From Pseudarthrobacter sp. NS4 (GTDB lineage Bacteria; Actinomycetota; Actinomycetes; Actinomycetales; Micrococcaceae): 64,000 bases of DNA. The stretch is taken from the NCBI RefSeq assembly GCF_024758005.1, contig NZ_CP103288.1:3844001-3908000 (forward strand), written 5' to 3'. The notes under the pieces were generated by a model. It did not search any database. It was not told the DNA's origin and saw only the letters and a list, made by a program, of their open reading frames with translations. The translations under genes were made by a program, and so were the position numbers. Positions within the stretch are counted from its first letter, which is position 1. Every line of letters begins with the position of its first letter. Below, in pieces: positions 1 to 64,000 of this stretch.

Positions 1-621
1 AAGGTTCAGCACCTGCGCCTGCGTGGAGAGGTCCAGCGCGCTGACAGCTTCATCGCAGACCACCAGCTGGGGATCGCAGATGAGCGCCCGTGCAACGGAA
101 ATCCGCTGCCTTTGCCCGCCGGAAAACTGACTGGGGTATCGGTCAACGGCGTCGCGGGGCAGCCCCACGCGTTCCAGCATGTCCTCGGCACGCTGCCTCG
201 CCTCGGTCGCGTTCACGCCACGGAGCCGGAGAGGTTCCGCAAGCGAGGAGCCCACCGTGTTCCGGGGGTTCAGCGAGGAGTTGGGGTCCTGGAAGACCGC
301 GCGGAGTTCCCCGCCCAAAGCCCGGCGCTGGGAAGCGCCGGCGGACGTGATGTCCCTGCCCTGGTAGGTAATGGTTCCGGCAGTAACCTTCTGCAGGCCC
401 AAGATCGCCTTGCCGATGGTTGATTTGCCGGAGCCGGACTCCCCTACCAGGCCCACGGTTTCACCGGGGGCGATGCTGAAACTGACGCCGTCAACAGCAG
501 CCGGAGTGGCCGCCGCTATTCGCCCGCGTCCGTAACGGACCACCAGGTCCTTGACTTCGAGCAGCGGCTGGGCGGCGGCGGGCCGTGCCGATTCAGGGCG
601 GACCGAAGTTGCGGTGCTCAT
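1..621 (-). CDS. ABC importer ATPase, Dpp/OppF type (3' part outside window)
   Basis: This is the second ATP-binding subunit of a peptide/opine-type ABC importer; it powers uptake at the cytoplasmic face of the membrane. Reading leftward from ATG 621, the protein shows a Walker A motif (GESGSGKST), the Q-loop FQDP, the signature SGGQRQR, and a Walker B ending in DEAVSALD. The reading frame leaves the window before the H-loop, so the C-terminus is missing. The start overlaps the stop of the upstream permease-ATPase fusion (ATGA), so the two are translationally coupled. It is the last visible gene of the leftward operon that begins with the binding protein at 5289. The family is clear. The substrate is not readable from the sequence, though the neighbouring GH1 and GH42 genes make an oligosaccharide plausible. 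Confidence 0.93.
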   Translation of the reverse strand, partial: MSTATSVRPESARPAAAQPLLEVKDLVVRYGRGRIAAATPAAVDGVSFSIAPGETVGLVGESGSGKSTIGKAILGLQKVTAGTITYQGRDITSAGASQRRALGGELRAVFQDPNSSLNPRNTVGSSLAEPLRLRGVNATEARQRAEDMLERVGLPRDAVDRYPSQFSGGQRQRISVARALICDPQLVVCDEAVSALDLSTQAQVLNL

Positions 622-2720
622 GAGTGATCCTTTTCAGCAGTCCGGTGTTCCGGTCCGGCGGGAGGTGCTCCTGCGTCGACCAGCTTCAGAACCTGGTGGG
701 CGGGTACGTCGGTGGCCACCCAGTCCAGGCCTTCGACGGCGAGTTCGTCCGCCTTGACGCAGCGCACCAGGCCGTCGCCGGTTCCGGAGGGCAGCAGCGG
801 GATAGGGACCAGGCACGCAGAGCCGGCGAACTGGCAACGGGCTGCGAAGCGGCACGTGCTGGGCCAGTCCTTGGGCTGGGGAACCTGGCCCTCGATGGTG
901 GCCAGCCGTTCGGGCATGTCCGTCGCGTGGTTGGCATGCGGGTCCGCAGCCAGCAGGGCGAGGGTATAGGGGTGGCGGGGATTGTCCAGGATGCTGTCTG
1001 TCCGGCCGTTCTCGACCACCTCCCCTGCATACATGACAGCTACCTGGTCACACAGGTCGGCCACTACGCCAAGGTCGTGGGTGACTATCACCACGGACAT
1101 CCCGGTGTCCTTCACGAGACTACGAAGCAGAGACAGGATCTCGGCCTGCACGGTGACATCCAGCGCCGTGGTGGGCTCGTCCGCCACAAGCAGGCGCGGT
1201 CGGCCCGAAAGTGCCAGGGCGATGGCCACGCGTTGGGCCATACCGCCGCTGATTTGGTGCGGGTAGGTCTTCAGGATGCGCGCAGCGTCAACGATGCCCA
1301 CTTTTTCCAGCAGGTTCAGGGCCTCTGCCTTCGCGTCGGCCCTGCCCATCGCCCGGAGACGTCGGATGGCGGCGGTGAGCTGGTAGCCGACGGTGAACAT
1401 CGGGTCCAGTGCACGCATGGGTTCCTGCGAGATGAGGGCGATCCCGCGTCCGCGGACGCCTTCCGCCTCCTTGTCGGTAACCGCTGCCATGTTTTTGCCG
1501 TTCCAGAGAATCTGCCCGCCGGTCACTGACACGCCGGACGGCAGCAGTCCCAACAGCGACAGCGCGGTCATGGTCTTTCCGCAGCCGGATTCGCCAACCA
1601 GGCCCAAGACGGTGCCCGGCGCCACATCGAAGGAGACGTCAGTAACCAGGGGGACACCATTGTCCACGCCCACAAAGAGGTTGCGGACCATCAGGGTGTC
1701 CTTCCCAGCGGCATCGTTTCCGCTGCCAGGGCCTGCTGCAGCGGCACGTGCCGTGGCTGCTTTTACGGACTTCGTCCGTTGGCGCCGGGCGGCTGCCGAA
1801 GGCAGGTGGGAGGCTGCGGCGTTCGGTGCCTTCCCGAGGGCGTTGCCGATCGCGTTGGCAGACAGAACCGTCAAGGCAAGCACGGCGCCGGTGGGAACCA
1901 TAAGCCAGGGTGCGTTGTAAAGGTTCTGGGACGCGCTCTGGATCATGGCGCCCCAGCTGGGTTCGGGGATGGGCGGGCCGAACCCGATAAAGGCCAGACC
2001 GGCCTGGATGAGCATGCCGACGGCGAAAATCAATGCCGCCTGGACCACGATGGTGTTGGTCAGGCCAGGCAGCACATGACGAAGGCTGATCCCCACTGTG
2101 CTGACGCCGTCCACCTTGGCGGCGTCAACGTACAGCTGGGACTGCAGGGATTTTGCCTGGCCCAGCATCACGCGGTAGATACCGGCCGAGATGAGGATGC
2201 CCAGGATGGCCATGACTAACGGGATGTTGGTGCCCACCACGCCGATTACAGCCAGGATGATGACCGTGCCGGGCAGGGACATCAGAATTTCGGTGACGCG
2301 GCTGATGACGTTCTCCACCCGATCGCCTGCGGCGGCTGCCAGCATGGCCAGCAAAGTGCCGAGGCCGATGGCGACGATGACCGTGATCATGGACGTCCCC
2401 AGGGTGCCGGCAGCGGCGCTGAAGATGCGGCTCAGGATGTCCCGTCCCAGCTCGTCGGTTCCGAGCCAATGGGCGGCGGTTGGTCCGGAAAGGACTGCCG
2501 TGAGGTCCTGGTCCTGGGTTTTGTAGGGCAGCCAAAGCGGTGCCGTCAGGGAAGCGGCCACAATTGCGGCCAGCCAGACCACCCCGGCGATGCTTCCCGG
2601 TGCGGAGAAGAGCTTGTTGGCCGAGAAGCGCTGGACGGCCCGGCGGCCGGAAGTCTTGGGAAGAACGGTGGTGGCCGGTTCAGACGAATCGGCCGGTGCG
2701 GGGGCAACGTTGGGAATCAT
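618..2720 (-). CDS. ABC importer permease-ATPase fusion (DppC-DppD type)
   Basis: The 700-residue protein joins two subunits that are usually separate. Residues about 1-310 form a DppC-like permease with an N-terminal membrane segment, the GTDELGRDILSR motif and several hydrophobic helices. After a low-complexity Ala-rich linker, residues about 340-660 form a DppD-like ATPase with Walker A GESGCGKT, signature SGGMAQR and Walker B LLVADEPTTALD, plus the oligopeptide-transporter C-terminal extension with Cys residues. It overlaps both neighbours by 4 bp. The same fusion occurs in the second importer at 52.9 kb, so it is a real architecture and not an assembly error. It forms a transmembrane channel half and a nucleotide-binding half in one chain. 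Substrate unknown. Confidence 0.93.
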   Translation of the reverse strand: MIPNVAPAPADSSEPATTVLPKTSGRRAVQRFSANKLFSAPGSIAGVVWLAAIVAASLTAPLWLPYKTQDQDLTAVLSGPTAAHWLGTDELGRDILSRIFSAAAGTLGTSMITVIVAIGLGTLLAMLAAAAGDRVENVISRVTEILMSLPGTVIILAVIGVVGTNIPLVMAILGILISAGIYRVMLGQAKSLQSQLYVDAAKVDGVSTVGISLRHVLPGLTNTIVVQAALIFAVGMLIQAGLAFIGFGPPIPEPSWGAMIQSASQNLYNAPWLMVPTGAVLALTVLSANAIGNALGKAPNAAASHLPSAAARRQRTKSVKAATARAAAAGPGSGNDAAGKDTLMVRNLFVGVDNGVPLVTDVSFDVAPGTVLGLVGESGCGKTMTALSLLGLLPSGVSVTGGQILWNGKNMAAVTDKEAEGVRGRGIALISQEPMRALDPMFTVGYQLTAAIRRLRAMGRADAKAEALNLLEKVGIVDAARILKTYPHQISGGMAQRVAIALALSGRPRLLVADEPTTALDVTVQAEILSLLRSLVKDTGMSVVIVTHDLGVVADLCDQVAVMYAGEVVENGRTDSILDNPRHPYTLALLAADPHANHATDMPERLATIEGQVPQPKDWPSTCRFAARCQFAGSACLVPIPLLPSGTGDGLVRCVKADELAVEGLDWVATDVPAHQVLKLVDAGAPPAGPEHRTAEKDHS

Positions 2721-3670
2721 GAGGTACGCAACTTCGGATCGAGGAACTTGGTGGCGAGTTCAAGCACCAGGTTCACGGCAACCACCACCACTGTGGCGAT
2801 CACCACCACCCCCTGAACGGACGGGGCATCATGGGTGCTGACGGAGGTCTGGACAGCCTGGCCCAGACCAGGCATGGCGAAGAGCTGCTCGGCGATGACG
2901 GAACCGCCGAACAAACCGATGAACTGCAATGCAATCCCTGCCACAATAGGCAGGCTGGCGTACCGCAGGGCGTGAACGTACAGGATTTTCCAGGTGGGGG
3001 TAGCCGTGGCCCGGAGCGTCCGGATGTGTTCCTGCTGCAGTGCCTCAAGCATGGAAGCCCTGGTTTGGCGGGCAATGAACGCCGCTCCGCCCACGGCCAA
3101 GGTCAGCACAGGCAGCGCCAAGGACAGCGCCCAATCCCGGGGGGAAACCTCAAACGGGACGTAGCCGGTAGCCGGAAAGATGGAGGCTTGCACCGCAAAC
3201 AGGTACACAAAGATGATGCCCACCCAGAAGTTGGGAAGAGCCACGCCCAGGCCGCAGACACCGCCAATGATCCGCTCGGCAACGCCGCCACGGACAGCCG
3301 CGGTCACGCCCATCGCGATGCCCAGGATCGCGCTGAGCAGGGTTGCACCGGCAGCAAGGGACGCCGTGACCGGAAGCCTGCTCGCGAGGTCGCCGCTGAC
3401 TGATCGTCCGTCGATGAGCGAGATCCCGAAGTCACCCTGGACCGCGGCACCGAGCCAGTTGAAGAACTGGACCAGCAGGGGATCATTCCAGCCCAGGCGC
3501 TGGTTGACCTCCGCAATTGCTTCCTGTGTAGCACCGGATCCAAGTGATACCGCTCCCGGGCTGCCCGGCGTTGCGTGCACCAAAAGGAAAGCCAGGACAG
3601 CAACCACAAACACGGTGGCCAGCGCCATCAGCAGGCGCTTGGTGATGAATAGTGCCATGGTGACCTCCAT
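2717..3670 (-). CDS. ABC importer permease, DppB type
   Basis: This 317-residue integral membrane protein has the N-terminal helix (ITKRLLMALATVFVVAVLAF), the conserved short motif around residues 35-60 of the DppB/OppB family, and about six hydrophobic segments. The C-terminal stretch EQLFAMPGLGQA is typical of this permease family. It would pair with the DppC half of the downstream fusion protein to form the translocation pore. The ATG at 3670 is preceded by a GGAG-type ribosome site. A strong hairpin lies between this gene and the binding-protein gene upstream. Confidence 0.92.
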   Translation of the reverse strand: MEVTMALFITKRLLMALATVFVVAVLAFLLVHATPGSPGAVSLGSGATQEAIAEVNQRLGWNDPLLVQFFNWLGAAVQGDFGISLIDGRSVSGDLASRLPVTASLAAGATLLSAILGIAMGVTAAVRGGVAERIIGGVCGLGVALPNFWVGIIFVYLFAVQASIFPATGYVPFEVSPRDWALSLALPVLTLAVGGAAFIARQTRASMLEALQQEHIRTLRATATPTWKILYVHALRYASLPIVAGIALQFIGLFGGSVIAEQLFAMPGLGQAVQTSVSTHDAPSVQGVVVIATVVVVAVNLVLELATKFLDPKLRTS

Positions 3671-3678
3671 CGGTCAGG

Positions 3679-3728
3679 CCCTGCCGGGCGGACGCTCCTG
3701 TGTGATGAGGAGCGTCCGCCCGGCAGGG
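3679..3728 (-). terminator. Perfect 21-bp hairpin between binding-protein and permease genes
   Basis: Positions 3679-3699 and 3708-3728 are exact reverse complements, separated by an 8-base loop, and are rich in G and C. The hairpin sits directly after the binding-protein stop (3736) and before the permease start (3670). No U-run follows it on the transcribed strand. It is therefore more likely a partial terminator or an RNA-stabilising hairpin that gives excess binding protein over membrane components, which is common in ABC importer operons. Confidence 0.75.
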
Positions 3729-3735
3729 GCCGGTA

Positions 3736-5289
3736 TCAGTTGGCGGGCTTGTAGGACGACAGGAGGGGGAAGACGTTGGCGCCGGCGAACTCCACAGGGG
3801 CGATTTTTTCCGGGTTGTAGCCCTGGTTGGTCAGGATTTCGTAGATGGGAATTATCCAGCCGGACTCCACCAGGCGCTTGTTGAGTTTGGTCAGCGCAGT
3901 TTTGCGGGCGGCGTCGTCTTTGGCTGCGGCAGCCTCGCCGGTGGCGGCGCTGAGTTGTTCGTCGGTGGCTTTGTGCACGTTGGTGAAGCCGTTCAGGATG
4001 ACGCCGTACATCAGGCCAACCGGGTTGTGCCAGCCCAGCGGCGGGTATCCCATGGGCGTGGTGGAAACTGAGGCGAAGAGCTCGTCCGTGGAGGCGGGAA
4101 CCTTGATGTTCATGGTGATGCCTACGGCGGCGAGGTCTTTCTGAATGACCGGCATGTCGGTATCGGTCGCTGCGGCCACAATTGTGAATTCGAAGCCGTC
4201 AGGGTAGCCGGCCTCGGCCAGCAGTGCTTTGGCCTTTTCGGGGTTGTAGGCGTATTCCGTCTCCAACTCCTCAGTGAAGCCGAGTGAGTCCTTGGGCAGG
4301 GCGCTCCAGGACGGGGTGTCCCCCTTGTGGAGTGCTTCCACCAGAGCTTCACGGTTGATGGCGTACTGGAAGGCCCGGCGGACCTTTTCCTCCGCGAAGG
4401 CCGGGGTGGTCTTGCCGGTCTTGTCGAACGCGACCAGGGCCTGCATGGTCCCGCCCGCGCGGGAGACTCCCATCTTCTTGGATTCTGCGAACTCCACCAT
4501 GGGTGAGGTGAGTTGGGCAACATCAGCCTGGCCGGAAACCAGCGCGTTGGCCCGGGCCTGGGGGTCAAGGACCACGCTGAAGATCACCTTATCGAAAGCG
4601 TACTTCGCAGCATCCGGGTACTCCTCCTTCTTCACCATCACGTATTTGTTGCCCTTCACCGTGGAAGGGTCGATGGTGTAAGGCCCGGACCCGGCAGGGG
4701 TGGCGGCCAGGCTCGCCGTGTCAGTGACACCTGCCTTGCCCACAATCATGCCGGTGGGGGAAGCCAGGTTCTTTTCGAAGCCGGGCTGCGGCTTGGCGAA
4801 GTTGAGGGCCACCTGGGTGGGGCTGATGACGTCCACAGAAGTGATCTCCTGCGCCCCGCCCGGTGCTACAGCGGAGTAAGCAGTCAGGGCAGGATCGGAG
4901 CGGCGGTCCAGGTTGCCCTTCACCAGCTCAGCGTCGAGGGTGGAGCCGTCAGTGAAGGTCACGCCCTCTTTAAGGGTCAATGTCAGGACTGTGTTCTCTG
5001 CGTTGTATTCGAAGGCGGTAGCCAGGCCTGGACCTACAGAGCCGTCTTCCTGCAGGGCCATCAGGCTTTCATACAGGCCCTCGAAGAACGGGCGCTGCGC
5101 ATCTGCAACCCGCAACGGATCGTAGCCGAACGACCCGGAGTCAAACTCGACCGCATAGGTCAGTGTGCTGGTATCAGCCTTTCCGGCAGATGGGGCCGAG
5201 CCCCCGCTGCATGCACTTAACGATCCCAACAGGAGCGCCCCGGCCAGAACGGCGGAGCTCCCACGTGCTGTGGAGTTCAAAAGTTTCAT
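3736..5289 (-). CDS. ABC importer substrate-binding lipoprotein (SBP_bac_5 family)
   Basis: This is the extracytoplasmic solute-binding protein of the leftward importer. Starting from ATG 5289 gives 517 residues with a lipoprotein signal peptide: a basic start, a hydrophobic stretch (AVLAGALLLGSL) and the lipobox LSAC, after which the lipid-modified Cys would anchor it outside the membrane. The remainder shows SBP_bac_5 hallmarks, including a YAVEFDSGSFGYDPL region and AFQYAINREALVEALHKG. The frame is open further upstream to a GTG at 5391, but that would bury the signal peptide, so 5289 is preferred; an AAAGG-like ribosome site lies before it. It is the first gene of the operon and probably sets its specificity. 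The family binds peptides, opines or oligosaccharides. Confidence 0.92.
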   Translation of the reverse strand: MKLLNSTARGSSAVLAGALLLGSLSACSGGSAPSAGKADTSTLTYAVEFDSGSFGYDPLRVADAQRPFFEGLYESLMALQEDGSVGPGLATAFEYNAENTVLTLTLKEGVTFTDGSTLDAELVKGNLDRRSDPALTAYSAVAPGGAQEITSVDVISPTQVALNFAKPQPGFEKNLASPTGMIVGKAGVTDTASLAATPAGSGPYTIDPSTVKGNKYVMVKKEEYPDAAKYAFDKVIFSVVLDPQARANALVSGQADVAQLTSPMVEFAESKKMGVSRAGGTMQALVAFDKTGKTTPAFAEEKVRRAFQYAINREALVEALHKGDTPSWSALPKDSLGFTEELETEYAYNPEKAKALLAEAGYPDGFEFTIVAAATDTDMPVIQKDLAAVGITMNIKVPASTDELFASVSTTPMGYPPLGWHNPVGLMYGVILNGFTNVHKATDEQLSAATGEAAAAKDDAARKTALTKLNKRLVESGWIIPIYEILTNQGYNPEKIAPVEFAGANVFPLLSSYKPAN

Positions 5290-5391
5290 ATATTGCGCCT
5301 TTGCATCCTGATGTGACAACGGAGAAACAGCTTGGGGGCTGGCAGCTCGCCGGCTCCCCTCAAGCATCGACCGGGGGCGCATCCTGCTCAC

Positions 5392-5404
5392 ATGACAATG
5401 TCAT
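5392..5404. promoter_or_regulatory. Palindrome ATGAC-AAT-GTCAT between divergent operons
   Basis: A 13-bp perfect inverted repeat (ATGACAATGTCAT) lies in the spacer between the binding-protein gene (-) and the GH1 gene (+). Its position suggests one operator controlling both directions. No regulator gene sits beside it, so the binding protein is unknown. Confidence 0.45.
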
Positions 5405-5510
5405 TCAATGAAAAAGTATTGTGGCCCCGGTCACGAAGCGGGCAAGGATGGAAAGCCAGGGCAGCGAAGCCCGGAGCGCCCCAGCCGGGCGCTGAACCGA
5501 AAGGAACCAT

Positions 5511-6815
5511 ATGACCACCGCCGCATCACCATTCCCTCAGGACTTTCTTTGGGGCGTAGCGAGCGCAGGGCACCAGGTGGAAGGAAACAACGTCAACAGT
5601 GACATCTGGTTCCTGGAGCACCTTCCTGGCACCATGTTCTCCGAACCTTCCCTTGACGCGGTGGACCACTACCACCGCTATCGTGAGGACATCGCGCTCA
5701 TCGCCGGCCTCGGATTCACCACGTACCGGTTTTCGCTGGAGTGGGCACGCATCGAACCGGAAGAGGGATTTTTTTCTCAGGCTGAGCTGAATCATTACCG
5801 CCGCGTTTTGGAAGCCTGCCATGAGCACGGCCTCACCCCTGTAGTGACGTTCCACCACTTCAGCTCCCCCTTGTGGCTCCTCGCCAAGGGTGGCTGGGAA
5901 GTTCCACGCACGGCTGAGTTCTTTGCGCGCTACTGCGACCGGGTCATGGCGCATATGGGTGAGCTCATCGGCGTGGCCTGCACCCTGAACGAACCCAACC
6001 TGCCGTTTTTGCTTTTGGAATTCGGGGTTCCGGGCGGTTCCAAGGAGTCCCGCGCGAATCTCCCCATGTTCGCTTCCGCCGCGGAGCGGCTGAACCTGGA
6101 GCCGCGGCAAGTGGCACCCTTCCATTTCGTAGCAACTGCGGAGTCCTACGATGTGCGCCTGGCCGCTCACCACGCGGGCCGCGATGCAATCAAGGCCCAC
6201 CGGCCCGACCTTCCAGTGGGATGGACCCTGGCCAACACGGACATCCAGTTTGTCGAGGGCGGCGAGGAACGCGCCGACAGAGTACGGCGCGACGTCAACG
6301 AGCGTTTCCTCAACGCCTCCCGGGGCGATGACTTCGTGGGCATCCAGACGTATGGCCGTACCATCTTCGCCGCAGACGGTCTGGCACCGGCACCTGCCGG
6401 AGCCAAACTGAACCAGTCAGGCGAGGAGATCTACCCGCAAGCCCTCGAAGTCACCATCCGGGAGGCCCACCGGATCGCCGGCATTCCGGTAATAGTCACG
6501 GAAAACGGCCTGGCCACGGAGGATGACACGCAGCGGGTGGAGTACCTTCGCGCCGCGGTGGACTGCGTGGCTTCATGCCTGGCGGACGGCATCGACGTCC
6601 GCGGCTACATCGCTTGGACGGCGTTCGACAACTTCGAATGGATATTCGGCTACGGGTCCAAGTTCGGCCTCATCGCGGTGAACCGGGACACCCAGGAACG
6701 GACGCCAAAGGAAAGCGCCCACTGGCTGGGCAGCCGCGCCCGCGAACATGCAGCAGCGGTCAATGCTTCCGGGGGCACCACAGCCCAGCTGGGCAAGTCA
6801 CCCCAGCCCGCCTGA
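5511..6815 (+). CDS. Glycoside hydrolase family 1 (beta-glucosidase/beta-galactosidase)
   Basis: This 434-residue cytoplasmic enzyme hydrolyses beta-linked glucosides or galactosides by a retaining mechanism. It starts with the GH1 signature FPQDFLWGVASAGHQVEG. It carries TLNEPN (acid/base Glu) near residue 160 and VTENGLA (nucleophile Glu) near residue 330, then the aglycone-site region YIAWTAFDNFEWIFGYGSKFG. Both catalytic glutamates are present and the length is normal. The ATG at 5511 has an AAAGGAA ribosome site. It is divergent from the ABC importer and upstream of a CoA-transferase gene, with which it may be co-transcribed (45-bp gap). It probably acts on disaccharides brought in by the importer. 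The exact sugar cannot be told. Confidence 0.93.
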   Translation: MTTAASPFPQDFLWGVASAGHQVEGNNVNSDIWFLEHLPGTMFSEPSLDAVDHYHRYREDIALIAGLGFTTYRFSLEWARIEPEEGFFSQAELNHYRRVLEACHEHGLTPVVTFHHFSSPLWLLAKGGWEVPRTAEFFARYCDRVMAHMGELIGVACTLNEPNLPFLLLEFGVPGGSKESRANLPMFASAAERLNLEPRQVAPFHFVATAESYDVRLAAHHAGRDAIKAHRPDLPVGWTLANTDIQFVEGGEERADRVRRDVNERFLNASRGDDFVGIQTYGRTIFAADGLAPAPAGAKLNQSGEEIYPQALEVTIREAHRIAGIPVIVTENGLATEDDTQRVEYLRAAVDCVASCLADGIDVRGYIAWTAFDNFEWIFGYGSKFGLIAVNRDTQERTPKESAHWLGSRAREHAAAVNASGGTTAQLGKSPQPA

Positions 6816-6860
6816 CCGCCGTCGCTCTTCTTCCTTCAAGCTTTCGAAAGGCCCTGCTCC

Positions 6861-8039
6861 ATGCCCGGACCACTGGACGGCATCACCGTCGTCGACCTCA
6901 CCCGCGCCTTGGCCGGACCCCACGCCACCATGATGATGGCTGACCTGGGCGCACGCGTCATCAAGGTCGAATCGCCGCAGGGCGGTGACGACACCCGGGG
7001 TTGGGGGCCGCCTTTCGTTGGTAGTGAGGAAGACCGACAATCCACGTACTTCCTGTCCTGTAACCGGAACAAGGAATCCATCACCGTGGATATGAAGAGC
7101 GACGGCGGTGCGGACACTCTGCGCCGGCTCATCCGAAACGCCGACGTGCTGGTGGAAAACTTCCGCCCGGGAACTCTGGACCGACTCGGTTTCAGCCCGG
7201 AAGCCATCGAGGAGCTCAACCCGCGGATGGTTGTCCTCTCGATCTCAGGCTTTGGCCATGACGGTCCCGAGGGAGGCAGGGCCGGCTATGACCAGATTGC
7301 CCAGGGGGAAAGCGGTTTGATGTCCCTCACCGGGTCCGGACCGGATGATCCGCAGCGGGTGGGCGTTCCTATCGGCGACCTGTTGGCAGGAATCTACGGG
7401 GCCTACGGGGTGCTGGCTGCATTGCTCGATCGGGAAAGGACAGGGCGTGGGCAGGTGGTGCGGACCTCACTGCTCGCGTCCCTTGTTGGCGTCCACGCGT
7501 TTCAGGGCACCCGCTGGACCGTGGCCGGCGAAACCGGCCTGGCCCAGGGAAACCACCACCCCTCCATCGCCCCTTACGGCCTGTTCCGCTGCGCGGACGG
7601 AGCCGTGCAGATCGCCGTCGGTTCCGAGGGGCTGTGGTCGCGTTTCGCAGCCTTTGCAGGTTTGGATCCTGCCGATCCGGCGTTTGCGTCCAATGCCGCG
7701 AGGGTGGCCAGCCACTCCAGGCTGGTTGCCTGCATTGAAGAGTATTTTTCCGGGCACAAGGCCGAAGACCTTCTAGGGGCCTTGAAGGCGGCCGGCATTC
7801 CTGCAGGGAAAGTCCGGAGCGTGAAGGAAGTCTACGAATGGGAGCAAACCAGATCGCAAGGACTGGTGCTGGCTGTGGAGCATCCGACGCTGGGCCCGAT
7901 AGAGCTTCCGGGACCGCCGCTGCGGTTCTTCGAGCATGCCGGAGTTGAGACCACCCGTAATGAGCACACGGCTCCGCCGCTGCTGGGGCAGCATGACGCG
8001 TCGGTTGCCCGGTGGCTGGAACAGACGGTACCTGCATGA
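6861..8039 (+). CDS. CaiB/BaiF family (class III) CoA-transferase
   Basis: The 392-residue protein opens with the class III CoA-transferase signature (PLDGITVVDLTRALAGPHATMMMADLGA, given here only to mark residues 3-30 in part) and continues with IKVESPQGGDDTR. The expected catalytic Asp is in AGYDQIAQGESGLMSLTG. Enzymes of this family move CoA between carboxylic acids such as carnitine, formate/oxalate or dicarboxylates. It overlaps the next gene (carboxyltransferase) by ATGA, which strongly couples them: one loads a carboxylic acid onto CoA, and the other may carboxylate or decarboxylate the thioester. The neighbouring glycosidases give no obvious substrate. It is a paralogue of the CoA-transferase at 18.8-20.1 kb. 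Confidence 0.9.
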   Translation: MPGPLDGITVVDLTRALAGPHATMMMADLGARVIKVESPQGGDDTRGWGPPFVGSEEDRQSTYFLSCNRNKESITVDMKSDGGADTLRRLIRNADVLVENFRPGTLDRLGFSPEAIEELNPRMVVLSISGFGHDGPEGGRAGYDQIAQGESGLMSLTGSGPDDPQRVGVPIGDLLAGIYGAYGVLAALLDRERTGRGQVVRTSLLASLVGVHAFQGTRWTVAGETGLAQGNHHPSIAPYGLFRCADGAVQIAVGSEGLWSRFAAFAGLDPADPAFASNAARVASHSRLVACIEEYFSGHKAEDLLGALKAAGIPAGKVRSVKEVYEWEQTRSQGLVLAVEHPTLGPIELPGPPLRFFEHAGVETTRNEHTAPPLLGQHDASVARWLEQTVPA

Positions 8040-9556
8040 CGCCCCTGCCCCCCGTAGCACGGATCCGACCGGAAGAGTTACTGGCCCTGACCCTGGACAC
8101 CGGAAGCTTTCTGTCCTGGGACCAGCCCCTCCCCCCGCTGGCCATCGAAGAGGGCTACGGGGAAGAGTTGGCCGCCGCTCGGTTGAAGTCCGGGCACGAC
8201 GAATCAATCATCACCGGTGAGGGGCGCATTAAGGGCCAAAGGGTAGCCGTTGTCCTGGGCGAGTTCGCCTTCCTTGGTGGTTCCATCGGCGTCAATGCGG
8301 CAACAAGGATCACCGAGGCAATCCACCGGGCAACACAACAAGGCCTGCCACTGCTGGCCTCTCCCGTCTCCGGTGGAACCAGGATGCAGGAAGGCACTGC
8401 GGCATTTGTCCAGATGGCCCGGATCACAGCCGCTGTCAACGCCCACAAACACGCCCACCTGCCGTATCTGGTTTATCTGCGGCACCCGACCACCGGTGGC
8501 GTGTTTGCGTCATGGGGGTCGCTGGGTCACATCACCGCAGCCCAACCCCAGGCCATGATCGGTTTCCTGGGGCCGAAGGTCTATAAAGCGATCTCCGGCG
8601 AGGACTTCCCGGCCGGCATCCAGCAGGCCGAGAACCTTCACAGGCATGGAGTCGTGGACGCCGTGATTGATCCGAGGCATCTGCGCAGTTTTATTATCCG
8701 CATTCTCAACGTGGTCTATTCAGCCTTCTCGGTTATTACACACGACCTGCCGGCGTCGGATGTTGAAGACACCGGCGACACCGACGCGTGGTCCTCCGTA
8801 ACCCTATCGAGGCTTCCGCAGCGTCCCGGCCTGCGGAAGTTCCTGAGCCAAACCGCAGTGGATGTCATCCCGATTGGCGGAAGTGCCGGGGATCCGGGCG
8901 GCACCGTTTCACTCGCATTGGCGAGGCTGGGCAACCAGGGAGCGGTCGTCGTCGGGCTTGACCGTGAAGCGGCCGACGACGGTGCTCGCTTTGGTCCCGC
9001 AGAATTGCGGGAGGCGCGGCGCGGCATGAATCTTGCCGCGGGCCTGGGGCTGCCGCTGCTCACCGTCATTGACACTCCGGGTGCGGACCTCTCGAAAGAA
9101 GCGGAGGAAGGCGGCCTTAGCCGTGAGATTGCTTTTACGCTTGCCCGTCTGCTGGAGCTGCCCGTTCCCACGGTAACGCTGCTTCTGGGCCAAGGTGCCG
9201 GTGGCGGTGCGTTAGCGCTCTTTCCGGCGGACAGAATCATCGCCCTCAGCAGCAGCTGGCTGGCGCCGCTCCTCCCCGAAGGAGCCAGCGCCATCATGCA
9301 CGAAGACACCCAACATGCAGCGTTGATGGCGCGGCGGCAACGAGTGGGCGCCGCAGCCATGCTGCTAGACGGCCTGGTCGATGAAGTGGTGGCGGAACCC
9401 TCCGGCACCGAGGGCCACAAGCCTGATTTCTGCGGGCGCGCCGCTTCCGCTGTAGCGCGGCATCTAGGCGAGCTTGCAACCCGGGACCCCGATGTCCTCG
9501 TGAGGGAACGCTCCCGGCGCTACTCCACAGGAGCCGCCCTTTACCATGCGCATTGA
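8036..9556 (+). CDS. Fused AccD/AccA-type biotin-dependent carboxyltransferase
   Basis: The 506-residue protein contains both halves of an acyl-CoA carboxyltransferase. Residues about 60-250 resemble the beta (AccD) half, with SPVSGGTRMQEGTAAFVQM and a TTGGVFASWGS loop. Residues about 280-480 resemble the alpha (AccA) half, with VIDTPGADLSKEAEEGG and LLGQGAGGGALAL forming the oxyanion glycines. The start is ATG 8036, overlapping the CoA-transferase stop; a longer frame to 8012 is disfavoured. The family transfers CO2 between carboxybiotin and acyl-CoA, but no biotin carboxylase or biotin carrier gene lies in the window. It may borrow subunits, or act as a decarboxylase-like enzyme on malonyl- or glutaconyl-type CoA esters. 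Function is inferred only from fold. Confidence 0.85.
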   Translation: MTPLPPVARIRPEELLALTLDTGSFLSWDQPLPPLAIEEGYGEELAAARLKSGHDESIITGEGRIKGQRVAVVLGEFAFLGGSIGVNAATRITEAIHRATQQGLPLLASPVSGGTRMQEGTAAFVQMARITAAVNAHKHAHLPYLVYLRHPTTGGVFASWGSLGHITAAQPQAMIGFLGPKVYKAISGEDFPAGIQQAENLHRHGVVDAVIDPRHLRSFIIRILNVVYSAFSVITHDLPASDVEDTGDTDAWSSVTLSRLPQRPGLRKFLSQTAVDVIPIGGSAGDPGGTVSLALARLGNQGAVVVGLDREAADDGARFGPAELREARRGMNLAAGLGLPLLTVIDTPGADLSKEAEEGGLSREIAFTLARLLELPVPTVTLLLGQGAGGGALALFPADRIIALSSSWLAPLLPEGASAIMHEDTQHAALMARRQRVGAAAMLLDGLVDEVVAEPSGTEGHKPDFCGRAASAVARHLGELATRDPDVLVRERSRRYSTGAALYHAH

Positions 9557-9664
9557 TGCATCGGCACGATAGAACCAGGACAACCGCCATGAACGGTACA
9601 TCAACTACGCCTATCAAAAGCGGGCAATCATCTCCGCCCACAACGCCGGGCAAGTAAGGACATC

Positions 9665-11776
9665 ATGCAACACCTCAAAGACCGCATACTCTTCGGCGCC
9701 GCGTACTATCACGAGTACCAGCCAACTCCCCGCCTGAGCGAAGACATGCGCCTCATGAAGGAAGCAGGCTTCACGGTTATCCGTGTCGGCGAGTCCGTAT
9801 GGTCGACCTGGGAACCCGAAAACGGCACATTCGACCTCGAGTGGCTCGCCCCGGTCCTCGACGAGGCCCACGCCAACGGAATCCGCGTAATTTTAGGAAC
9901 CCCCACCTACGCCGTTCCCATGTGGTTGGCTCGTTTGTACCCGGAAATCAACGTTCAGCGGCGCACAGACGAGCCGATGGGCTGGGGCGTGCGTCAGGAA
10001 ATCGACTACTCGCACCCCGCTTTCCTCTTCCATGCCGAGCGAATTATCCGAAAAATAATCTCCAGGTACGCCGACCACCCATCCGTCATCGGATTCCAGG
10101 TCGACAACGAACCAGGCAACGAAATCTTCTACAACCCGCAGGTCTTCCAGCGCTTCGTCGACTACCTACGGAACAAGTACGGCACCGTCGAGGAACTCAA
10201 TAAGGAATGGGGTCTCACCTACTGGTCCCACAGGCTCTCCACCTGGGCGGATCTCTGGACACCCGACGCAAATGCCCAGCCTCAATACGACCTGGCATGG
10301 AGGACCTTCCAAGCCGAGCTGACAACGGACTTCATCGCCTGGCAGTCCCACATCGTGCGCGAATACGCCCGACCCGACCAGTTCGTCACCACCTGCATCT
10401 CGTACGAACGGCGAACCGCCCAGGACGAACAACTCACCAAAGCGCTCGATGTCACTGCAGGGAACCCCTACTACCGAATGCAGGACAGCCTTGCGCTGCC
10501 GTCACTGCAAGATCCAAAAGACCAAAACTGGACGACCTCCGGAACCTGGGCGCTTTACGCCACAGCTGACCGCATGTACGGCTCCAAGCAAGCACCCTTC
10601 CTCGTCACCGAAACCAACGCCCAAGCAATCGGGATGTCCTGGTCCAACGAACCAGCTTATGACGGTCAATGGCGACAGGTAGCCTGGGCGCTCGTATCCC
10701 GCGGCGCGGCCATGATCGAATACTGGCACTGGCACACACTCCACGCCGGGGCAGAAACCTATTGGGGCGGGATCCTTCCTCACAGCCAGGAACCGGGGCG
10801 CGTCTACCAACAAATCGCTGCCCTCGGGGCAGACTTCGCCTCGGCCGGCGACCGCGTTACCGGACTCATCCCCGACAGCGATGTGGCCATCCTCTTCTCT
10901 AACCACAGCAAGTGGGCCTTGGAGGAGCACCCCAATCTCGGTGAAACATCCGGCCCCAATACCCGGTCCTTCCAGACCACCTTCGATACCTTCGCCCGAG
11001 CCGCCTTCAACGCCGGCCTGCAAACCAACACCGTCCATCCTTCGCAACTAACGACAGAGGAACCAGGCGAGTACGCGCAAAAGAACCCCGTGCTGGTCGC
11101 AGCCGCCTTCACTATAGCCACCGACAAGGACCTGCAGTGGCTCGAATCGTACGCGAAGGCCGGCGGACATCTGATCGTCGGCATTCGCACAGGATACGAA
11201 GACCATGAAGGACGGGCACGACTAGAACGCAAACCGGCGTTCCTTAGCGCAGCTGCAGGGGTCTTCTATGACGAATTCAGCAACTTGAGTACCCCGCTCC
11301 CGCTCACTGCCGGCCCCGGCGCGGCTGAACTGGGTTTCAGCATCCCTGACTCAAGCACCGCCACGCTTTGGGCCGATGGGCTCATTCCGGACGGCGCTCA
11401 CACACTTGTCCGCTACGAACATCCACATTTTTCGCGGTTCCCGGCCATCACCACCAAGGAACATGGACACGGCCGAGTAACCTATGTGGGAACGCTTCCA
11501 GACGTTGGGCTCACCAGCGCACTCCTGAAATGGGCAGTCGACTTGGGCTTAGACGCCCAAACACTGTGGAGGGCACCCGAACCATCCCAGACAGTTACAA
11601 GTGCGACGAACCAGCACGGTGAACGGGTCCACTTCGTACATAACTGGGCGTGGGAACCCAGCACCTTCGTTCTTCCAGCCACCGTGATTGACGCCATTAC
11701 CGGCAAAAATTACCCTGCGGGAGAACCCCTTCCGTTGGACGCCTGGGACGTCCGCGTGCTTGCGGAGCAACCATGA
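9665..11776 (+). CDS. Glycoside hydrolase family 42 beta-galactosidase
   Basis: The 703-residue enzyme has the normal GH42 length and three-part layout: a catalytic TIM barrel (about 1-390), a trimerisation/flavodoxin-like domain (about 395-610) and a C-terminal beta domain. It begins FGAAYYHEYQPTPRLSEDM. The acid/base Glu is in FQVDNEPGNE near residue 150, and the nucleophile Glu is in FLVTETNAQ near residue 315. GH42 enzymes release terminal beta-galactose, often from plant galactan fragments, inside the cell. The ATG at 9665 has an AAGGA site. It follows the carboxyltransferase by 108 bp and may belong to the same rightward unit. A dispersed repeat begins about 65 bp after its stop. Confidence 0.93.
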   Translation: MQHLKDRILFGAAYYHEYQPTPRLSEDMRLMKEAGFTVIRVGESVWSTWEPENGTFDLEWLAPVLDEAHANGIRVILGTPTYAVPMWLARLYPEINVQRRTDEPMGWGVRQEIDYSHPAFLFHAERIIRKIISRYADHPSVIGFQVDNEPGNEIFYNPQVFQRFVDYLRNKYGTVEELNKEWGLTYWSHRLSTWADLWTPDANAQPQYDLAWRTFQAELTTDFIAWQSHIVREYARPDQFVTTCISYERRTAQDEQLTKALDVTAGNPYYRMQDSLALPSLQDPKDQNWTTSGTWALYATADRMYGSKQAPFLVTETNAQAIGMSWSNEPAYDGQWRQVAWALVSRGAAMIEYWHWHTLHAGAETYWGGILPHSQEPGRVYQQIAALGADFASAGDRVTGLIPDSDVAILFSNHSKWALEEHPNLGETSGPNTRSFQTTFDTFARAAFNAGLQTNTVHPSQLTTEEPGEYAQKNPVLVAAAFTIATDKDLQWLESYAKAGGHLIVGIRTGYEDHEGRARLERKPAFLSAAAGVFYDEFSNLSTPLPLTAGPGAAELGFSIPDSSTATLWADGLIPDGAHTLVRYEHPHFSRFPAITTKEHGHGRVTYVGTLPDVGLTSALLKWAVDLGLDAQTLWRAPEPSQTVTSATNQHGERVHFVHNWAWEPSTFVLPATVIDAITGKNYPAGEPLPLDAWDVRVLAEQP

Positions 11777-11840
11777 CCCAACACCGAGTTCTCCTGCGGA
11801 CCTGTGACTGCCTGCTTCTCCCCAAATTGCCAGGTACAGA

Positions 11841-12090
11841 ACACCCCAAGCTGACGACGAGAGATCCAAAAACCAGGTGGACACGCGTCTGTCGCAACCC
11901 ACAACCGGGGACAATCCGCACAGGTTAAACGCCGCTACTGGGGCCTGGGAGCTACTCCAACGGCTCCCAGGCCCCAGCCGTGGATAACCCGAATTGACCC
12001 CCAACCGGGGACTGTTCAAGTCGCCCTCGTGGCAGGAAGCACAAACATGTCCGGGCGTGGGCAGGTTGACGAATCTTCATTATCGGCGTT
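11841..12090 (+). repeat. Dispersed repeat, copy A (degenerate)
   Basis: This is the most divergent of four related non-coding segments in the window. It starts with ACACCCCAAGCTGAC, keeps the GGGGACAAT block, the central hairpin (GGGAGCTACTCCAACGGCTC) and GTGGATAACC, and ends near TTATCGGCG. The left arm of the outer inverted repeat is decayed here. It lies in the same orientation as copies B, C and D. No transposase is attached. Confidence 0.75.
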
Positions 12091-12366
12091 CGATAAGGAC
12101 AGGGGGAGCCTCCCAAATGGCACCTCTAGTCTCTTTTGGACAGAGCTGTCAGGAGAGACGTGCAACGCTTCGACGTGATGCCCCGCGTGTTGTTCCAAAC
12201 TGTGTCACACCGCCAGGAGCTGCCTGCTCGTATTCCCTTTGCATGCCATTCGTGACATTCGTCTTAGCCGACCTTCTGTCGGCGCGGTTGTGTCGCTCCC
12301 GTGACTCGGTGGCGCGATCCGGGCTGGAAACCCAAGGACCTTTCCGTACTTTCGAAAGGACCCGCC
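12091..12366. other. Stretch without recognised gene
   Basis: Between repeat copy A and the truncated secreted ORF I see no open frame that resembles a protein. A short inverted repeat (GCCGAC-CTTCT-GTCGGC) lies near 12270. A ribosome-site-like AAAGGA ahead of the downstream ATG suggests that the last part is the old leader of that gene. Confidence 0.4.
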
Positions 12367-12528
12367 ATGTCCCCTTCCATTTCATCGTCCGGCCGCGGGC
12401 TCGCGGTGGGCAGCCGCACAACCCCACGTTCTTCCACCCGGCTGCGGCTGCTTATTGCGGCGCTCCTAGCGGTAGCCTTCACAGAGGAGGGATTTCATCA
12501 AGGGCTGGGTAGCATAGGAGTTAATTGA
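12367..12528 (+). pseudogene. Truncated N-terminus of a secreted protein
   Basis: A 53-residue frame starts at ATG 12367 behind a good ribosome site (GAAAGGACCCGCC). It reads like a Sec signal peptide: a Ser/Arg-rich N-region followed by RLRLLIAALLAVAF. Instead of continuing into a mature protein, it runs a further 15 residues and stops. Repeat copy B begins about 100 bp later. The simplest reading is that a secreted protein gene lost its body through a rearrangement. The original family cannot be told from the leader alone. Confidence 0.5.
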
Positions 12529-12626
12529 ATCCCCCACGGGCCCTGCTCCCGCTAATGAGAACTCCCGCCGTACACCGGGCGAGACTTCGCGGCCCCTGAC
12601 TGACAACAAGGTCACGACCTCTCGAT

Positions 12627-12909
12627 ACACCCCAAGCTGACAAAGGACTCCTTGCCTAGACGGCAGAAGCAGTAGGAATTGGTTCTCCACTATGCTGCCG
12701 CCGCCCATAGCCGGGGACACTTCTCGTAGGTTATCCACCGCTGCTGCTGCCAGGGAGCTACCCCAACGGCTCCCAAATCCCAGCCGTGGATAACCCGGAT
12801 TGACCCCCAGCCACGGACGGGCCAAAGCCGCCACCAGTTCCGGCCGCGTGATTAGCAAGCACGGGTTTGCCCGGCAGAGGCAGGCTGACGGAATATCCAT
12901 TATTGGCTC
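12627..12909 (+). repeat. Dispersed repeat, copy B (most complete)
   Basis: This roughly 280-bp copy holds all the shared blocks: ACACCCCAAGCTGAC at the left, then AGCCGGGGACA, then a nested inverted repeat, then a conserved 3' block ending GACGGAATATCCATTATTGG. The outer arms GGTTATCCAC (12729-12738) and GTGGATAACC (12786-12795) are perfect complements. Between them lie GGGAGC and GCTCCC, an inner hairpin. The element would fold as RNA or single-stranded DNA. Copies A, C and D have the same orientation. Confidence 0.85.
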
Positions 12910-12939
12910 TTCGAAAATCTATTGGCTCTTCGAAAATCG
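12902..12939 (+). repeat. Tandem 19-bp duplication at the end of repeat copy B
   Basis: ATTGGCTCTTCGAAAATCT is followed at once by ATTGGCTCTTCGAAAATCG. The pair overlaps the 3' edge of the dispersed repeat and may mark an old insertion or slippage event. Confidence 0.85.
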
Positions 12940-13013
12940 CGGGGAGTGGCGTCAGAAGGGGCTCTGCCGGGACATTCCGCTCGGCTTATTGCGCCACTCG
13001 ACTGCTTGTTAGG

Positions 13014-13382
13014 TCACAAGCTGAGGGTGCGTCGCGCCTCGGGGGTGTCTTCGTAAACGCGCCATTCGTCGAACCGGCCGCCACGGATGACGGCGGACCA
13101 GAGCGCGGGGCCGTCCAGTTCAGGATGGCCGGGACATACGGAATATCCCGAGACGCTCACAGCCTCGTCGTTGGCTGAAAATGCTACGAAAACGTTGCGG
13201 TACGTCGGGTGGGCAAGGAAGAAGCCGCGCCAGGCGTTTAGGCATGCGTCCTTTCCGCGGATCGCTACACCGCCGGTATCAATGAAAGTGTGCTCATCCG
13301 ACATCAATTCGGCAAGACCACCAACATCGCCTGTGTTAATGCAGTCGTTAAACCTCGTCAGCAACGCGGAATAGTCATTCAT
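13014..13382 (-). CDS. SnoaL/NTF2-like fold protein
   Basis: The 122-residue protein looks like a cone-shaped NTF2/SnoaL-type domain: an N-terminal helix (YSALLTRFNDCINTGDVGGL), the LAELMSDEHTFIDTGG strand region, GKDACLNAWRGFF, and a C-terminal sheet ending RFDEWRVYEDTPE. Such proteins are small isomerases, dehydratases or stability domains, and many have no known activity. It lies downstream of the decarboxylase with a 206-bp gap that contains a strong hairpin, so it is probably transcribed separately. A second, unrelated-looking NTF2-type protein lies at the other end of the aromatic cluster (22.8 kb). Function not assigned. Confidence 0.7.
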   Translation of the reverse strand: MNDYSALLTRFNDCINTGDVGGLAELMSDEHTFIDTGGVAIRGKDACLNAWRGFFLAHPTYRNVFVAFSANDEAVSVSGYSVCPGHPELDGPALWSAVIRGGRFDEWRVYEDTPEARRTLSL

Positions 13383-13553
13383 GCGTACAGAGTAATCCTT
13401 GCCCGGAATGACGGCGGGCCGCGCAGCAGACTTGACTGCCCAAGTCCGTACTAGAGGCGGCAGCTCCCGGCCCGCTCCCCTACCGTCGAACCAAGTACAA
13501 CATACGTAAGGACGGTTAGCGGCTCTTCTGGAGCGGGGTCGAAAGGGGTCGCC

Positions 13554-13583
13554 TGCCCCGCCGCAGGAACTGGCGGCGGGGCA
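13554..13583 (-). terminator. Hairpin downstream of the aromatic-acid decarboxylase
   Basis: The arms 13554-13564 (TGCCCCGCCGC) and 13573-13583 are perfect reverse complements around an 8-base loop, immediately after the decarboxylase stop at 13589. It is a good candidate for the end of the leftward aromatic operon, although the T-run is weak. Confidence 0.65.
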
Positions 13584-13588
13584 GATCT

Positions 13589-14545
13589 TTAGATGCTCAG
13601 GAGCTTGGCGGCATTTCCTGATGCAAGGGCTTCCTTGACTGAGGGTTCAATTTCGACGGTTCGAAGAAACTCGGTGGCAGTTTCTGCGGATTGATAGGGG
13701 TAATCGACGGAGAACAGTACTCTGTCGCTGCCCATGGCCTGAAGGGCACAGTGCAGTGGCGGAGCGCTCTCAACCCCGGCCGTGGTGACGTACATGTTCT
13801 CGCGGATGTAGTCAGAGGGTTTCCGTGCCAGCGGTGAGGCGTGCTGGAGTACGGCCCATCGGTCATCGAGACGGTCCAGCGTGAAGGGCAGGCCCTCTCC
13901 CATATGGCCCAGCAGGATTTGAGCTTCGGGGTGCCTGTCGAAGACGCCGCCGGCGACAAGGCGCAGTGCGTGGGATGCAGTTTCAAAGCCCCAGCCCCAT
14001 ACTGGTCCGGCGAGCTCGGGGTAGCCCTGAAGCGGCGGCAGTGGTGCCGGGGAGAAGGCCGGGTGAATGTAAAGCGGGACTTTTAGGTTGGACAGCTCCG
14101 CCCAGAGAACGTCGAAACGGGGGTCATCGAGATAGGCGCCGGCGGTGTGGCCGTTGACCAGGACGCCTTTGAACCCGAGGTCCAGGACGACTCGTTTGAG
14201 TTCGTTCACGGCTTCTTGTGGGTCCTGGGTGGGAAGGGCGCCGAAGGCTGCAAATCTTTCGGGGTGTTCACGTACTACTTTGGCCATCACGTCATTGCTT
14301 CGCCTGGCTTTTATAACAGCGTCTGCGCTGCCGCTTTCGCCCTGGACTCCGGGGGTTGTCAGGGACAGGACCTGAACATCGATTCCGGCTGCGTCCATTT
14401 CGGGGAGACGGATGTTCTCGACGTCGCTGATCCTTTGGGCTATGGATTCGGCGAAATCGGGTACGAAGGCTCCTCCTTCACCTTTGCTGTAGTCGGGTGT
14501 GGCGAAGTGTTCTTCGAGGGTTATGACCCTCATTCCGTTGATCAT
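13589..14545 (-). CDS. Amidohydrolase-2 family non-oxidative aromatic decarboxylase
   Basis: The 318-residue protein belongs to the COG2159 branch of the amidohydrolases that contains gamma-resorcylate, 2,3-dihydroxybenzoate and 5-carboxyvanillate decarboxylases. Expected metal and active-site motifs are present: LEEHFA (Glu11, His13), PLYIHP (His), LLGHMGEGLPF (His) and FSVDYPYQ (Asp). It would remove CO2 from a hydroxylated benzoate without oxidation, or run in reverse. The ATG at 14545 lies 3 bp past the MFS stop with an AGGGAA site across that stop, so it is coupled to the transporter. It is the last gene of the leftward ring-cleavage operon. A 4-oxalomesaconate hydratase of the LigJ type is less likely, because the LEEHF and SVDYPYQ motifs fit the decarboxylases better. 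Confidence 0.85.
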   Translation of the reverse strand: MINGMRVITLEEHFATPDYSKGEGGAFVPDFAESIAQRISDVENIRLPEMDAAGIDVQVLSLTTPGVQGESGSADAVIKARRSNDVMAKVVREHPERFAAFGALPTQDPQEAVNELKRVVLDLGFKGVLVNGHTAGAYLDDPRFDVLWAELSNLKVPLYIHPAFSPAPLPPLQGYPELAGPVWGWGFETASHALRLVAGGVFDRHPEAQILLGHMGEGLPFTLDRLDDRWAVLQHASPLARKPSDYIRENMYVTTAGVESAPPLHCALQAMGSDRVLFSVDYPYQSAETATEFLRTVEIEPSVKEALASGNAAKLLSI

Positions 14546-14548
14546 GAC

Positions 14549-15829
14549 TTAGTTCCCTACTGTCTTAAGGTTGTTGAGGGTTTCCTGGCCGTTGCGGATA
14601 CCGACGACAACGAGCAGTGCGAGGATCATGCCGATTGCGGCGACGACCGCGAACACGTAGAAGTTCCACTGTGCCGGCATTCCTGCCCCGAGGATGACGC
14701 CGCCGATGAGCGGGCCCATGATTGCGCCGAGGCGTCCGACGCCCAATGCCCAGCCCAGGCCGGTACCGCGAATTTCGGCGGGGTAGATGGAACTGATGAA
14801 GACGTTGACGAGGATTTGTGTGCCTAGGGTGCCGGCGCCTGCCAGGGCGACCAGGGCGAACATGACGGCGGTAGGCGGGCCGAAGCTGAGTGCCGTGACT
14901 GCGAGGCAGCCAATGGTGAAGAGGGCAGCAACGACCGGCTTGGTCCGGCCCTTGTCGGCTATGCGGGCGGCGATGAGCGTTCCGATGACGGCACCAACGT
15001 TGAGCGTTACCGCGAAGAAGAGGGCGGACTGCAGGTTGTATCCCATGCCGATCATGATGGTTGGCAGCCAGTTGACCATGCCGAACACCAGGAGCAGGCT
15101 ACAGAACTGGACGCCCCACGCGAGCAGGGTGTTGCGCGCCAGTCCGTCTTTGAACAGTGCGGAGATTGACGATGCGGCGCTCTTTCGCGTGACTGTTTGG
15201 CCTTCCGCTGTCAGGGATTTTGCTGCCAGCCAGGCCTCCGACTCAGGCAGGAGCTTGAAGGCTACCGGGACGAGCAGAATGGGCAGGGCCCCTACCCAAA
15301 AGAGTGAACGCCAGCCGAGCGTCGGGATGAGCGCCAGAGCGAGAACCCCCGCAAGGATGCCTCCGGCGAGGTAGCCGAAGAGGGTGAAGGAGTAGGCCAT
15401 GGCTTTGCGGCGCTCGGGAGCGATCTCAATAACGAGTGCCGTGACCGTTGGAAACAGTGCGCCCAGACCGAGCCCACCGATGATTTTTGCGATCTCGAAT
15501 ACTTGTGCGTTGGGAGCTGCGGCGCATACAGCCATGGCGATGGAGAACCATGCCAAGCTGGCGACGACGACGCTCTTACGGCCGAAGCGGTCAGAGAGAG
15601 TACCGGCTGTTAGTGCGCCGATGAGCATTCCGACCAGGGTCAGAGAGGCGATGCGACCGGCTACAGCAGGCGTGATGCCCCACCCGGGTTCGGCGATCAG
15701 GGAGGGGATGACGTTGCCAAAGACGATGAGGTCGTAGCCGTCGAAGAGAATCATGGCGGCGCAGATCCCTATGACGAGACCGCTGCCCTTTCCTGCGGCT
15801 GGAGCCAGCGGTGCTGGTTGGGTTGACAT
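14549..15829 (-). CDS. MFS transporter, aromatic acid:H+ symporter (AAHS) type
   Basis: The 426-residue protein has 12 hydrophobic segments. The signature FDGYDLIVFGNVIPSL in helix 1 is the AAHS D-Y-D motif of PcaK/BenK/MhpT relatives. SDRFGRKSVV follows in the loop between helices 2 and 3. It should bring an aromatic carboxylate into the cell with protons. ATG 15829 (MSTQP) with GAAAGG upstream is preferred over a longer frame to 15862. It lies between leuD and the decarboxylase in the leftward operon, so its cargo is probably the substrate of the cluster. Confidence 0.9.
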   Translation of the reverse strand: MSTQPAPLAPAAGKGSGLVIGICAAMILFDGYDLIVFGNVIPSLIAEPGWGITPAVAGRIASLTLVGMLIGALTAGTLSDRFGRKSVVVASLAWFSIAMAVCAAAPNAQVFEIAKIIGGLGLGALFPTVTALVIEIAPERRKAMAYSFTLFGYLAGGILAGVLALALIPTLGWRSLFWVGALPILLVPVAFKLLPESEAWLAAKSLTAEGQTVTRKSAASSISALFKDGLARNTLLAWGVQFCSLLLVFGMVNWLPTIMIGMGYNLQSALFFAVTLNVGAVIGTLIAARIADKGRTKPVVAALFTIGCLAVTALSFGPPTAVMFALVALAGAGTLGTQILVNVFISSIYPAEIRGTGLGWALGVGRLGAIMGPLIGGVILGAGMPAQWNFYVFAVVAAIGMILALLVVVGIRNGQETLNNLKTVGN

Positions 15830-15857
15830 GGTGTTGCCTTTCTCAGGGTTTGGGGGC

Positions 15858-15891
15858 GGCAATCGCGGTACGTCGGCGGGCCGTGATTGCC
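15858..15891 (-). other. Inverted repeat between leuD-like gene and MFS gene
   Basis: GGCAATCGCGG (15858-15868) and CCGTGATTGCC (15881-15891) pair with one mismatch. The hairpin lies inside the operon, in the largest gap between its genes, and may tune expression of the transporter and decarboxylase. It could also be a dyad operator for an internal promoter. Confidence 0.45.
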
Positions 15892-15995
15892 AGGTAGGTC
15901 ACTTCAGGACCCCGGACCCGGGTGGGCCTGAGGTTTTGCTTAGGGTTGGAAATGTCGGTGGGATAGGTGTTTAGAGTGCAATGTTCGTGGGGTTT

Positions 15996-16625
15996 TCATC
16001 TGGCCTCAGCCCCGTCATGGTGGGGCTGCTGCAGCGTGGTGGTCGGCAGCCAACTGCTGCGTTGTTGTTCAAAGGATGTGATCAACGCGGCGCTTTGGAG
16101 CGTCAGGTCGATGTCATCAAGTCCGTTGAGCAAACGCCAGCGGGTGTCTTGGTCGAGCTGGAAGGAAATGACCAGCTGGCCGGCGTGTATGGTCCCGTTT
16201 TCCAGGTCGACCCGGAGCGCAAGGTCCGGTGTGTCCTCCACTATGTCCAAGAGCCGGTTCACGTCCTCTTCGTCGACCTGGGCCGCCAGCAGCCCGGCCT
16301 TGCCGGCATTTCCGCGGAAGATATCGGCAAACCGTGGAGAAATCACCACTTGGAAGCCGTAATCCATCAGCGCCCACACGGCGTGTTCCCGGGATGATCC
16401 GGTCCCGAAGTCCGGACCGGCGATGAGGATCTTCGCGGTAGCGAACACGGGGTGGTTGAGAACGAAGTCGGGCTTTGTTCGCCAGGCGGCAAAGAGCCCG
16501 TCTTCGAAGCCGGTCCGGGTGATCCGCTTCATGTAGCTGGCCGGGATGATCTGGTCGGTGTCGACGTTGGTGCGCCGCAAAGGAGCGCCGGTGCCTTCGA
16601 TAACCCTGACCGCTTGGATTGGCAC
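15996..16625 (-). CDS. leuD: 3-isopropylmalate dehydratase small subunit (LeuD-like)
   Basis: The 209-residue protein is a canonical Leu[30 protein letters not shown], the swivel-domain motif [17 protein letters not shown], and the C-terminal DDIDLTLQ region. LeuD is one half of a hydro-lyase that needs the iron-sulfur large subunit LeuC, yet no leuC is present in the window. It sits 9 bp after ligA and ahead of the MFS gene, inside an aromatic ring-cleavage operon rather than a leucine operon. It may join a distant LeuC or homologue to hydrate or isomerise a tricarboxylic ring-cleavage product such as an oxalomesaconate-type acid. That role is inferred. Its fold and family are certain. Confidence 0.9.
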
Positions 16626-16634
16626 TGCCGGTTC

Positions 16635-17000
16635 CTAGAGTGAGACCGAGGGGTAGTCGCGGCCCAGCCAATGGTCCAGCTTCTGAGCGAACTCCCGCTG
16701 GAACGACAGGGGACCGTGTTCCTTTGTGTAGTCCTCTTCGAAGACGGCGACGAAGAGGGTCAGGGAGAGGAAGAAGTGCGCACCGTTTTCGAACAGCCAC
16801 ACGTAGTCGTAGTTGACCAGTGCCTGGCGCTCTTCGTCGGTGAAGGACAGCCAGGACGTCTTCTCGACGCTGTTGAGCCAGATGCCGACTTCCTTTTCCC
16901 AGTCCGCGAGTGCTCTGGCAGCGTCTTCCTTATAGCGTGCTACCCATAGGGGGTCACGGTCCACGGTGTACAGGAACTTGTTGACGTAGTACTTGCTCAC
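16635..17000 (-). CDS. ligA: Protocatechuate 4,5-dioxygenase alpha-type subunit (LigA)
   Basis: The 121-residue protein is the small all-helical LigA-type subunit that caps the active site of class III extradiol dioxygenases. It begins SKYYVNKFLYTVDRDPLW and contains FTDEERQALVNYDYVWLFENGAHFF (residues about 55-80), matching the LigA domain. The start is GTG 17000, overlapping the ligB stop (GTGA). The frame is open upstream to 17288, but that portion is only the shadow of ligB. The two subunits should form an alpha2-beta2 enzyme in the cytoplasm. Confidence 0.87.
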   Translation of the reverse strand: MSKYYVNKFLYTVDRDPLWVARYKEDAARALADWEKEVGIWLNSVEKTSWLSFTDEERQALVNYDYVWLFENGAHFFLSLTLFVAVFEEDYTKEHGPLSFQREFAQKLDHWLGRDYPSVSL

Positions 17001-17938
17001 GCTGAGACTCCTTCCTTGGCGGTGACCGGTCCTGCGCTGCCGCCGGAAACGGCTGCTGCCTGCTCGGCGGCGGCGGCCTGCTTTTCGTTTTTGTTGGGGT
17101 ACCAGGTCATGAACATTTCCCTGGTGTGGTAGAGATCCAACTGGTCGACGTAGTCGGCGTTTTCGGGTCCGGCGATGCCCATCATCAGGATCAGGTCCAT
17201 GAATCCGTGGGTGGCGTTGCCGGCGCCGGACATGGATTCGTGGGTGACGTTTTCGAGGATGGCTTCGATGTTGCCGGTGGAGAGCCATTCGATCGCCTGG
17301 CGGTCAAATTCGGGGTCGGGCCCGTGTTCGCCGAACTGGCGGGGGCCGCCGAGTTCCAGGGACAGGTGCCCCGTTCCGACCGCTGCGATTTTTTTGTCGG
17401 TCGGGTATTCGTCGATGACCTGGCGGATGGCGCGGCCGAGGTCCCAGAACCGTTTCGGGGAGGGCAGCGGCGGAGCGAAGATGTTCGTGTAGATCGGGAT
17501 CACGGGCAGGTCAGCGTCGGGGCGGACGGTGATGATCGGGCAGATGATGGAGTGGTCGATTTTCAGTTCGTGGCTGAAGGAGAAGTCGAAGCCGCGGTCC
17601 ATGAGGCCCTGGTGCATGAAGTTGGAGAAGGCGACGTCCCCGTCGAGGACGTACTTGGGGATCCCGAATTCGCGCTCTTCGTTGTAGAAGGTGGCGTCGT
17701 ACTTTTCCTGCTTGCCGATCATGAACGTTGGGTAGTTATCCAGGAAGAACTGGTGGAAATGGTCGGCGCCGACCATGACCAGGATGTCGGGTTCTGCTGC
17801 GGTGAGAGTTTCCCGGTAGGCCTCGACTTTGCGTTTCCACTCGTCGGCCTGGGGCATCCGTTCTTCCGGCGGCGCGGTGGTGGCCTTGAGGTAGAACGGG
17901 TGGTGGGTGCTGGCCAGTACGGCTGTGAGTTCAGCCAT
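16997..17938 (-). CDS. ligB: Class III extradiol ring-cleavage dioxygenase catalytic subunit (LigB)
   Basis: The 313-residue protein is the Fe(II)-dependent catalytic beta subunit that inserts O2 next to a catechol-type diol. Residues expected from LigB are in place: His12 (STHHPF), His60 (GADHFH) and Glu234 (THES) as iron ligands, and His191 (VGTGHLS) as the acid/base. The C-terminal 25 residues are an Ala-rich tail. Family members cleave protocatechuate, gallate, methylgallate or related hydroxybenzoates. The substrate here is unknown, but the nearby flavin hydroxylase and decarboxylase point to a hydroxylated benzoate. It lies between the citryl-CoA-lyase-like gene and ligA in the leftward operon. 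Confidence 0.88.
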   Translation of the reverse strand: MAELTAVLASTHHPFYLKATTAPPEERMPQADEWKRKVEAYRETLTAAEPDILVMVGADHFHQFFLDNYPTFMIGKQEKYDATFYNEEREFGIPKYVLDGDVAFSNFMHQGLMDRGFDFSFSHELKIDHSIICPIITVRPDADLPVIPIYTNIFAPPLPSPKRFWDLGRAIRQVIDEYPTDKKIAAVGTGHLSLELGGPRQFGEHGPDPEFDRQAIEWLSTGNIEAILENVTHESMSGAGNATHGFMDLILMMGIAGPENADYVDQLDLYHTREMFMTWYPNKNEKQAAAAEQAAAVSGGSAGPVTAKEGVSA

Positions 17939-18015
17939 TGCATCTCCTTTGATTTTTGCCGGCGTGCTCGTGGAGCGGCCGGGTTTGGCTGCGGGCCGCT
18001 CGGGCCCTGCTGGTT

Positions 18016-18846
18016 TTAGTTTTCGTCCGGTGCTGTGGGTGAGTGCGGGTCGACGTAGACGGCGTTCCGGTCCACCGCCATGTAGACGTCCATGCCGATC
18101 GGGTTCCGCCGTTCCTCAGCGATTTGCCCGAGCAGGCCCGCTGCCCGTGCCAGCAGTGCGAATCCTCGCAGCAGGTCGGTCGGCAGGCCGAGATCGGCCA
18201 GGGCGGCACCGCAGACTCCGGCGCCGTTGAGGGGGAGTTTTCGGCCGAGGGCTTTTTCGCTCATCCGGCCGATGGCCTCGAAAAGGCGCAGGTGCGGCCC
18301 GCGCAGGCCTTCCTCTTCGGCGATACCGATCAGCACCGGCGTTCGGGGATCCTGCACCTTGTGGTTCGGATGGCCCAGCCCCGGAACGAATTTGCCTGCG
18401 GACCGCTGGGCATTGATCGCACCGAGTGCGAGGTCATCCCATCCGGCCTCGGTGTCCGGGAGGTCCCCATCATGGGCGGCGAGGGTGGCGGCGAGGAACT
18501 GGCCGCAGTCCTCGGTGACGCCGAGGAACCGTGAGCCTCCACCGAGCAGGCCGGCGGCCATGGCTCCCTGCAGGGAATCCGGGGCGCTGAGGTACGTGAG
18601 CCTCGCGGCGATTGCTGTGGGCGTGAAGCCGTGGTCAGCCAGTGCTACCAGGACGGATTCAAAGACGCGCAGTTCCCCGGCCGTGGGGCGGCGCATCGCA
18701 ACGAGCCAGAAGGCGAGTTCCCCGAAGCTGACTTTGCCCATCAGGTCCGCGGTGAGGTCCTGGCCCAGGAGACGGATTTCTGTGGCGGTGGATGTTCCCA
18801 GTGAAGTAGGGAACTGCAGCTTTTCCTGCTCGAGGGTGGGGTTCAT
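18016..18846 (-). CDS. Citryl-CoA-lyase-like protein (citrate synthase fold)
   Basis: The 276-residue protein resembles the short, single-domain citrate synthase relatives annotated as citryl-CoA lyase. It has the core motifs VPGLGHPNHKVQDPRTPVL (the His-rich loop equivalent to the synthase active site) and LPLNGAGVCGAALADLGLP, then a C-terminal segment with EERRNPIGMDVYMAVDRN. Known relatives cleave citryl-CoA to acetyl-CoA and oxaloacetate. Its start overlaps the CoA-transferase stop (ATGA), so a CoA ester made by the transferase is probably its substrate. In this cluster the substrate may be a hydroxy-tricarboxyl-CoA derived from ring cleavage rather than citryl-CoA. That is inference. Confidence 0.75.
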   Translation of the reverse strand: MNPTLEQEKLQFPTSLGTSTATEIRLLGQDLTADLMGKVSFGELAFWLVAMRRPTAGELRVFESVLVALADHGFTPTAIAARLTYLSAPDSLQGAMAAGLLGGGSRFLGVTEDCGQFLAATLAAHDGDLPDTEAGWDDLALGAINAQRSAGKFVPGLGHPNHKVQDPRTPVLIGIAEEEGLRGPHLRLFEAIGRMSEKALGRKLPLNGAGVCGAALADLGLPTDLLRGFALLARAAGLLGQIAEERRNPIGMDVYMAVDRNAVYVDPHSPTAPDEN

Positions 18847-20057
18847 GATGCTCCAGGGGTTGAGGTGGTCGGGACGGCGGCGGCGGCAAGCCAGGCACGG
18901 ATCTCTTCGGTGTGTTCGCCCAGCTCCGGCGGTGCCAGGTCGTACCGTGCCGGGGTTGCGGAGAACGTGATCGGGTTGCGCACGCCTGGAACGGTTTTGT
19001 CCCCGGAGCCGACCTGGACGACGGGCTGCAGCCCAAGTTTCCGGGCGTATTCAACGCCTTGTTTGATGGTATTGATGGGTCCGTTGGGCACGCCGGCTTC
19101 GTTCAGCTTCTCGAACCATTCTTCGGCGGACCGGGTCTTCAGTCGTTCCACCAGCAGGGGGCGGAGTTCTTCGCGGAGCCGGGTCCGGCCGGCGTTGTCG
19201 GCGAACCGTTCATCGTCGGCGAGTTCGGGCACGTCCAGTACGGCGCAGAGCTTGCGGAACTGGGCATTGTTACCGGCGGTGATGATCAGGTCATCGTCCT
19301 TGGTCGGAAGAGCTTCATAGGGGAACAGGCTCGGGTGGGCGTTACCCATCCTGAACGGTGTGACGCCGCCGGCCACATAGGCGGAGGTTTGATTGACGAG
19401 CCCGCTCATGGCAGAGGCCATGAGGCTCGTTTCAATGTTCTGCCCTTCACCTGTGCGGTCGCGATGGTGCAGGGCGGCGAGGATGCCGATCGTCGAATGC
19501 AGCCCTGCCACGACGTCGAAGACGCTGATGCCCGCACGGTAGGGTTCACCACTGGGGTCCCCGGTGAGGCTCATCAGCCCCGACATGGCCTGGACGATCA
19601 GGTCATAGCCGGGAAGGGCGGCGCCTTCGGCCGTGCCGAATCCACTGATGGAGCAGTAGATGACAGCCTCATTGCGTTCCCGCACCGAGCTGTAGTCCAG
19701 CCCGAACCGCTTCAGTCCGCCGGGCTTGAAATTTTCAATCACGACATCGGCGCGGGCGGCGAGCTCCTTGGCGGCGGCCAGGTCGTCCTCGTCCTTCAGG
19801 TTAAGCACGACGGACTTTTTGTTGCGGTTGATGGCCGAGTAATACGTCGAGACCCCGTCGGGGCGGACCGGCGGCACCCACGAACGCGTGTCGTCCCCGC
19901 CCGGGCTTTCAACTTTGATGACTTCCGCGCCCATGTCTGCCAGGAGCATGGTGGCATACGGGCCGGCCAGCACACGGGAAAAGTCGGCGATGACGATCCC
20001 ATCGAGGGGGCGGGCGACCGGGACCTCGGCGGCCTCCGGCTTGGGATTGCTTATCAC
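18843..20057 (-). CDS. CaiB/BaiF family (class III) CoA-transferase
   Basis: The 404-residue protein carries the class III signature (VIADFSRVLAGPYATMLLAD), AEVIKVESPGGDDTR, and the catalytic-Asp region LPGYDLIVQAMSGLMSLTG. It would transfer CoA from a donor such as succinyl-CoA or acetyl-CoA to a di- or tricarboxylate. It starts at GTG 20057 with GAAAGGAACCACC upstream and is the first gene of the leftward ring-cleavage operon, coupled to the citryl-CoA-lyase-like gene. A palindromic operator lies just upstream. A CoA-transferase is not a normal member of protocatechuate or gallate meta-cleavage operons. Confidence 0.9.
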   Translation of the reverse strand: MISNPKPEAAEVPVARPLDGIVIADFSRVLAGPYATMLLADMGAEVIKVESPGGDDTRSWVPPVRPDGVSTYYSAINRNKKSVVLNLKDEDDLAAAKELAARADVVIENFKPGGLKRFGLDYSSVRERNEAVIYCSISGFGTAEGAALPGYDLIVQAMSGLMSLTGDPSGEPYRAGISVFDVVAGLHSTIGILAALHHRDRTGEGQNIETSLMASAMSGLVNQTSAYVAGGVTPFRMGNAHPSLFPYEALPTKDDDLIITAGNNAQFRKLCAVLDVPELADDERFADNAGRTRLREELRPLLVERLKTRSAEEWFEKLNEAGVPNGPINTIKQGVEYARKLGLQPVVQVGSGDKTVPGVRNPITFSATPARYDLAPPELGEHTEEIRAWLAAAAVPTTSTPGAS

Positions 20058-20086
20058 GGTGGTTCCTTTCGGCTTCGAACTCAGTA

Positions 20087-20103
20087 TGTCCGTCTAGCGG
20101 ACA
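20087..20103. promoter_or_regulatory. Palindromic operator TGTCCG-N5-CGGACA (left site)
   Basis: TGTCCGTCTAGCGGACA lies 30 bp upstream of the CoA-transferase start and 83 bp upstream of the IclR start. A near-identical site lies before the flavin hydroxylase at 21079. The pair is best explained as binding sites of the IclR-family protein encoded between them. Possible promoter elements for the leftward operon (TTGACA at 20158-20153 and an A/T-rich TATAAA at 20130-20125) lie just outside the site, though their spacing is long. Confidence 0.7.
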
Positions 20104-20185
20104 ACCGTCCGAAGATGTGGGATATTTATAGAATGAGCTTTTGGCGCGGATGTGTCAAGGCTCACCAGACAACAGGAGGTGCGTG

Positions 20186-20989
20186 ATGGCGCAGCGGGGT
20201 ACAGGTCCGGACTTTATCGAGGCATTGGCGCGCGGATTGGATGTCCTGCGCTGCTTTTCACCAGAACAGCCGCACATGAGCCTGAGTCAGGTGGCTCAGT
20301 CGGCGGATCTGGCGCGCCCCACGGCCCGGCGCATCCTGCTGACCCTGGAGGAGCTCGGTTATGTCAGGGCAACCAATGGCGTCTTCACTCTGATGCCAAA
20401 GGTCTTGGAACTGGGCATGGCCTACATCGGAGCGCTCGGGCTATGGGACATGGCCCGGCCCCACCTGGAAGACCTCGTGGGGAAGACCGGCGAGTCCTCA
20501 TCCATGGCTCAGCTGGATGGTTCGGACATCATCTATGTTGCCCGGGTGGCTGTGCCTAAGCTGATCGCACTCAGGGTTGATGTCGGGACAAGATTCCCGG
20601 CGATGCTGACCTCCCAGGGCAAAGTGCTCCTCGCAGCCCTTGCCCCTGAGGATGCATTGCGGATCCTGTCCCAACCCTCCCGATCAACCGTCCCGGCACC
20701 GAGCCATCCGGATGATGAACGTGTCCTGCGGATTCTCGCCAGCGTGCGCCGGCAGGGCTGGGCACTGGCGGACGAAGAACTGGCCCCAGGTGTCCGCTCC
20801 ATCTCTGTGGGGGTGCGCGACGGAGAAGATGTGGTCCGCGCGTCAATGAACATCACTGTCCACGCCCAGGAAACGAGTCTCGACAAGCTGACCGGTGAAT
20901 ACCTGCCCCTGCTTCAAGAGGCAGCGGCTGCAACCGAAAGCGACTGGACGCGCTGGCAGTCCCGGCCGGTAAAGTCCCTGAAACCCTAG
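20186..20989 (+). CDS. IclR-family regulator of the ring-cleavage cluster
   Basis: The 267-residue protein has an N-terminal winged helix (ALARGLDVLRCFSPEQPHMS, SQVAQSADLARPTARRILLT) and a C-terminal ligand-binding IclR domain (DVGTRFPAMLTSQGKVLLAAL, SISVGVRDG). It resembles the PcaR/PobR branch that senses aromatic acids. ATG 20186 with AGGAGGT at 20174-20180 is the clear start. It lies between the leftward CoA-transferase operon and the rightward hydroxylase, with a matching palindrome before each. It probably controls both in response to the substrate or a ring-cleavage intermediate. Confidence 0.9.
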   Translation: MAQRGTGPDFIEALARGLDVLRCFSPEQPHMSLSQVAQSADLARPTARRILLTLEELGYVRATNGVFTLMPKVLELGMAYIGALGLWDMARPHLEDLVGKTGESSSMAQLDGSDIIYVARVAVPKLIALRVDVGTRFPAMLTSQGKVLLAALAPEDALRILSQPSRSTVPAPSHPDDERVLRILASVRRQGWALADEELAPGVRSISVGVRDGEDVVRASMNITVHAQETSLDKLTGEYLPLLQEAAAATESDWTRWQSRPVKSLKP

Positions 20990-21025
20990 GCCCTGTCGGT
21001 AATACGCCGTCCAGCGGTGTGACTC

Positions 21026-21095
21026 TTGACACCCCCGTTCGCCGTCTGTCACTATCAAACCCAGAAGCAACGTACACGTGTCCGCTAGGCGGACG
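21026..21095 (+). promoter_or_regulatory. Promoter and operator of the flavin hydroxylase
   Basis: A -35-like TTGACA (21026-21031) is followed after 18 bp by CACTAT (21050-21055). Downstream lies the palindrome TGTCCGC-TAG-GCGGACG (21079-21095), the second copy of the proposed IclR site. Its place after the start region fits repression. Confidence 0.6.
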
Positions 21096-21144
21096 CCAGC
21101 CTCTTCCTTCGGGAACAGCAACGGGACCAGAAAGACGACCACTC

Positions 21145-22773
21145 ATGAGCCAGTCAACGGGCAAGGACGCCCATGCCACCGCAACCCACACCGAGGACTT
21201 CGATGTAGTCATCGTCGGCTACGGACCGGTCGGGCGGCTGCTCGCCCTGCAGCTGGGCCGCCGCGGCCATCGCGTGGCCGTTATCGAACGCCAGGAGAGG
21301 GTCTACCCGCTCCCCCGCGCAGTACATTTCGACGACGAAATTGGGCGCATCTTCCAGTCCGTGGGCGCCGGGCCGAACATCATGGCCGAGGTTGTGGAGC
21401 CCTACGACGACTTCTACGAATGGCGCAACGCGAACCACGAGACACTTCTGCACGTGGACTGGCGCGGAGCCGGCCCGTCCGGCTGGAATGTCAGCAACTT
21501 CTTCTACCAGCCCGGAATGGAAAACTTCCTCGACGCCAAGGTTATCGACCTCCCCTCGGTGACCATCCTGCGCGGGTGGGAAGCGATCACTCACACCGAA
21601 ACGGAAGACCGGGTCCTTTTGCAGATCCGGAACGCTGCCGATGAACGTCGGGAACTGAACGCCCGGTACGTCATCGGGGCCGACGGCGCCAACAGCAAGG
21701 TTAGGGACTGGATCGGCACGCCGATGACAGATCTCGGTTACTTCCACGACTGGCTCGTCGTGGACCTTATCCCCATGACGCCGCTGCAGATCAGCCCTCC
21801 TGCCTCACAGTTCTGCGACCCCGCCCGGCCCACCACCGTCGTCCCCGGCGGGCCGGGGCGGCGGCGCTTTGAATTCATGCGCCTCGAACACGAGACCAAG
21901 GACGAACTGAACACCGAAAGCCGGGCCTGGGAACTCCTGGAGCCGTGGGGCGTCACACCCGAGACCGCCAAAATGGAACGCCACACCGTTTACACCTTTC
22001 AGGCCCGCTGGTGCGACCAGTGGCGCCGCGGCCGGCTGCTCCTGGCCGGAGACTCCGCCCACCTGATGCCGCCCTTCGCCGGGCAAGGCATGTGCTCTGG
22101 CCTGCGGGATGTAGCCAACCTCGAATGGAAGCTCGACCTGATCCTGCGGCAACTCGCACCCGATTCGCTGCTGGACAGCTACGGCCCGGAACGCTCCGAA
22201 CACGTCCGGCACTTCATCGACCGGTCCATGCAGCTCGGAGAAGTCATCTGCCTCACCGATCCCGACGCAGTGGCCAAGCGGGACGCAGCAATGGCAAAAG
22301 ACATCGCCGACGGCGCCTCGATTCCTCCCCGCCCGCTGCCCAAACTCGGTGACGGCCTGCACCGTGCCGACGCCGGCGGCGGCACGCTCTCCATCCAGGC
22401 CCCCGTCCAGGCCGGGGAAGGACAGACGCTCTTCGATGACGTCTTCGCCCCATCCGGGACACTGCTGCTCCGAAATGCCGATGCCCGTGCCCACCTTCCA
22501 GCAGACGCGGCCAGCGGCCTGACCGGGCTCGGATTCCAGATCATCGACTTCGGCTTGGAGCCCTCGGATACGACAGCAGTTGACGCCACCGGAGCCTACG
22601 GCCAATGGTTCGATGCCCTCGACGCCGACGCCGTCCTCATCCGTCCCGACTTCTACATCTACGGCGTCGCCGGGGTTGAAGGACTTCCCGCCTTGGTCCG
22701 GGACTTCCTCTCAGATCTCGGTGCACCCATCGAGACCATGAAGACACCCGGTCTCAACGCTGCCGCACTGTGA
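21145..22773 (+). CDS. FAD-dependent aromatic hydroxylase (MhpA-like)
   Basis: This 542-residue single-component flavoprotein monooxygenase uses NAD(P)H and O2 to hydroxylate a phenolic ring. It shows the FAD dinucleotide motif (VIVGYGPVGRLLALQLG), the DG motif (YVIGADGANSKVRDWIG) and the second FAD motif (LLAGDSAHLMPPFAGQGMCSGLRD). A C-terminal thioredoxin-like domain follows, typical of 3-(3-hydroxyphenyl)propionate hydroxylases. ATG 21145 is chosen; the upstream frame to 21019 runs through the promoter and operator. It overlaps the next gene by 4 bp. In this cluster it probably supplies the ortho-diol that LigAB opens. Whether the substrate is a phenylpropionate or a benzoate cannot be told. 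Confidence 0.87.
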   Translation: MSQSTGKDAHATATHTEDFDVVIVGYGPVGRLLALQLGRRGHRVAVIERQERVYPLPRAVHFDDEIGRIFQSVGAGPNIMAEVVEPYDDFYEWRNANHETLLHVDWRGAGPSGWNVSNFFYQPGMENFLDAKVIDLPSVTILRGWEAITHTETEDRVLLQIRNAADERRELNARYVIGADGANSKVRDWIGTPMTDLGYFHDWLVVDLIPMTPLQISPPASQFCDPARPTTVVPGGPGRRRFEFMRLEHETKDELNTESRAWELLEPWGVTPETAKMERHTVYTFQARWCDQWRRGRLLLAGDSAHLMPPFAGQGMCSGLRDVANLEWKLDLILRQLAPDSLLDSYGPERSEHVRHFIDRSMQLGEVICLTDPDAVAKRDAAMAKDIADGASIPPRPLPKLGDGLHRADAGGGTLSIQAPVQAGEGQTLFDDVFAPSGTLLLRNADARAHLPADAASGLTGLGFQIIDFGLEPSDTTAVDATGAYGQWFDALDADAVLIRPDFYIYGVAGVEGLPALVRDFLSDLGAPIETMKTPGLNAAAL

Positions 22774-23186
22774 CCACTTTCCCTGCCTCCGGCAGCGCCA
22801 CGGCGCTGCCGGAGATCCGCCACACGATCGAAGAATGCCTGGCCCGCTATACCCGGGCAATGGACAACCAAGAGCCGAAAACAGCCGCAACGCTGCTCGC
22901 CGACGCCGAACTGCACTTCAAAAACAACCCCCCAGTACAGGGCCGCCGCGACATCGCAGGGTTCTTCGCCTCCGTGTTTCCCAACCCATCGCGCACCCGG
23001 CATCTGATCAGCAACCTGACGATCGAGCCGGGCACGGACTGCATCGAATACAGAGCCATCTACCAGCGATGGTCCGTGGCTGATCCCACGGCTCCCGTCT
23101 GTGAAGCGCTTGGCCACTACACCGGCCGCTTTACCCCCGCTGCAGCCGGACTCATCTGGTCCGAGCATAGGGTGATCACAGACTAA
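22770..23186 (+). CDS. NTF2/SnoaL-like protein coupled to the hydroxylase
   Basis: The 138-residue protein has an N-terminal helix (IRHTIEECLARYTRAMDNQE), then LHFKNNPPVQGRRDIAGFFASVF and a beta sheet carrying RTRHLISNLTIEPG and IEYRAIYQRWSV. This layout is typical of SnoaL_4-type NTF2 domains, which often accompany aromatic oxygenases as isomerases, dehydratases or helper proteins. It begins at GTG 22770 within the hydroxylase stop (GTGA), so the two are made together. No catalytic role can be assigned. Confidence 0.75.
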   Translation: MTTFPASGSATALPEIRHTIEECLARYTRAMDNQEPKTAATLLADAELHFKNNPPVQGRRDIAGFFASVFPNPSRTRHLISNLTIEPGTDCIEYRAIYQRWSVADPTAPVCEALGHYTGRFTPAAAGLIWSEHRVITD

Positions 23187-23366
23187 ACCTCAGAGCTTGG
23201 GGCGGGAAGTTGCCATCCATCGCAACATGAAACCTGAAATACAGGCGGCACCTCCCGCCCCAACCAGTCGAAGGCCGGGGACTTCATGGCAACCCTTGGC
23301 TGCGGCCCCCGGTTTAGACGCTCAGGGAGTACTGGTACACGGGCATTCAGTTTCGAACTATTCCTG

Positions 23367-23570
23367 CCCCGGGGACAATTCTCATAGGCTATATCCACCG
23401 CTACTGCTGCCAAGGAGCTACCCCAAGGGCTCCCAGTTTCCAGCCGTGGATAACCTGACTTGACCTCAGTCACGGACGGATGAAAGTCGCCGCCAGTTCC
23501 GGCCGTGTGATCATCAGGCAGGGGTTTGCCCGACTTAGGCAGGTTGACGGAATATCCGTTATCGGCGTTG
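23367..23570 (+). repeat. Dispersed repeat, copy C
   Basis: This copy keeps the central and right parts only: GGGGACAATTCTCATAGG, the inner hairpin (GGAGCTACCCCAAGGGCTCC), the right arm GTGGATAACC (23446-23455), and the 3' block ending CGGAATATCCGTTATCGGC. The left block found in A, B and D is missing. It lies between the 3' ends of the NTF2-like gene and pobA, which converge. The remaining DNA from 23187 to 23366 and 23571 to 23650 shows no gene. Confidence 0.82.
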
Positions 23571-23650
23571 TCACCCGGGACTCCCCGGATCACTTACCGC
23601 TTTACTTTCCTCCGTTCGCGACCTGCGGCGACGGCGGGATTGCAGAGGGG

Positions 23651-24838
23651 CTAGGCGGAGGGCCAGCCGGTGTATGCCTCGGCGAGGTAGGCCTGGCCGT
23701 GACGTGAGGACACCACGGAGTTGAGTTCGCCGAGTTGGCGTGCGCGGGAGAAGTCATCGGCGTCCGCTGGGGTGTGCAGCATCGAGGTCATCCAGTAGGA
23801 GAACTGCTGTGCTTTCCACACGCGGTCGAGGGCTCGGTCGCTGTAGGAATCCAGGAGCGCCGTGGAGCCGGTGCTGTAGTAGCTTTCCAAGCCCTCGAAG
23901 AGCACCTTTACGTCGTGGATGGCCAGGTTCAGGCCCTTGGCGCCGGTCGGCGGGACGGTGTGCGCGGCGTCCCCGGCCAGGAACAGCTTGCCGTGCCGCA
24001 TCGGAGTGTGCACGAAGCTGCGGAACTTCAGGACCATCTTGTCGATGACCGGACCCTCCTTCAGCTCGAAGCCGTTGCCGTTGACCCGGCTCCGGAAGGC
24101 CTCCCAGATGCGATCTTCGCTCCAGTTGTTCACGTCCTCGTTCGGGTCGCACTGGAAGTACATCCGCTGCACCGTCTCGGTGCGCTGGCTGATCAGCGCG
24201 AAGCCGTTGGCGGAGTTGGCGTAGATGAGTTCGTCGGCGCTGCGGGGAGCTTCGGCCAGGATGCCGAACCAGGCGAACGGGTATTCGTGGAAGTACCACT
24301 TGCGGTGGGCCTCGGGGATCTGGAAGCGGCAGTGGCTGCGCGAGCCGTCGGCCCCGGCGATGAAATCGGCCTGCAGTTCGTAGTCAATGCCGTCGGCATC
24401 GGTGAACCAGACCTTGGGGGACCCTTCCAGGTCGTGGACGGTGGTGTCCGTGACGCTGTACCGGACGTCACCGCCGTCGGCCTCGCGCCGTGCGGCGAGG
24501 TCCATGAACACGTCGGTCTGTGGGTAGAGCCAGACCGACTCCCCCACCAGTTCCTTGAAGTCGATGCGGTGGTTTTCGCCGTTGAAACGCAGTTCGATGC
24601 CGTCGTGCCGGTCGCCTTCACGCAACACCCGGTCCGAAACGCCGCTGTTCACCAGCATGTTCACCGTTCCTTGTTCGAGGATGCCCGCGCGGACCGTCTC
24701 GGAGATCTCCTGGCGGCTGCGGATTTCGATCACCGTGGATTCGATGCCGGCCTTGGCCAGCAGATGGGAGAGCATTAGACCCGCGGGGCCGGCGCCCATG
24801 ATGGCGACTTGGGTTTTAATGACTTTGCGTGCTGCCAC
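23651..24838 (-). CDS. pobA: 4-hydroxybenzoate 3-monooxygenase
   Basis: The 395-residue flavoprotein converts 4-hydroxybenzoate to protocatechuate with NAD(P)H and O2. It matches PobA along its whole length: VAIMGAGPAGLMLSHLL (FAD), ETVRAGILEQGTVNML, FIAGADGSRSHCRF (DG motif) and GDAAHTVPPTGAKGLNLAIHD. The length is normal. GTG 24838 with GAGGAAC upstream is the start. Its IclR regulator is encoded 93 bp upstream in the same direction and a 4-hydroxybenzoate-type transporter is divergent from that, giving a complete uptake-hydroxylation module. A duplicated fragment of its 3' end lies at 29.25 kb. Confidence 0.95.
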   Translation of the reverse strand: MAARKVIKTQVAIMGAGPAGLMLSHLLAKAGIESTVIEIRSRQEISETVRAGILEQGTVNMLVNSGVSDRVLREGDRHDGIELRFNGENHRIDFKELVGESVWLYPQTDVFMDLAARREADGGDVRYSVTDTTVHDLEGSPKVWFTDADGIDYELQADFIAGADGSRSHCRFQIPEAHRKWYFHEYPFAWFGILAEAPRSADELIYANSANGFALISQRTETVQRMYFQCDPNEDVNNWSEDRIWEAFRSRVNGNGFELKEGPVIDKMVLKFRSFVHTPMRHGKLFLAGDAAHTVPPTGAKGLNLAIHDVKVLFEGLESYYSTGSTALLDSYSDRALDRVWKAQQFSYWMTSMLHTPADADDFSRARQLGELNSVVSSRHGQAYLAEAYTGWPSA

Positions 24839-24931
24839 GATGTTCCTCGCTTCGTTGCGGGGCCCTCGGCATGAAAACTGGGGCCGACGTTACTTCTGCC
24901 TAACAGTGTGCGCCGGAGAGTGTGAACGGCG

Positions 24932-25726
24932 TTACACCGATTCCATTGAACGGAAACCTGTTCCGGGCTCCATTTCGCCCAGCCGCCGCGCGATGCCCCT
25001 GGCGGCAGTCTGCAGCGCAGGGACCAGCGCCTGCAGGCGCACCTCTTTCAACGGAACGACGACGCCGAGAGCGGCCACCGCGCGCTTCTTGCCATCAAGC
25101 ACCGGAACCGCGATCCCCCAGGTGTCAGGGTCGATGACGCCGGCCAGCTGCGCGTACCCCAAGTGGTTGGCTTCGGCGAGCAGTGCGCGGAGGTTCTCCT
25201 CCGTGACCTTTCCGGCAGGATCCTTGAACTGCCCGAGGTACTCGGCCTGCACGGACGGCAGCTGATAGGACATCAGTGCCAGACCGGCGGAGGAGATATG
25301 AACTGCGAGGCGGCCCGCGATCTGCGCGCGGTTGGCCACGGAGCCGCGGCGGGAGAGCCGCTCGATAAACAGGGCCTCCCAGCCGTCAAGCACTGCCAGA
25401 TTCACGTTCTGGTTCAGCACGTGTTGGATGTCTTCCATGAACGGCATCGCCGCCTGCCGCAATGCCAGCGTCGGTGAATTGCGGTTCACGATCTCCCAAA
25501 GCCGCAACCCCAGCCGTACGGAACCGCCGGGAGTGGTTTCCAGGAGACCGTGCGCGGCTAGTTGCCGGACCAGCCGGTGCGCTGTAGTCAGCGGAAGCTG
25601 CGCGCGGGCGGCGAGCTCGGATAGTTGCAGGACGGAGACGCCTTCGGGGAAAGCGGCGATAACGCGAACCACGCGGTCCACCACAGAATCACCGGAGTCG
25701 GAATTGGCCACAGTTGCTTCTTCCAT
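24932..25726 (-). CDS. IclR-family regulator of pobA (PobR-like)
   Basis: The 264-residue protein has an IclR winged helix (VVRVIAAFPEGVSVLQLSEL, ARAQLPLTTAHRLVRQL) and an IclR effector domain (RGSVANRAQIAGRLAVHISS, WGIAVPVLDGKKRAVAALGV). It lies between pobA, in the same direction, and the divergent MFS gene. That arrangement is typical of an activator or repressor responding to 4-hydroxybenzoate. The inference rests on context; other aromatic acids are possible. Confidence 0.85.
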   Translation of the reverse strand: MEEATVANSDSGDSVVDRVVRVIAAFPEGVSVLQLSELAARAQLPLTTAHRLVRQLAAHGLLETTPGGSVRLGLRLWEIVNRNSPTLALRQAAMPFMEDIQHVLNQNVNLAVLDGWEALFIERLSRRGSVANRAQIAGRLAVHISSAGLALMSYQLPSVQAEYLGQFKDPAGKVTEENLRALLAEANHLGYAQLAGVIDPDTWGIAVPVLDGKKRAVAALGVVVPLKEVRLQALVPALQTAARGIARRLGEMEPGTGFRSMESV

Positions 25727-25844
25727 TGAATGGTTTGGGTTGTCCTAGATTACATCGTCAGGTGATACAAATCTCATGTCGGGCTTCGCTTGCACCGGCC
25801 ACTCCCTTTCATTCCCACCTTTGCAACCGGACAATGAGGTTCCT

Positions 25845-27209
25845 ATGACTACGCTCCCGGCCGCCCGTCGTTCCCAATGGCCCGTTTGGCTTTGCTGGCT
25901 CGCCATGGTTCTGGACGGATTCGATTTGGTGGTGCTCGGCACCGTCATTCCCACTCTCATCAAGACCCAGGATCTTGGTTTCGACGCTGTCGGGGCCACG
26001 TATGCAGCCACTATCTCGCTGGTTGGCGTGGGCATCGGCGCGCTGTTCATCGCGCCGCTTTCCGACCGCTTCGGACGCCGCCGCCTGCTCGTGGCCTGCG
26101 TGGCATGGTTCTCACTGTTCACTCTCGCTGTGGTGTTTGCCCCCAACGTGGCCGTGTTTGGCATCTTCCGGCTGCTGGCTGGCGTTGGGCTGGGGGCCTG
26201 CCTGCCTGCGGCCTTGGCATACATGAATGACTACGCACCGACCGGCACAGCAGGGAAATCCACCACGCGGACGATGACCGGATACCACGTGGGCGCCGTC
26301 GCCACCGCGTTTCTGGCGATCCTCGTGGTCCCTGACTGGCGCATCATGTTTGTGGTCGGCGGGGTGGCCGGATTCGTTCTGGTGCCGTTCCTGTGGTTCC
26401 GGCTCCCGGAAACTCTGCCTCCTGTCCAGACGGAACACGGCAAGGACGCCCGGGATGTAGCGGCTCCAGCGGCCCCTGCGCCCGCTTCGGTCCACACTGC
26501 GCGGACACACCGCCCGATTGCCGTCCCGGCAGCCGAGCCGGAAGCCGCGCCCGCATCGCTCGTGCCGGCGGATGCCTCCGGTGAGCGTGCCAGCTTCCGC
26601 GACCTCACGAAAAAGCCCTACCCGCTGGTTGCGCTGGGCATTGCCGTGGCATCCTTCATGGGGCTCCTGCTCGTGTACGGCCTCAACACCTGGCTGCCCC
26701 AGCTCATGTCCTCGGCCGGTTACACCGTGAGCACCGGCCTGGTCCTGTTGCTCGTGCTAAACGTGGGCGCCGTCGTGGGGCTGATCATTGCCGGCATCCT
26801 GGCCGACAAGCACGGGACCAAGAAGATCGTGTTGCTGTGGTTCGGCCTCTCCGCCGTGTTCCTCGCCGTGCTCAGCGTCAAGATCCAGAACGAGTTCCTG
26901 CTTAACGCTGCCGTCTTCGTCACCGGCGTCTTCGTCTTCAGCTCGCAGGTGCTGGTCTACGCTTGGGTCAGCCAGCTCTTCCCGCCCCGGCTCCGCGGAA
27001 CAGCGCTCGGCTTCGCGGCCGGCGTGGGTCGTCTTGGCGCCATCATGGGCCCGGCCGTCACCGGATCGCTCGTGTCCGCCGGCATCGCCTACCCTTGGGG
27101 CTTCTACGTCTTCGGCGCCGCGGCCGTGCTGGCGGTCATTGCCCTGGCGACCGTCCCCCACACCATCACCCCGGCACCGAACCAGGCACCCGCCATCGGG
27201 AAATCCTGA
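25845..27209 (+). CDS. MFS aromatic acid transporter (PcaK-like)
   Basis: The 454-residue, 12-helix protein has the AAHS motif LDGFDLVVLGTVIPTL in helix 1, SDRFGRRRLLVA in the 2-3 loop, and GFAAGVGRLGAIMGP in the second half. The central cytoplasmic loop (about residues 205-250) is unusually long and Ala/Pro-rich. ATG 25845 (MTTLP) with GAGG upstream is preferred over a longer frame to 25776. Divergence from the IclR regulator and proximity to pobA suggest 4-hydroxybenzoate or protocatechuate as cargo. The 205 bp after it hold no recognisable gene. Confidence 0.9.
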   Translation: MTTLPAARRSQWPVWLCWLAMVLDGFDLVVLGTVIPTLIKTQDLGFDAVGATYAATISLVGVGIGALFIAPLSDRFGRRRLLVACVAWFSLFTLAVVFAPNVAVFGIFRLLAGVGLGACLPAALAYMNDYAPTGTAGKSTTRTMTGYHVGAVATAFLAILVVPDWRIMFVVGGVAGFVLVPFLWFRLPETLPPVQTEHGKDARDVAAPAAPAPASVHTARTHRPIAVPAAEPEAAPASLVPADASGERASFRDLTKKPYPLVALGIAVASFMGLLLVYGLNTWLPQLMSSAGYTVSTGLVLLLVLNVGAVVGLIIAGILADKHGTKKIVLLWFGLSAVFLAVLSVKIQNEFLLNAAVFVTGVFVFSSQVLVYAWVSQLFPPRLRGTALGFAAGVGRLGAIMGPAVTGSLVSAGIAYPWGFYVFGAAAVLAVIALATVPHTITPAPNQAPAIGKS

Positions 27210-27414
27210 TCCAGCCTTCTGCCCCCGTGTGGGTGGGAGCGTGGGCGCCTCAGCGGCATTGCCATCATTGACGGGCACTACGGGAAGACGGACATACCCC
27301 GCAGGGGGCAGGAGGCATCGGCCCTCGCTCCCGAACCATCGGAGCTAACTGCTAGCCGCCCTGAAAGCCGAACTTTTACCGGGACAATTGCAGGGCATCA
27401 CGGAGCGGGGACCG

Positions 27415-28308
27415 TCATCCCATGCGCCCAAGGGTGGACGTGGGATAACCCTTGGACAGGCGGCTGTTCATCCACTGAACGCCTTCCATGATCCCGCCGA
27501 ACGGATAAAGGTGATACAGGACAGCTCCGAGGTTCCCGCCGTCCAGCCCGGCTGCGAGGTGATCCCAATAGCGCTCAGGACTGAAGCGGTGGTCAGGGTC
27601 GTCCACCGCGAGCCCATATCTCCGGGCGATAGCTGCCGATGGCACCGAGCCAAACTGCTTGGCGTATCTCAGGAGCTTTCCCACACTGGCCGGCCCCGGC
27701 ACGCCAATGCGGACGGGCGCATCGATTCCTTCACGGCGCAGGCGCTCTATCCACTGCACAACGGCATCGGCGTCGAATCCGTACTGGGTCGTAATCTCGA
27801 CCGAGCAACCTGCATCCTGGAGAAAGCCGAACTTCCATTTCAAACAGCGCCAGAGCGTGTCGGTGTCGACCTTAGGGTGTCCTTCTGGATATCCCACGAT
27901 ACCCACCTGGCGGATGAAATGCCGTTCCAGGAGGTCGCTTCTCAAGAGGGCCAGCGAGTCCTCAAAGGGACCGGCAGGGACGGCCGGGTCACCGCCCACG
28001 AGGATTATCCGCGACGGGGCTGCTTCTGCAACCAGGGCGTCGAGAAGATAATCGCGGTCCCGCTCCGAGCGCAGGCGGCGCGAGGAAATTATCGGGACGG
28101 GCTCGAAACCGCATGCTCGTATTACCCGTGCAGCTTTGATGCGCTGGGCATGATCCTCATTTCCGAGGAACGCGATGTTGATCGGTGTTCCCGGTGGAAT
28201 GTCAGCCTTGGCGGCCTCGACTTGCGCGATGTCTTTGGCCGCAACTTCCAAGGCGTAAGGTCCATCGGACTGGGTGGCGGATCGGCAGTGGCTGTCGAGG
28301 CTAGACAT
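27415..28308 (-). CDS. Methylenetetrahydrofolate reductase-like protein
   Basis: The 297-residue protein resembles the MetF TIM-barrel family: INIAFLGNEDHAQRIKAARV, RIILVGGDPAVPAGPFEDSL, VGIVGYPEGHPKVDTDTL, and KWKFGFLQDAGCSVEITTQYGFDADAVVQW (here only marked by position, residues about 150-180). MetF reduces 5,10-methylene-THF to 5-methyl-THF. Catabolic MetF copies work with THF-dependent O-demethylases of methoxylated aromatics, which would fit this aromatic neighbourhood, but no demethylase is in the window. The start ATG 28308 overlaps a 56-residue gene upstream. It is more divergent than a housekeeping MetF appears to be, so the substrate is tentative. Confidence 0.75.
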   Translation of the reverse strand: MSSLDSHCRSATQSDGPYALEVAAKDIAQVEAAKADIPPGTPINIAFLGNEDHAQRIKAARVIRACGFEPVPIISSRRLRSERDRDYLLDALVAEAAPSRIILVGGDPAVPAGPFEDSLALLRSDLLERHFIRQVGIVGYPEGHPKVDTDTLWRCLKWKFGFLQDAGCSVEITTQYGFDADAVVQWIERLRREGIDAPVRIGVPGPASVGKLLRYAKQFGSVPSAAIARRYGLAVDDPDHRFSPERYWDHLAAGLDGGNLGAVLYHLYPFGGIMEGVQWMNSRLSKGYPTSTLGRMG

Positions 28309-28471
28309 CCCCCTCACCTGGCTTTTCTGAGAAGAAGCAGTTCAGCTTGACAGAGCAGAATCCGACGGCAGCCTGGGCCATGAGGATGACCGCACAAGTG
28401 GACATAAGAGCAGGGAAGCTCGCCCTATCAACAATCTCCAAATTGGCTCCTCTCAGGGATGTCTTTGCCAT
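28301..28471 (-). CDS. 56-residue microprotein coupled to the MetF-like gene
   Basis: The small frame starts at ATG 28471 behind a strong ribosome site (CAGGAG) and ends 8 bp inside the next gene, so it is very likely translated and coupled. The middle (PALMSTCAVILMAQAAVGF) is hydrophobic enough for one membrane helix, and the C-terminus has two Cys and a charged tail (FFSEKPGEGD). I do not recognise the family. It could be a membrane tether or leader for the MetF-like protein. Confidence 0.6.
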   Translation of the reverse strand: MAKTSLRGANLEIVDRASFPALMSTCAVILMAQAAVGFCSVKLNCFFSEKPGEGDV

Positions 28472-28594
28472 GGGTGTCTTCTCCTGAAATGTTGGGTGGG
28501 CAAGGAGTACCTGCCCGTCGCCGGTTAAGACGACAGGCTGAAAGTGAAAGGAGGCCACGGCCCTCACCGCAACCAGCGGCCCGGACCTGTTCGG

Positions 28595-29095
28595 TCAGGA
28601 CGAACTGACCGCGCCTGCGGCCGGCTGCTGTCCCTTTGTGGCAGCGATAAGACGCGTCATCGCTTCATGCAGCTGAACCACATCTTCGCGTTCCAGCCCC
28701 AGTTTCCGCATCATCGTCTCGGGAACGGACAAGGCCTCAGCCCTGAGCGCGGCCCCCGCGGCAGTCAGTTCGACCGCGAGGGATCGCTCGTTACCTGCGG
28801 CCCTGCGACGGGAGATGAAGCCGGCGGACTCCAGCCGGCGAAGCAGCGGGGAGATCGTCGCCGGTTCGAGGTCGAGTTCGTCGCTGATTTCGCGTACGGA
28901 CCTGGGACTTTTTTCCCACAGCGCCAGCATCACCAAGTACTGCGGGTGGGTCAGCCCCATACGTTCAAGCACGGGCTTATAGGCGGCTACCACGCTCCGG
29001 GAAGCCACTGTCAGGGCGAAGCACAGTTGCCTCTCCAGCAGCAGGTCCTCCTCGGCAGCGGGCGCCGCAGCCGGTTTGATGGTCGTCATGGTCAT
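28595..29095 (-). CDS. MarR-family regulator (paralogue 1)
   Basis: The 166-residue winged-helix protein has LTHPQYLVMLALWEKSPRSV, the recognition region LDLEPATISPLLRRLESAGF and the wing RRRAAGNERSLAVELTAAG. The N-terminal QLCFALTVASRSVVAAYKPV resembles the OhrR branch of peroxide sensors, and a Cys lies in the corresponding position. ATG 29095 with GGAG is chosen. It is very similar to the MarR at 33.1 kb, and both have the same unusual operator upstream. Its target genes are not obvious. The microprotein and MetF-like gene downstream are candidates. Confidence 0.87.
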   Translation of the reverse strand: MTMTTIKPAAAPAAEEDLLLERQLCFALTVASRSVVAAYKPVLERMGLTHPQYLVMLALWEKSPRSVREISDELDLEPATISPLLRRLESAGFISRRRAAGNERSLAVELTAAGAALRAEALSVPETMMRKLGLEREDVVQLHEAMTRLIAATKGQQPAAGAVSSS

Positions 29096-29109
29096 CACGT
29101 CTCCATAGG

Positions 29110-29128
29110 TTAGAACCCTAACTGTTAG
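29110..29128. promoter_or_regulatory. Composite operator TTAG-N4-CTAA-N3-TTAG (MarR paralogue 1)
   Basis: Positions 29110-29128 read TTAGAACCCTAACTGTTAG: two overlapping dyads sharing one half-site. It lies 15 bp upstream of the MarR start. The same layout with other spacer bases occurs before the second MarR gene (33594-33612), which supports a real autoregulatory site. Confidence 0.72.
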
Positions 29129-29250
29129 CCTACACGAGGACGTCATGCGTGGTGTTGGACTCTTGAGAGCTCACTCGCCTCGGAGGTCCTCCTCATCTCA
29201 CCAGACCACCCCGAACCTGGTTTAAGGTCGGTGGTTAGTACATTCAGGCC

Positions 29251-29327
29251 GGGGCCAGCCGGTGTAGGTCTCGGCGAGATAGGCCTGGCCGTGGCGCGGG
29301 GACACCGACGGAGTTGAGTTCGCCGAG
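29251..29327 (-). pseudogene. Remnant of a second pobA 3' end
   Basis: About 77 bp closely match the last codons of pobA (23659-23735). The remnant decodes as RHGQAYLAETYTGWP against RHGQAYLAEAYTGWP in pobA. One inserted base near the NSV codons shifts the frame upstream of this, and similarity stops at 29327. It shows that another pobA-like gene once ended here, or that a recombination copied the 3' end. The DNA around it (29129-29396) holds no other recognisable gene. Confidence 0.8.
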
Positions 29328-29396
29328 AAGCATGGCCACCTATGAAATACGCTCCGCCCGGTTCTTTTTCGGGGAACGGATGCAGTTTCTTTGGGT

Positions 29397-29993
29397 TCAG
29401 GAGATTGGTCCGGCAAGGGCCTTGATATAGGAGTTCCGGATTCCTGTGCGTAGCAGGAGCACCATGGGGTGGGCGAAGAGCCAGAGGCCCTTTCCGGGAC
29501 CGCTGAGTGAGCGCAGGGTGAACCAAACCGAGTCGTCAGGATTTCGTTTGACGATGAACGCCGCTTCGCCGCTGACCGGGTGTCCTTTCTGGGTTCCGAA
29601 CGCGAATCCCTTACGGGCAGGTTCGTCGATCGTGTAGACGACACGGACGGGCATCTTCAATCGAAGCGGGCCGAAGCGCTTTTGAAGCAGGACTTCCATT
29701 CCTTCCCGGGCCAATTCAGGAGTAGGTTCTGCAGCATGCGGAGCTGGGTGGGCTCCGGGGTGCGGCTGCGGAGGATGAAAGGGTAGGACTGTATAGCCGG
29801 ATTTGCGTTGGATGCCCCAGGAAAGTGTTTCCTTCCATGCGTGCTCCCACCGCCGTTGGCCGGATCCGATCTGAATCCGTTCTTCATTGGCCCGGTAGCC
29901 GCGGCGCATGGGACTGGGTGCGTCCGTTCTCTTCGTGGCACCAATTTCGGTGTAGTTGTATGGGCGGACTTGTTTTTTACTCGTTGTTGACAT
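29397..29993 (-). CDS. DUF1990 family protein
   Basis: The 198-residue protein matches the DUF1990 pattern: NYTEIGATK near the N-terminus, GSGQRRWEHAWKETLSWGIQ, then RVVYTIDEPARKGFAFGTQKGHP and SGEAAFIVKRNPDDSVWFTL, and a C-terminal SYIKAL. Members are small cytosolic proteins of unknown activity, common in actinobacteria and plants. The ATG at 29993 is the only sensible start. It is followed at its 3' end by the pobA remnant. Its neighbours do not reveal a role. Confidence 0.85.
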   Translation of the reverse strand: MSTTSKKQVRPYNYTEIGATKRTDAPSPMRRGYRANEERIQIGSGQRRWEHAWKETLSWGIQRKSGYTVLPFHPPQPHPGAHPAPHAAEPTPELAREGMEVLLQKRFGPLRLKMPVRVVYTIDEPARKGFAFGTQKGHPVSGEAAFIVKRNPDDSVWFTLRSLSGPGKGLWLFAHPMVLLLRTGIRNSYIKALAGPIS

Positions 29994-30145
29994 CCTGTTC
30001 CAGGGTCGGGGCCAACCAGCCAGGTTGTGACCCGATTTCGTTTGTTCCTCTTCAGGGCTTTCCGGGCCCGGCGGTGCTGGCTTCGCTGTAGTGGCCGTGC
30101 CCCCGGTTCACCCAGTCCGTGCAACGGTTTCTGGTGGAGGGGTGT

Positions 30146-30961
30146 TCACACTGCCACCGGCGCGGCTATGGCTGGGTGATGGCGGTAGCCCAGAAGCTGG
30201 AGGTCCTCCCAGGTGTAGTCAAAAAGGGTGTCCGGACGGCGGCGGAAGGACAATCGAGGCGATGGGAACGGGGCACGCAGGATTTGCTCCCGGACCTGAT
30301 CGATGTGGTTGTCATAGATGTGGCAGTCCCCGCCGGTCCAGATGAATTCTCCGGCGGCAAGGCCGAGTTGATGGGCGATCATCTCGGTAAGCAGGGAGTA
30401 GGCGCCGATGTTGAACGGCACTCCGAGGAACAGGTCTGCGCTGCGTTGGTAGAGCTGGCAGCTGAGCCTGTCGGGGCCGGAGGGCGCTGGCTCTACGTGG
30501 AACTGGAAGAGGGTGTGGCATGGGGGTAGGGCCATGCCGGGGATTTCAGCGACGTTCCACGCGGAGACGATGTGCCGGCGGGAGTAGGGATCGGCTTTGA
30601 GGGAGTCCATTACTGCTGCGATTTGATCGATGTGCTGGCCGTCCGGGGCGGGCCAGGACCGCCATTGCACCCCGTAGACGGGGCCGAGCTCACCGTGTGG
30701 GTCTGCCCATTCGTCCCAGATGCTTACCCCTTGGTTCTGCATCCACTGGATGTTCGAATCCCCACGGAGGAACCACAGCAGTTCCACGGCAACGGATTTG
30801 AAATGCACCCGCTTGGTAGTGACCAGGGGAAAGCCCTGGGTGAGATCGAACCGCAACTGTCGTCCGAACACGCTGCGCGTGCCGGTGCCGGTGCGGTCCG
30901 ATTTGTGGGTGCCCTGGGCGAGTACCTCTCGGAGCAGATCCTCATAAGGGGTGGGGATCAT
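30146..30961 (-). CDS. thyA: Thymidylate synthase
   Basis: The 271-residue enzyme methylates dUMP to dTMP using 5,10-methylene-THF. It is a normal Thy[23 protein letters not shown], the dUMP/folate residues of [10 protein letters not shown], the catalytic Cys148 in [11 protein letters not shown], and [18 protein letters not shown] 30961 with GGAGG nine bases upstream is preferred over GTG 30967, which would sit too close to it. The usual partner folA (dihydrofolate reductase) is not adjacent. The gap downstream to DUF1990 (29994-30145) holds nothing recognisable. Confidence 0.95.
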
Positions 30962-31111
30962 CGGCACTTCCCTCCATCGGAAGTTGTACAGGCGAGAGGC
31001 TGCCCGCCTGTGAGCGGGATCGGAAATAAAAGCACGGTTGTGGACTGATGCAACTGCTGATGCCTGATACCGGAACCCAGTTACCGTCGTCCTTCCAAGA
31101 ACGGTGGGAGC

Positions 31112-31744
31112 TCAGCTGGGCTGGGCTTCCTGCAGGTCTTTTAGTGCCTTGCGCAGTTGCTGGGCCGAGTAGACCGGGCTACCTATTTTCACCGGACCTG
31201 CAGCTGTGTGCATGAGGAGGGTGGGGTAGCTGTGGATTCCGAGATCTGCAACGCGTTCCTGTTCCGATAATGCCTTTTCCCGGGTGCCGGGATCGGTGTA
31301 GAGCTTTTCCACAAGGTCCGGATCCAGGCCTTCACGGGTTGCGATGGTGCGGTATGTTCCTGTTTCGGAGAGGCTGAGTCCGTCGATGTAGAACGCGTGC
31401 TGCATGGCTGCTGCCATGTCCAGGTCTTTGCCGCCCGATGCTTCTTTCAGCGCGACCAGCCCTGTCCCGGCGTCGTCGGAATCCATGTGCAGGGTTCCGT
31501 CTGAGAGAACTGTTCCGTAGGCTTCACCGAAGCGGACTCCGGTGAGGGCTGCAATCCGCGCATTGGCCCCGGGGATGTGCGGCAGCGCACCGATGGGGCC
31601 GGCGTGGTGGCCGCTGAAGAGGCCGCCGCTGATGACCTCAATGTCGATGCCTTCGTCCTGGGCCAGTTCGTGCAGTGCCGGGGCGAAGCCGTAGCACCAG
31701 CCGCAGTAGGCATCGAAGACGTAGGTCAGTTTGGTGGAAGTCAT
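31112..31744 (-). CDS. DsbA-family thioredoxin-fold protein
   Basis: The 210-residue protein has a thioredoxin fold with the active-site CGWC (Cys14 and Cys17) close to the N-terminus, no signal peptide, a central helical insert, and the cis-Pro motif SYPTLLM. This fits the cytoplasmic DsbA/FrnE-like group, which reduces or isomerises disulfides or binds glutathione-like thiols. ATG 31744 with AAAGGA upstream is chosen over the longer frame. It stands between thyA and an SDR gene with its own spacing. A role in redox stress is a family-level guess. Confidence 0.85.
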   Translation of the reverse strand: MTSTKLTYVFDAYCGWCYGFAPALHELAQDEGIDIEVISGGLFSGHHAGPIGALPHIPGANARIAALTGVRFGEAYGTVLSDGTLHMDSDDAGTGLVALKEASGGKDLDMAAAMQHAFYIDGLSLSETGTYRTIATREGLDPDLVEKLYTDPGTREKALSEQERVADLGIHSYPTLLMHTAAGPVKIGSPVYSAQQLRKALKDLQEAQPS

Positions 31745-31864
31745 GGTGGTCCTTTGCATAGGTGTTGAGGTTTACCGCGCGGCGTACCGTGCGGCCAGAA
31801 CGTGCGGCCAGAAGATGATCTGCCCGCACGGCACTGCTTAGCTGTGGGTGTTTAGTAAGCCGCT

Positions 31865-32470
31865 TCAGTTGGCGGCGGTGAACCGGGCGTTGCGGTAGGC
31901 CGGGCGCTCAATTTCGTCGAGCATGGCCACCGCGTAGTCCTGGGTGGAGATGCTGTCCCCGGCCGGGGAGTCCTTGGCAGTGTTGTACGTACCGGTGCGT
32001 TCGCCGGGCTGGATGACAGGGGCCGGTGCGAGCATGGTCCAGTCCAGGTCTGCCGGGGCTTCCCTGATGGCGTCGTAGGCTGCACCGAGGGTGAGGGCCT
32101 CGGCCTTGTAGGCTTCGGGGAACTCAGGGGTGTCAACTAGCCGGGTACCGTTGATTTCCAGGGCACCTGCGCCGCCCACGACCAGCAGGCGGGTGCCGCT
32201 GGCGTTGGAGTAGGCGGTCTTCATCGCGGTGAGCCATTCCCCGTGGTCTCCGCCGGTGCGGCTGGGGCCAGTGGCCAGGACGACAGCGTCGTGTTCTTCT
32301 GCGACAGCGGCAAAGGTTGCCGCGTCTGCCAGGTCAGCTGCCTGGACCTGGGTGCCGGCAACTTCTGCCCCGCGGCGGGAAACGGCCGTCACCTCGTGGC
32401 CTCGGGTCAGCGCTTCGCTGACAATCTGGCTGCCGACCATGCCGGTGGCTCCGTAGACTGCGATCTTCAC
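31865..32470 (-). CDS. NAD(P)-binding SDR-like reductase (NmrA/atypical SDR)
   Basis: The 201-residue protein starts at GTG 32470 (AGGAGAACAC upstream) with a Rossmann motif IAVYGATGMVGSQIV, then VTAVSRRGAEV, AVVLATGPSRTG and GTRLLVVGGAGALEI. Such small atypical SDRs bind NADPH and act as quinone or flavin reductases or redox sensors. The catalytic Tyr-Lys pair of classical SDRs is not seen. It is divergent from an HxlR regulator, with a palindrome between them, a common pairing in which the regulator responds to quinones or electrophiles. Confidence 0.82.
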   Translation of the reverse strand: MKIAVYGATGMVGSQIVSEALTRGHEVTAVSRRGAEVAGTQVQAADLADAATFAAVAEEHDAVVLATGPSRTGGDHGEWLTAMKTAYSNASGTRLLVVGGAGALEINGTRLVDTPEFPEAYKAEALTLGAAYDAIREAPADLDWTMLAPAPVIQPGERTGTYNTAKDSPAGDSISTQDYAVAMLDEIERPAYRNARFTAAN

Positions 32471-32511
32471 GTGTTCTCCTCGTGGTTGATGTCTTGGTGA
32501 TACCCCTTTAT

Positions 32512-32528
32512 AGTATTTATTAGATACT
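32512..32528. promoter_or_regulatory. Palindrome AGTAT-N7-ATACT between SDR and HxlR genes
   Basis: AGTATTTATTAGATACT is A/T-rich against a G/C-rich background and sits in the centre of the divergent spacer. Paired GTAT/ATAC half-sites are typical of HxlR-family operators, so it is probably the site of the adjacent regulator. Confidence 0.55.
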
Positions 32529-32556
32529 GATAGCTTCAAAGGAACTGAGTACCCAA

Positions 32557-32952
32557 ATGGATACCAATAGCAGGACAACCAACATCCTTGATCCTGACTG
32601 CCCCTCCCGGGTGATTTTCCAACGCATCGGTGATAAGTGGGCGTCACTGATCATCCAGGTCCTCGCCGATGGCCCCGTGCGGTTCACTGCGTTGAAGAAC
32701 ATGGTCAACACCGTGACGCCGAAGGTGCTGACGCAGAGCCTGCGTGCACTGGAGCGCGATGGGCTCGTCACCCGCACCGTGCATCCCACGGTTCCGCCAA
32801 GGGTCGATTATGAGTTGACCGAAACGGGCCGGTCCCTGCTGGTGCCGTTGGCCCAATTACGTGCCTGGGCTGAGAGCCACGTGCCCGAAATCCTCAAGGC
32901 ACGGGACGAGTATGACGACTCCCGCGACGAGGAACTCCTGGCCGGCCGCTGA
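32557..32952 (+). CDS. HxlR-family transcriptional regulator
   Basis: The 131-residue protein has the HxlR winged helix: DPDCPSRVIFQRIGDKWASL, PVRFTALKNMVNTVTPKVL, SLRALERDGLVTRTV and PPRVDYELTETGRSL. One Cys near the N-terminus (PDCPS) is where YodB/HypR-type members sense quinones or disulfide stress. It is divergent from the SDR-like reductase gene and probably controls it and itself. No start ambiguity. Confidence 0.9.
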   Translation: MDTNSRTTNILDPDCPSRVIFQRIGDKWASLIIQVLADGPVRFTALKNMVNTVTPKVLTQSLRALERDGLVTRTVHPTVPPRVDYELTETGRSLLVPLAQLRAWAESHVPEILKARDEYDDSRDEELLAGR

Positions 32953-33099
32953 CAACAGCAGCCTCCCCTGCCCACGGGCAGAAACCAAGTAGTATCTGAA
33001 TTCCGACGTTTGATAGGTGCACGCCACTGCCCCGGCCAGGCCACCTTGCGTGCCGTTAGACGGCGAACGCCGCCGCCGGGGGTAGCTGAAACTATCCAG

Positions 33100-33579
33100 C
33101 TAGTCTGCAGTGCCTTGGCCGCGGCTCGCCTTTGTAGCGTCGATGAGCCGCGTCATCGCCGCGTGGAGTTGCATGACATCCTCCCGGTTGAGGCCGAGCC
33201 TTTGCATCATGGTCTCCGGCACGGACAGCGATTCGGCCCGCAGGGCAGAACCTGCTGCTGTCAGCTCGACGGCCAGTGCGCGTTCGTTTCCCGGTACCCT
33301 CCGGCGTGTTATCAGGCCGGCGGTCTCGAGGCGGCGAAGGAGCGGCGACAGCGTCGCCGGCTCGAGATCCAGCGCACCGCTGATCTCCCGAAGCGATTGC
33401 GGGCTTCTCTCCCACAGGGAGAGCATCACCAGATATTGCGGATGGGTCAGGTTGAGCCTTTCCAGGACGGGCTTGTAGGCGCCAACCACGCTCCTGGCCG
33501 CGACGCTTATGGCGAAACACAGTTGCTTCTCAAGCAGAAGGTCGTTCTCAGTCCCCTGCCGACTTGCTACCTCAGTCAT
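33100..33579 (-). CDS. MarR-family regulator (paralogue 2)
   Basis: The 159-residue protein closely resembles the MarR at 28.6 kb (NLTHPQYLVMLSLWERSPQS, LDLEPATLSPLLRRLETAGL, and a shared LSVETMM-type helix near the C-terminus). A Cys in EKQLCFAISVAARSV fits an OhrR-like sensor. ATG 33579 with GGAG five bases upstream is preferred; the frame runs on to 33834 but only as the shadow of the divergent small gene. The shared operator suggests that the two MarR proteins may cross-regulate. Confidence 0.87.
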   Translation of the reverse strand: MTEVASRQGTENDLLLEKQLCFAISVAARSVVGAYKPVLERLNLTHPQYLVMLSLWERSPQSLREISGALDLEPATLSPLLRRLETAGLITRRRVPGNERALAVELTAAGSALRAESLSVPETMMQRLGLNREDVMQLHAAMTRLIDATKASRGQGTAD

Positions 33580-33593
33580 CATTGCTCCAATCA

Positions 33594-33612
33594 TTAGCCC
33601 TCTAACAATTAG
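33594..33612. promoter_or_regulatory. Composite operator TTAG-N4-CTAA-N3-TTAG (MarR paralogue 2)
   Basis: TTAGCCCTCTAACAATTAG has the same three half-sites and spacers as the site before the first MarR gene. It lies between the MarR gene and the divergent 71-residue gene, so it probably controls both. Confidence 0.72.
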
Positions 33613-33661
33613 TGTACTATTGATGTATTCGACAGGCACACGGAAGTCAGGTGAAAGAACA

Positions 33662-34134
<473 letters not shown>

Positions 34135-34351
34135 TATCGAGTACCAGCGACCGGCGGTGGCTGAGACTGAACAGGTTCTCGGACCGTAGACGTTCTATGC
34201 CAATTCCCCGGCTGTTGGAGCCGAACCCGTTACGGCGCTGCGGCAGGTCCGAGCATCAACTGTTATGCCCACGTCATCCAAGATGACGTTGGCATGACCA
34301 TAGACGGCACCAACACCCGCTTCTTGCCGCTGGAAGGCTTCTCGTCCGAGC
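34135..34351. other. Unexplained stretch after the sufS remnant
   Basis: No intact gene is visible. On the + strand, 34254-34396 reads as INCYAHVIQDDVGMTIDGTN and then TRFLPLEGF, which looks protein-like, but I cannot match it to a family. It may be the tail of another broken gene. Confidence 0.3.
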
Positions 34352-35311
34352 CTAGTCTGCAGATGCCACGGGGGCGGCTGCCCGTGCGGCCGTAAGTGGC
34401 CATTGTGTGGGAGTGCACTGGTAGACGCGTGTAAAAGCCCGGACAAAGGTGGATGTGTCGCGGAATCCACACGCGATCGCAATGGATCCCACGCTCTGGC
34501 GGGTTTGTGCCCTCGCAGCGAGGAGGGCGGTAGCGCGTTCCATGCGCCGGCGCCGTACGTACGCCGCCGGCGTTTCCCCAATCGCCGCGAAGACTTCGTG
34601 GAGCTTGCGGACGGAGACGTTCTCTGCGCTGGCCAGTCGTTCAACCGAAAGATCCGGGTCAGCGAGACAGCGCCTGATGTACCCCTTCGCGGATTCCAAC
34701 AAGGTCTCATCATCGCTCCACGAGGTCCGCTGGAGTCCCGCGAAAGAGCGCAGGGCGAGCGAGAGTAAATCAGTACTGATGTGCCCTAACTCAACTCGTG
34801 CACGGTCATCCATCTGGCCGCGGCCAGCCATCAATCCAGCGGCATAACCGCTGAAAGCAGCCATGCCGGGGACGGATTGGTCGATTGTCCGCCCGCAAAG
34901 GTCCGTGACAAACCGGTCCTTTAGCCCCAGAAGCCGGCGTGGAACGCGAAGGACGATCAGGTCCTGCCCTGATTGCGGCTGGTCCAACAGATAAGGATGG
35001 TTGATTTCGTAAAGGGCTGCCGTTCCAGGAACCAGAACAGCAGTCCGCCCGTGCTGCTGGACAGCCCCGGTCGACTGCAGCTGCAGCGACATGAGAATGT
35101 CGTCACCATCATTCCGGCGGGCCAAACGTTCGGGACGCTCCACCCGCAGAGGCCCCGACTGGACCCGCGCCAGAGATACCCCGCCGGAGAGGGCAACGGA
35201 CTCAAGATGTGCGACGAAACCGGGTCCGGGGGCCGTGCACAGCAGCGGTACGAATGCCCGGCTCGCTGCATCCTGCCAAGCCAGAACATCAGTAACGGTC
35301 ACGTCCGTCAT
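34352..35311 (-). CDS. AraC-family regulator, AraC-binding-like domain
   Basis: The 319-residue protein has an N-terminal sensor half with the beta-rich pattern of AraC_binding_2/OxyR-like feeders (FVAHLESVALSGGVSLARVQ, VLVPGTAALYEIN) and a C-terminal double helix-turn-helix (SVERLASAENVSVRKLHEVF and IAIACGFRDTSTFVRAFTRV). ATG 35311 with GGAGGG upstream is the start. It is divergent from the nitrilase gene, a classic arrangement for nitrile- or amide-responsive activators, so it probably turns on the nitrilase/MBL pair. Confidence 0.88.
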   Translation of the reverse strand: MTDVTVTDVLAWQDAASRAFVPLLCTAPGPGFVAHLESVALSGGVSLARVQSGPLRVERPERLARRNDGDDILMSLQLQSTGAVQQHGRTAVLVPGTAALYEINHPYLLDQPQSGQDLIVLRVPRRLLGLKDRFVTDLCGRTIDQSVPGMAAFSGYAAGLMAGRGQMDDRARVELGHISTDLLSLALRSFAGLQRTSWSDDETLLESAKGYIRRCLADPDLSVERLASAENVSVRKLHEVFAAIGETPAAYVRRRRMERATALLAARAQTRQSVGSIAIACGFRDTSTFVRAFTRVYQCTPTQWPLTAARAAAPVASAD

Positions 35312-35476
35312 TGCGTCCCTCCGACTACCCAGCACGAGCACGACACGAGCACCTGTTTCAGCAGGGGAAGTCTGAACCTGCAGGAATAGTAGATGGGCCT
35401 GCAGAAATTGCCAACGTTTTTAAGTGATCCCCATCATAAATTTGGAAGCACCATCTAAGCATAACGAGGAGTATTG

Positions 35477-36520
35477 ATGAGCGAGAAGGTGCGGGTTGCT
35501 GCCGTTCAGGCCGAACCGGTTTGGCTGGACATTGACGGGACGGCGGAAAAGACCGTCCACCTGATTGCCGAGGCCGCAGCCGGGGGAGCCGACTTGGTCG
35601 CGTTCCCGGAAACGTGGATCCCCGGCTACCCCGTGTTCCTCTGGTCCTACCCGGTGTACGAGCAGATGGAGTTCGTCGCCCGTTACCACGCCAATTCACC
35701 CACCATAGACGGGCCTCAGCTAGCCAAGATCCGCGAAGCGGCTCAGCGGCACTCCATCACCGTCATCGTGGGTTTCAGCGAAAAAGACGGTGGCTCGCTC
35801 TACATGGCCCAGGCCCTGATCGGCCCCGACGGGGAGATCATCCAGCACCGCCGGAAGCTCAAGCCCACGCACGCCGAGCGGACCCTCTTCGGGGAAGGCG
35901 ACGGCAGCAGCATCAAGGTCATCGACACGCCATTGGGCCGCCTCGGGGCGCTGCAGTGCTTCGAGCACCTCCAGCCGCTGACGAAATACGCCATGTACGC
36001 GCAGAACGAACAGATCCACGTCGCCGGCTGGCCCTGCCTCGGGATCCTGGGCAACGTGCCGGCCCTGAGCCCCGAATCCCTCATGGCCTGCTCCCAGACG
36101 TACGCCCTCGAAGGCAGCGCCTTCGTCATCACCGCCACCCAGATCATGTCCGATGACGGGGCCCGCAAATTCCCGACAGCAGACGGAGGACCCACGCCCG
36201 TCTACACAGGCGGCGGAGGCTACGCACGTGTCTACGGCCCGCACTCGGGCCTCATCACTGAACCCCTGGACCCCACCCAGGAAGGCATCGTCTACGCTGA
36301 CATTGATCTGGCGGACATCGACCTGGCCAAGAACACCGTCGACCCCGCAGGCCACTACGCCCGCGCGGACGTCACGCGGCTGATCTTTGACGACACCCCC
36401 CGCACCCCGGTCATCCGCCGCAGCACCATGCCCAAGACGCCTGCTCAAACCGAGCCGGCATCCGACGCGGACATTCAGTGGGACGGAGCCTCAGAGACAG
36501 ACAGGCCAACGCATGTGTGA
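35477..36520 (+). CDS. Nitrilase
   Basis: The 347-residue enzyme hydrolyses a nitrile to a carboxylate and ammonia. The catalytic triad is visible: Glu45 (FPETWIPGYP), Lys127 (HRRKLKPTHAER) and Cys161 (LGALQCFEHLQP). The sequence around Cys and the length place it with true nitrilases (arylacetonitrilase or aliphatic types) rather than amidases. ATG 35477 has GAGGAG upstream. It overlaps the following MBL hydrolase gene. With the divergent AraC gene it forms a small nitrile-degrading unit. The substrate is unknown. Confidence 0.92.
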   Translation: MSEKVRVAAVQAEPVWLDIDGTAEKTVHLIAEAAAGGADLVAFPETWIPGYPVFLWSYPVYEQMEFVARYHANSPTIDGPQLAKIREAAQRHSITVIVGFSEKDGGSLYMAQALIGPDGEIIQHRRKLKPTHAERTLFGEGDGSSIKVIDTPLGRLGALQCFEHLQPLTKYAMYAQNEQIHVAGWPCLGILGNVPALSPESLMACSQTYALEGSAFVITATQIMSDDGARKFPTADGGPTPVYTGGGGYARVYGPHSGLITEPLDPTQEGIVYADIDLADIDLAKNTVDPAGHYARADVTRLIFDDTPRTPVIRRSTMPKTPAQTEPASDADIQWDGASETDRPTHV

Positions 36521-37632
36521 GGCCCGAAGCACCGACAGAAGGGCGTTCCTGGGAGCGGCCGCAGCCACCAGCGCCCTGGCTCTCACTGTCGCCGCCGCTC
36601 CAGCGGCGACAGCCTCCGCACCTGCGGGGCAGTCAGCGCACCGGAACACGCGCTTCGCGGTGGTCCCCCTCGGGATTCAGGGTGGACCCCCGCCGGCCCC
36701 GGACCGGTCCGGGATCTCCACAGCACTGGTCGTTAACGGCAGAACATACCTGATGGACTGCGGGCGCGCTTCTCTCACCCAATTCGTACGCGCAGGGCTG
36801 GACGTGGCGTCGCTCAAGGCGATTTTCCTGAGCCACCTGCACGCCGACCACTGCATGGACCTCGGCAGCTACGCCGTCTCGGCCGCACAGTTTCCCACGC
36901 AGTACACGTACAAGGAACCGATCGACCTTTACGGGCCGGGCAGTGCCGGCACCCCGGCCGCTGACCTTGGTCCCGGTCCAAAGTGGGCGAATCCGGACCA
37001 GCAGACGCCAGGTACGGCAGAGCTTCTGCGCCTGGTCACCCAAGCATTCAACGGCTCGGCAAACTTCTTTATCGCTGAGCGGTTCATTGGGAACCCCGCG
37101 GAAATGATCCGTGCACATGAGGTCCATGTCCCCGAAGCGGCCGGCGCATCCTGGTCCAACCCGCACCCGGACACCGCGCCCTTCCCCGTGATGGAGGACG
37201 AAAACGTACGGGTCACTGGTTCCGCATGGAGCGGCCTATCCAGCACTTGCCTACCGGTTTGATACCGACCACGGCAGCGTCGTCTTCTCCGGCGATACGG
37301 CCGTCTCAAGCAACCTCATACGGTTGGCGCAGGGAGCTGACCTGCTGGTACACGAAGCTGTTGAGCTTGAATCCTCCGCCGCCCGCATGGGATGGAACGA
37401 GACCACTATGAAGCACATGCGCGAAGTCCACACCGACGTCGCCGAGATCGGCCGGATCGCCCGGGACTCCGGCGTACGCGCAGTGGCCCTGACCCACTTG
37501 GTGCCAGACGCCTTCGCGCACCGCGAATGGGAACAGGCCCTGAAGAACTCAGCCCGTAATGCCGGGTTCACCGGAGGGACACACGTATGCCAGGAGCTCC
37601 AGGACGTACCGTTGAGCCGCCTCCTGCGCTGA
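36513..37632 (+). pseudogene. Tat-exported MBL-fold hydrolase, frameshifted
   Basis: The gene starts at ATG 36513 within the nitrilase stop region. It has a Tat-type leader (TDRRAFLGAAAATSALALTV) and then a metallo-beta-lactamase fold: GISTALVVNGRTYLMDCG and the zinc motif SHLHADHCMD. The frame ends at 37262, but the missing half continues in another frame as AYPALAYRFDTDHGSVVFSG, with LLVHEAVE and TH-type zinc residues, to a stop at 37632. About 7-8 bases appear to be lost near 37215-37235. Related proteins are periplasmic hydrolases or ribonuclease Z-like enzymes. As read, the protein is inactive, unless the shift is a sequencing error. Confidence 0.8.
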
Positions 37633-37755
37633 CGACGCAGGCAGGATTTCCCAGCGCCATACGTCAGCGTTTCGTGCCGAGCTCACACCATTCCGGCGCG
37701 GGACCTAACGTGCCTTTCCGACCCGGCCGTTACAGACAATTTAGGGAGGACGATC

Positions 37756-38040
37756 ATGGCCCGAGGGCGACCCCTGCTACGTCCACCGCGTACTGCGGAA
37801 GGTCGAAAGACAACATTCTTACCCCCCGGTGATGCCGGCTACATTCGGGACTGGACCATGCTCGCATCCGGAGAAAAGGTTGCCATCGTCCAAGATGAAG
37901 GACCTGAATTATCCGGTCGTGTTGATGCTGTAACTGAGGACGGACTAATCCTCTGGCTGCACCTGGATTCCGGCGCCGGACGCAAACTGTTTACGCGTAC
38001 AGCGGGCGCACTCGTCTGGCGCCTACGGGAAAGCAGATAG
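37756..38040 (+). CDS. 94-residue hypothetical protein (shared small family)
   Basis: The short protein starts at ATG 37756 behind GGGAGG. After a basic N-terminus it holds the block DWTMLASGEKVAIVQ, then LSGRVDAVTEDGLILWLHLD and a C-terminal RLFT/VWR-like end. The same block (DWT, VDAVT, DG-ILWL) occurs in the 88-residue protein at 57.8 kb, so the two form a family. I do not recognise it. It looks like a small beta-rich domain. Confidence 0.65.
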   Translation: MARGRPLLRPPRTAEGRKTTFLPPGDAGYIRDWTMLASGEKVAIVQDEGPELSGRVDAVTEDGLILWLHLDSGAGRKLFTRTAGALVWRLRESR

Positions 38041-38193
38041 CAACGGGCACGCAGAAAGTTAATGGCTCGGCCTGTCTACGCTGGCCTGTATCGCAGAGCG
38101 CGGCGTGTCCATCTTTTTGGCCTCGTGTGTACCCGGGCCCGGACTTCCGAAAATCTGGAGAATCGGGCACGGGTGTGCCCGTCCAGCTAGGGC

Positions 38194-38485
38194 ACACCCC
38201 AACCTGACACACGGCTCCTTGCCTGGCCCTCCGAACAACCGAAATTGATCTACGTTTGAACGAGGAGTCCGGTCCCCCCGCCCACAGCCGGGGACAATTC
38301 TCATAGGTTATCCACCGCTACTGCTACCAGGGAGCTACCCCAACGGCTCCCACTTCCAGCCGGGGACAACCTGAATTGACCCCAGCCATGGACGGATCAG
38401 AGTCGCCACCAGTTCCGTCCGCGTGATCAGCAAGTACGGTTTGCCCTGCCGAGGCAGGTTGACGGAGTATCCGTTATCGGCTCTT
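38194..38485 (+). repeat. Dispersed repeat, copy D
   Basis: This is nearly full length: ACACCCCAACCTGACAC and CTCCTTGCCT at the left, AGCCGGGGACAATTCTCATA, the left outer arm GGTTATCCAC (38306-38315), the inner hairpin GGGAGC/GCTCCC, a mutated right arm (GGGGACAACC) and the 3' block to TTATCGGCTCTT. It lies between the small gene and the MarR gene. The flanking DNA (38041-38193 and 38486-38646) shows no gene. Confidence 0.85.
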
Positions 38486-38646
38486 AAAGTACGGGAGTAG
38501 AAGTAGCTGCTATAACTCCCGTTCCGCGGCGAATCTAGTGTTTCCCGGGTTAAAGGCTGACACTTGATGTGAGTGCAGATGGCTGTAGTCATGTCGACGT
38601 GCAGCAGTGAGCGGTGAGGCTGGGGTTTGCATTTTGGCTAAGGGCA

Positions 38647-39105
38647 TTAGGCAGTGTCTTCCTGACGCCCGGGATCACTTCTTAGCGACTTAGTGAGTTG
38701 ACGAAGGACGTCTGCCGCTCTCGTAGCATCGCCCTCGGTCCAGTCCAATAGATACTCCTGGAACATGGCTGACCGCTTGCCTTCCAGGTGCTCAAGCTTG
38801 TCCGCGCCCAGCGGTGTTAGGGCTACGACGTGGGCCCGGCGGTCATCAGGATCCTTCCTCCGGACCACCAAACCCTGTTCCTCCAACTCCGCGATTTGGC
38901 GGCTGAGAACTGGAGTACCAACACCAAGTCGCTCGGCGAGCCTGGTGGCCCGGCACTCCCCCTCATTTACGAGCCGAAGTACGAAGTGCAGTGCTGGGCC
39001 AATTCCTTCCCCTCGCGAGCTGGCGGAAGCGATGCAACGCACTGCCCGTTGGAGATCAAATATCTCGGACACCAGATTCGCTGCCGTGCCGGGGTTCAGT
39101 GTCAT
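38647..39105 (-). CDS. MarR-family regulator
   Basis: The 152-residue protein has a winged helix (RATRLAERLGVGTPVLSRQI, then ELEEQGLVVRRKDPDDRRAH) and a helical dimerisation C-terminus. ATG 39105 is chosen, although a longer frame to 39147 exists. It differs from the two OhrR-like MarR proteins and lacks their Cys. It lies downstream of the uronate operon in the same direction, with about 160 bp between, and no clear target is visible. Confidence 0.85.
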   Translation of the reverse strand: MTLNPGTAANLVSEIFDLQRAVRCIASASSRGEGIGPALHFVLRLVNEGECRATRLAERLGVGTPVLSRQIAELEEQGLVVRRKDPDDRRAHVVALTPLGADKLEHLEGKRSAMFQEYLLDWTEGDATRAADVLRQLTKSLRSDPGRQEDTA

Positions 39106-39262
39106 TTCGGTATTCCCGGAGGGCCGGGAAGAAGTCCGCGGACTCAATGGTTTAGTGTTTCGTGCTCAGCCGTTGAGTTGGAGGACCTGCTTGAAGAGTT
39201 CAGCGTGGTCTTCTGAAGCGGCCTTGGCTTCGCTGGTTTCTTCATGATCTGCTGTTGGGAGC

Positions 39263-39790
39263 TTATGCGGTCCCGCGAATCGATAAAGCCGCGGATACTA
39301 CTTGCTGGATGGGTGCTGCGATGTCCACCACAACGCCAGCTTCGTCGGCCGCGAGTGGTTCCAGCGTGGCGAGCTGGGACTCAAGCAGCGCCGGCGGCAT
39401 GAAATGCCCCGACCGGCCCTCAAGGCGCTGGCTGAGCACTTCCTTGCTGCCGTGCAGATGCAGGAAGACAGCGTCCGGAGCCTGCTGCCGGACGGCATCG
39501 CGGTAGCAGCGGCGCAGCGCGGAGCACGCCAGGACCATGCCGCCGTCGCCCGCGGTGGCCAACTGGGTGCCCACGGTGGCGAGCCACGGCCAGCGGTCCT
39601 CGTCCGTCAGTGGTACGCCGGCTGCCATCTTGGCGACGTTCTCCACCGGGTGGAGGGAATCGCCGTCAAGGAACGGGACGCCAAGCTCCCGTGCGACGAG
39701 GTCGCCGATGGTGGTCTTGCCGCAGCCGGAGACTCCCATCACGATGACGCGGAGCTTGGGCTGGCCGGTGTTGGGGTTGGAAGCGTTCAC
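39263..39790 (-). CDS. gntK: Gluconokinase
   Basis: The 175-residue kinase phosphorylates gluconate to 6-phosphogluconate. It has the P-loop [17 protein letters not shown], the substrate motif [19 protein letters not shown], the lid region [10 protein letters not shown], and [13 protein letters not shown]. It overlaps manD by 4 bp and ends the GH3-uxaC-uxuB-manD-gntK operon. Its presence at the place where a 2-keto-3-deoxygluconate kinase would be expected is odd. It may handle gluconate from the same feedstock, or act on a related sugar acid. Confidence 0.93.
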
Positions 39791-41016
39791 CAGTCGTGGA
39801 CCGTTCCGTCGATGAGGCGGTTGTAGGGCAGGTAGGCCTGCTGGTAGGGGTAGGCCGCCGCGGCTTCCTCGTTGAATTCCACACCGATGCCGGGCTTGTC
39901 CCCGGGGTGCAGGTAGCCGTCCACGAAGGTCATGGACTGCTCGAAGACCTCGTTGGTCTTCTCCGAGTGCTGCATGTATTCCTGGATGCCGTAGTTGTGG
40001 ATGGCCAGGCCCACGTGCAGCTGCGCGGCGAAGCCCACCGGGGAGATGTCGGTGGGGCCGTGGAAGCCGGACTTGATTTGGTACTGCGCGGCGAAGTCCA
40101 TCACCTTCTTCAGGGGGGAGATCCCGCCGAAGTGGGTCGAGGCCGCGCGGACGTAGTCGATCAGTTGTTCCTTGATGAGGGTCTGGTAGTCCCAGACGGT
40201 GTTGAAGATTTCACCGATGGCCAGCGGGGTGGTGGTGTGCTGGCGGACCAGGCGCAGGCCCTCCTGATTTTCGGCCGGGGTGCAGTCCTCGAGCCAGAAC
40301 AGGTCGTAGGGTTCTAGGGCCTTGCCGAGCTTGGCGGCCTGGATGGGCGTCATCCGGTGGTGGCCGTCGTGCAGCAGCGGGATCTCGGGGCCGAACTCGT
40401 TCCGGACGGCTTCGAACACGGTGGGCAGGTGCCGAAGGTAGGCGCGGGTGTCCCAGTCCTCCTCCAGCGGGAAAGTGCCCCGGCCGGCGGGTTCGTAATC
40501 GTAGCGTTCGCCGGAGGCCTGTGCCTGCGCGGCCACGCCGTAGACCGCTTTAATGCCGGGGACGGCGGTCTGGATGCGGATGGACTTGTACCCCAGTTCC
40601 AGGTGCTCGCGCACAGAATCAAAGAGGGAAGGTAGGTCCGCGCCGGAGGCATGGCCGTAGGCGCGCAGCCCGTTGCGGGACGCCCCGCCCAACAGCTGGT
40701 AGACCGGCATGCCGGCCATTTTGCCCTTGATGTCCCACAGCGCCATGTCGACGGCGGCGATCGCAGCCATCGTCACCGGTCCGCGGCGCCAGTAGGAGCT
40801 GCGGTAGAGGAACTGCCAGGTGTCCTCGATCCGGTGCGGGTCCTTGCCGATCAGCAGCTGCGCAACGTGTTCCTTTAGGTACGCGGCGACGGCGAGCTCC
40901 CGGCCGTTCAGGGTGGCGTCACCGATGCCGGTGACACCGTCCTCGGTGGTGATCCGGAGGGTCACGAAGTTCCGGGACGGACTGGTTACGAAGACGTCGG
41001 CGGCAATGATTTTCAC
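39787..41016 (-). CDS. manD: D-mannonate dehydratase (ManD/RspA type, enolase superfamily)
   Basis: The 409-residue enzyme dehydrates D-mannonate to 2-keto-3-deoxygluconate. It begins [20 protein letters not shown] and has the lid and barrel motifs of Man[30 protein letters not shown], the metal ligands in [16 protein letters not shown] and IGEIFNT, and [11 protein letters not shown] near the C-terminus. Some family members are inactive or act on gluconate, but coupling to uxuB supports mannonate. It overlaps both neighbours (ATGA). Confidence 0.9.
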
Positions 41017-42473
41017 AGCGAATCCTTTCGAGGGGAGGCAAGTGCCTCAGTTGAAGTGGAAGCGGGCTTGTCGAAGCTTTCCTGCAAGCTCTCGATGAGT
41101 TGGACCACGGCGTCGTTAGCGGCCAATGTGGGGTCCGCCAGGGCCAGCAGGGCACGGGTCCGGTTAGTGTCGGTGAGCAGGTTTGCGGCGTCCACGGCGT
41201 CAGCCAGCGGGTCTTGAAAGGATGTGCTTGCAGCGGTGTAGTCCATCCAGGCCGCGATCATGGACGCAGCGGCAGCACCGGACCTGCCGGCGGCGCGTTC
41301 CGCCTGGAGGGCCGGAACGGCGCGCATCCGCAGCTTGGTGCTGCCATCCATGGCGATCTGTGAGAGGTTGTGGGCAATCCTGGCGTTACTTAACCGCGCG
41401 AGCAACGCGGCACGGTAGGCGGGGATCTGCAGCTCCCCGGCGGGAAGGTTGGCCTCGGCCTCGTCCCAGAAAGCTTCCACCGCCTGGCGGCACACCGGGT
41501 CCGCCAGCGCCTCCGCTACTGTGCTGTGGCCGCGCAGTTGCCCGGCGTAGGCCAGCATGGAATGCGCGCCGTTGAGCAACCACAGTTTTCGGTTCTCATA
41601 GGGCTCGATGTCTGCCACGAAGAGGGCACCGGCGTCTTCCCAGCGGGGACGGCCGGCGGGAAACTGACCGCTCAGCACCCAGCTGGAGAAGGGTTCTGCC
41701 ACTACGGGTGACGTATCGCGGTAGCCGCACGCGGCCTGGACGTCAGCCACATCCTCATCGGTGGTCCGCGGGGTGATGCGGTCAACGGAGGTGCTGACGA
41801 AGCTGACGTTGCTGTCGATCCAGGCGGCGAGCCCGGCATCCAGCGCACCGGCGAATCCGGCCACCGCCTGCCGTGCAACGGCGCCGTTATTGGAAAGGTT
41901 GTCGCAGCAGACCACGGCGATGGGCCCGGACCCGGCGTCGCGGCGGGCGGCGAGTGCCAGCACCAGCCTTCCCAGCGGCGTGGCCGCGGTTCCGTTGCCG
42001 GAACCCAGCAGCGCAAGGTCGGTGGCGACGTCGGGCGCTGCCGTGTCGAGCTTTCCGTCAGTGCCCAGGCCGTAGGCGGCCTCGGTGATGGTCAGCATGA
42101 CCACGGCAGTGCCGGGCGCAGCGACGAGTTCGGCAAGCCGCTTTACGTCTGCGCCGTCCACCGCCTCGACGATGCTGCCAACCACCGTGAAGGAGTCGCC
42201 GGTCTCTGCCCGTTCCACCAGGGTGTACAGCCCGTCCTGGTCAGCCAGCGCGGCGGCGGCGTCGGGACGGCGGCCGGTGAAGGCGGCAATCCCCCACTCC
42301 GCGGCGTCCCCTGCCTGCTGGGTGTACCAGGCCTGGTGTGAACGATGGAAGGCCCCCAAGCCCAGGTGGACAATGCGGACCGGGGCTTTCGGGGCAGGGC
42401 GGAGTGCACGGCTCAGCCGCGGAAGTTCCGCGGCTGCAGCGGGCCGGGCAGGGGTTCGAAGTTCAGTGTTCAC
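41013..42473 (-). CDS. uxuB: Mannitol dehydrogenase family, D-fructuronate reductase (UxuB-like)
   Basis: The 486-residue NAD-dependent enzyme belongs to the polyol-specific long-chain dehydrogenases: [20 protein letters not shown] (Rossmann), [29 protein letters not shown] and [16 protein letters not shown] (the catalytic Lys region). Its place between uxaC and manD points to D-fructuronate to D-mannonate rather than mannitol oxidation. It starts at GTG 42473, overlapping the uxaC stop. The longer frame to 42731 is uxaC shadow. Confidence 0.87.
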
Positions 42474-43876
42474 AGCTTGAACACCCGCCGGGGGGAGGCA
42501 TCGACGATGTCGATAATGAGTTCGTGCGCGCGGTCCTCGCTGACCCGGTGTTCCGCTACGAGCCGGGCCAGGAACGATGCCTCGATCCGGCGGGAGGCGT
42601 CGTGCCGGGCCGGAATGGAGCAGAAGGCCCGGGTGTCGTCGATGAATCCGGAGGAACGCGAGAAGCCGGCCGTCTCGGTAACGGCGGAGCGGAACCGCAG
42701 CATCGCATCGGGGGCGTCCAGGAACCACCACGGCGCGCCCAGGTAGACGGACGGGTAGAACCCGGCCAACGGGGCGAGTTCGCGGGAGAACACGGTCTCG
42801 TCCAGCGTGAAGAGCACCAGGTGGAAGTCCTTCGCGGTGCCGAAGTCCTGCAGCACGGGGCGGATGGCCTCTGTGTAGTTGACCGCGAACGGAATGTCGT
42901 GCCCGGTGTCCGCGCCGAAGGCGTTGAACGTGGGCTCGTGGTGGTTGCGGTACGAACCTGGGTGGATGGTCATCACCAGGCCGTCCTCCACGGACATCCG
43001 GGCCATCTGGTACATCATGTGGGCTTCGAAGTCATTACGGTCCTGGGCGGTTGCCTTGCCGGAGCGGGCACGGTCGAACAGTTTCGCCGCAGCAGCAGGG
43101 TCCAGCTTGAGCGTCGCCGGGGTCAGCACGCCATGGTCCGCCGAGACGGCACCGTGCTCCACAAAATAGCGGCGCCGGTTTTCCAGCGCGGTGAGGTAGG
43201 CGCCATAGCCCGTGCCGCCGTCGCCCGCTGCCGCGATGAGCCGGTCCACGTTCTCCAACCACGACGGGTGGGCAATGTTCAGGTAGGCATCGGGGCGGAA
43301 GGTGGGCAGGACACGCCCATGAAAGCTCGGGTCCTGGGCGATGGCCTCGTGGCTTTCCAGCGTGTCCAAGGGATCATCCGTGGTGGCCAGGACTTCAATG
43401 TTGAAGTCCTTGAACAGCTCCCGCGGCCGGAAGCCCGGCTCCTGGAGCTTGGCGGCAAGGGCGTCATAACTGGCATCAGCCGACATCTCCCCCAGGTCTG
43501 TACCCAGCTTGAACACGGAATCGAGCTGGGTGCGCAGCCAGTAGCCCGAGGCCGTGCCTTCAAACAGCGGCCAGGATTCCACAAACGTCCGCCAGACCTC
43601 ACGCGATGTGGGTGCCGACGTCGCTCCGTCGCGCAACCGGTCCATGGGGACCCCGCTGGCATGGATCAGCCGGGTGACGTAGTGGTCCGGACTGACCAGG
43701 AGGGCGGCAGGATCGGGGAACGGCGTGTTCTGCTCGATGACTGCGGCGTCAACGTGGCCGTGCGGGGAAATGATGGGCAGGTCCTGCACACGCTCCAGCA
43801 AGGAACGCGCGATGCTGCGCGTCCCGGGATCTGCGGGCAGGAGCCTGTCGGGGTGGGCGGCAATCGACTGTGACAT
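42470..43876 (-). CDS. uxaC: Glucuronate isomerase
   Basis: The 468-residue enzyme interconverts D-glucuronate and D-fructuronate (or galacturonate and tagaturonate). It matches UxaC along its length: LPIISPHGHVDAAVIEQNTP, LLVSPDHYVTRLIHASGV, a TSREVWRTF-type helix, VLPTFRPDAYL, and GAPWWFLDAPDAMLRFR near the end. It starts at ATG 43876, 9 bp after the GH3 stop. It is the first uronate-metabolism gene of the operon and matches the beta-glucuronidase at 61 kb. Confidence 0.93.
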   Translation of the reverse strand: MSQSIAAHPDRLLPADPGTRSIARSLLERVQDLPIISPHGHVDAAVIEQNTPFPDPAALLVSPDHYVTRLIHASGVPMDRLRDGATSAPTSREVWRTFVESWPLFEGTASGYWLRTQLDSVFKLGTDLGEMSADASYDALAAKLQEPGFRPRELFKDFNIEVLATTDDPLDTLESHEAIAQDPSFHGRVLPTFRPDAYLNIAHPSWLENVDRLIAAAGDGGTGYGAYLTALENRRRYFVEHGAVSADHGVLTPATLKLDPAAAAKLFDRARSGKATAQDRNDFEAHMMYQMARMSVEDGLVMTIHPGSYRNHHEPTFNAFGADTGHDIPFAVNYTEAIRPVLQDFGTAKDFHLVLFTLDETVFSRELAPLAGFYPSVYLGAPWWFLDAPDAMLRFRSAVTETAGFSRSSGFIDDTRAFCSIPARHDASRRIEASFLARLVAEHRVSEDRAHELIIDIVDASPRRVFKL

Positions 43877-43885
43877 TTCGTCAGC

Positions 43886-46330
43886 TCACTCAGCTCTCAT
43901 TGCTTGAAGAACCCTAACCTCAGGAAAGTAACTACGGGTCGCAGAGACGTCTACAGGTTGGTCACCAAGAACCGTAAAGGAGCCATGAGCCCGGAGGTCG
44001 TCTGAGGCTGAGCCCACCCAAACTGAAACCTCTCCTGGCTCGACGACGAATCGGCCGTCGTGAGCAGTATGTCCCAGCTGCGAGCCCCGGACTTTATAAC
44101 TGACTTCTGCCTCGTCGCCGCTTTCAAGTTCTATTCGCGCGAATCCTGCCAACTGTTGTGCAGGCCGGGTGATTCCCGTTCCCAGCAGGCCGACGTACAG
44201 CTGGGAAACTTCTGCACTGCGGATCGTTCCTATGTTCCTGACAGGGACAGTTATCGTAACTTCCTGCTCTGCAGTGATGGCCGCCGGCTCAATCCGCAGT
44301 TCACCGTATTCGAACTCCGAGTAGCTCAGCCCGTGCCCGAAAGCATACAGGGGGGTGCTTGGCATGTCGGCGTAGGCCTTGGCCATGTCGATACTTTCGC
44401 GACGGTAGCCACTGCCTCTTTTCTGCGCCTGATAGATCGGTACCTGCCCTGAGTGCCGGGGAATCGAAAATGGCAGCTTCCCTGAAGGAGCAGCAAGGCC
44501 AAAGAGTACGCGGGCGAGGGCCGTGGCGCCTTCCGGCCCTGGATAGTAGGCGGTCACCAGGGCGGGCAGGGCCTCATCCACGCCGGAGAGCCCGTAGGGG
44601 CGCCCCATATAGAGGACCGCTGCGGTAGGCTTCCCGACTGCGGTCACTTCCTTTACAAGCTGTACCTGCCGTGCGGGCAGGTCGATATTGGCGGAGTCCG
44701 TGCCCTCACCTTCCGTGGTTGTTCCGGAGAAAGCGCCCGCCCTGCCGCCAATGGCGAGGATGACCACGTCAGCTGTCGAGGCGGCAGCCACCGCCGCCTC
44801 AATGTCATGCGGATCTGAATCAAGAACACCTGTACCGGAAACGGCGACGACCTCCGCTTCTGGCATAAGCTGCCTCACTGCCTCAGCCAGGCTCTGGCTC
44901 CCATACTCTTCGCGAACAACCTTCTCCAGATCGAGGTTCTCCATGGCACTGACGCGCTCCTCGGCAGCTTTTCTCATTGCCTCGGGCATGCCATCGAGCG
45001 CCCCTTCCATCCCGACCATCCGTGACCGGCCGGTCATCATCCCCTTGATCATTTCCAAAGCCGTGGGATACGTGTAATTGGCGAAGTTGACCATCACAGA
45101 GTCCGCGTGCGGGCCAATGACCGCGATGCGGCGAACACCGCGGTCAAACGGCAACAGATTGTTTTCGTTCTTCAACAGGGTTACGGATTGGGCGGCCAGT
45201 TCCTCCGACAATTCACGGCCCTCCTTAGCCACCGCCCTCAGCCGGATTGGATCCTCATTCACAAAAGGATCCTCGAACAGTCCGAGTTCGAATTTATGGG
45301 TAAGAACCCTCAGAACAGCCCGGTCGACCAAAGTTTCATCGACCATCCCCTTTTCCACGGCCGCAGCCAGTGCCGGTCCGTAGCCGTAAGCACTCGGCAG
45401 TTCGACATCCAGGCCTGCGGTCAGTGACATCGCACCCGCCTCCTCCGGAGTTCGGGCCACCCGCTGCCGTTCAACCAGATACTGAATGGTGCGGTAATCA
45501 GCCACCACGGTCCCTTCAAAACCCAGCTTCTTTCGAAGCAGGTCCGTGAGCACGGCCGACGATGCTGCTACCGGAACACCATCAATCTCGGAATAGCTGT
45601 TCATGACGCTGCGAAGGCCAGCCAGGCGGATGGCAGCTTCAAAGGGCGTTGCGTAGACGTCGTAAAGTTCCCGCATGCCAAGTTGCGTGGCAGCAAGGTT
45701 CTGGCCTGCCTCCGTCATCGCATACCCCAGGAAATGTTTGGCTGTGGCCAGAACACCTTGGCGGAGATCCTCCCCCTGCAGGCCCTGCACAAAAGCCACG
45801 CCCATCGCCGAGACGAGCAGGACTTCTTCGCCATACGTTTCATGCACCCGGCCCCAGCGGGCGTCCCGCGCTACGTCCAGAACGGGTGCCAACCCCTGAC
45901 GGATACCGAGTGACAGCATCTGCCGCCTGGTCAACTCTGCCATTTCACGGACTTTGGCCGGATTCCAGGTCGCAGCCAGACCGATAGCCGTAGGGAAAGA
46001 GGAGTGGCCTTCTGCAACAACACCATTGAGCGCTTCGTTGTGGAGGATGGCGGGAATTGCCAGGCGGGTGGAGTCGCGCAAAAACGACTGGATGTCATTG
46101 TTCATCTTGGCCAAACGCTCAGGTCCACCGCCTGCCATGCCTACACCGGAGATGTGGCCGATGCCCTGGCTGAGGTGCCGGCTCAGTTGCTCTTTGGCAA
46201 TTCCGTCGGCTCCGAGAAGCGGCTGCGGCAGGATTCCTACGAGCTGCATGGATTTCTCCGCCAGAGTCATGCGGCCCAACAGATCCGCCGCGCGGTCGGC
46301 TACAGGGAGAGAGGGGTTCTGGTAAGTCAT
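43886..46330 (-). CDS. Glycoside hydrolase family 3 (beta-glucosidase/beta-xylosidase)
   Basis: The 814-residue enzyme has the GH3 layout: a TIM barrel (about 10-330), an alpha/beta sandwich (about 390-600) and a fibronectin-III-like C-terminal domain (about 690-800). The nucleophile is Asp278 in GTVVADYRTI. ARDARWGRVHETYGE and KHFLGYA are substrate-binding motifs. There is no signal peptide, so it is probably cytoplasmic. ATG 46330 with AAAGG upstream is used; the 29 extra residues of the longer frame cross the promoter. As the first gene of the glucuronate operon, it probably works on xylo- or gluco-oligosaccharides from glucuronoxylan. Confidence 0.92.
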   Translation of the reverse strand: MTYQNPSLPVADRAADLLGRMTLAEKSMQLVGILPQPLLGADGIAKEQLSRHLSQGIGHISGVGMAGGGPERLAKMNNDIQSFLRDSTRLAIPAILHNEALNGVVAEGHSSFPTAIGLAATWNPAKVREMAELTRRQMLSLGIRQGLAPVLDVARDARWGRVHETYGEEVLLVSAMGVAFVQGLQGEDLRQGVLATAKHFLGYAMTEAGQNLAATQLGMRELYDVYATPFEAAIRLAGLRSVMNSYSEIDGVPVAASSAVLTDLLRKKLGFEGTVVADYRTIQYLVERQRVARTPEEAGAMSLTAGLDVELPSAYGYGPALAAAVEKGMVDETLVDRAVLRVLTHKFELGLFEDPFVNEDPIRLRAVAKEGRELSEELAAQSVTLLKNENNLLPFDRGVRRIAVIGPHADSVMVNFANYTYPTALEMIKGMMTGRSRMVGMEGALDGMPEAMRKAAEERVSAMENLDLEKVVREEYGSQSLAEAVRQLMPEAEVVAVSGTGVLDSDPHDIEAAVAAASTADVVILAIGGRAGAFSGTTTEGEGTDSANIDLPARQVQLVKEVTAVGKPTAAVLYMGRPYGLSGVDEALPALVTAYYPGPEGATALARVLFGLAAPSGKLPFSIPRHSGQVPIYQAQKRGSGYRRESIDMAKAYADMPSTPLYAFGHGLSYSEFEYGELRIEPAAITAEQEVTITVPVRNIGTIRSAEVSQLYVGLLGTGITRPAQQLAGFARIELESGDEAEVSYKVRGSQLGHTAHDGRFVVEPGEVSVWVGSASDDLRAHGSFTVLGDQPVDVSATRSYFPEVRVLQAMRAE

Positions 46331-46389
46331 CGGGGACCTTTCGTTTGGCTCGCATATCCTCAGCGCGGCCATCAACGGGACCCGCCACC

Positions 46390-46415
46390 GAATATAGTAT
46401 TGCGTTTCGAATTTC
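46390..46415. promoter_or_regulatory. Operator-like site before the GH3-uronate operon
   Basis: This A/T-rich 26-bp segment on the minus strand (GAAATTCGAAAC at one end, CTATATTC at the other) matches 19 of 26 positions of the perfect palindrome at 50255-50280 before the second importer. It lies about 60 bp upstream of the GH3 start, as the other lies about 68 bp before its gene. A regulator of hemicellulose use probably binds both. Confidence 0.6.
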
Positions 46416-46781
46416 ATCGTAGCATCTTATTGGCAATCGGTTTCCAGTTTCGCGGCCCTAATTTTGTCCCGCTTCTACAGGAGCCCTCCGGTCCCGCTCG
46501 CACGCCATGGGTGCCCGCGGGATGCCCGAGACGGTGAACCTGCCCGCAGTCGATGAACATCCCCAGGTAGGCACAAATCGCACTGCCTCAGGCGCAGCCG
46601 TCACAGGGCACGGCAGGAGCGCCCGAAGAGGGCGCCCTGACGTGGCTGGAGTTTCATCATGCCGTTCCCGAAAGCAGGGGCACGCCTTAGTGCACCGGGG
46701 CTGAACCAGGGCCCTGCACGCTGCGTCGAATTCGGTTGCTACAAACGAGAAGCCAGTCCCCTGGGTTGGTTCCCTCCCATT
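46416..46781. other. Intergenic stretch between GH3 and KstD-like genes
   Basis: No convincing gene is seen. Short G/C-rich inverted repeats occur near 46625 (CGCCC-GAAGA-GGGCG), which could end transcription of the KstD-like gene whose stop is at 46782. The region also holds the upstream part of the GH3 promoter. Confidence 0.4.
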
Positions 46782-48428
46782 TCAGCCGGCTTGGCGGGCC
46801 ATGTGGCGGGCCCCGCGGAGACCGAACACGACGGCGGGTCCGATGGTGGAGCCCGGGCCGGGGTACGTCCGCCCCATGACAGAGGCGGAGTTGTTGCCAG
46901 CGGAGTAGAGACCCTTAATGACCGTGCCGTCTTCGCGCAACGCGCGTGCATCACCGTCGGTGACAACGCCACCCTTGGTGCCGAGGTCTCCGATCACCAC
47001 TTTGAAGGCGGTGAAAGGGCCCTTTTCGAGCGGGCCGAGGCAGGGGTTCGGATGAACTGTAGGGTCGCCATAGTAGCGGTCGTAGGCCGAGTTACCGCGG
47101 CCGAAGTCACCGTCAACACCGGCGCGAGCAAAGCCGTTAAACCGGTGAATGCTCGCCTCCAATCGAGTTGGATCCATGTCGAGCTTGGCGGCGAGCCCGG
47201 TGATTGTGTCCGCCTTGACCATGATCCCTGCATCCTTCATGGCCTTGTTGTTCTTCGGCTCGATCGCGAAAGTGCGCAGGTAGCGCCGGGCATGCCGCAC
47301 ATCGCCGACCAGCCAGTACGGGCCGTCCTTGTCGTGCACGAGCATGTGGTGTCCGAGGTCGACGTAGGACTCGGACTCGTTCACGAACCGGTCACCCCTG
47401 GCATCGAGGATGACTGAGTAAGGCAGTGCACGTTCACCGACTATGAAGGCGGGGCCGTGGCCGGGCGCTGCGGCGATTGATCCGCCCCACCATGCGTCGT
47501 CCATGAGCTCAAGTGCTGCGCCGTTGTCCTGCGCGATTTCGATGGGGCGCCCCAGGTTGCCGGGAGCGCCCGATGGGGCGCCGTCGATCCCGTGGTGCTT
47601 TTGGCGGAGGTCCTTATTGTGGTCAAAGCCACCGCCGGCCAGCATCACGCCGCGTGTAGCGCCGATGGTCAGGGGCTTGCCGTCCCGGGTGATCCGCACC
47701 CCTGCGACACGGCCGTCCTCGACGATGAGTTCCTGCAGCGGGGCATTCAGCCACAGGTCGGTACCTTGCTTCTGCACAACGACGTCAAGGAACGCACCAG
47801 CGAATCCTGCGCCGATGCCGGCAAGCTTTTTGCCGGTGGCCAGGCCGCCGAGGGCGCGGAAGACGAGCTGCGCCCCGCGGATGAAGCCGGAGGGTGTGGA
47901 CCAGGCACGGCCCAGGAGCCATATGTCGTCGGTTTTAATCGGCAGCGCGGCGGGCGCCTGGCAGGTTTTCCACCAGTGGCCGATCTTTTTGATGTCGAAC
48001 GGCTTCACCTCCAGGCCACGGCCGACCTTGCCGCCCGGGAGCTCGGGGTAGTAGTCGGGGTAGTCCGCCGCACGTTCGAACCTCACCCCGTACTTCTCCG
48101 CCGTGGTGACGAAGTCGGCGACGCCGTCGACGAACGCCTCCTTCCGGAGCCGTGTGGTGGCGCGCCCCTCCTCGCCGACCGTCGTCTCGAGGTAGGTCAG
48201 CGCCTCGTCGCGGGAGTCGCCGGCATGGTCCCGCTGCATGAGCGGGTTGTTCGGCAGCCACATGCCGCCCCCGGACATGGCCGTGTTGCCACCCCACTTG
48301 CCGGTGCTCTCCAGCAGGAGGACCCGCAGGCCCTCGTCCGCGGCACCCATTGCTGTCGCCAGTCCTGCGGCACCCGTGCCGACGATAATGACGTCATAGC
48401 TGTGGTCAAAAAGCGTTGACTCCGACAT
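46782..48428 (-). CDS. FAD-binding dehydrogenase, 3-ketosteroid delta1-dehydrogenase-like
   Basis: The 548-residue flavoprotein has the N-terminal FAD motif (VIIVGTGAAGLATAMGAADE), GGNTAMSGGGMWLP, a substrate domain, VMLAGGGFDHNKDLR, and the C-terminal GRTYPGPGSTIGPAVVFG, whose Tyr and Gly are characteristic of 3-ketosteroid dehydrogenases (KstD). It would remove hydrogens next to a ring ketone in a steroid or terpenoid. Other steroid genes are absent, so an alternative substrate is possible. It is followed in the same direction by nothing obvious, and is preceded by an SDR gene that may be co-transcribed (98-bp gap). Confidence 0.83.
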   Translation of the reverse strand: MSESTLFDHSYDVIIVGTGAAGLATAMGAADEGLRVLLLESTGKWGGNTAMSGGGMWLPNNPLMQRDHAGDSRDEALTYLETTVGEEGRATTRLRKEAFVDGVADFVTTAEKYGVRFERAADYPDYYPELPGGKVGRGLEVKPFDIKKIGHWWKTCQAPAALPIKTDDIWLLGRAWSTPSGFIRGAQLVFRALGGLATGKKLAGIGAGFAGAFLDVVVQKQGTDLWLNAPLQELIVEDGRVAGVRITRDGKPLTIGATRGVMLAGGGFDHNKDLRQKHHGIDGAPSGAPGNLGRPIEIAQDNGAALELMDDAWWGGSIAAAPGHGPAFIVGERALPYSVILDARGDRFVNESESYVDLGHHMLVHDKDGPYWLVGDVRHARRYLRTFAIEPKNNKAMKDAGIMVKADTITGLAAKLDMDPTRLEASIHRFNGFARAGVDGDFGRGNSAYDRYYGDPTVHPNPCLGPLEKGPFTAFKVVIGDLGTKGGVVTDGDARALREDGTVIKGLYSAGNNSASVMGRTYPGPGSTIGPAVVFGLRGARHMARQAG

Positions 48429-48526
48429 GCTTCTGCTCCTTCACTTGCTGGGCGCCGGTCTCGACTTGGGACTGGCTTTGGACACGGACGACGACGGAAC
48501 CTCCCGCCGTCGTGCGCTTCAGTTCA

Positions 48527-49306
48527 TTACAGGGCTGACCAGCCGCCGTCGGAGGCGAGGATGGCGCCGTTGACGTTGGTGCCGTCGTCGCTGAGCAGGA
48601 AGGTGATCGAGGCAGCCAACTGCGCGGCAGTGGCGGGGGTGGGGATGTTGGCCTGCATGAGCGGACCGAGGCGTTCGGCGGCCATCCGGGAACCAAAGTT
48701 CGCCACGATGCCGGTGATGGTGGGTCCGGGTGCCACTGCGTTGAAGCGGAGCCCCTTCGGGCCATAGATCACGGCAGAGTTCTTGGTAAGGCCAACGACA
48801 GCATGCTTGGAGGCAGTGTAGGCGGCGCCGGCGGCCGAGCCGCGGATGCCGGCCTCCGAAGAGACGTTCACCACAGAGCCCGAGCCTGCCTCAAGCATCA
48901 GCGGTGTCACCGCGCGGGTGAGGCGCATCAGGGCCGTGACGTTGATGCGGAAGACACGGTCCCAGAGTTCGTCATCCACCTCATGGATGGGGGCAAAGTT
49001 GTCCATGATCCCGGCCACGTTGGCCAGGGCATCCACTCGTCCTCCGGCGGCAGCAACGACGGCGGCAACGGTTTCCTCGGTGGAAATGTCACCGGCCACG
49101 GGCGTAAGGTCCAGGCCGCTGTTCTCTTCAACCAGTGCATCCAGGCGTTCCTTGCTGATGTCCGCGGCGATGACCCTGCCGCCCTCCTTCGCGACGCGCA
49201 GGGCAGTTGCCTGCCCGATCCCGGAGGCTGCACCGGTGACAATGACGGTTTTCCCTGCAAAACGGTTGCTGGTGATGGCTTCTTGCCACGTGACTTCGTT
49301 GCCCAT
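48527..49306 (-). CDS. Short-chain dehydrogenase/reductase
   Basis: The 259-residue protein is a classical SDR: TGAASGIG at the N-terminus, NVAG, the Ser of NVSSEAG, YTASKHAV with the catalytic Tyr-Lys, and PGPTITG. It would oxidise an alcohol or reduce a ketone with NAD(P). ATG 49306 is chosen over a longer frame. It lies upstream of the KstD-like gene and divergent from a TetR gene, so it may prepare the ketone substrate used by the flavoprotein. Confidence 0.9.
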   Translation of the reverse strand: MGNEVTWQEAITSNRFAGKTVIVTGAASGIGQATALRVAKEGGRVIAADISKERLDALVEENSGLDLTPVAGDISTEETVAAVVAAAGGRVDALANVAGIMDNFAPIHEVDDELWDRVFRINVTALMRLTRAVTPLMLEAGSGSVVNVSSEAGIRGSAAGAAYTASKHAVVGLTKNSAVIYGPKGLRFNAVAPGPTITGIVANFGSRMAAERLGPLMQANIPTPATAAQLAASITFLLSDDGTNVNGAILASDGGWSAL

Positions 49307-49366
49307 GATGTCCTTCCAGACGGCTGATGTTGTGGATTTCGGCGATAGCCCGTGCAACCCACCTTA

Positions 49367-49381
49367 TGACACGCTGTGTCA
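49367..49381. promoter_or_regulatory. Perfect palindrome TGACAC-GCT-GTGTCA (TetR site)
   Basis: The 15-bp sequence TGACACGCTGTGTCA lies between the divergent SDR and TetR genes, 26 bp before the TetR start. It is an exact inverted repeat with a 3-bp centre and is very probably the operator of this TetR protein, controlling both directions. Confidence 0.75.
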
Positions 49382-49406
49382 CTATGGAAGGGTGAATACT
49401 GGTGGG

Positions 49407-50009
49407 ATGCATTCGGATAACCTGATCACCCCCTCTCGCCCCCCGGGGCGGCCGGTGAGCGTTGATCCGGACGCTGTAGCAGCCCTTGCCCTGAAAATGT
49501 TTTCTGAACGCGGGTATGAGCAAACCTCCATGGAAGACATCGCCCGTGAGGCCGGGGTGGGGCGAAAAACCCTCTACCGCCATTTCGCGAACAAGGCGGA
49601 GTTGGTGTGGGGCGGAATGGGACCGGCGATCCAAGCCTCCGCACCCCTAATGGCTGCGTCTCCAGCCCCTAACATGACAGCCGAAGAGATCCTGGGGGGT
49701 CTTCGTGATGCGCTGATTGCCGGCGTGGACGCCCTTCCCGACCTAGCCGTCACGCGAGGACGGCTGCGGCTGATCTCGGAGCATCCGGAACTGATGAGCC
49801 GAAGCTACGAATTCCTCGCGGCACAACGCGACAGGACGCGCTCCTATCTGACCGCCCGCGGCATTCCGGAAACTACAGCACGATATTTGTGCGCCGCACT
49901 TATAGGCGCCTCATTTGAAGCCTGGCTGCAATGGGCCGCCGGCGACGATCCCGTACCTACAACCCATCTCCAGGCAGCACTGTCAGTCCTGCATCTGGAC
50001 CCGGCCTGA
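49407..50009 (+). CDS. TetR-family regulator
   Basis: The 200-residue protein has the TetR helix-turn-helix (ALKMFSERGYEQTSMEDIAR, EAGVGRKTLYRHFANKAEL) and an all-helical effector domain. The start could be ATG 49407 or GTG 49392; neither has an ideal ribosome site, and the much longer open frame upstream is the SDR shadow. It faces the SDR/KstD-like unit across a palindromic site and probably represses it until a steroid- or terpene-like compound binds. Confidence 0.85.
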   Translation: MHSDNLITPSRPPGRPVSVDPDAVAALALKMFSERGYEQTSMEDIAREAGVGRKTLYRHFANKAELVWGGMGPAIQASAPLMAASPAPNMTAEEILGGLRDALIAGVDALPDLAVTRGRLRLISEHPELMSRSYEFLAAQRDRTRSYLTARGIPETTARYLCAALIGASFEAWLQWAAGDDPVPTTHLQAALSVLHLDPA

Positions 50010-50254
50010 CTCATTCTCTCGGCCCAATCCCCCGCCTTCGAGCCGGGTTCCGAAGTCGAACCCGCATCCAGTGCCCCCTCATCACCCGCTCCACGGCTGA
50101 CGCATGTACGCACTGACACTGGGTCCGGAACGAAAGCATGGCCGCAGGTACCAGAGCCGCACTTCCCCTTGAGCAAGCCGTTCAGTCGCCTCCAAAAAAA
50201 ATTACAGCAATCGGTTGTCAGCACCCCGAAAGGATGTTTCACTAGTTCCAGTAC
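50010..50254. other. Spacer before the second importer operon
   Basis: No gene is seen between the TetR stop and the operator at 50255. An A-rich run (AAAAAAAATTACAG) near 50197 stands out against the G/C-rich background and may be part of the promoter's upstream element. Confidence 0.4.
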
Positions 50255-50280
50255 GAAATTAGAAATACGTTACTAATTTC
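50255..50280. promoter_or_regulatory. Palindrome GAAATTAG-N10-CTAATTTC before the second importer
   Basis: The arms 50255-50262 and 50273-50280 are exact complements. The site lies 68 bp before the binding-protein start. A related site occurs before the GH3-uxaC operon. The TetR (57.1 kb) or LacI (58.1 kb) proteins encoded nearby are candidates to bind it. Confidence 0.7.
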
Positions 50281-50347
50281 CGCGAGGCCCACTGCAGGCT
50301 GACACTTTGCGGTGCAGGCAACTCATTCCATGACCAAAGGAGTTCTT

Positions 50348-51916
50348 GTGAACACCCGTGTGATCCGACCTCGATTCCGTTCCGGGATCGCTACTTCAGT
50401 TGCAGCAGCTGTTTTGCTGGCGATGACTGCCTGCTCTGGCAGTCCCGCCCAGGAAGAGGCCGATTCCGGTTCGACCGGCGCCAACTCCAATGCCACTATG
50501 GCTCTGGCAGTCGCTGCGGCTCCGGCTTCTCTTGATCCCGCCCAGCTCCAGGAGGGTCAGCAGACCTATGTCTGGGGGTCAGTTTTTGACACGCTCCTTT
50601 ACGTTGACAACGCGGGCAAACTTCAGCCCAACGCCGCGGAAAGCTGGAAGCTTTCCGAGGACGGCCTGACATTGTCCCTGACCTTGCGGGACGGGCTGAC
50701 GTTCAGCAACGGTGATGCCGTGACCGCTAAAGACGTCGCGGGGACATTGGAGCGGACCCGGACCACGCCTGGCCAGCAGCAGGGCAAGCTGGCTTCCGTC
50801 GAGTCCATTGAAGCCCCGGACGAGAAGACCGTCGTCCTTAAGTTAAAGCAGCAGGACCCCTCGCTTCTTCACAACATGGCGCTGGCCGCGGGCGTCATCG
50901 GTGACCCCGAGACCCTCGACGACAAGACCAGCGCATTGAACCCGACGGGATCGGGCCCGTACACGCTTGATCAGAGCGCAACTGTCGCAGGCACCACCTA
51001 CGTTTTGAACCGCCGCGACGACTACTGGAACGCCAAGGCGTACCCCTTCAAGACCCTGACTGTCCGGGTCATCCAGGACCGCACCGCTGTTTTCAACGCC
51101 TTGCAGGCCGGGGAACTTGATGCCGGAAACGTTGAAGCCCAGCAGGTCCAGCAGATTGAAGCCGCGGGCTTCAAAACCAAAAAGGTGGAAGCCACTGCGG
51201 TAGCCAACCTCGTTCTTGCTGACCGCGAGGGCACCATTTTGGAGCCCCTGGCCGACGAACGCGTGCGAAAAGCCATCAACATGGCTTTTGATCGGGAGAA
51301 GCTGGTCCAGCAGGTCCTGCGCGGATCCGGCAAGGCAACAGTGCAAATCTTCAACCCGAAGGGTGTAGCCTATGACGCCTCGCTGGAGGACACCTACAAG
51401 TTCGATCCGGCAGGTGCTAAGAAGCTGCTTGCGGAGGCGGGATACGCGGACGGGTTCGAAGTCACCATGCCGAGTACCGTGATTTCGAAGTCCTTCGAAC
51501 CCCTTATCACTCAGCCGCTGGCTGACATTGGCATCAAGGTGAACTGGGAGCCGGTTCCGCCGCAGAATGCCGCCGCAGCTGTTTCCTCGAAGAAGTACCC
51601 GATGGTGTTCTTCATTGACGGACTCAACGTGGCACCGCGGGAACTTCAGAACAACTTTGGTGAGAACGGGTTCCTCAACCCCTTCGGCACCGAAGACCCC
51701 GAACTGACGGAGCTCATTTCCCAGGTCTCCCTTGAGTCCGATGAAGCCAAGGCCGCAGAGCTCTATAAGAAAATCAACGCACACATCGTAGAGAATGCCT
51801 TGACCTCGCCATTGTTCTACCTCGGCACCATCTGGGCGACCAAGGATGGCATCGAGTACCTCGGTGATGGCTCAAACACCATGAGCACTATCCGGGCGTT
51901 CGACACCACGAAGTGA
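50348..51916 (+). CDS. ABC importer substrate-binding lipoprotein (SBP_bac_5 family)
   Basis: Starting from GTG 50348 (AAAGGAG five bases upstream) the 522-residue protein has a lipoprotein signal: a basic start, VAAAVLLAMTA and the lipobox MTAC. Family motifs follow: LAVAAAPASLDPAQL, AAESWKLSEDGLTLSLTLRD and VRKAINMAFDREKLVQQVL. It is the membrane-anchored receptor of the second importer. Because the operon ends in a GH43 gene, xylo- or arabino-oligosaccharides are a more likely cargo than peptides. That is inferred from context only. Confidence 0.92.
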   Translation: MNTRVIRPRFRSGIATSVAAAVLLAMTACSGSPAQEEADSGSTGANSNATMALAVAAAPASLDPAQLQEGQQTYVWGSVFDTLLYVDNAGKLQPNAAESWKLSEDGLTLSLTLRDGLTFSNGDAVTAKDVAGTLERTRTTPGQQQGKLASVESIEAPDEKTVVLKLKQQDPSLLHNMALAAGVIGDPETLDDKTSALNPTGSGPYTLDQSATVAGTTYVLNRRDDYWNAKAYPFKTLTVRVIQDRTAVFNALQAGELDAGNVEAQQVQQIEAAGFKTKKVEATAVANLVLADREGTILEPLADERVRKAINMAFDREKLVQQVLRGSGKATVQIFNPKGVAYDASLEDTYKFDPAGAKKLLAEAGYADGFEVTMPSTVISKSFEPLITQPLADIGIKVNWEPVPPQNAAAAVSSKKYPMVFFIDGLNVAPRELQNNFGENGFLNPFGTEDPELTELISQVSLESDEAKAAELYKKINAHIVENALTSPLFYLGTIWATKDGIEYLGDGSNTMSTIRAFDTTK

Positions 51917-51922
51917 TAACGG

Positions 51923-51952
51923 AGAGCCCCGGGCGTAGTCGTCCGGGGCTCT
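51923..51952 (+). terminator. Hairpin after the second binding-protein gene
   Basis: AGAGCCCCGG (51923-51932) and CCGGGGCTCT (51943-51952) pair exactly, followed by TCTCCCCT. It lies between the binding-protein stop (51916) and the permease start (51984), the same place as the hairpin in the first importer operon. Partial termination or RNA protection is likely. Confidence 0.72.
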
Positions 51953-51983
51953 TCTCCCCTGCTTACTCCTTTGAAGGACCGTC

Positions 51984-52925
51984 ATGACCACCTATATTCT
52001 GCGTCGGCTTGGGACAGGACTCCTGCTCGCAATGCTGGTGACGCTGATCACCTTTTTCCTGCTTAGCCTCTCATTCGACGCGGTCGTCCGTGCCCGACTC
52101 GGAAGCGTCGCCACCCCCGAGTCCGTGGCTGCAATGACGGCCGAACTAGGCTTCGACCGTCCGGTACTGGTCCAGTACTTTGAATGGCTCGGCGGAGTTC
52201 TACGCGGTGACTTTGGTACATCGTTGTTCACCAGCGAACCCGTCGGTCCAGCGGTTGCTTCGCGGCTGGCCGTCACGTTGTCCATCGTGCTCGTGGCCCT
52301 GGCTATCACCGTCTTGATCAGTGTCACTCTCGGAGTCGTCGCAGCTACCCGAGGCGGCCTGGTGGACCGCCTGGCGCAGGCAGCGTCCCTGGTGGGTTAC
52401 ATCATTCCGGGTCTGCTCATTGCGATTGTGCTGGTTGTGGTTTTCGCTATCAACCTCCGAATGTTGCCTGCGACCGGGTATACCCCCTTCGATGTGAATC
52501 CGGGCAGATGGGCTGCCACCATCACCATTCCCGTCATCGTGCTCGTCATCGGCGGCGCCGCGAATATCACGGCCCAGGTCCGCGGCACGATGATCGACGA
52601 GTTGCGAAAGGACTATGTCCGGACCCTGCGTACCCGGGGAATCTCCACGCGGTCCATCGTTCTCAAGCATGCCCTGCGCAACGCCGCCGGGCCTGCTTTG
52701 ACCGTGCTGTCCTTCGAGTTCATCGCCATGCTCGGTGGGGCGCTGATCATTGAGAAGGTATTCGCGCTGCCCGGGTTTGGCACGTTTGCGTTCAATTCCT
52801 CCTTGCAGGGGGACATCACCGTGATTATGGGCATCACGCTGTTCAGCGTTTTGCTCGTGGTCTGCATCAATCTCCTAGTCGACCTTGTGAACGGGTGGCT
52901 CAATCCGAAAGCGAGAATCTTTTGA
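51984..52925 (+). CDS. ABC importer permease, DppB type
   Basis: The 313-residue membrane protein has about six helices, the N-terminal YILRRLGTGLLLAMLVTLIT segment, GFDRPVLVQYFEWLGGVLRG (the conserved first loop), and EKVFALPGFGTFA near the C-terminus. It forms half of the pore with the permease domain of the next gene, whose start overlaps its stop. ATG 51984 with GAAGGA upstream. Confidence 0.92.
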   Translation: MTTYILRRLGTGLLLAMLVTLITFFLLSLSFDAVVRARLGSVATPESVAAMTAELGFDRPVLVQYFEWLGGVLRGDFGTSLFTSEPVGPAVASRLAVTLSIVLVALAITVLISVTLGVVAATRGGLVDRLAQAASLVGYIIPGLLIAIVLVVVFAINLRMLPATGYTPFDVNPGRWAATITIPVIVLVIGGAANITAQVRGTMIDELRKDYVRTLRTRGISTRSIVLKHALRNAAGPALTVLSFEFIAMLGGALIIEKVFALPGFGTFAFNSSLQGDITVIMGITLFSVLLVVCINLLVDLVNGWLNPKARIF

Positions 52926-54709
52926 GCGTCGAAGAACTCATCGTCGAACCGGTCCATACAGCTGCCCCCCGTAAGTCAGCCTGGCGGAAACTGCTCAAGG
53001 ACCCCCAGGCTGTCATCACAGCAGGTCTGCTGCTGGTCATCACCCTGCTCGGAATCCTGACCCCGCTCCTGACCCAGCATGGGCCCAACGAGGCTTCGCT
53101 GGATGCCATCAACGCCCCCATGGGGACTGCCGGATACCCGTTGGGCGGGGACCAGAATGGGCAGGACATCTTTACGCGCCTGCTCCACTCCATCAACACC
53201 AGCATGATCTCCGGGCTGATCGGAACGAGCGTTGCCCTCGCAATCGGCGTGACCTTCGGTTTGATCGGTGGCTACTACGGGCGCAAGCTCCAAGGCGTCA
53301 CCGAGTGGGTCTTCAGCCTCATCATGACGTTCCCCGGCATCCTCTTGCTGATCATTCTCATGCCTGTCACCAAAGGCGACTACCGCTCCACAATGCTCAT
53401 TTACGGTGTCCTGCTGTCCCCCGGAATTTACCGGATCGTCAGGAACCAGGTCGTGGGGGTCAAGAACGAACTGTTTGTAGACGCTGCCAAGGTATCGGGC
53501 CTTTCAGATCTTAGAATCCTTGGCCGTCATGTCCTCTTCGTTGTCCGCGGACCCATCATTATCGCCGCAGCTTTCCTGGCCGGCTCAGCCATCACGTTGC
53601 AGTCGGGCCTGGCGTTCCTTGGCGTCGGTTCCAACACCATCCCAAGCTTTGGTGCGATGATCGCGGACGGATTCCTGAACCTGTATGAAGAGCCCACCCA
53701 GTTCCTCTGGCCAAGCCTGCTTCTGGGCGTGATCACCGCGTCAATGGTGCTGCTCGGGAACGCACTGCGTGACGCCTTCGAAGGCGTCCGGCCCAAAGCC
53801 GCAAAGCGTCTGACGGCGAAGGTCCAGGCAACACCATCGGTGCAGCAGGAGGCGGCCATCGACGAACCCCTGCTGCTGACCGTCAGGGACCTCGCAATCG
53901 CTTATCCCACACCTACAGGGGAACTCCGCGAAGTGGTCAACGGCGTTAACCTGGAGTTGGCTGCCGGCCAGACCTTGGGTTTGGTTGGTGAGTCCGGCTC
54001 AGGAAAGACGCAGACAGCCTTTGCCGTCCTCGGCGTCCTGCCTCCTGAGGCCGTTATCACCCGCGGATCAATAAAGTTGGATGGCCGTGAGCTTCTTGGC
54101 CTCAGCGAAGGGGAACTTCGCTCCCTCCGTGGTCGGTCCATCGCCTACATTCCCCAGGAACCGATGTCGAACCTGGATCCGTCCTTTTCGGTGGGGGCCC
54201 AGCTGGTCGAAGGTATCCGTGCATCCTCTGAGATGTCGGCCAAGGAAGCGAAGGAACGCGTGTTCGCGCTCCTGAAGCGTGTCGGCATCACGGACCCTGA
54301 TCGGACCTTTCATTCCTACCCGCATCAGATTTCCGGAGGTATGGCCCAGCGGGTTCTGATTGCCGGAGCCGTGGCAAGCCGGCCGAAGCTGCTCATCGCC
54401 GACGAACCGACCACCGCTCTTGACGTCACCGTTCAGGCCGAAATCCTGGACCTCCTGCGTGACCTGCAGGCAGAACTGAACATGGCTGTACTCCTGGTCA
54501 CTCACAATTTCGGTGTTGTAGCGGACATTTGTGACCGAATTGCGGTGATGCAGTACGGACAGATTGTGGAATCGGGAACTGCATTGGATATCTTCCACAA
54601 TCCTCAGCACGCCTACACCACCATGCTTCTAGACTCCATTCTCGACGAGACCACGGTGCGTAAGGATGGCCCCATGGCCTTCCACAACCCGGTCGGAAAG
54701 CAGCACTGA
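52922..54709 (+). CDS. ABC importer permease-ATPase fusion (DppC-DppD type)
   Basis: The 595-residue protein repeats the unusual fusion seen at 0.6-2.7 kb. The first ~300 residues are a DppC-type permease (GGDQNGQDIFTRLLHSINTS, VDAAKVSGLSDLRILGRHVL). The rest is a DppD-type ATPase with Walker A GESGSGKTQ, signature SGGMAQRV and Walker B LLIADEPTTALD. The start is taken as TTG 52922, overlapping the permease stop. GTG 52895 in the same frame is an alternative with no better ribosome site. The C-terminus is shorter than in the first fusion protein. Confidence 0.9.
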   Translation: MSVEELIVEPVHTAAPRKSAWRKLLKDPQAVITAGLLLVITLLGILTPLLTQHGPNEASLDAINAPMGTAGYPLGGDQNGQDIFTRLLHSINTSMISGLIGTSVALAIGVTFGLIGGYYGRKLQGVTEWVFSLIMTFPGILLLIILMPVTKGDYRSTMLIYGVLLSPGIYRIVRNQVVGVKNELFVDAAKVSGLSDLRILGRHVLFVVRGPIIIAAAFLAGSAITLQSGLAFLGVGSNTIPSFGAMIADGFLNLYEEPTQFLWPSLLLGVITASMVLLGNALRDAFEGVRPKAAKRLTAKVQATPSVQQEAAIDEPLLLTVRDLAIAYPTPTGELREVVNGVNLELAAGQTLGLVGESGSGKTQTAFAVLGVLPPEAVITRGSIKLDGRELLGLSEGELRSLRGRSIAYIPQEPMSNLDPSFSVGAQLVEGIRASSEMSAKEAKERVFALLKRVGITDPDRTFHSYPHQISGGMAQRVLIAGAVASRPKLLIADEPTTALDVTVQAEILDLLRDLQAELNMAVLLVTHNFGVVADICDRIAVMQYGQIVESGTALDIFHNPQHAYTTMLLDSILDETTVRKDGPMAFHNPVGKQH

Positions 54710-55572
54710 TGAGCACCCTGCTCGATGTAAACCAGCTGAGGGTTGCCTACCCGGGGCGCGGTTTCCGCGCCAAGCCACATGAGGTCCTGCACGGGGTTTC
54801 CCTGACGATCGGCGAAGGTGAGACTCTTGGCGTCGTTGGTGAATCCGGTTCAGGAAAAACCACCATCGGCCGCGCAGTACTGGGACTGGTCAAACCCAGC
54901 GGCGGCAAGATCACCTTCAGGGACCGGGACATCACCCATGTCAGCCCCAAGGAGCGCCGGGAGCTGTCCAAGGACATACAGGTAGTCTTCCAGGACCCCT
55001 ACACCTCCCTTAACCCGTCCATGACCATCGGCGACATCCTCAGCGAGCCGCTCATTATTCAGGGCCGTACCCGGGTTGATGCGAGGACGCGTGTCAGGCT
55101 GCTCCTTGACCAGGTGGGGCTGCCAGCTGATGCCATCGAACGGCTCCCACGTGAGTTCAGCGGTGGCCAGCGCCAACGGGTTGCAATTGCCCGCGCCCTG
55201 GCGCCGGAGCCCAAGCTCATTGTATGCGACGAGCCGGTTTCAGCGCTTGACCTCTCCACCCAGGCGCGGGTCCTGGACCTTTTTATCGATATTCAGCGTC
55301 AAACCGGGGTGGCCTACCTGTTCGTCTCCCATGACCTTGCCGTGGTGAGGCATGTCAGTCACAGGGTCAGCGTCGTCTATAAGGGAGATATCGTCGAGAC
55401 CGGGTCAGCTGAAGTGGTGACATCGGACCCTGAGCACCCCTACACACAGCGGCTCTTGCTCGCTGCTCCGATTGCCGATCCTGTGGCTCAGGAGAAAAGA
55501 CGGGCTGAACGGCGCCGGCTCCTGGAGCTCCACCGCGAACAGGACCTGCAGGCAGGTGTTGTCCGCGCATGA
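54709..55572 (+). CDS. ABC importer ATPase, DppF type
   Basis: The 287-residue ATPase has Walker A GESGSGKTT, FQDPYTSLNP, signature SGGQRQRVAI, Walker B LIVCDEPVSALD and the H-loop FVSHDLAVV. It overlaps the fusion gene upstream (ATG within the stop) and the GH43 gene downstream (ATGA). Thus the importer and the glycosidase are translated from one message. It supplies the second nucleotide-binding site of the importer. Confidence 0.93.
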   Translation: MSTLLDVNQLRVAYPGRGFRAKPHEVLHGVSLTIGEGETLGVVGESGSGKTTIGRAVLGLVKPSGGKITFRDRDITHVSPKERRELSKDIQVVFQDPYTSLNPSMTIGDILSEPLIIQGRTRVDARTRVRLLLDQVGLPADAIERLPREFSGGQRQRVAIARALAPEPKLIVCDEPVSALDLSTQARVLDLFIDIQRQTGVAYLFVSHDLAVVRHVSHRVSVVYKGDIVETGSAEVVTSDPEHPYTQRLLLAAPIADPVAQEKRRAERRRLLELHREQDLQAGVVRA

Positions 55573-57080
55573 CCACAGAGCCGATTCTTCCCGGCTTCCA
55601 CCCGGACCCGTCCATCTGCAGGCTAGGCGACGACTACTTTCTGGTGAACTCCAGCTTTGAATATTTTCCAGGCGTGCCCATCTTCCACAGCAAGAATCTG
55701 CTCGACTGGACGCAGATCGGCAACGTTCTGGATCGGGAGACCCAGCTGAATGTGCGCCCGGGCATCACGGGCGCCGGGGGAGGCATCTACGCACCAACGC
55801 TCCGGTACCACGACGGCGAGTTCTGGCTGGCCACAACCAACATCACGGACATCCGCCGCGGGCACCTTATTGTCCGCGCCAAGGACCCGGCGGGTCCATG
55901 GACTGAACCGGTATACACCACCGGCGCCGTGGGGGTTGATCCCGATTTGTCCTGGGACGGCGAGGGAACCTGCCACCTCACCTGGTCACACCCCATGGCC
56001 GGCATCTTCCATGCAACCGTAGACCCGGCCACCGGTGAGCTCCAGTCGACTCCACACGAATTGTGGAAAGGTACCGGCCTTGCCCATCCCGAGGGGCCGC
56101 ACCTTTTCCAACGCAACGGCTGGTGGTACCTACTGGTCGCTGAAGGCGGCACCCACCACGGGCATTCGGTCTCAATCGCCCGCTCCCGCACCATCGAAGG
56201 CCCGTTCCAAGGACATCCGCAGAACCCAATTTTTTCTCATCGGAGCACCCCGCACGCTATTCAAAACACCGGCCACGCGGACCTGGTTGAGCGCACCGAT
56301 GGCACTTGGGCGATGGTTTACCTAGGCGTGCGTCCGCGCGGTTCGTTCCCGAAATACCACGTCAATGGGCGGGAAACTTTTCTTGCCGGTGTGGACTGGG
56401 TGGAGGACTGGCCCGTGGTGAGGCCTGAAGCATTTGACCCACCGAGAGTCGAAACGTCGTTTCGCGACAATTTCTCCACGAATGAATTGCACCCTCGATG
56501 GATTTCTCCAGGTGTCAATCCTCGTTCTTTCACTACCCGGGACGGCGAATCCGGGCTGATTCTCTCCGAGGGCCGAGGGGTTGAGGAGACAGAGGCGGTC
56601 AAACTGCTGGCTGTAAGAGCCCGCGATCCGGAATGGACCGCCGTTGCGACAATTCCTGACGGTGATGCCGCCCTCGTGGTGCGCATCGATGATCAACATT
56701 GGGCCGGCGTTGAAAGATGCGGAAATCACCTAAAGGTGCGTCTGGTAGTGGGGCCACTCGATCAGGAACTGGCTGTCCAGGACGGCGTCTTTCCTGAGTC
56801 GCCGCTCGCCATCCGGTCCGTGGGACCGGAGGCCGGGCACCGGTTCCGCAGCGGCCCGGACACACTCGAGCTGGGGTACCTCAGAAACAACCAATTCTGC
56901 CGGCTTGCAAGTGTTGACGGCCGCTATCTCTCAACAGAGGTCGCCGGCGGCTTCACCGGGCGGGTCATCGGCGTTGAGGCGCTGGGTTCGCCCGCAAAAA
57001 TCAGCAGCTTCGAGTATCAGGGGTTTCCCGCATCGGAAATCCGCGAAACCAGCCTTGAAACAACCGCAGCAACACCTTAG
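55569..57080 (+). CDS. Glycoside hydrolase family 43 (beta-xylosidase/arabinofuranosidase)
   Basis: The 503-residue enzyme has a five-bladed propeller (about 1-300) with the GH43 catalytic acids: Asp in FHPDPSICR (base), Asp in GVDPDLSWDG (pKa modulator) and Glu in AHPEGPHLF (acid). A C-terminal beta-sandwich (GH43_C2 type, about 310-500) follows. There is no signal peptide, so it cuts xylo- or arabinoxylo-oligosaccharides inside the cell after uptake by the importer encoded just upstream. Its stop overlaps by 4 bp the stop of the convergent TetR gene. Confidence 0.92.
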   Translation: MTTEPILPGFHPDPSICRLGDDYFLVNSSFEYFPGVPIFHSKNLLDWTQIGNVLDRETQLNVRPGITGAGGGIYAPTLRYHDGEFWLATTNITDIRRGHLIVRAKDPAGPWTEPVYTTGAVGVDPDLSWDGEGTCHLTWSHPMAGIFHATVDPATGELQSTPHELWKGTGLAHPEGPHLFQRNGWWYLLVAEGGTHHGHSVSIARSRTIEGPFQGHPQNPIFSHRSTPHAIQNTGHADLVERTDGTWAMVYLGVRPRGSFPKYHVNGRETFLAGVDWVEDWPVVRPEAFDPPRVETSFRDNFSTNELHPRWISPGVNPRSFTTRDGESGLILSEGRGVEETEAVKLLAVRARDPEWTAVATIPDGDAALVVRIDDQHWAGVERCGNHLKVRLVVGPLDQELAVQDGVFPESPLAIRSVGPEAGHRFRSGPDTLELGYLRNNQFCRLASVDGRYLSTEVAGGFTGRVIGVEALGSPAKISSFEYQGFPASEIRETSLETTAATP

Positions 57081-57703
57081 TCAATGCCAGGAATGAACGA
57101 ACGGAGGAACAGGCGCACATGTCGTTTAATCCGTTCCGTGTCCCGGTCATACAGCCATTGAATTTGCAGTCCGTCAGTCAATGCAACGAACATAGCCGCC
57201 AGGTCTTCGGGGGCGATGTCGCTTTTCAGCTCACCACGTTCTGCCAATGCCGCGAACGCTCGGGTGTAGAGGCCTATGGAGCTGGCATAGCGTTGCCGAT
57301 AGTAGTCATGGGCTGGATGGTCAGGAGAAGTGGCCTCCGTGGAGAGCGTACTGTGCAACTCGATCAGACCCGGCTGCAGGTCATTTGCAGCTACGGTCTT
57401 CAGCATTGCCTTTATGGCCGCGGTACTTGCCGGTACCGTCAGCACGTCCACCCCGCGCTCCAGAAAGAATTCCTTCCTTTTCTGGTCCCTGAGCTTCAGA
57501 ACCCCGGAGAGCAGCTCGTCCTTATTGGCGAAGTGATGGAGGAGCCCGGTATGACTTATGCCGGCGCGCTGCGCCACTTCTTTCATGGTCAGGTTGTGGA
57601 AGCCCGTCTGCCCAAAGAGCTCGATGCACGTTTCAAGAATGCGCGACTGCAGAGCTGCGGTCTTCGCATACGGTCCGCGTTGTTTGGCCGTGGCCGTGGG
57701 CAT
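57077..57703 (-). CDS. TetR-family regulator
   Basis: The 208-residue protein has a TetR helix-turn-helix (ILETCIELFGQTGFHNLTMK, EVAQRAGISHTGLLHHFANK) and a helical C-terminal domain of the TetR_C_6/BetI-like kind. ATG 57703 with AGGA upstream is chosen. It is convergent with the GH43 gene, whose last codons it overlaps. It probably regulates the importer/GH43 operon, the small gene next to it, or both. A TGAAATTTCA palindrome lies upstream at 57751-57760. Confidence 0.87.
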   Translation of the reverse strand: MPTATAKQRGPYAKTAALQSRILETCIELFGQTGFHNLTMKEVAQRAGISHTGLLHHFANKDELLSGVLKLRDQKRKEFFLERGVDVLTVPASTAAIKAMLKTVAANDLQPGLIELHSTLSTEATSPDHPAHDYYRQRYASSIGLYTRAFAALAERGELKSDIAPEDLAAMFVALTDGLQIQWLYDRDTERIKRHVRLFLRSFIPGID

Positions 57704-57750
57704 GGTGATTCCTATCGTCGCCGTTTCTAACACCAAAATAGCATCAGGAT

Positions 57751-57760
57751 TGAAATTTCA
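57751..57760. promoter_or_regulatory. Short palindrome TGAAATTTCA upstream of TetR
   Basis: A 10-bp perfect palindrome in the divergent spacer between the TetR gene and the 88-residue gene. It shares the GAAATT half-site with the operators at 46.4 and 50.3 kb, which is suggestive but short enough to be chance. Confidence 0.35.
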
Positions 57761-57839
57761 GTGGTACGCACTCGGTGGGATTGACAAACAAGCAACATCA
57801 AACGAAGCCGTTGCCTGGGGGCCGGCAAGGGAGGAAATG

Positions 57840-58106
57840 ATGTGCACCAAAGAAAGCCCTGTAAAGAGTCCGGGCCAGCTGGATGGCTACTGGCAGCCCG
57901 TCGATGATTGGACACAGCTCCAGGACCGGTTCGTGGAAATCCACCGACGTGGCACCATCCTTGACCGCGGCCTAGTTGATGCCGTGACGAATGACGGCTC
58001 CATTCTGTGGCTCGCCCACGACGGGGCAGCCACCCGGCGTTTGATCCTTAAGCAGGATGGCGTTAACGCAAAGCTCCATGGGCCAGGGAGACTTTCGGGT
58101 GAGTGA
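57840..58106 (+). CDS. 88-residue hypothetical protein (shared small family)
   Basis: ATG 57840 follows GGGAGG at the right distance (an ATG three bases earlier is too close). The protein contains DDWTQLQDRFVEIHRRG, GLVDAVTNDGSILWLAHDG and a basic C-terminus. DWT, VDAVT and DG-ILWL are shared with the 94-residue protein at 37.8 kb. It overlaps the LacI gene start by 8 bp, so both are co-translated. The function is unknown. Confidence 0.68.
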   Translation: MCTKESPVKSPGQLDGYWQPVDDWTQLQDRFVEIHRRGTILDRGLVDAVTNDGSILWLAHDGAATRRLILKQDGVNAKLHGPGRLSGE

Positions 58107-59142
58107 AAAGATTGCGGCCGGTGAGAAGGCAATACGTCCCGCCCGTAAAGCCCAGCCCACAATTTACGACATCGCCCGCGCGACGGGCGTCAATCCGTCC
58201 ACAGTGTCCAGAGCGTTAAGCAATCCTGGTCGGGTCAATGCCAAGACGGCTCAACGCATCAGGGATGCGGCGACCGCCATGGATTACAGGATCAATCCGA
58301 TGGCCAGGGCGCTGCCCACGGGGATGACCAATACGGTAGGCCTCGTTATGTCCGACATTACGAATCCTGTCTACTTTGACCTTATTCGAGGCGCGGGGCG
58401 TGCCACAGAAGCCGAAGGCTACACCCTTGTCCTCGCCGAGTCGCAGGAATCCCCGGAGTTGGAAGCGCAAACCGTCCAGCGGCTTCTGGCCTCCGTTGAC
58501 GGGCTGGTTCTGGTGGGTACCCGATTGCCGGAGAGCGATATCCGTGCCTCCGCAGGCCGCAAACCCGTCGTCCTGGTTAACCGTGCGGTGCCCGGGCTGC
58601 CCAGTGTCATTCCCGACGTTGTCCCGGGAATCAAACACGCGCTTGACCATCTTCACGGACTCGGCCATCGTTCTGTCGCCTTCCTGTCAGGCCCGGCCAA
58701 CTCCTGGATGAACTCGCTGCGCTGGGAAGTGATCCTTGAAGAAGCCCTGGGCCGAGGCATGTCGATTGTTGAGATAGGTCCAGGCCAGCCCACTGTGGAA
58801 GGTGGCCACAAGGGACTGCGCCGAATCCGGGCAGCCGGCGCCACAGCGGTCCTTGCCTATAATGACCTTATGGCTCTTGGTCTGCTCACAGCCTGCCAGG
58901 AAGCGAACATCGCAGTACCGGAAGAGCTAAGCATCGTTGGATTCGATGACATCTTCGGTTCCGCGTTCACTTCTCCCCAATTGACCACAATCCGCACGCC
59001 TCTCGGCACAGCCGGCGAATACGCGGTCCGTCGCCTCGTAGAGAGCGTGCGGGGTAATGAGGAGCCTGCGCCCGTGGAACTGATGACGGAACTCGTGGCT
59101 CGCGGATCAACAGGCCGGATCCCGCCAGGGGCAAGGACCTAG
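58099..59142 (+). CDS. LacI-family regulator
   Basis: The 347-residue regulator has a LacI helix-turn-helix (PTIYDIARATGVNPSTVSRA, LSNPGRVNAKTAQRI), the hinge, and a periplasmic-binding-protein-like sugar domain (TVGLVMSDITNPVYFDLIRG, SIVGFDDIFGSAFTSPQLTT). GTG 58099 with GGGAG upstream is taken as the start; ATG 58078 is possible. It is coupled to the small gene upstream and lies amid glycosidase genes, so a sugar or uronic acid is probably its inducer, and the GH43, GH3 or uidA operons its targets. Confidence 0.9.
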   Translation: MSEKIAAGEKAIRPARKAQPTIYDIARATGVNPSTVSRALSNPGRVNAKTAQRIRDAATAMDYRINPMARALPTGMTNTVGLVMSDITNPVYFDLIRGAGRATEAEGYTLVLAESQESPELEAQTVQRLLASVDGLVLVGTRLPESDIRASAGRKPVVLVNRAVPGLPSVIPDVVPGIKHALDHLHGLGHRSVAFLSGPANSWMNSLRWEVILEEALGRGMSIVEIGPGQPTVEGGHKGLRRIRAAGATAVLAYNDLMALGLLTACQEANIAVPEELSIVGFDDIFGSAFTSPQLTTIRTPLGTAGEYAVRRLVESVRGNEEPAPVELMTELVARGSTGRIPPGART

Positions 59143-59231
59143 CCCGGGGCTGGAGTGCTGCTTTGTTCTGGTTTAGGGGAGTCGGGGCGCCGGCATGAAC
59201 GGCAACCGGTGAGTTGGTGGGTCCCGTGCTG

Positions 59232-60605
59232 TCAGCTATTAGTTTCGCGGACGCCGAGCACTGTTATCAGTCCGCCGACAAGGGCAAGGGCACCGGCGGC
59301 CAGGAACAGTAAGGTGTAATTCCTGTCGGTCCCCGTCGCCCCAATGGAGAGCAGGACGGGGGCCAGCCCGGGGGCCAGCGCGGCTGGAATCTTCTGTGAG
59401 AAGCTCGTTATCGCCATGAACTTTCCTGCTTGTGTTTCCCGGTGTGGGAGGACATCAAGGACGAGTGCCTGTCCTACCGAGATGAAGACTGCAATGCCCA
59501 GGGATGAGATCAAGGATCCTGCGATAAGGGTGATGAAGTCGTGCGAGAAGGCCGACACCACCGTGCCTGCCGCGTAAATTACGGCACCCACCAGAATAAA
59601 GGGTTGGCGGCGGTTGGCACGGTCGGAGAACCACCCGCCGCCTAATGCGCCGGCGGTCGAGCTGACGATGCTTGCAGCTGAGATCACCGCGATGACAGTC
59701 GTGACCTCCGCGACGCTGATGCCCAGCCGTTGGGCGTAGAAGAAAGTGGCGTAGCTGGTGGTGAAGGTCAGTCCGAGGAAGAACACGAAACGCCCCGCCC
59801 ATGTCCAGGCAAACGCCGGATGCTCCTTGGGGTTGAAAACGAAACTTCTGAACACGCTTCCAATTGAAAGTGGGCCGGCTGAGGCGGCGCCGCGGGTGTC
59901 CTTTTCCGGAGCAAGGACGACGAAGGCGCCGACCAGAAGTGTTCCGATGGCAGCCGGGAGCAGGAACACCCATAATGCGTCAGCAGTAACCCGTCCGACG
60001 AGGATGATTCCGATGACAGGGGAAATCTGCATCGTTAGGCCCGTCAGGCCGGACACCTTGCCCCGCTGGACCCCAGGCAGGTTGTCAGCCTGGTAATTGC
60101 CTATGGACCCCACAGCTGTACCCCATCCGACTGTGGACAGGACCCAACCGGCACCAAGTACAACAACGTTCGGAGCGAACGCCATGAGCGGTATCGCGGC
60201 CAGCCCAAGTACTGTACCGATCACGGTAAACGGCCGTCGCCTGCCCCATCGGGACCGCATTCTGTCACTGAGGATGCCTGTGAGTGGTGCAGCGATCAGG
60301 GAGCACAGCGAACCAATGCCGAGCATGTATCCCAGGAACTCTTCCCGTCCCGGGGCAAGTTCGTTGAGCCTGAGGGCCAGGGAAAAGGCCATCGGCACGA
60401 TCATCGCCATGCCACCGCCGAAGGTGGCCAGGACGAGCAAGGTCACCGTCGCCCGGCTTACAGGCTTCTGCGGATTTCCGGCAATGTCAGGTGTCGGTGC
60501 ATCGGTGTCGGGAGGCGACGGCAACGCGACGTTCGATTTCGGAATCCGCCCTATTTCGGTCTCGAACGGCTCCGAACCTCCTGCCGCTTCCTCCTTAGGG
60601 ACCAA
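59232..60605 (-). CDS. MFS transporter, probable glucuronide/sugar permease
   Basis: The 457-residue protein has 12 hydrophobic segments and the loop 2-3 motif GILSDRMRSRWGRRRPF, like sugar:cation symporters of the GPH/sucrose type. TTG 60605, preceded by GGAGGGGG, is the best start; the frame runs to 60809 but that part overlaps the uidA 3' end in another frame. It directly follows uidA in the same direction, as uidB follows uidA in enterobacteria, so it probably imports glucuronides or oligosaccharides. It converges on the LacI gene. Confidence 0.82.
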   Translation of the reverse strand: MVPKEEAAGGSEPFETEIGRIPKSNVALPSPPDTDAPTPDIAGNPQKPVSRATVTLLVLATFGGGMAMIVPMAFSLALRLNELAPGREEFLGYMLGIGSLCSLIAAPLTGILSDRMRSRWGRRRPFTVIGTVLGLAAIPLMAFAPNVVVLGAGWVLSTVGWGTAVGSIGNYQADNLPGVQRGKVSGLTGLTMQISPVIGIILVGRVTADALWVFLLPAAIGTLLVGAFVVLAPEKDTRGAASAGPLSIGSVFRSFVFNPKEHPAFAWTWAGRFVFFLGLTFTTSYATFFYAQRLGISVAEVTTVIAVISAASIVSSTAGALGGGWFSDRANRRQPFILVGAVIYAAGTVVSAFSHDFITLIAGSLISSLGIAVFISVGQALVLDVLPHRETQAGKFMAITSFSQKIPAALAPGLAPVLLSIGATGTDRNYTLLFLAAGALALVGGLITVLGVRETNS

Positions 60606-60693
60606 CGCGTTTACCCCCTCCCGTAAATGCGGCGACCTGACACGGGCGGACGACCACGCCCCGATTTTTTTCCACCCGTGTCCTGACGTCGTT

Positions 60694-62487
60694 CTAGTTG
60701 CTGGTTCCTGGCTTTTGGTTTTCGAGGCCCCGCCAGCGGGTCCGCAGTGCATGGGCCGCCGACTTGGGCTTACGGTCCCGGGTGAAGACGCCCTTCCTGT
60801 TCCCGTCAACGCGGTGGATGCCGTTGGACGTTTGGAAGTCTGCGAAGTTCCAGACCTGCTCCCCCACGAAGGACGGGATGCTGTCGAAGACCCGGTGGTT
60901 CATGTCCAGATAGTCGGCCTGGTACTCCTCCGTCCACGGCATGTCCCAGACAGAGTGGAGGCCCGGCAGGGTATCCGCGCCGTACTCCGCCATCATGATG
61001 GGCTTTCCAAACTTGTCAACCCACCCCTGCAGTTCGCCCTTGAGGTAGGTTTCGGCTGTTGCCAGGTCTCCGGTGGCTACGTACCAGCCGTAGTAGCGGT
61101 TGAGGCACATGACATCGAAGAGGTCTGCGATCCTGTCATTCTTGAATGTGGCGAACATGACAACTGCGTAGGTGACCGGGCGGGTTGGATCAAGCGTCCG
61201 GGTCAGTTCCACGAGCGGTGCGAAGTACTCCCTGGCGCCTTCTTCGTTGGACGATGGCTCATTTGCAATGCACCACATGACGACGCTGGGGTGGTTCTTG
61301 TCCCGGGCGATCAACTCGCGGATCGCCTGGGCGTGGGCGGCCTGGGTGTCGTCGTTGAAGGTTTCGGGGGAGAACGTAGGTGTTGTTGCTCCACCGGCAA
61401 GTCCTCCCTGCACGGCGAGGTTGAGCCCGACTGCGGCGGTCTCGTCGATGACGACGATGCCGTGGCGGTCTGCGAAGTCCATGACCTCCTCGGCGTAGGG
61501 GTAGTGGGAGGTCCGGAACGAGTTGGCGCCGACCCACTCCAGCAGTTGGAAGTCATGCACCAGGTACGCGTCATCATGGCCCTTGCCGCGCACGGGTGAG
61601 TCCTCATGCTTGCCAAAGCCTGTGAAGTAGAACGGCTCGCCGTTGATAAGGAACTCGGCGCCGCGCACTTCGACCGTTCGGACGCCAAAGGTTTGTGTGT
61701 AGCTGTCGATGACTTCGCCGTTGTCGACGATCTCCGCGACCAGGTTGTACAGGTAGGCGGCCCCGGGCTTCCAGAGGTTTGCGGCTTCGATGCGCAGGGT
61801 TCCGGCTGCTCCTTCAGCTTCCGCAACCTGGGTACCGGAGGCATCCAGCGCGCGGACCCGCACTGTCGAAGGGGCGGATGCTTGGACGTCGTACGTCACG
61901 ACGCCGGTGGTGCCCTCAATATCGGTGACGACGGTGATGTCTTCAACCCGTTGCTGGGGCGCGCTGTAGAGCCAGACGGAGCGGGAAAGCCCGGCGTAGT
62001 TGTAGAAGTCGTGCAGGTATTTCTGCTGCCGCCGGCCATCCTGGGCTACCGTGATGGACCCTGGGGGGATGGTGATGTTTGTCAGTTCATTATTTACGCC
62101 GATGGTCAGACGGAACTCTTCCCCCGGAGCGACCAGGTCCGTGATGTCCATCTCGAATGGCGTGTAACCCCCAATGTGTTGTCCCACGAAAGAGTCGTTG
62201 ACGTAAACACGGCCTTCATGGGTGGCGGCATCCACGCGCAGGAAGATCCGGTCTGAAGTCCATCTGCGGGGGACGCAGACTTTGCGCTGGTACCAGGCCC
62301 AACCGACGTGGTCGCGGATGGCGGAGTCAACGAAGAGATCGTTGTAGCTGGCAGGGACTGCGGCTTCAAGTCCGCTGTCAAGGGTGCCGGTCCAGGCCTG
62401 GGGCCTTGAGTCGCGTTCGATGTCGAACGCCCAGAGTCCGTCAAGCGAAATGAGTTCACGGGTGGGCGACATTTGCGGTTTAAGCAT
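60694..62487 (-). CDS. uidA: Beta-glucuronidase (GH2)
   Basis: The 597-residue enzyme is close to the UidA type: jelly-roll (ending LHDFYNYAGLSRSVWLY), immunoglobulin-like and TIM-barrel domains. The acid/base is Glu410 in WCIANEPSSNEEGAREYFAP and the nucleophile is Glu501 in MMAEYGAD. NRYYGWYVATGDLATAE and FTRDRKPKSAAH are signature stretches of beta-glucuronidases. It frees glucuronate, which UxaC, UxuB and ManD (encoded 18 kb away) can process. It starts 5 bp after the GH2 beta-galactosidase stop, with AAGGA upstream, and is coupled to the MFS gene downstream. Confidence 0.95.
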   Translation of the reverse strand: MLKPQMSPTRELISLDGLWAFDIERDSRPQAWTGTLDSGLEAAVPASYNDLFVDSAIRDHVGWAWYQRKVCVPRRWTSDRIFLRVDAATHEGRVYVNDSFVGQHIGGYTPFEMDITDLVAPGEEFRLTIGVNNELTNITIPPGSITVAQDGRRQQKYLHDFYNYAGLSRSVWLYSAPQQRVEDITVVTDIEGTTGVVTYDVQASAPSTVRVRALDASGTQVAEAEGAAGTLRIEAANLWKPGAAYLYNLVAEIVDNGEVIDSYTQTFGVRTVEVRGAEFLINGEPFYFTGFGKHEDSPVRGKGHDDAYLVHDFQLLEWVGANSFRTSHYPYAEEVMDFADRHGIVVIDETAAVGLNLAVQGGLAGGATTPTFSPETFNDDTQAAHAQAIRELIARDKNHPSVVMWCIANEPSSNEEGAREYFAPLVELTRTLDPTRPVTYAVVMFATFKNDRIADLFDVMCLNRYYGWYVATGDLATAETYLKGELQGWVDKFGKPIMMAEYGADTLPGLHSVWDMPWTEEYQADYLDMNHRVFDSIPSFVGEQVWNFADFQTSNGIHRVDGNRKGVFTRDRKPKSAAHALRTRWRGLENQKPGTSN

Positions 62488-62491
62488 GAGG

Positions 62492-64000
62492 TTAGTCCTT
62501 CGAATTCTTGGCGGTTGTTGCGCCGGCCGGGTTGTCGAGCTTGAGCCGCCATTGCCAGGCGTAATCCTGCCCGTCGAGGCGGTGCTTGGGCAGGGTGTCG
62601 GGTCCGAGGAACACAGTCCCTACGCCCCGGTGAGCTGTATCGAGGTTGACGATGGTCTTCCCAGAGCGGGGCAGCTGCCAGTAATGGGTTGCTGATTCGA
62701 GTTCTTCGGTCGAATAACGGGATACGGTCATGTGTAAGTCAGTGGCGTGTTCCGTCTTTACGGTGCCTGCCGGACCCTTGAGCTGGAGTTCGCGCACTCC
62801 CCCGCGCGTGCCGTTGGATTGCGGGACGATGTAGGGCACAGCCAAGTCATCGATGCTGCTTTCCCAGGTTCCCAGAAGCGCAGATTGCGCTCGGTCGGGG
62901 TAGTTTTCCCACGGCCCGAGTCCCACCCAGCGTCCGTCCTCGAAGCCGTCGATAAGTTCGAACTCGATGCCGACGCGTAGACCGTCCCCTGTGGATTCCG
63001 GCAGGATGACGTGCTCATCGATGATCCAGTCGCCCTCGGCTGCTGCCGTGATGCTGCGGCGGTGGGTGACAACGTCATCACCAAAGGCAGTGCGATAGGT
63101 CCGGGTAACCACGGCACCCGCTCCCTGAAGCTTTACCTCTGTATCAACAAGGTCCAGGCGGAAGAAGCCGGAACGTACGAAGCGGTTATCGAGGGCAAAG
63201 GATCGGTCGTTGTCCGTGAGCGGGCGCCAGAGGCACAGCTCGGGGGCGCGGGTCAGCAGCGGATGTGAAAGTGACCCGTCGTCGTCGAGCTCAAGCTCGA
63301 TCGGGTCGGCGAACGCCAGCTGGTGATGTTCGGCTTCCAGGATTACCTGGAGTACCGCTATTTCGGTGCCGGCCGGCGCCCAGAGTGTGCGCTCCTGCGT
63401 CCGGAGTGTCAACGTCACCGCCAATGCACCGGGCTCCCGTGCTGCTGCGCGTACGGGGGGCGGAAGTTCCAGTGCCGCGGTGGTGCCCGGAGCGGCGTCA
63501 GGGAGGTCGACGGCGGTTACGACGACGGGGCCGTCCGCCGTTTCGATCCGCACCTCGCCCCTTAGCCCGCGGAGGTCCGCGAACGCTTGGCGGTTGAGGA
63601 TCTCCAGCCGCCCGTCACGGGCCGTTGCAGCGTCTGAGATGATCCTTACCGGGGCGAAAATGCCCCGCGCTTCGAAGAGGGCCGGCTTCGGAGTGAGGTC
63701 AGGAAAGACGATGCCATAGTTGAGGATCGCTCCGCTGTTGGGTTCGTCGCCGAAGTCGCCGCCGTAGCGGTAGTGGCCGTCGCCGTCGGGGTCCAATGAG
63801 TGGTCACGCCATCCCCAGATGAAACCGCCCTGCAGCCCCGGCAGTGATTCAAAGAGCCGCCAGTACTCGTCCAGCCCGCCCGTGGAGTTGCCCAGGGAAA
63901 AAGCGTACTCACACAGAATCAGTGGGCGGTCCGCCCGGGTGTCGTTGGCGTATGCCTCCAGGGCAGGGAATGAGCCGTACATTGGGCAGACAATGTCAGT
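62492..64000 (-). CDS. GH2 beta-galactosidase (LacZ type), 5' part outside window
   Basis: The visible C-terminal ~500 residues begin within the catalytic barrel: TDIVCPMYGSFP, then the nucleophile Glu in RPLILCEYAFSLGNSTGG, and FIWGWRDHSLD. The beta-sandwich and large C-terminal super-sandwich domain (LacZ domain 5, with LRVGIEFELIDGFEDGRWVG and WENYPDRAQSALLGTW) follow. The N-terminal domains and the acid/base Glu lie beyond position 64000. It would be the upstream partner of uidA in the same operon. Side-chain galactose of hemicelluloses is a likely target. Confidence 0.9.
   Translation of the reverse strand, partial: TDIVCPMYGSFPALEAYANDTRADRPLILCEYAFSLGNSTGGLDEYWRLFESLPGLQGGFIWGWRDHSLDPDGDGHYRYGGDFGDEPNSGAILNYGIVFPDLTPKPALFEARGIFAPVRIISDAATARDGRLEILNRQAFADLRGLRGEVRIETADGPVVVTAVDLPDAAPGTTAALELPPPVRAAAREPGALAVTLTLRTQERTLWAPAGTEIAVLQVILEAEHHQLAFADPIELELDDDGSLSHPLLTRAPELCLWRPLTDNDRSFALDNRFVRSGFFRLDLVDTEVKLQGAGAVVTRTYRTAFGDDVVTHRRSITAAAEGDWIIDEHVILPESTGDGLRVGIEFELIDGFEDGRWVGLGPWENYPDRAQSALLGTWESSIDDLAVPYIVPQSNGTRGGVRELQLKGPAGTVKTEHATDLHMTVSRYSTEELESATHYWQLPRSGKTIVNLDTAHRGVGTVFLGPDTLPKHRLDGQDYAWQWRLKLDNPAGATTAKNSKD

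Follow-up and report, generated by a model that had tools for sequence, protein, structure and literature searches.

Gene content of the locus

The locus under study occupies positions 13,589 to 22,773 of a 64,000 nt stretch of DNA from the soil bacterium Pseudarthrobacter sp. NS4 (GCF_024758005.1, NZ_CP103288.1, 3,844,001-3,908,000, forward strand), referred to here as the window. A minus-strand operon encodes a CaiB/BaiF (class III) CoA-transferase of 404 aa (CaiB; 18843..20057; PF02515, 404 bits), a short citrate-synthase-fold lyase of 276 aa that is annotated as citryl-CoA lyase (18016..18846; NF004868, 275 bits, above cut-off), a LigB-like class III dioxygenase large subunit of 313 aa (16997..17938; PF02900, 103 bits) and a LigA-like small subunit of 121 aa (16635..17000; overlapping ligB by 4 nt). 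These are followed by an accessory LeuD paralogue without LeuC (15996..16625; NF002458 and TIGR00171, above cut-off), a transporter of the aromatic acid:H+ symporter (AAHS) family of MFS proteins (14549..15862; TIGR00895, the best match though its 291 bits are below the cut-off of 418.6) and an amidohydrolase-family decarboxylase of the gamma-resorcylate decarboxylase type (13589..14545; 246 bits to 2dvt; PF04909). On the opposite side, divergent on the plus strand, are genes for an IclR regulator of the PcaR/PcaU/PobR type (20141..20989; TIGR02431, 248 bits, cut-off 284.8) and an MhpA-like FAD hydroxylase (21019..22773; NF004829, 587 bits, above cut-off; PF01494). The gene for a SnoaL-like small protein (22770..23186, plus strand; PF13577, 42.9 bits) overlaps that of the hydroxylase. 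The first-pass annotation had described the same leftward operon with divergent IclR and hydroxylase genes. A scan of 13-23.3 kb revealed no promoter-like sites and 16 terminator-like sites (7.8 expected); the gaps between operon genes contain no such terminator on the minus strand.

As also stated in that annotation, no gene of the classical lower pathways (GalD-GalB-GalC or LigC-LigI-LigJ-LigK) was found among the scanned cluster genes. Aldolases of the LigK/GalC type belong to the RraA family; none is linked to the cluster, and the three matches in the genome all lie outside the window, at 4.10-4.35 Mb.

Conservation of the CaiB, lyase and LigAB genes

Related loci were examined for the best-scoring 80 of 443 relatives. 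Genes were counted by tblastn (E <= 1e-12, query coverage of 35% or more), because calling of open reading frames by GC frame chose antisense frames in some loci. LigB is accompanied by both CaiB and the lyase in 75 of these 80 loci, an IclR gene is present in 73, and a LigA-like gene adjoins LigB in all 80. The Pfam LigA score of the window protein is below cut-off; the 80/80 count and a model comparison with a moderate Z led us to reject a chance open reading frame. Within the class of the window (394 genomes searched), the lyase is at most 5 kb from a strong LigB hit in 23 of the 25 genomes having one. CaiB and the lyase remain with LigAB across two phyla. CaiB, the lyase and LigAB are thus a conserved module. 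Absence of such co-occurrence in other genomes had been named in the first-pass annotation as grounds for refutation, and this outcome did not arise; the linkage kept in two phyla supports its placing of CaiB and the lyase in the ring-cleavage pathway. The minimal operons (L012, L022, L027 and L034) contain only IclR, lyase, CaiB, LigB, LigA and transporter genes, and no hydroxylase gene. Between alphaproteobacterial and other loci, median identity is 75% for LigB, 35% for the lyase and 32% for CaiB, indicating that LigAB has been paired with two distant CaiB/lyase stocks.

Exceptions occur on both sides. Five of the 80 best-scoring LigB loci are without CaiB or lyase; four of these five genomes gave no lyase match at 1e-20, and inspection of four of the five loci (L046, L048, L064 and L077) revealed no clear substitute. 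Conversely, there are 45 strong lyase hits in 44 of the 394 genomes, 22 of them not close to a strong LigB, and lyases of this kind are also found in Rhizobiales. The class search around G399 yielded a strong LigB in one of 385 genomes, G399 itself, and gives no linkage statistic there. CaiB and the lyase might be mere neighbours with no metabolic tie to LigAB, as the lyase is missing from the five loci and from one of the 25 genomes, and about half of its strong hits lie apart from strong LigB. We consider this highly improbable in view of the linkage conserved in two phyla, the 4-nt gene overlaps within the window operon and the finding that seven of the 16 LigB-free loci that were fetched encode a ring-cleaving dioxygenase from a different family.

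Exchange of the ring-cleavage dioxygenase

The seven loci just mentioned (16 fetched of the 22 with lyase but without LigB) carry an intradiol dioxygenase gene beside CaiB and the lyase. Altogether, such an enzyme replaces LigAB in eight loci. LigAB is found in none of the seven, and an intradiol gene in none of the 80 best-scoring LigB loci. The Rhodococcus plasmids L150 and L152 share a common gene order (identities: IclR 79%, MhpA 85%, C-C hydrolase 81%, amidohydrolase 89%, CaiB 88%, lyase 82%, LeuD 61%) in which the ring-cleaver is swapped inside an otherwise conserved operon: the place between lyase and LeuD is occupied by LigB-LigA in one plasmid and by the intradiol gene in its counterpart. 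A tree of 109 lyases puts those linked to intradiol genes among the LigAB-linked ones, with four changes required. The swap in place suggests that LigAB and the intradiol enzyme probably act on an identical bond, one that joins two carbons bearing hydroxyl groups.

A 51% relative of the intradiol enzyme lies beside an annotated maleylacetate reductase (L151), and no match to this reductase was found in the eight intradiol loci having CaiB and lyase, as if the latter two had replaced it. Both observations would suit a route from gamma-resorcylate via resorcinol and hydroxyquinol to maleylacetate, in which CaiB and the lyase split maleylacetyl-CoA into acetyl-CoA and maleate, and LeuD with a LeuC hydrates the maleate to malate. 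This route would explain decarboxylase, hydroxylase and LeuD together. However, maleylacetate is not the product of a normal extradiol cut of hydroxyquinol by LigAB, so that a hydroquinone-type cleavage by an altered active site would be needed, and LeuD is present in only four of the 80 best-scoring loci. We regard it as unlikely.

Six of the 16 fetched loci have neither LigAB nor an intradiol gene; here, lyase relatives showing the residue change described below adjoin a CoA ligase. In Rhizobium johnstonii and R. leguminosarum, LigAB is without CaiB and lyase and has a neighbouring gene of the fumarylacetoacetate-hydrolase family, which would be in keeping with a beta-dicarbonyl ring-fission product. 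The genes of the two species are 98% identical, making this effectively one lineage.

Active-site positions

The lyase, a short citrate-synthase-fold protein, scores 86 bits against the citryl-CoA lyase 6hxp. His72, His159, Arg168 and Arg234, which we take to correspond to the catalytic His and carboxylate-binding Arg residues of citrate synthase, are kept in 76 of 76 aligned sequences. The position presumed to be that of the catalytic Asp375 of citrate synthase is Ala209 in the window protein and Ala (39) or Ser (37) among the 76, never Asp; 6hxp and ATP-citrate lyase have Asp there in the alignment. On this ground we rejected an ordinary citryl-CoA lyase, and the chemistry cannot simply be read across from citrate synthase or citryl-CoA lyase. 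With the Asp lost, the product released may be something other than acetyl-CoA. The general idea of a CoA-transferase and lyase route, proposed in the first-pass annotation, is supported by the linkage.

The best NCBIfam match of CaiB is succinate-glutarate CoA-transferase, with 381 bits against a cut-off of 750, and the NCBIfam scan placed it within no named equivalog. Asp181, presumably the catalytic Asp of class III CoA-transferases, is conserved in 75 of 76 aligned rows, the remaining one having a gap. We propose that CaiB activates the ring-fission acid.

For LigB, gallate dioxygenase is the nearest among solved structures (3wku, 73 bits). The His of the GGxSH motif of LigB and GalA, assumed to be an active-site residue, is Leu194 in the cluster protein, and a His (His191) is found three residues earlier, both in 81 of 81 rows. 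The Glu that is the third iron ligand aligns to position 244 in a weakly aligned stretch. The view that this Glu of the iron triad was turned into His244 is weakened by the presence of His in only 68 of 81 rows.

Accessory genes

An amidohydrolase of the ATZ/TRZ type is encoded in 60 of the 80 best-scoring loci. Its metal-ligand positions are kept in 69 of 69 rows with at least 350 aligned residues, but the aligned segments inspected show no Glu where the HxxE motif would have it. As we take HxxE to be the motif expected of standard aminohydrolases of this kind, such a function is doubtful. In L071 the amidohydrolase and LigB share a continuous reading frame, which may be mere in-frame adjacency.

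This unexplained amidohydrolase, the replacement of Asp in 76 of 76 lyases and the CoA ligases beside lyase relatives elsewhere would be compatible with another kind of CoA-dependent C-C cleaving enzyme, acting for example on a heteroaromatic or pyrogallol ring and releasing a thioester other than acetyl-CoA. We judge this improbable: a carbocyclic polyphenol is suggested by the intradiol enzyme as well as by the GalA-like one, and the His and Arg positions of oxaloacetate/acetyl-CoA chemistry are invariant.

The LeuD of the window is 61% identical to that beside the LeuC of the genome at 2.595 Mb. No LeuC gene is present in the cluster; aconitase-family matches above cut-off occur at just two places in the genome, 1.82 and 2.60 Mb, and the match at 2.60 Mb adjoins its own LeuD. 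Beyond the four of the 80 best-scoring loci, LeuD was found in the window and two plasmid loci, and some operons are without it. We therefore rejected LeuD as a core enzyme, and the obligate hydratase role given to it in the first-pass annotation is not supported. Across the 80 best-scoring loci, the decarboxylase gave no hit at 1e-12, and a looser limit yielded a single match of 24% (L081). Some related clusters contain a C-C hydrolase resembling 2,6-dihydroxypseudooxynicotine hydrolase. Together with the gamma-resorcylate-decarboxylase-like enzyme, this suggests a carboxyl-free polyhydroxybenzene, which speaks against the oxalomesaconate-type product originally envisaged, as the latter requires a ring carboxyl.

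Spelled out in full, that proposal would start from a gallate-type ring: oxalomesaconate would be hydrated by LeuC/LeuD or another hydratase to 4-carboxy-4-hydroxy-2-oxoadipate, esterified by CaiB and cleaved by the lyase to acetyl-CoA and a 2,4-dioxo acid. Oxalomesaconate, an aconitate-like compound, suits LeuCD; the nearest structure to LigB is a gallate dioxygenase, intradiol and gallate-type cleavage of gallate yield an identical acid, and the minimal operons are without hydroxylase. Besides the indications of a carboxyl-free ring, the rarity of LeuD and the missing Asp of the lyase argue against it, as does the oxalopyruvate product, which needs more enzymes, whereas the known aldolase route leads directly to pyruvate and oxaloacetate. 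In our view this scheme is doubtful, and we retain it as a rival.

Proposed pathway

The sequences show which genes are present, that the set is conserved, that ring-cleavers are exchanged and that residues have changed; every reaction of the following scheme is inferred. An aromatic acid would be imported by the AAHS transporter, decarboxylated by the gamma-resorcylate-decarboxylase-like enzyme and hydroxylated by the MhpA-like enzyme. LigAB, or the intradiol dioxygenase in relatives, would cut the ring between two hydroxyl-bearing carbons to give a dicarboxylic beta-oxo acid, to which CaiB would transfer CoA, and the lyase would release acetyl-CoA and a C4 acid. CaiB and the lyase would thus take the parts that PcaIJ and PcaF have in the beta-ketoadipate pathway, except that C-C cleavage would fall to another type of enzyme. 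That CaiB and the lyase act on the ring-fission product appears probable; for the scheme as a whole (opening of a polyhydroxybenzene, CoA activation and cleavage by the lyase) the balance is only slightly in favour. Counting against it are the decarboxylase without counterpart in the 80 best-scoring loci, the amidohydrolase of 60 of these loci, for which it offers no role, the missing Asp, the lyase relatives beside a CoA ligase, and the five LigB loci that have neither CaiB nor lyase.

As to the ring, 1,2,3,5-tetrahydroxybenzene is the best, if tentative, candidate ahead of hydroxyquinol and gallate, because no simpler ring resembles both pyrogallol (as suits LigAB/GalA) and hydroxyquinol (as suits the intradiol enzyme). 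It would originate from phloroglucinol, and the 2,4-dioxoadipate formed from it would undergo hydrolytic retro-Claisen cleavage to oxaloacetate and acetyl-CoA. This candidate does not account for LeuD, and the minimal operons without hydroxylase are better fitted by gallate or another preformed acid. Possible, but on the unlikely side, is the full combination of a bacterial central pathway for tetrahydroxybenzene (or hydroxyquinol), an Asp-less citrate-synthase-fold enzyme that splits a ring-derived beta-oxoacyl-CoA in a hydrolytic retro-Claisen reaction, and two unrelated dioxygenases that are freely exchanged.

The open-licence literature searched contains no description of a lower pathway combining CaiB, lyase and ring-cleaver, in agreement with the earlier remark that no described pathway with such a gene set is known; the module is not described in the accessible parts of PMC5789663, PMC8431788, PMC10512348, PMC12388069, PMC13094099, PMC12366328 and PMC12343579. 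For a large part of the lyases of this kind, which are annotated as citryl-CoA lyase, a function in aromatic catabolism becomes probable, and the annotation proves unsafe. The exchange of LigAB and intradiol enzyme in place is a natural experiment which restricts the choice of substrate and opens the pathway to direct tests. Should tetrahydroxybenzene be the ring, a pathway at present described as fungal would gain its bacterial side, and the citrate synthase fold would acquire a new C-C cleaving reaction.

Comparison with known pathways

The two-subunit LigAB-type dioxygenase is shared with the gallate and protocatechuate 4,5-cleavage pathways, DesB gallate dioxygenase and LigAB being the nearest solved relatives. 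In contrast to GalA-GalD-GalB-GalC and LigAB-LigC-LigI-LigJ-LigK, the cluster has CaiB and the lyase, and the GGxSH His of LigB is replaced by Leu. For a related Pseudarthrobacter, the accessible part of PMC8431788 describes a cluster of the classical kind, whose 4,5-dioxygenase has a single subunit.

The gamma-resorcylate (gra) and hydroxyquinol pathways have the type of decarboxylase found in the window, and a hydroxyquinol-type intradiol enzyme occurs in relatives; they differ by their maleylacetate reductase, which had no match in the eight intradiol loci with CaiB and lyase. Citryl-CoA lyase, the C-terminal domain of ATP-citrate lyase and citrate synthase share the fold family, the two His and the two Arg with the cluster lyase. 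Citryl-CoA lyase and citrate synthase possess the Asp, whereas the cluster lyase has Ala or Ser (76/76) and is linked to aromatic ring cleavage.

For the fungal 1,2,3,5-tetrahydroxybenzene pathway, whose central ring is identical to our leading candidate, a DUF3500 protein is proposed as ring opener in the accessible part of PMC12388069. The beta-ketoadipate pathway transfers CoA to a ring-fission dicarboxylate before C-C cleavage, as proposed here, and has an IclR regulator of the PcaR/PobR type. PcaIJ transferase and PcaF thiolase are absent from the ten cluster proteins scanned for families; in their place, the cluster has a class III transferase and a citrate-synthase-fold lyase.

Operon structure and genomic context

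The Pseudarthrobacter sp. NS4 genome consists of one contig of 4.44 Mb and contains only one LigB-family match. The leftward operon on the minus strand has the order CaiB (class III CoA-transferase), lyase (short, with a citrate synthase fold, annotated as citryl-CoA lyase), LigB, LigA (class III dioxygenase), LeuD, AAHS transporter and decarboxylase. Intergenic distances, from CaiB to the decarboxylase, are −4, 77, −4, 9, 133 and 3 nt, and no terminator-like sites were found in these gaps on the minus strand, which is a weak test. The genes for IclR, an MhpA-like FAD hydroxylase and a SnoaL-like protein are oriented opposite to the operon. The genome's LeuC is located away from the operon, next to its own LeuD; this LeuD and the window's copy share 61% identity. 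Relatives of the window LigB at 95–99% bear the names Arthrobacter, Paenarthrobacter and Pseudarthrobacter.

A separate gene group next to the cluster (window 23651–27209) encodes a 4-hydroxybenzoate 3-monooxygenase (NF006091, over cut-off), an aromatic acid symporter family protein and, by reading, an IclR-like protein. The window also carries a clear beta-glucuronidase at 60694–62487 (NF007538, 893 bits, cut-off 544) and, under its cut-offs, a beta-xylosidase/glucosidase-like gene at 43886–46417. Intradiol dioxygenase matches are located at 1.95, 4.33 and 4.41 Mb of the genome.

Conservation of the module

A LigB-based scan yielded 443 relatives. Genes were counted in the best 80 loci by tblastn with representatives, some contigs being short. 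LigA was found in all 80 loci, CaiB and the lyase in the identical 75, and IclR in 73. DoxX occurs in 13 loci, the MhpA-like hydroxylase in six, LeuD in four and a C–C hydrolase resembling 2,6-dihydroxypseudooxynicotine hydrolase in three; the window's decarboxylase had no match in any of the 80. Minimal operons (L012, L022, L027 and L034) comprise IclR, lyase, CaiB, LigB, LigA and transporter genes only, the transporters being, by reading, MFS-type in L022 and Liv-type in the other three. Five of the 80 loci lack CaiB and lyase by tblastn, and in four of these five genomes the lyase found no match at 1e-20.

Among 394 genomes of the same bacterial class, 25 contain a strong LigB (E under 1e-140). 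The lyase lies within 5 kb of it in 23; one of the other two has the lyase on a separate contig, and in the other no strong lyase (E at most 1e-98) was found. Nearly half of the strong lyase hits (22 of 45) are away from any strong LigB. No published description of the module was found in an open-licence literature library.

The commonest accessory gene, present in 60 of the best 80 loci by tblastn, encodes an ATZ/TRZ-type amidohydrolase (PF01979; NF006056, ‘hypothetical protein’; e.g. L036:6185–7708). It keeps the metal-ligand positions and lacks the Glu at HxxE. At L071:8435–10861, amidohydrolase and LigB share a single stop-free reading frame, representing either a fusion or in-frame adjacency. 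Five Nesterenkonia loci (L033, L036, L037, L049, L050) have a maleylacetate-reductase-like gene (41–46%) several kb off the module, perhaps part of an adjoining hydroquinone-type cluster.

Exchange of the ring-cleaving enzyme

We examined 16 of the 22 LigB-free lyase loci. In seven (L123, L127, L129, L133, L134, L137, L139), an intradiol dioxygenase is located beside CaiB, lyase and IclR; it was confirmed by Pfam in six and identified by tblastn (69%) in L133. LigAB is absent from all seven. Six carry the amidohydrolase of the 60 loci (65–71%), and L137 has a more distant one together with MhpA and the C–C hydrolase. Six further loci have an acyl-CoA ligase (at least 62% to the L128 ligase, PF00501) and no CaiB match; the remaining three showed neither intradiol gene nor ligase by tblastn.

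The exchange is seen most clearly between two Rhodococcus plasmids, L150 (annotated) and L152, which share eleven genes in conserved order at 54–89% identity. The slot between lyase and LeuD is occupied by LigB–LigA on one plasmid and by the intradiol gene on the other. A tree was built from 109 lyases (93 LigAB-linked, seven intradiol-linked, six ligase-linked, three other). Within it, the intradiol rows require four changes (four at both the 5% and 95% marks of the bootstrap trees), with a minimum of three imposed by the starred branches. Both L137 and L129 form long branches.

Both L150 and L152 keep an acyl-CoA-dehydrogenase-family gene and a flavin reductase next to the operon (L150:12458–14869), possibly a second, two-component hydroxylase. 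At L122, L125, L126, L128, L131 and L132, lyase relatives adjoin an acyl-CoA ligase in place of CaiB, a candidate second lyase pathway; L122 and L128 also have a mycothiol maleylpyruvate isomerase domain protein.

Distribution of LigAB

Median identities between alphaproteobacterial and other loci are 75% for LigB, 60% for LigA, 35% for the lyase and 32% for CaiB (groups made from record names; 41 and 40 LigB rows, with one Marinicella record in the first). Across the groups, LigB and LigA are thus much more similar than lyase and CaiB, so LigAB has probably crossed from phylum to phylum and become associated with two old CaiB/lyase stocks. LigAB is also plasmid-borne, with 12 matched plasmid records, five of them typed conjugative. 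In all 81 LigB rows Leu takes the place of the GGxSH His, and His191 lies three residues upstream.

The conjugative-typed plasmid pUSP2 of Aminobacter sp. MSH1 (L149) carries lyase, CaiB, LigB and LigA, with a gene annotated as uroporphyrinogen decarboxylase family, a CocE-like gene and transposases nearby. Relatives of the decarboxylase family gene (72–75%) occur in L056, L057, L058 and L066; the best Pfam match of that in L058 is Meth_synt_2. On plasmids of Rhizobium johnstonii and R. leguminosarum (L148, L153), LigAB is accompanied by a cytochrome P450 and a fumarylacetoacetate-hydrolase-family gene, and both CaiB and lyase are absent.

Candidate substrates

With most catechols, intradiol and extradiol enzymes yield different acids. 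Both yield the same acid if the ring is cut between two carbons that each bear a hydroxyl group, for example when a gallate-type enzyme opens a vicinal triol. The nearest annotated plasmid relative of the intradiol enzyme outside CaiB/lyase clusters (51%) adjoins maleylacetate reductase, and for this reason the enzyme is probably of hydroxyquinol type. Among solved structures, the nearest match of LigB is gallate dioxygenase. A candidate ring that would fit both enzymes is 1,2,3,5-tetrahydroxybenzene, which could arise from phloroglucinol by ortho-hydroxylation. Its cleavage would give 2,4-dioxoadipate, a beta-oxo acid that would be primed for CoA transfer and retro-Claisen cleavage. As 2,4-dioxoadipate is also an acylpyruvate, it would fit the fumarylacetoacetate-hydrolase-family gene of L148 and L153. 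This scheme accounts neither for the amidohydrolase and LeuD nor for the absence of CaiB and lyase from five LigB loci, which we count against it. Hydroxyquinol is an alternative candidate ring that would account for LeuD better than tetrahydroxybenzene does (maleate hydration); gallate, a further candidate, would better match the minimal operons.

The lyase subgroup

His72, His159, Arg168 and Arg234 of the lyase are invariant in 76 aligned members, and the slot of the catalytic Asp is occupied by Ala (39) or Ser (37). All 48 rows of a second set have Ala; this set contains some repeats, along with the gene of the window itself and those of the six ligase and seven intradiol loci. Six more distant relatives have Thr (four), Val (one) or Asp (one, CaiB-linked). 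The replacement therefore marks a lyase subgroup broader than the ring-cleavage pathway. The label citryl-CoA lyase should not be transferred to the lyases of the module. At the slot where the module lyases have Ala or Ser, Asp is present in citryl-CoA lyase (6hxp) as well as in ATP-citrate lyase.
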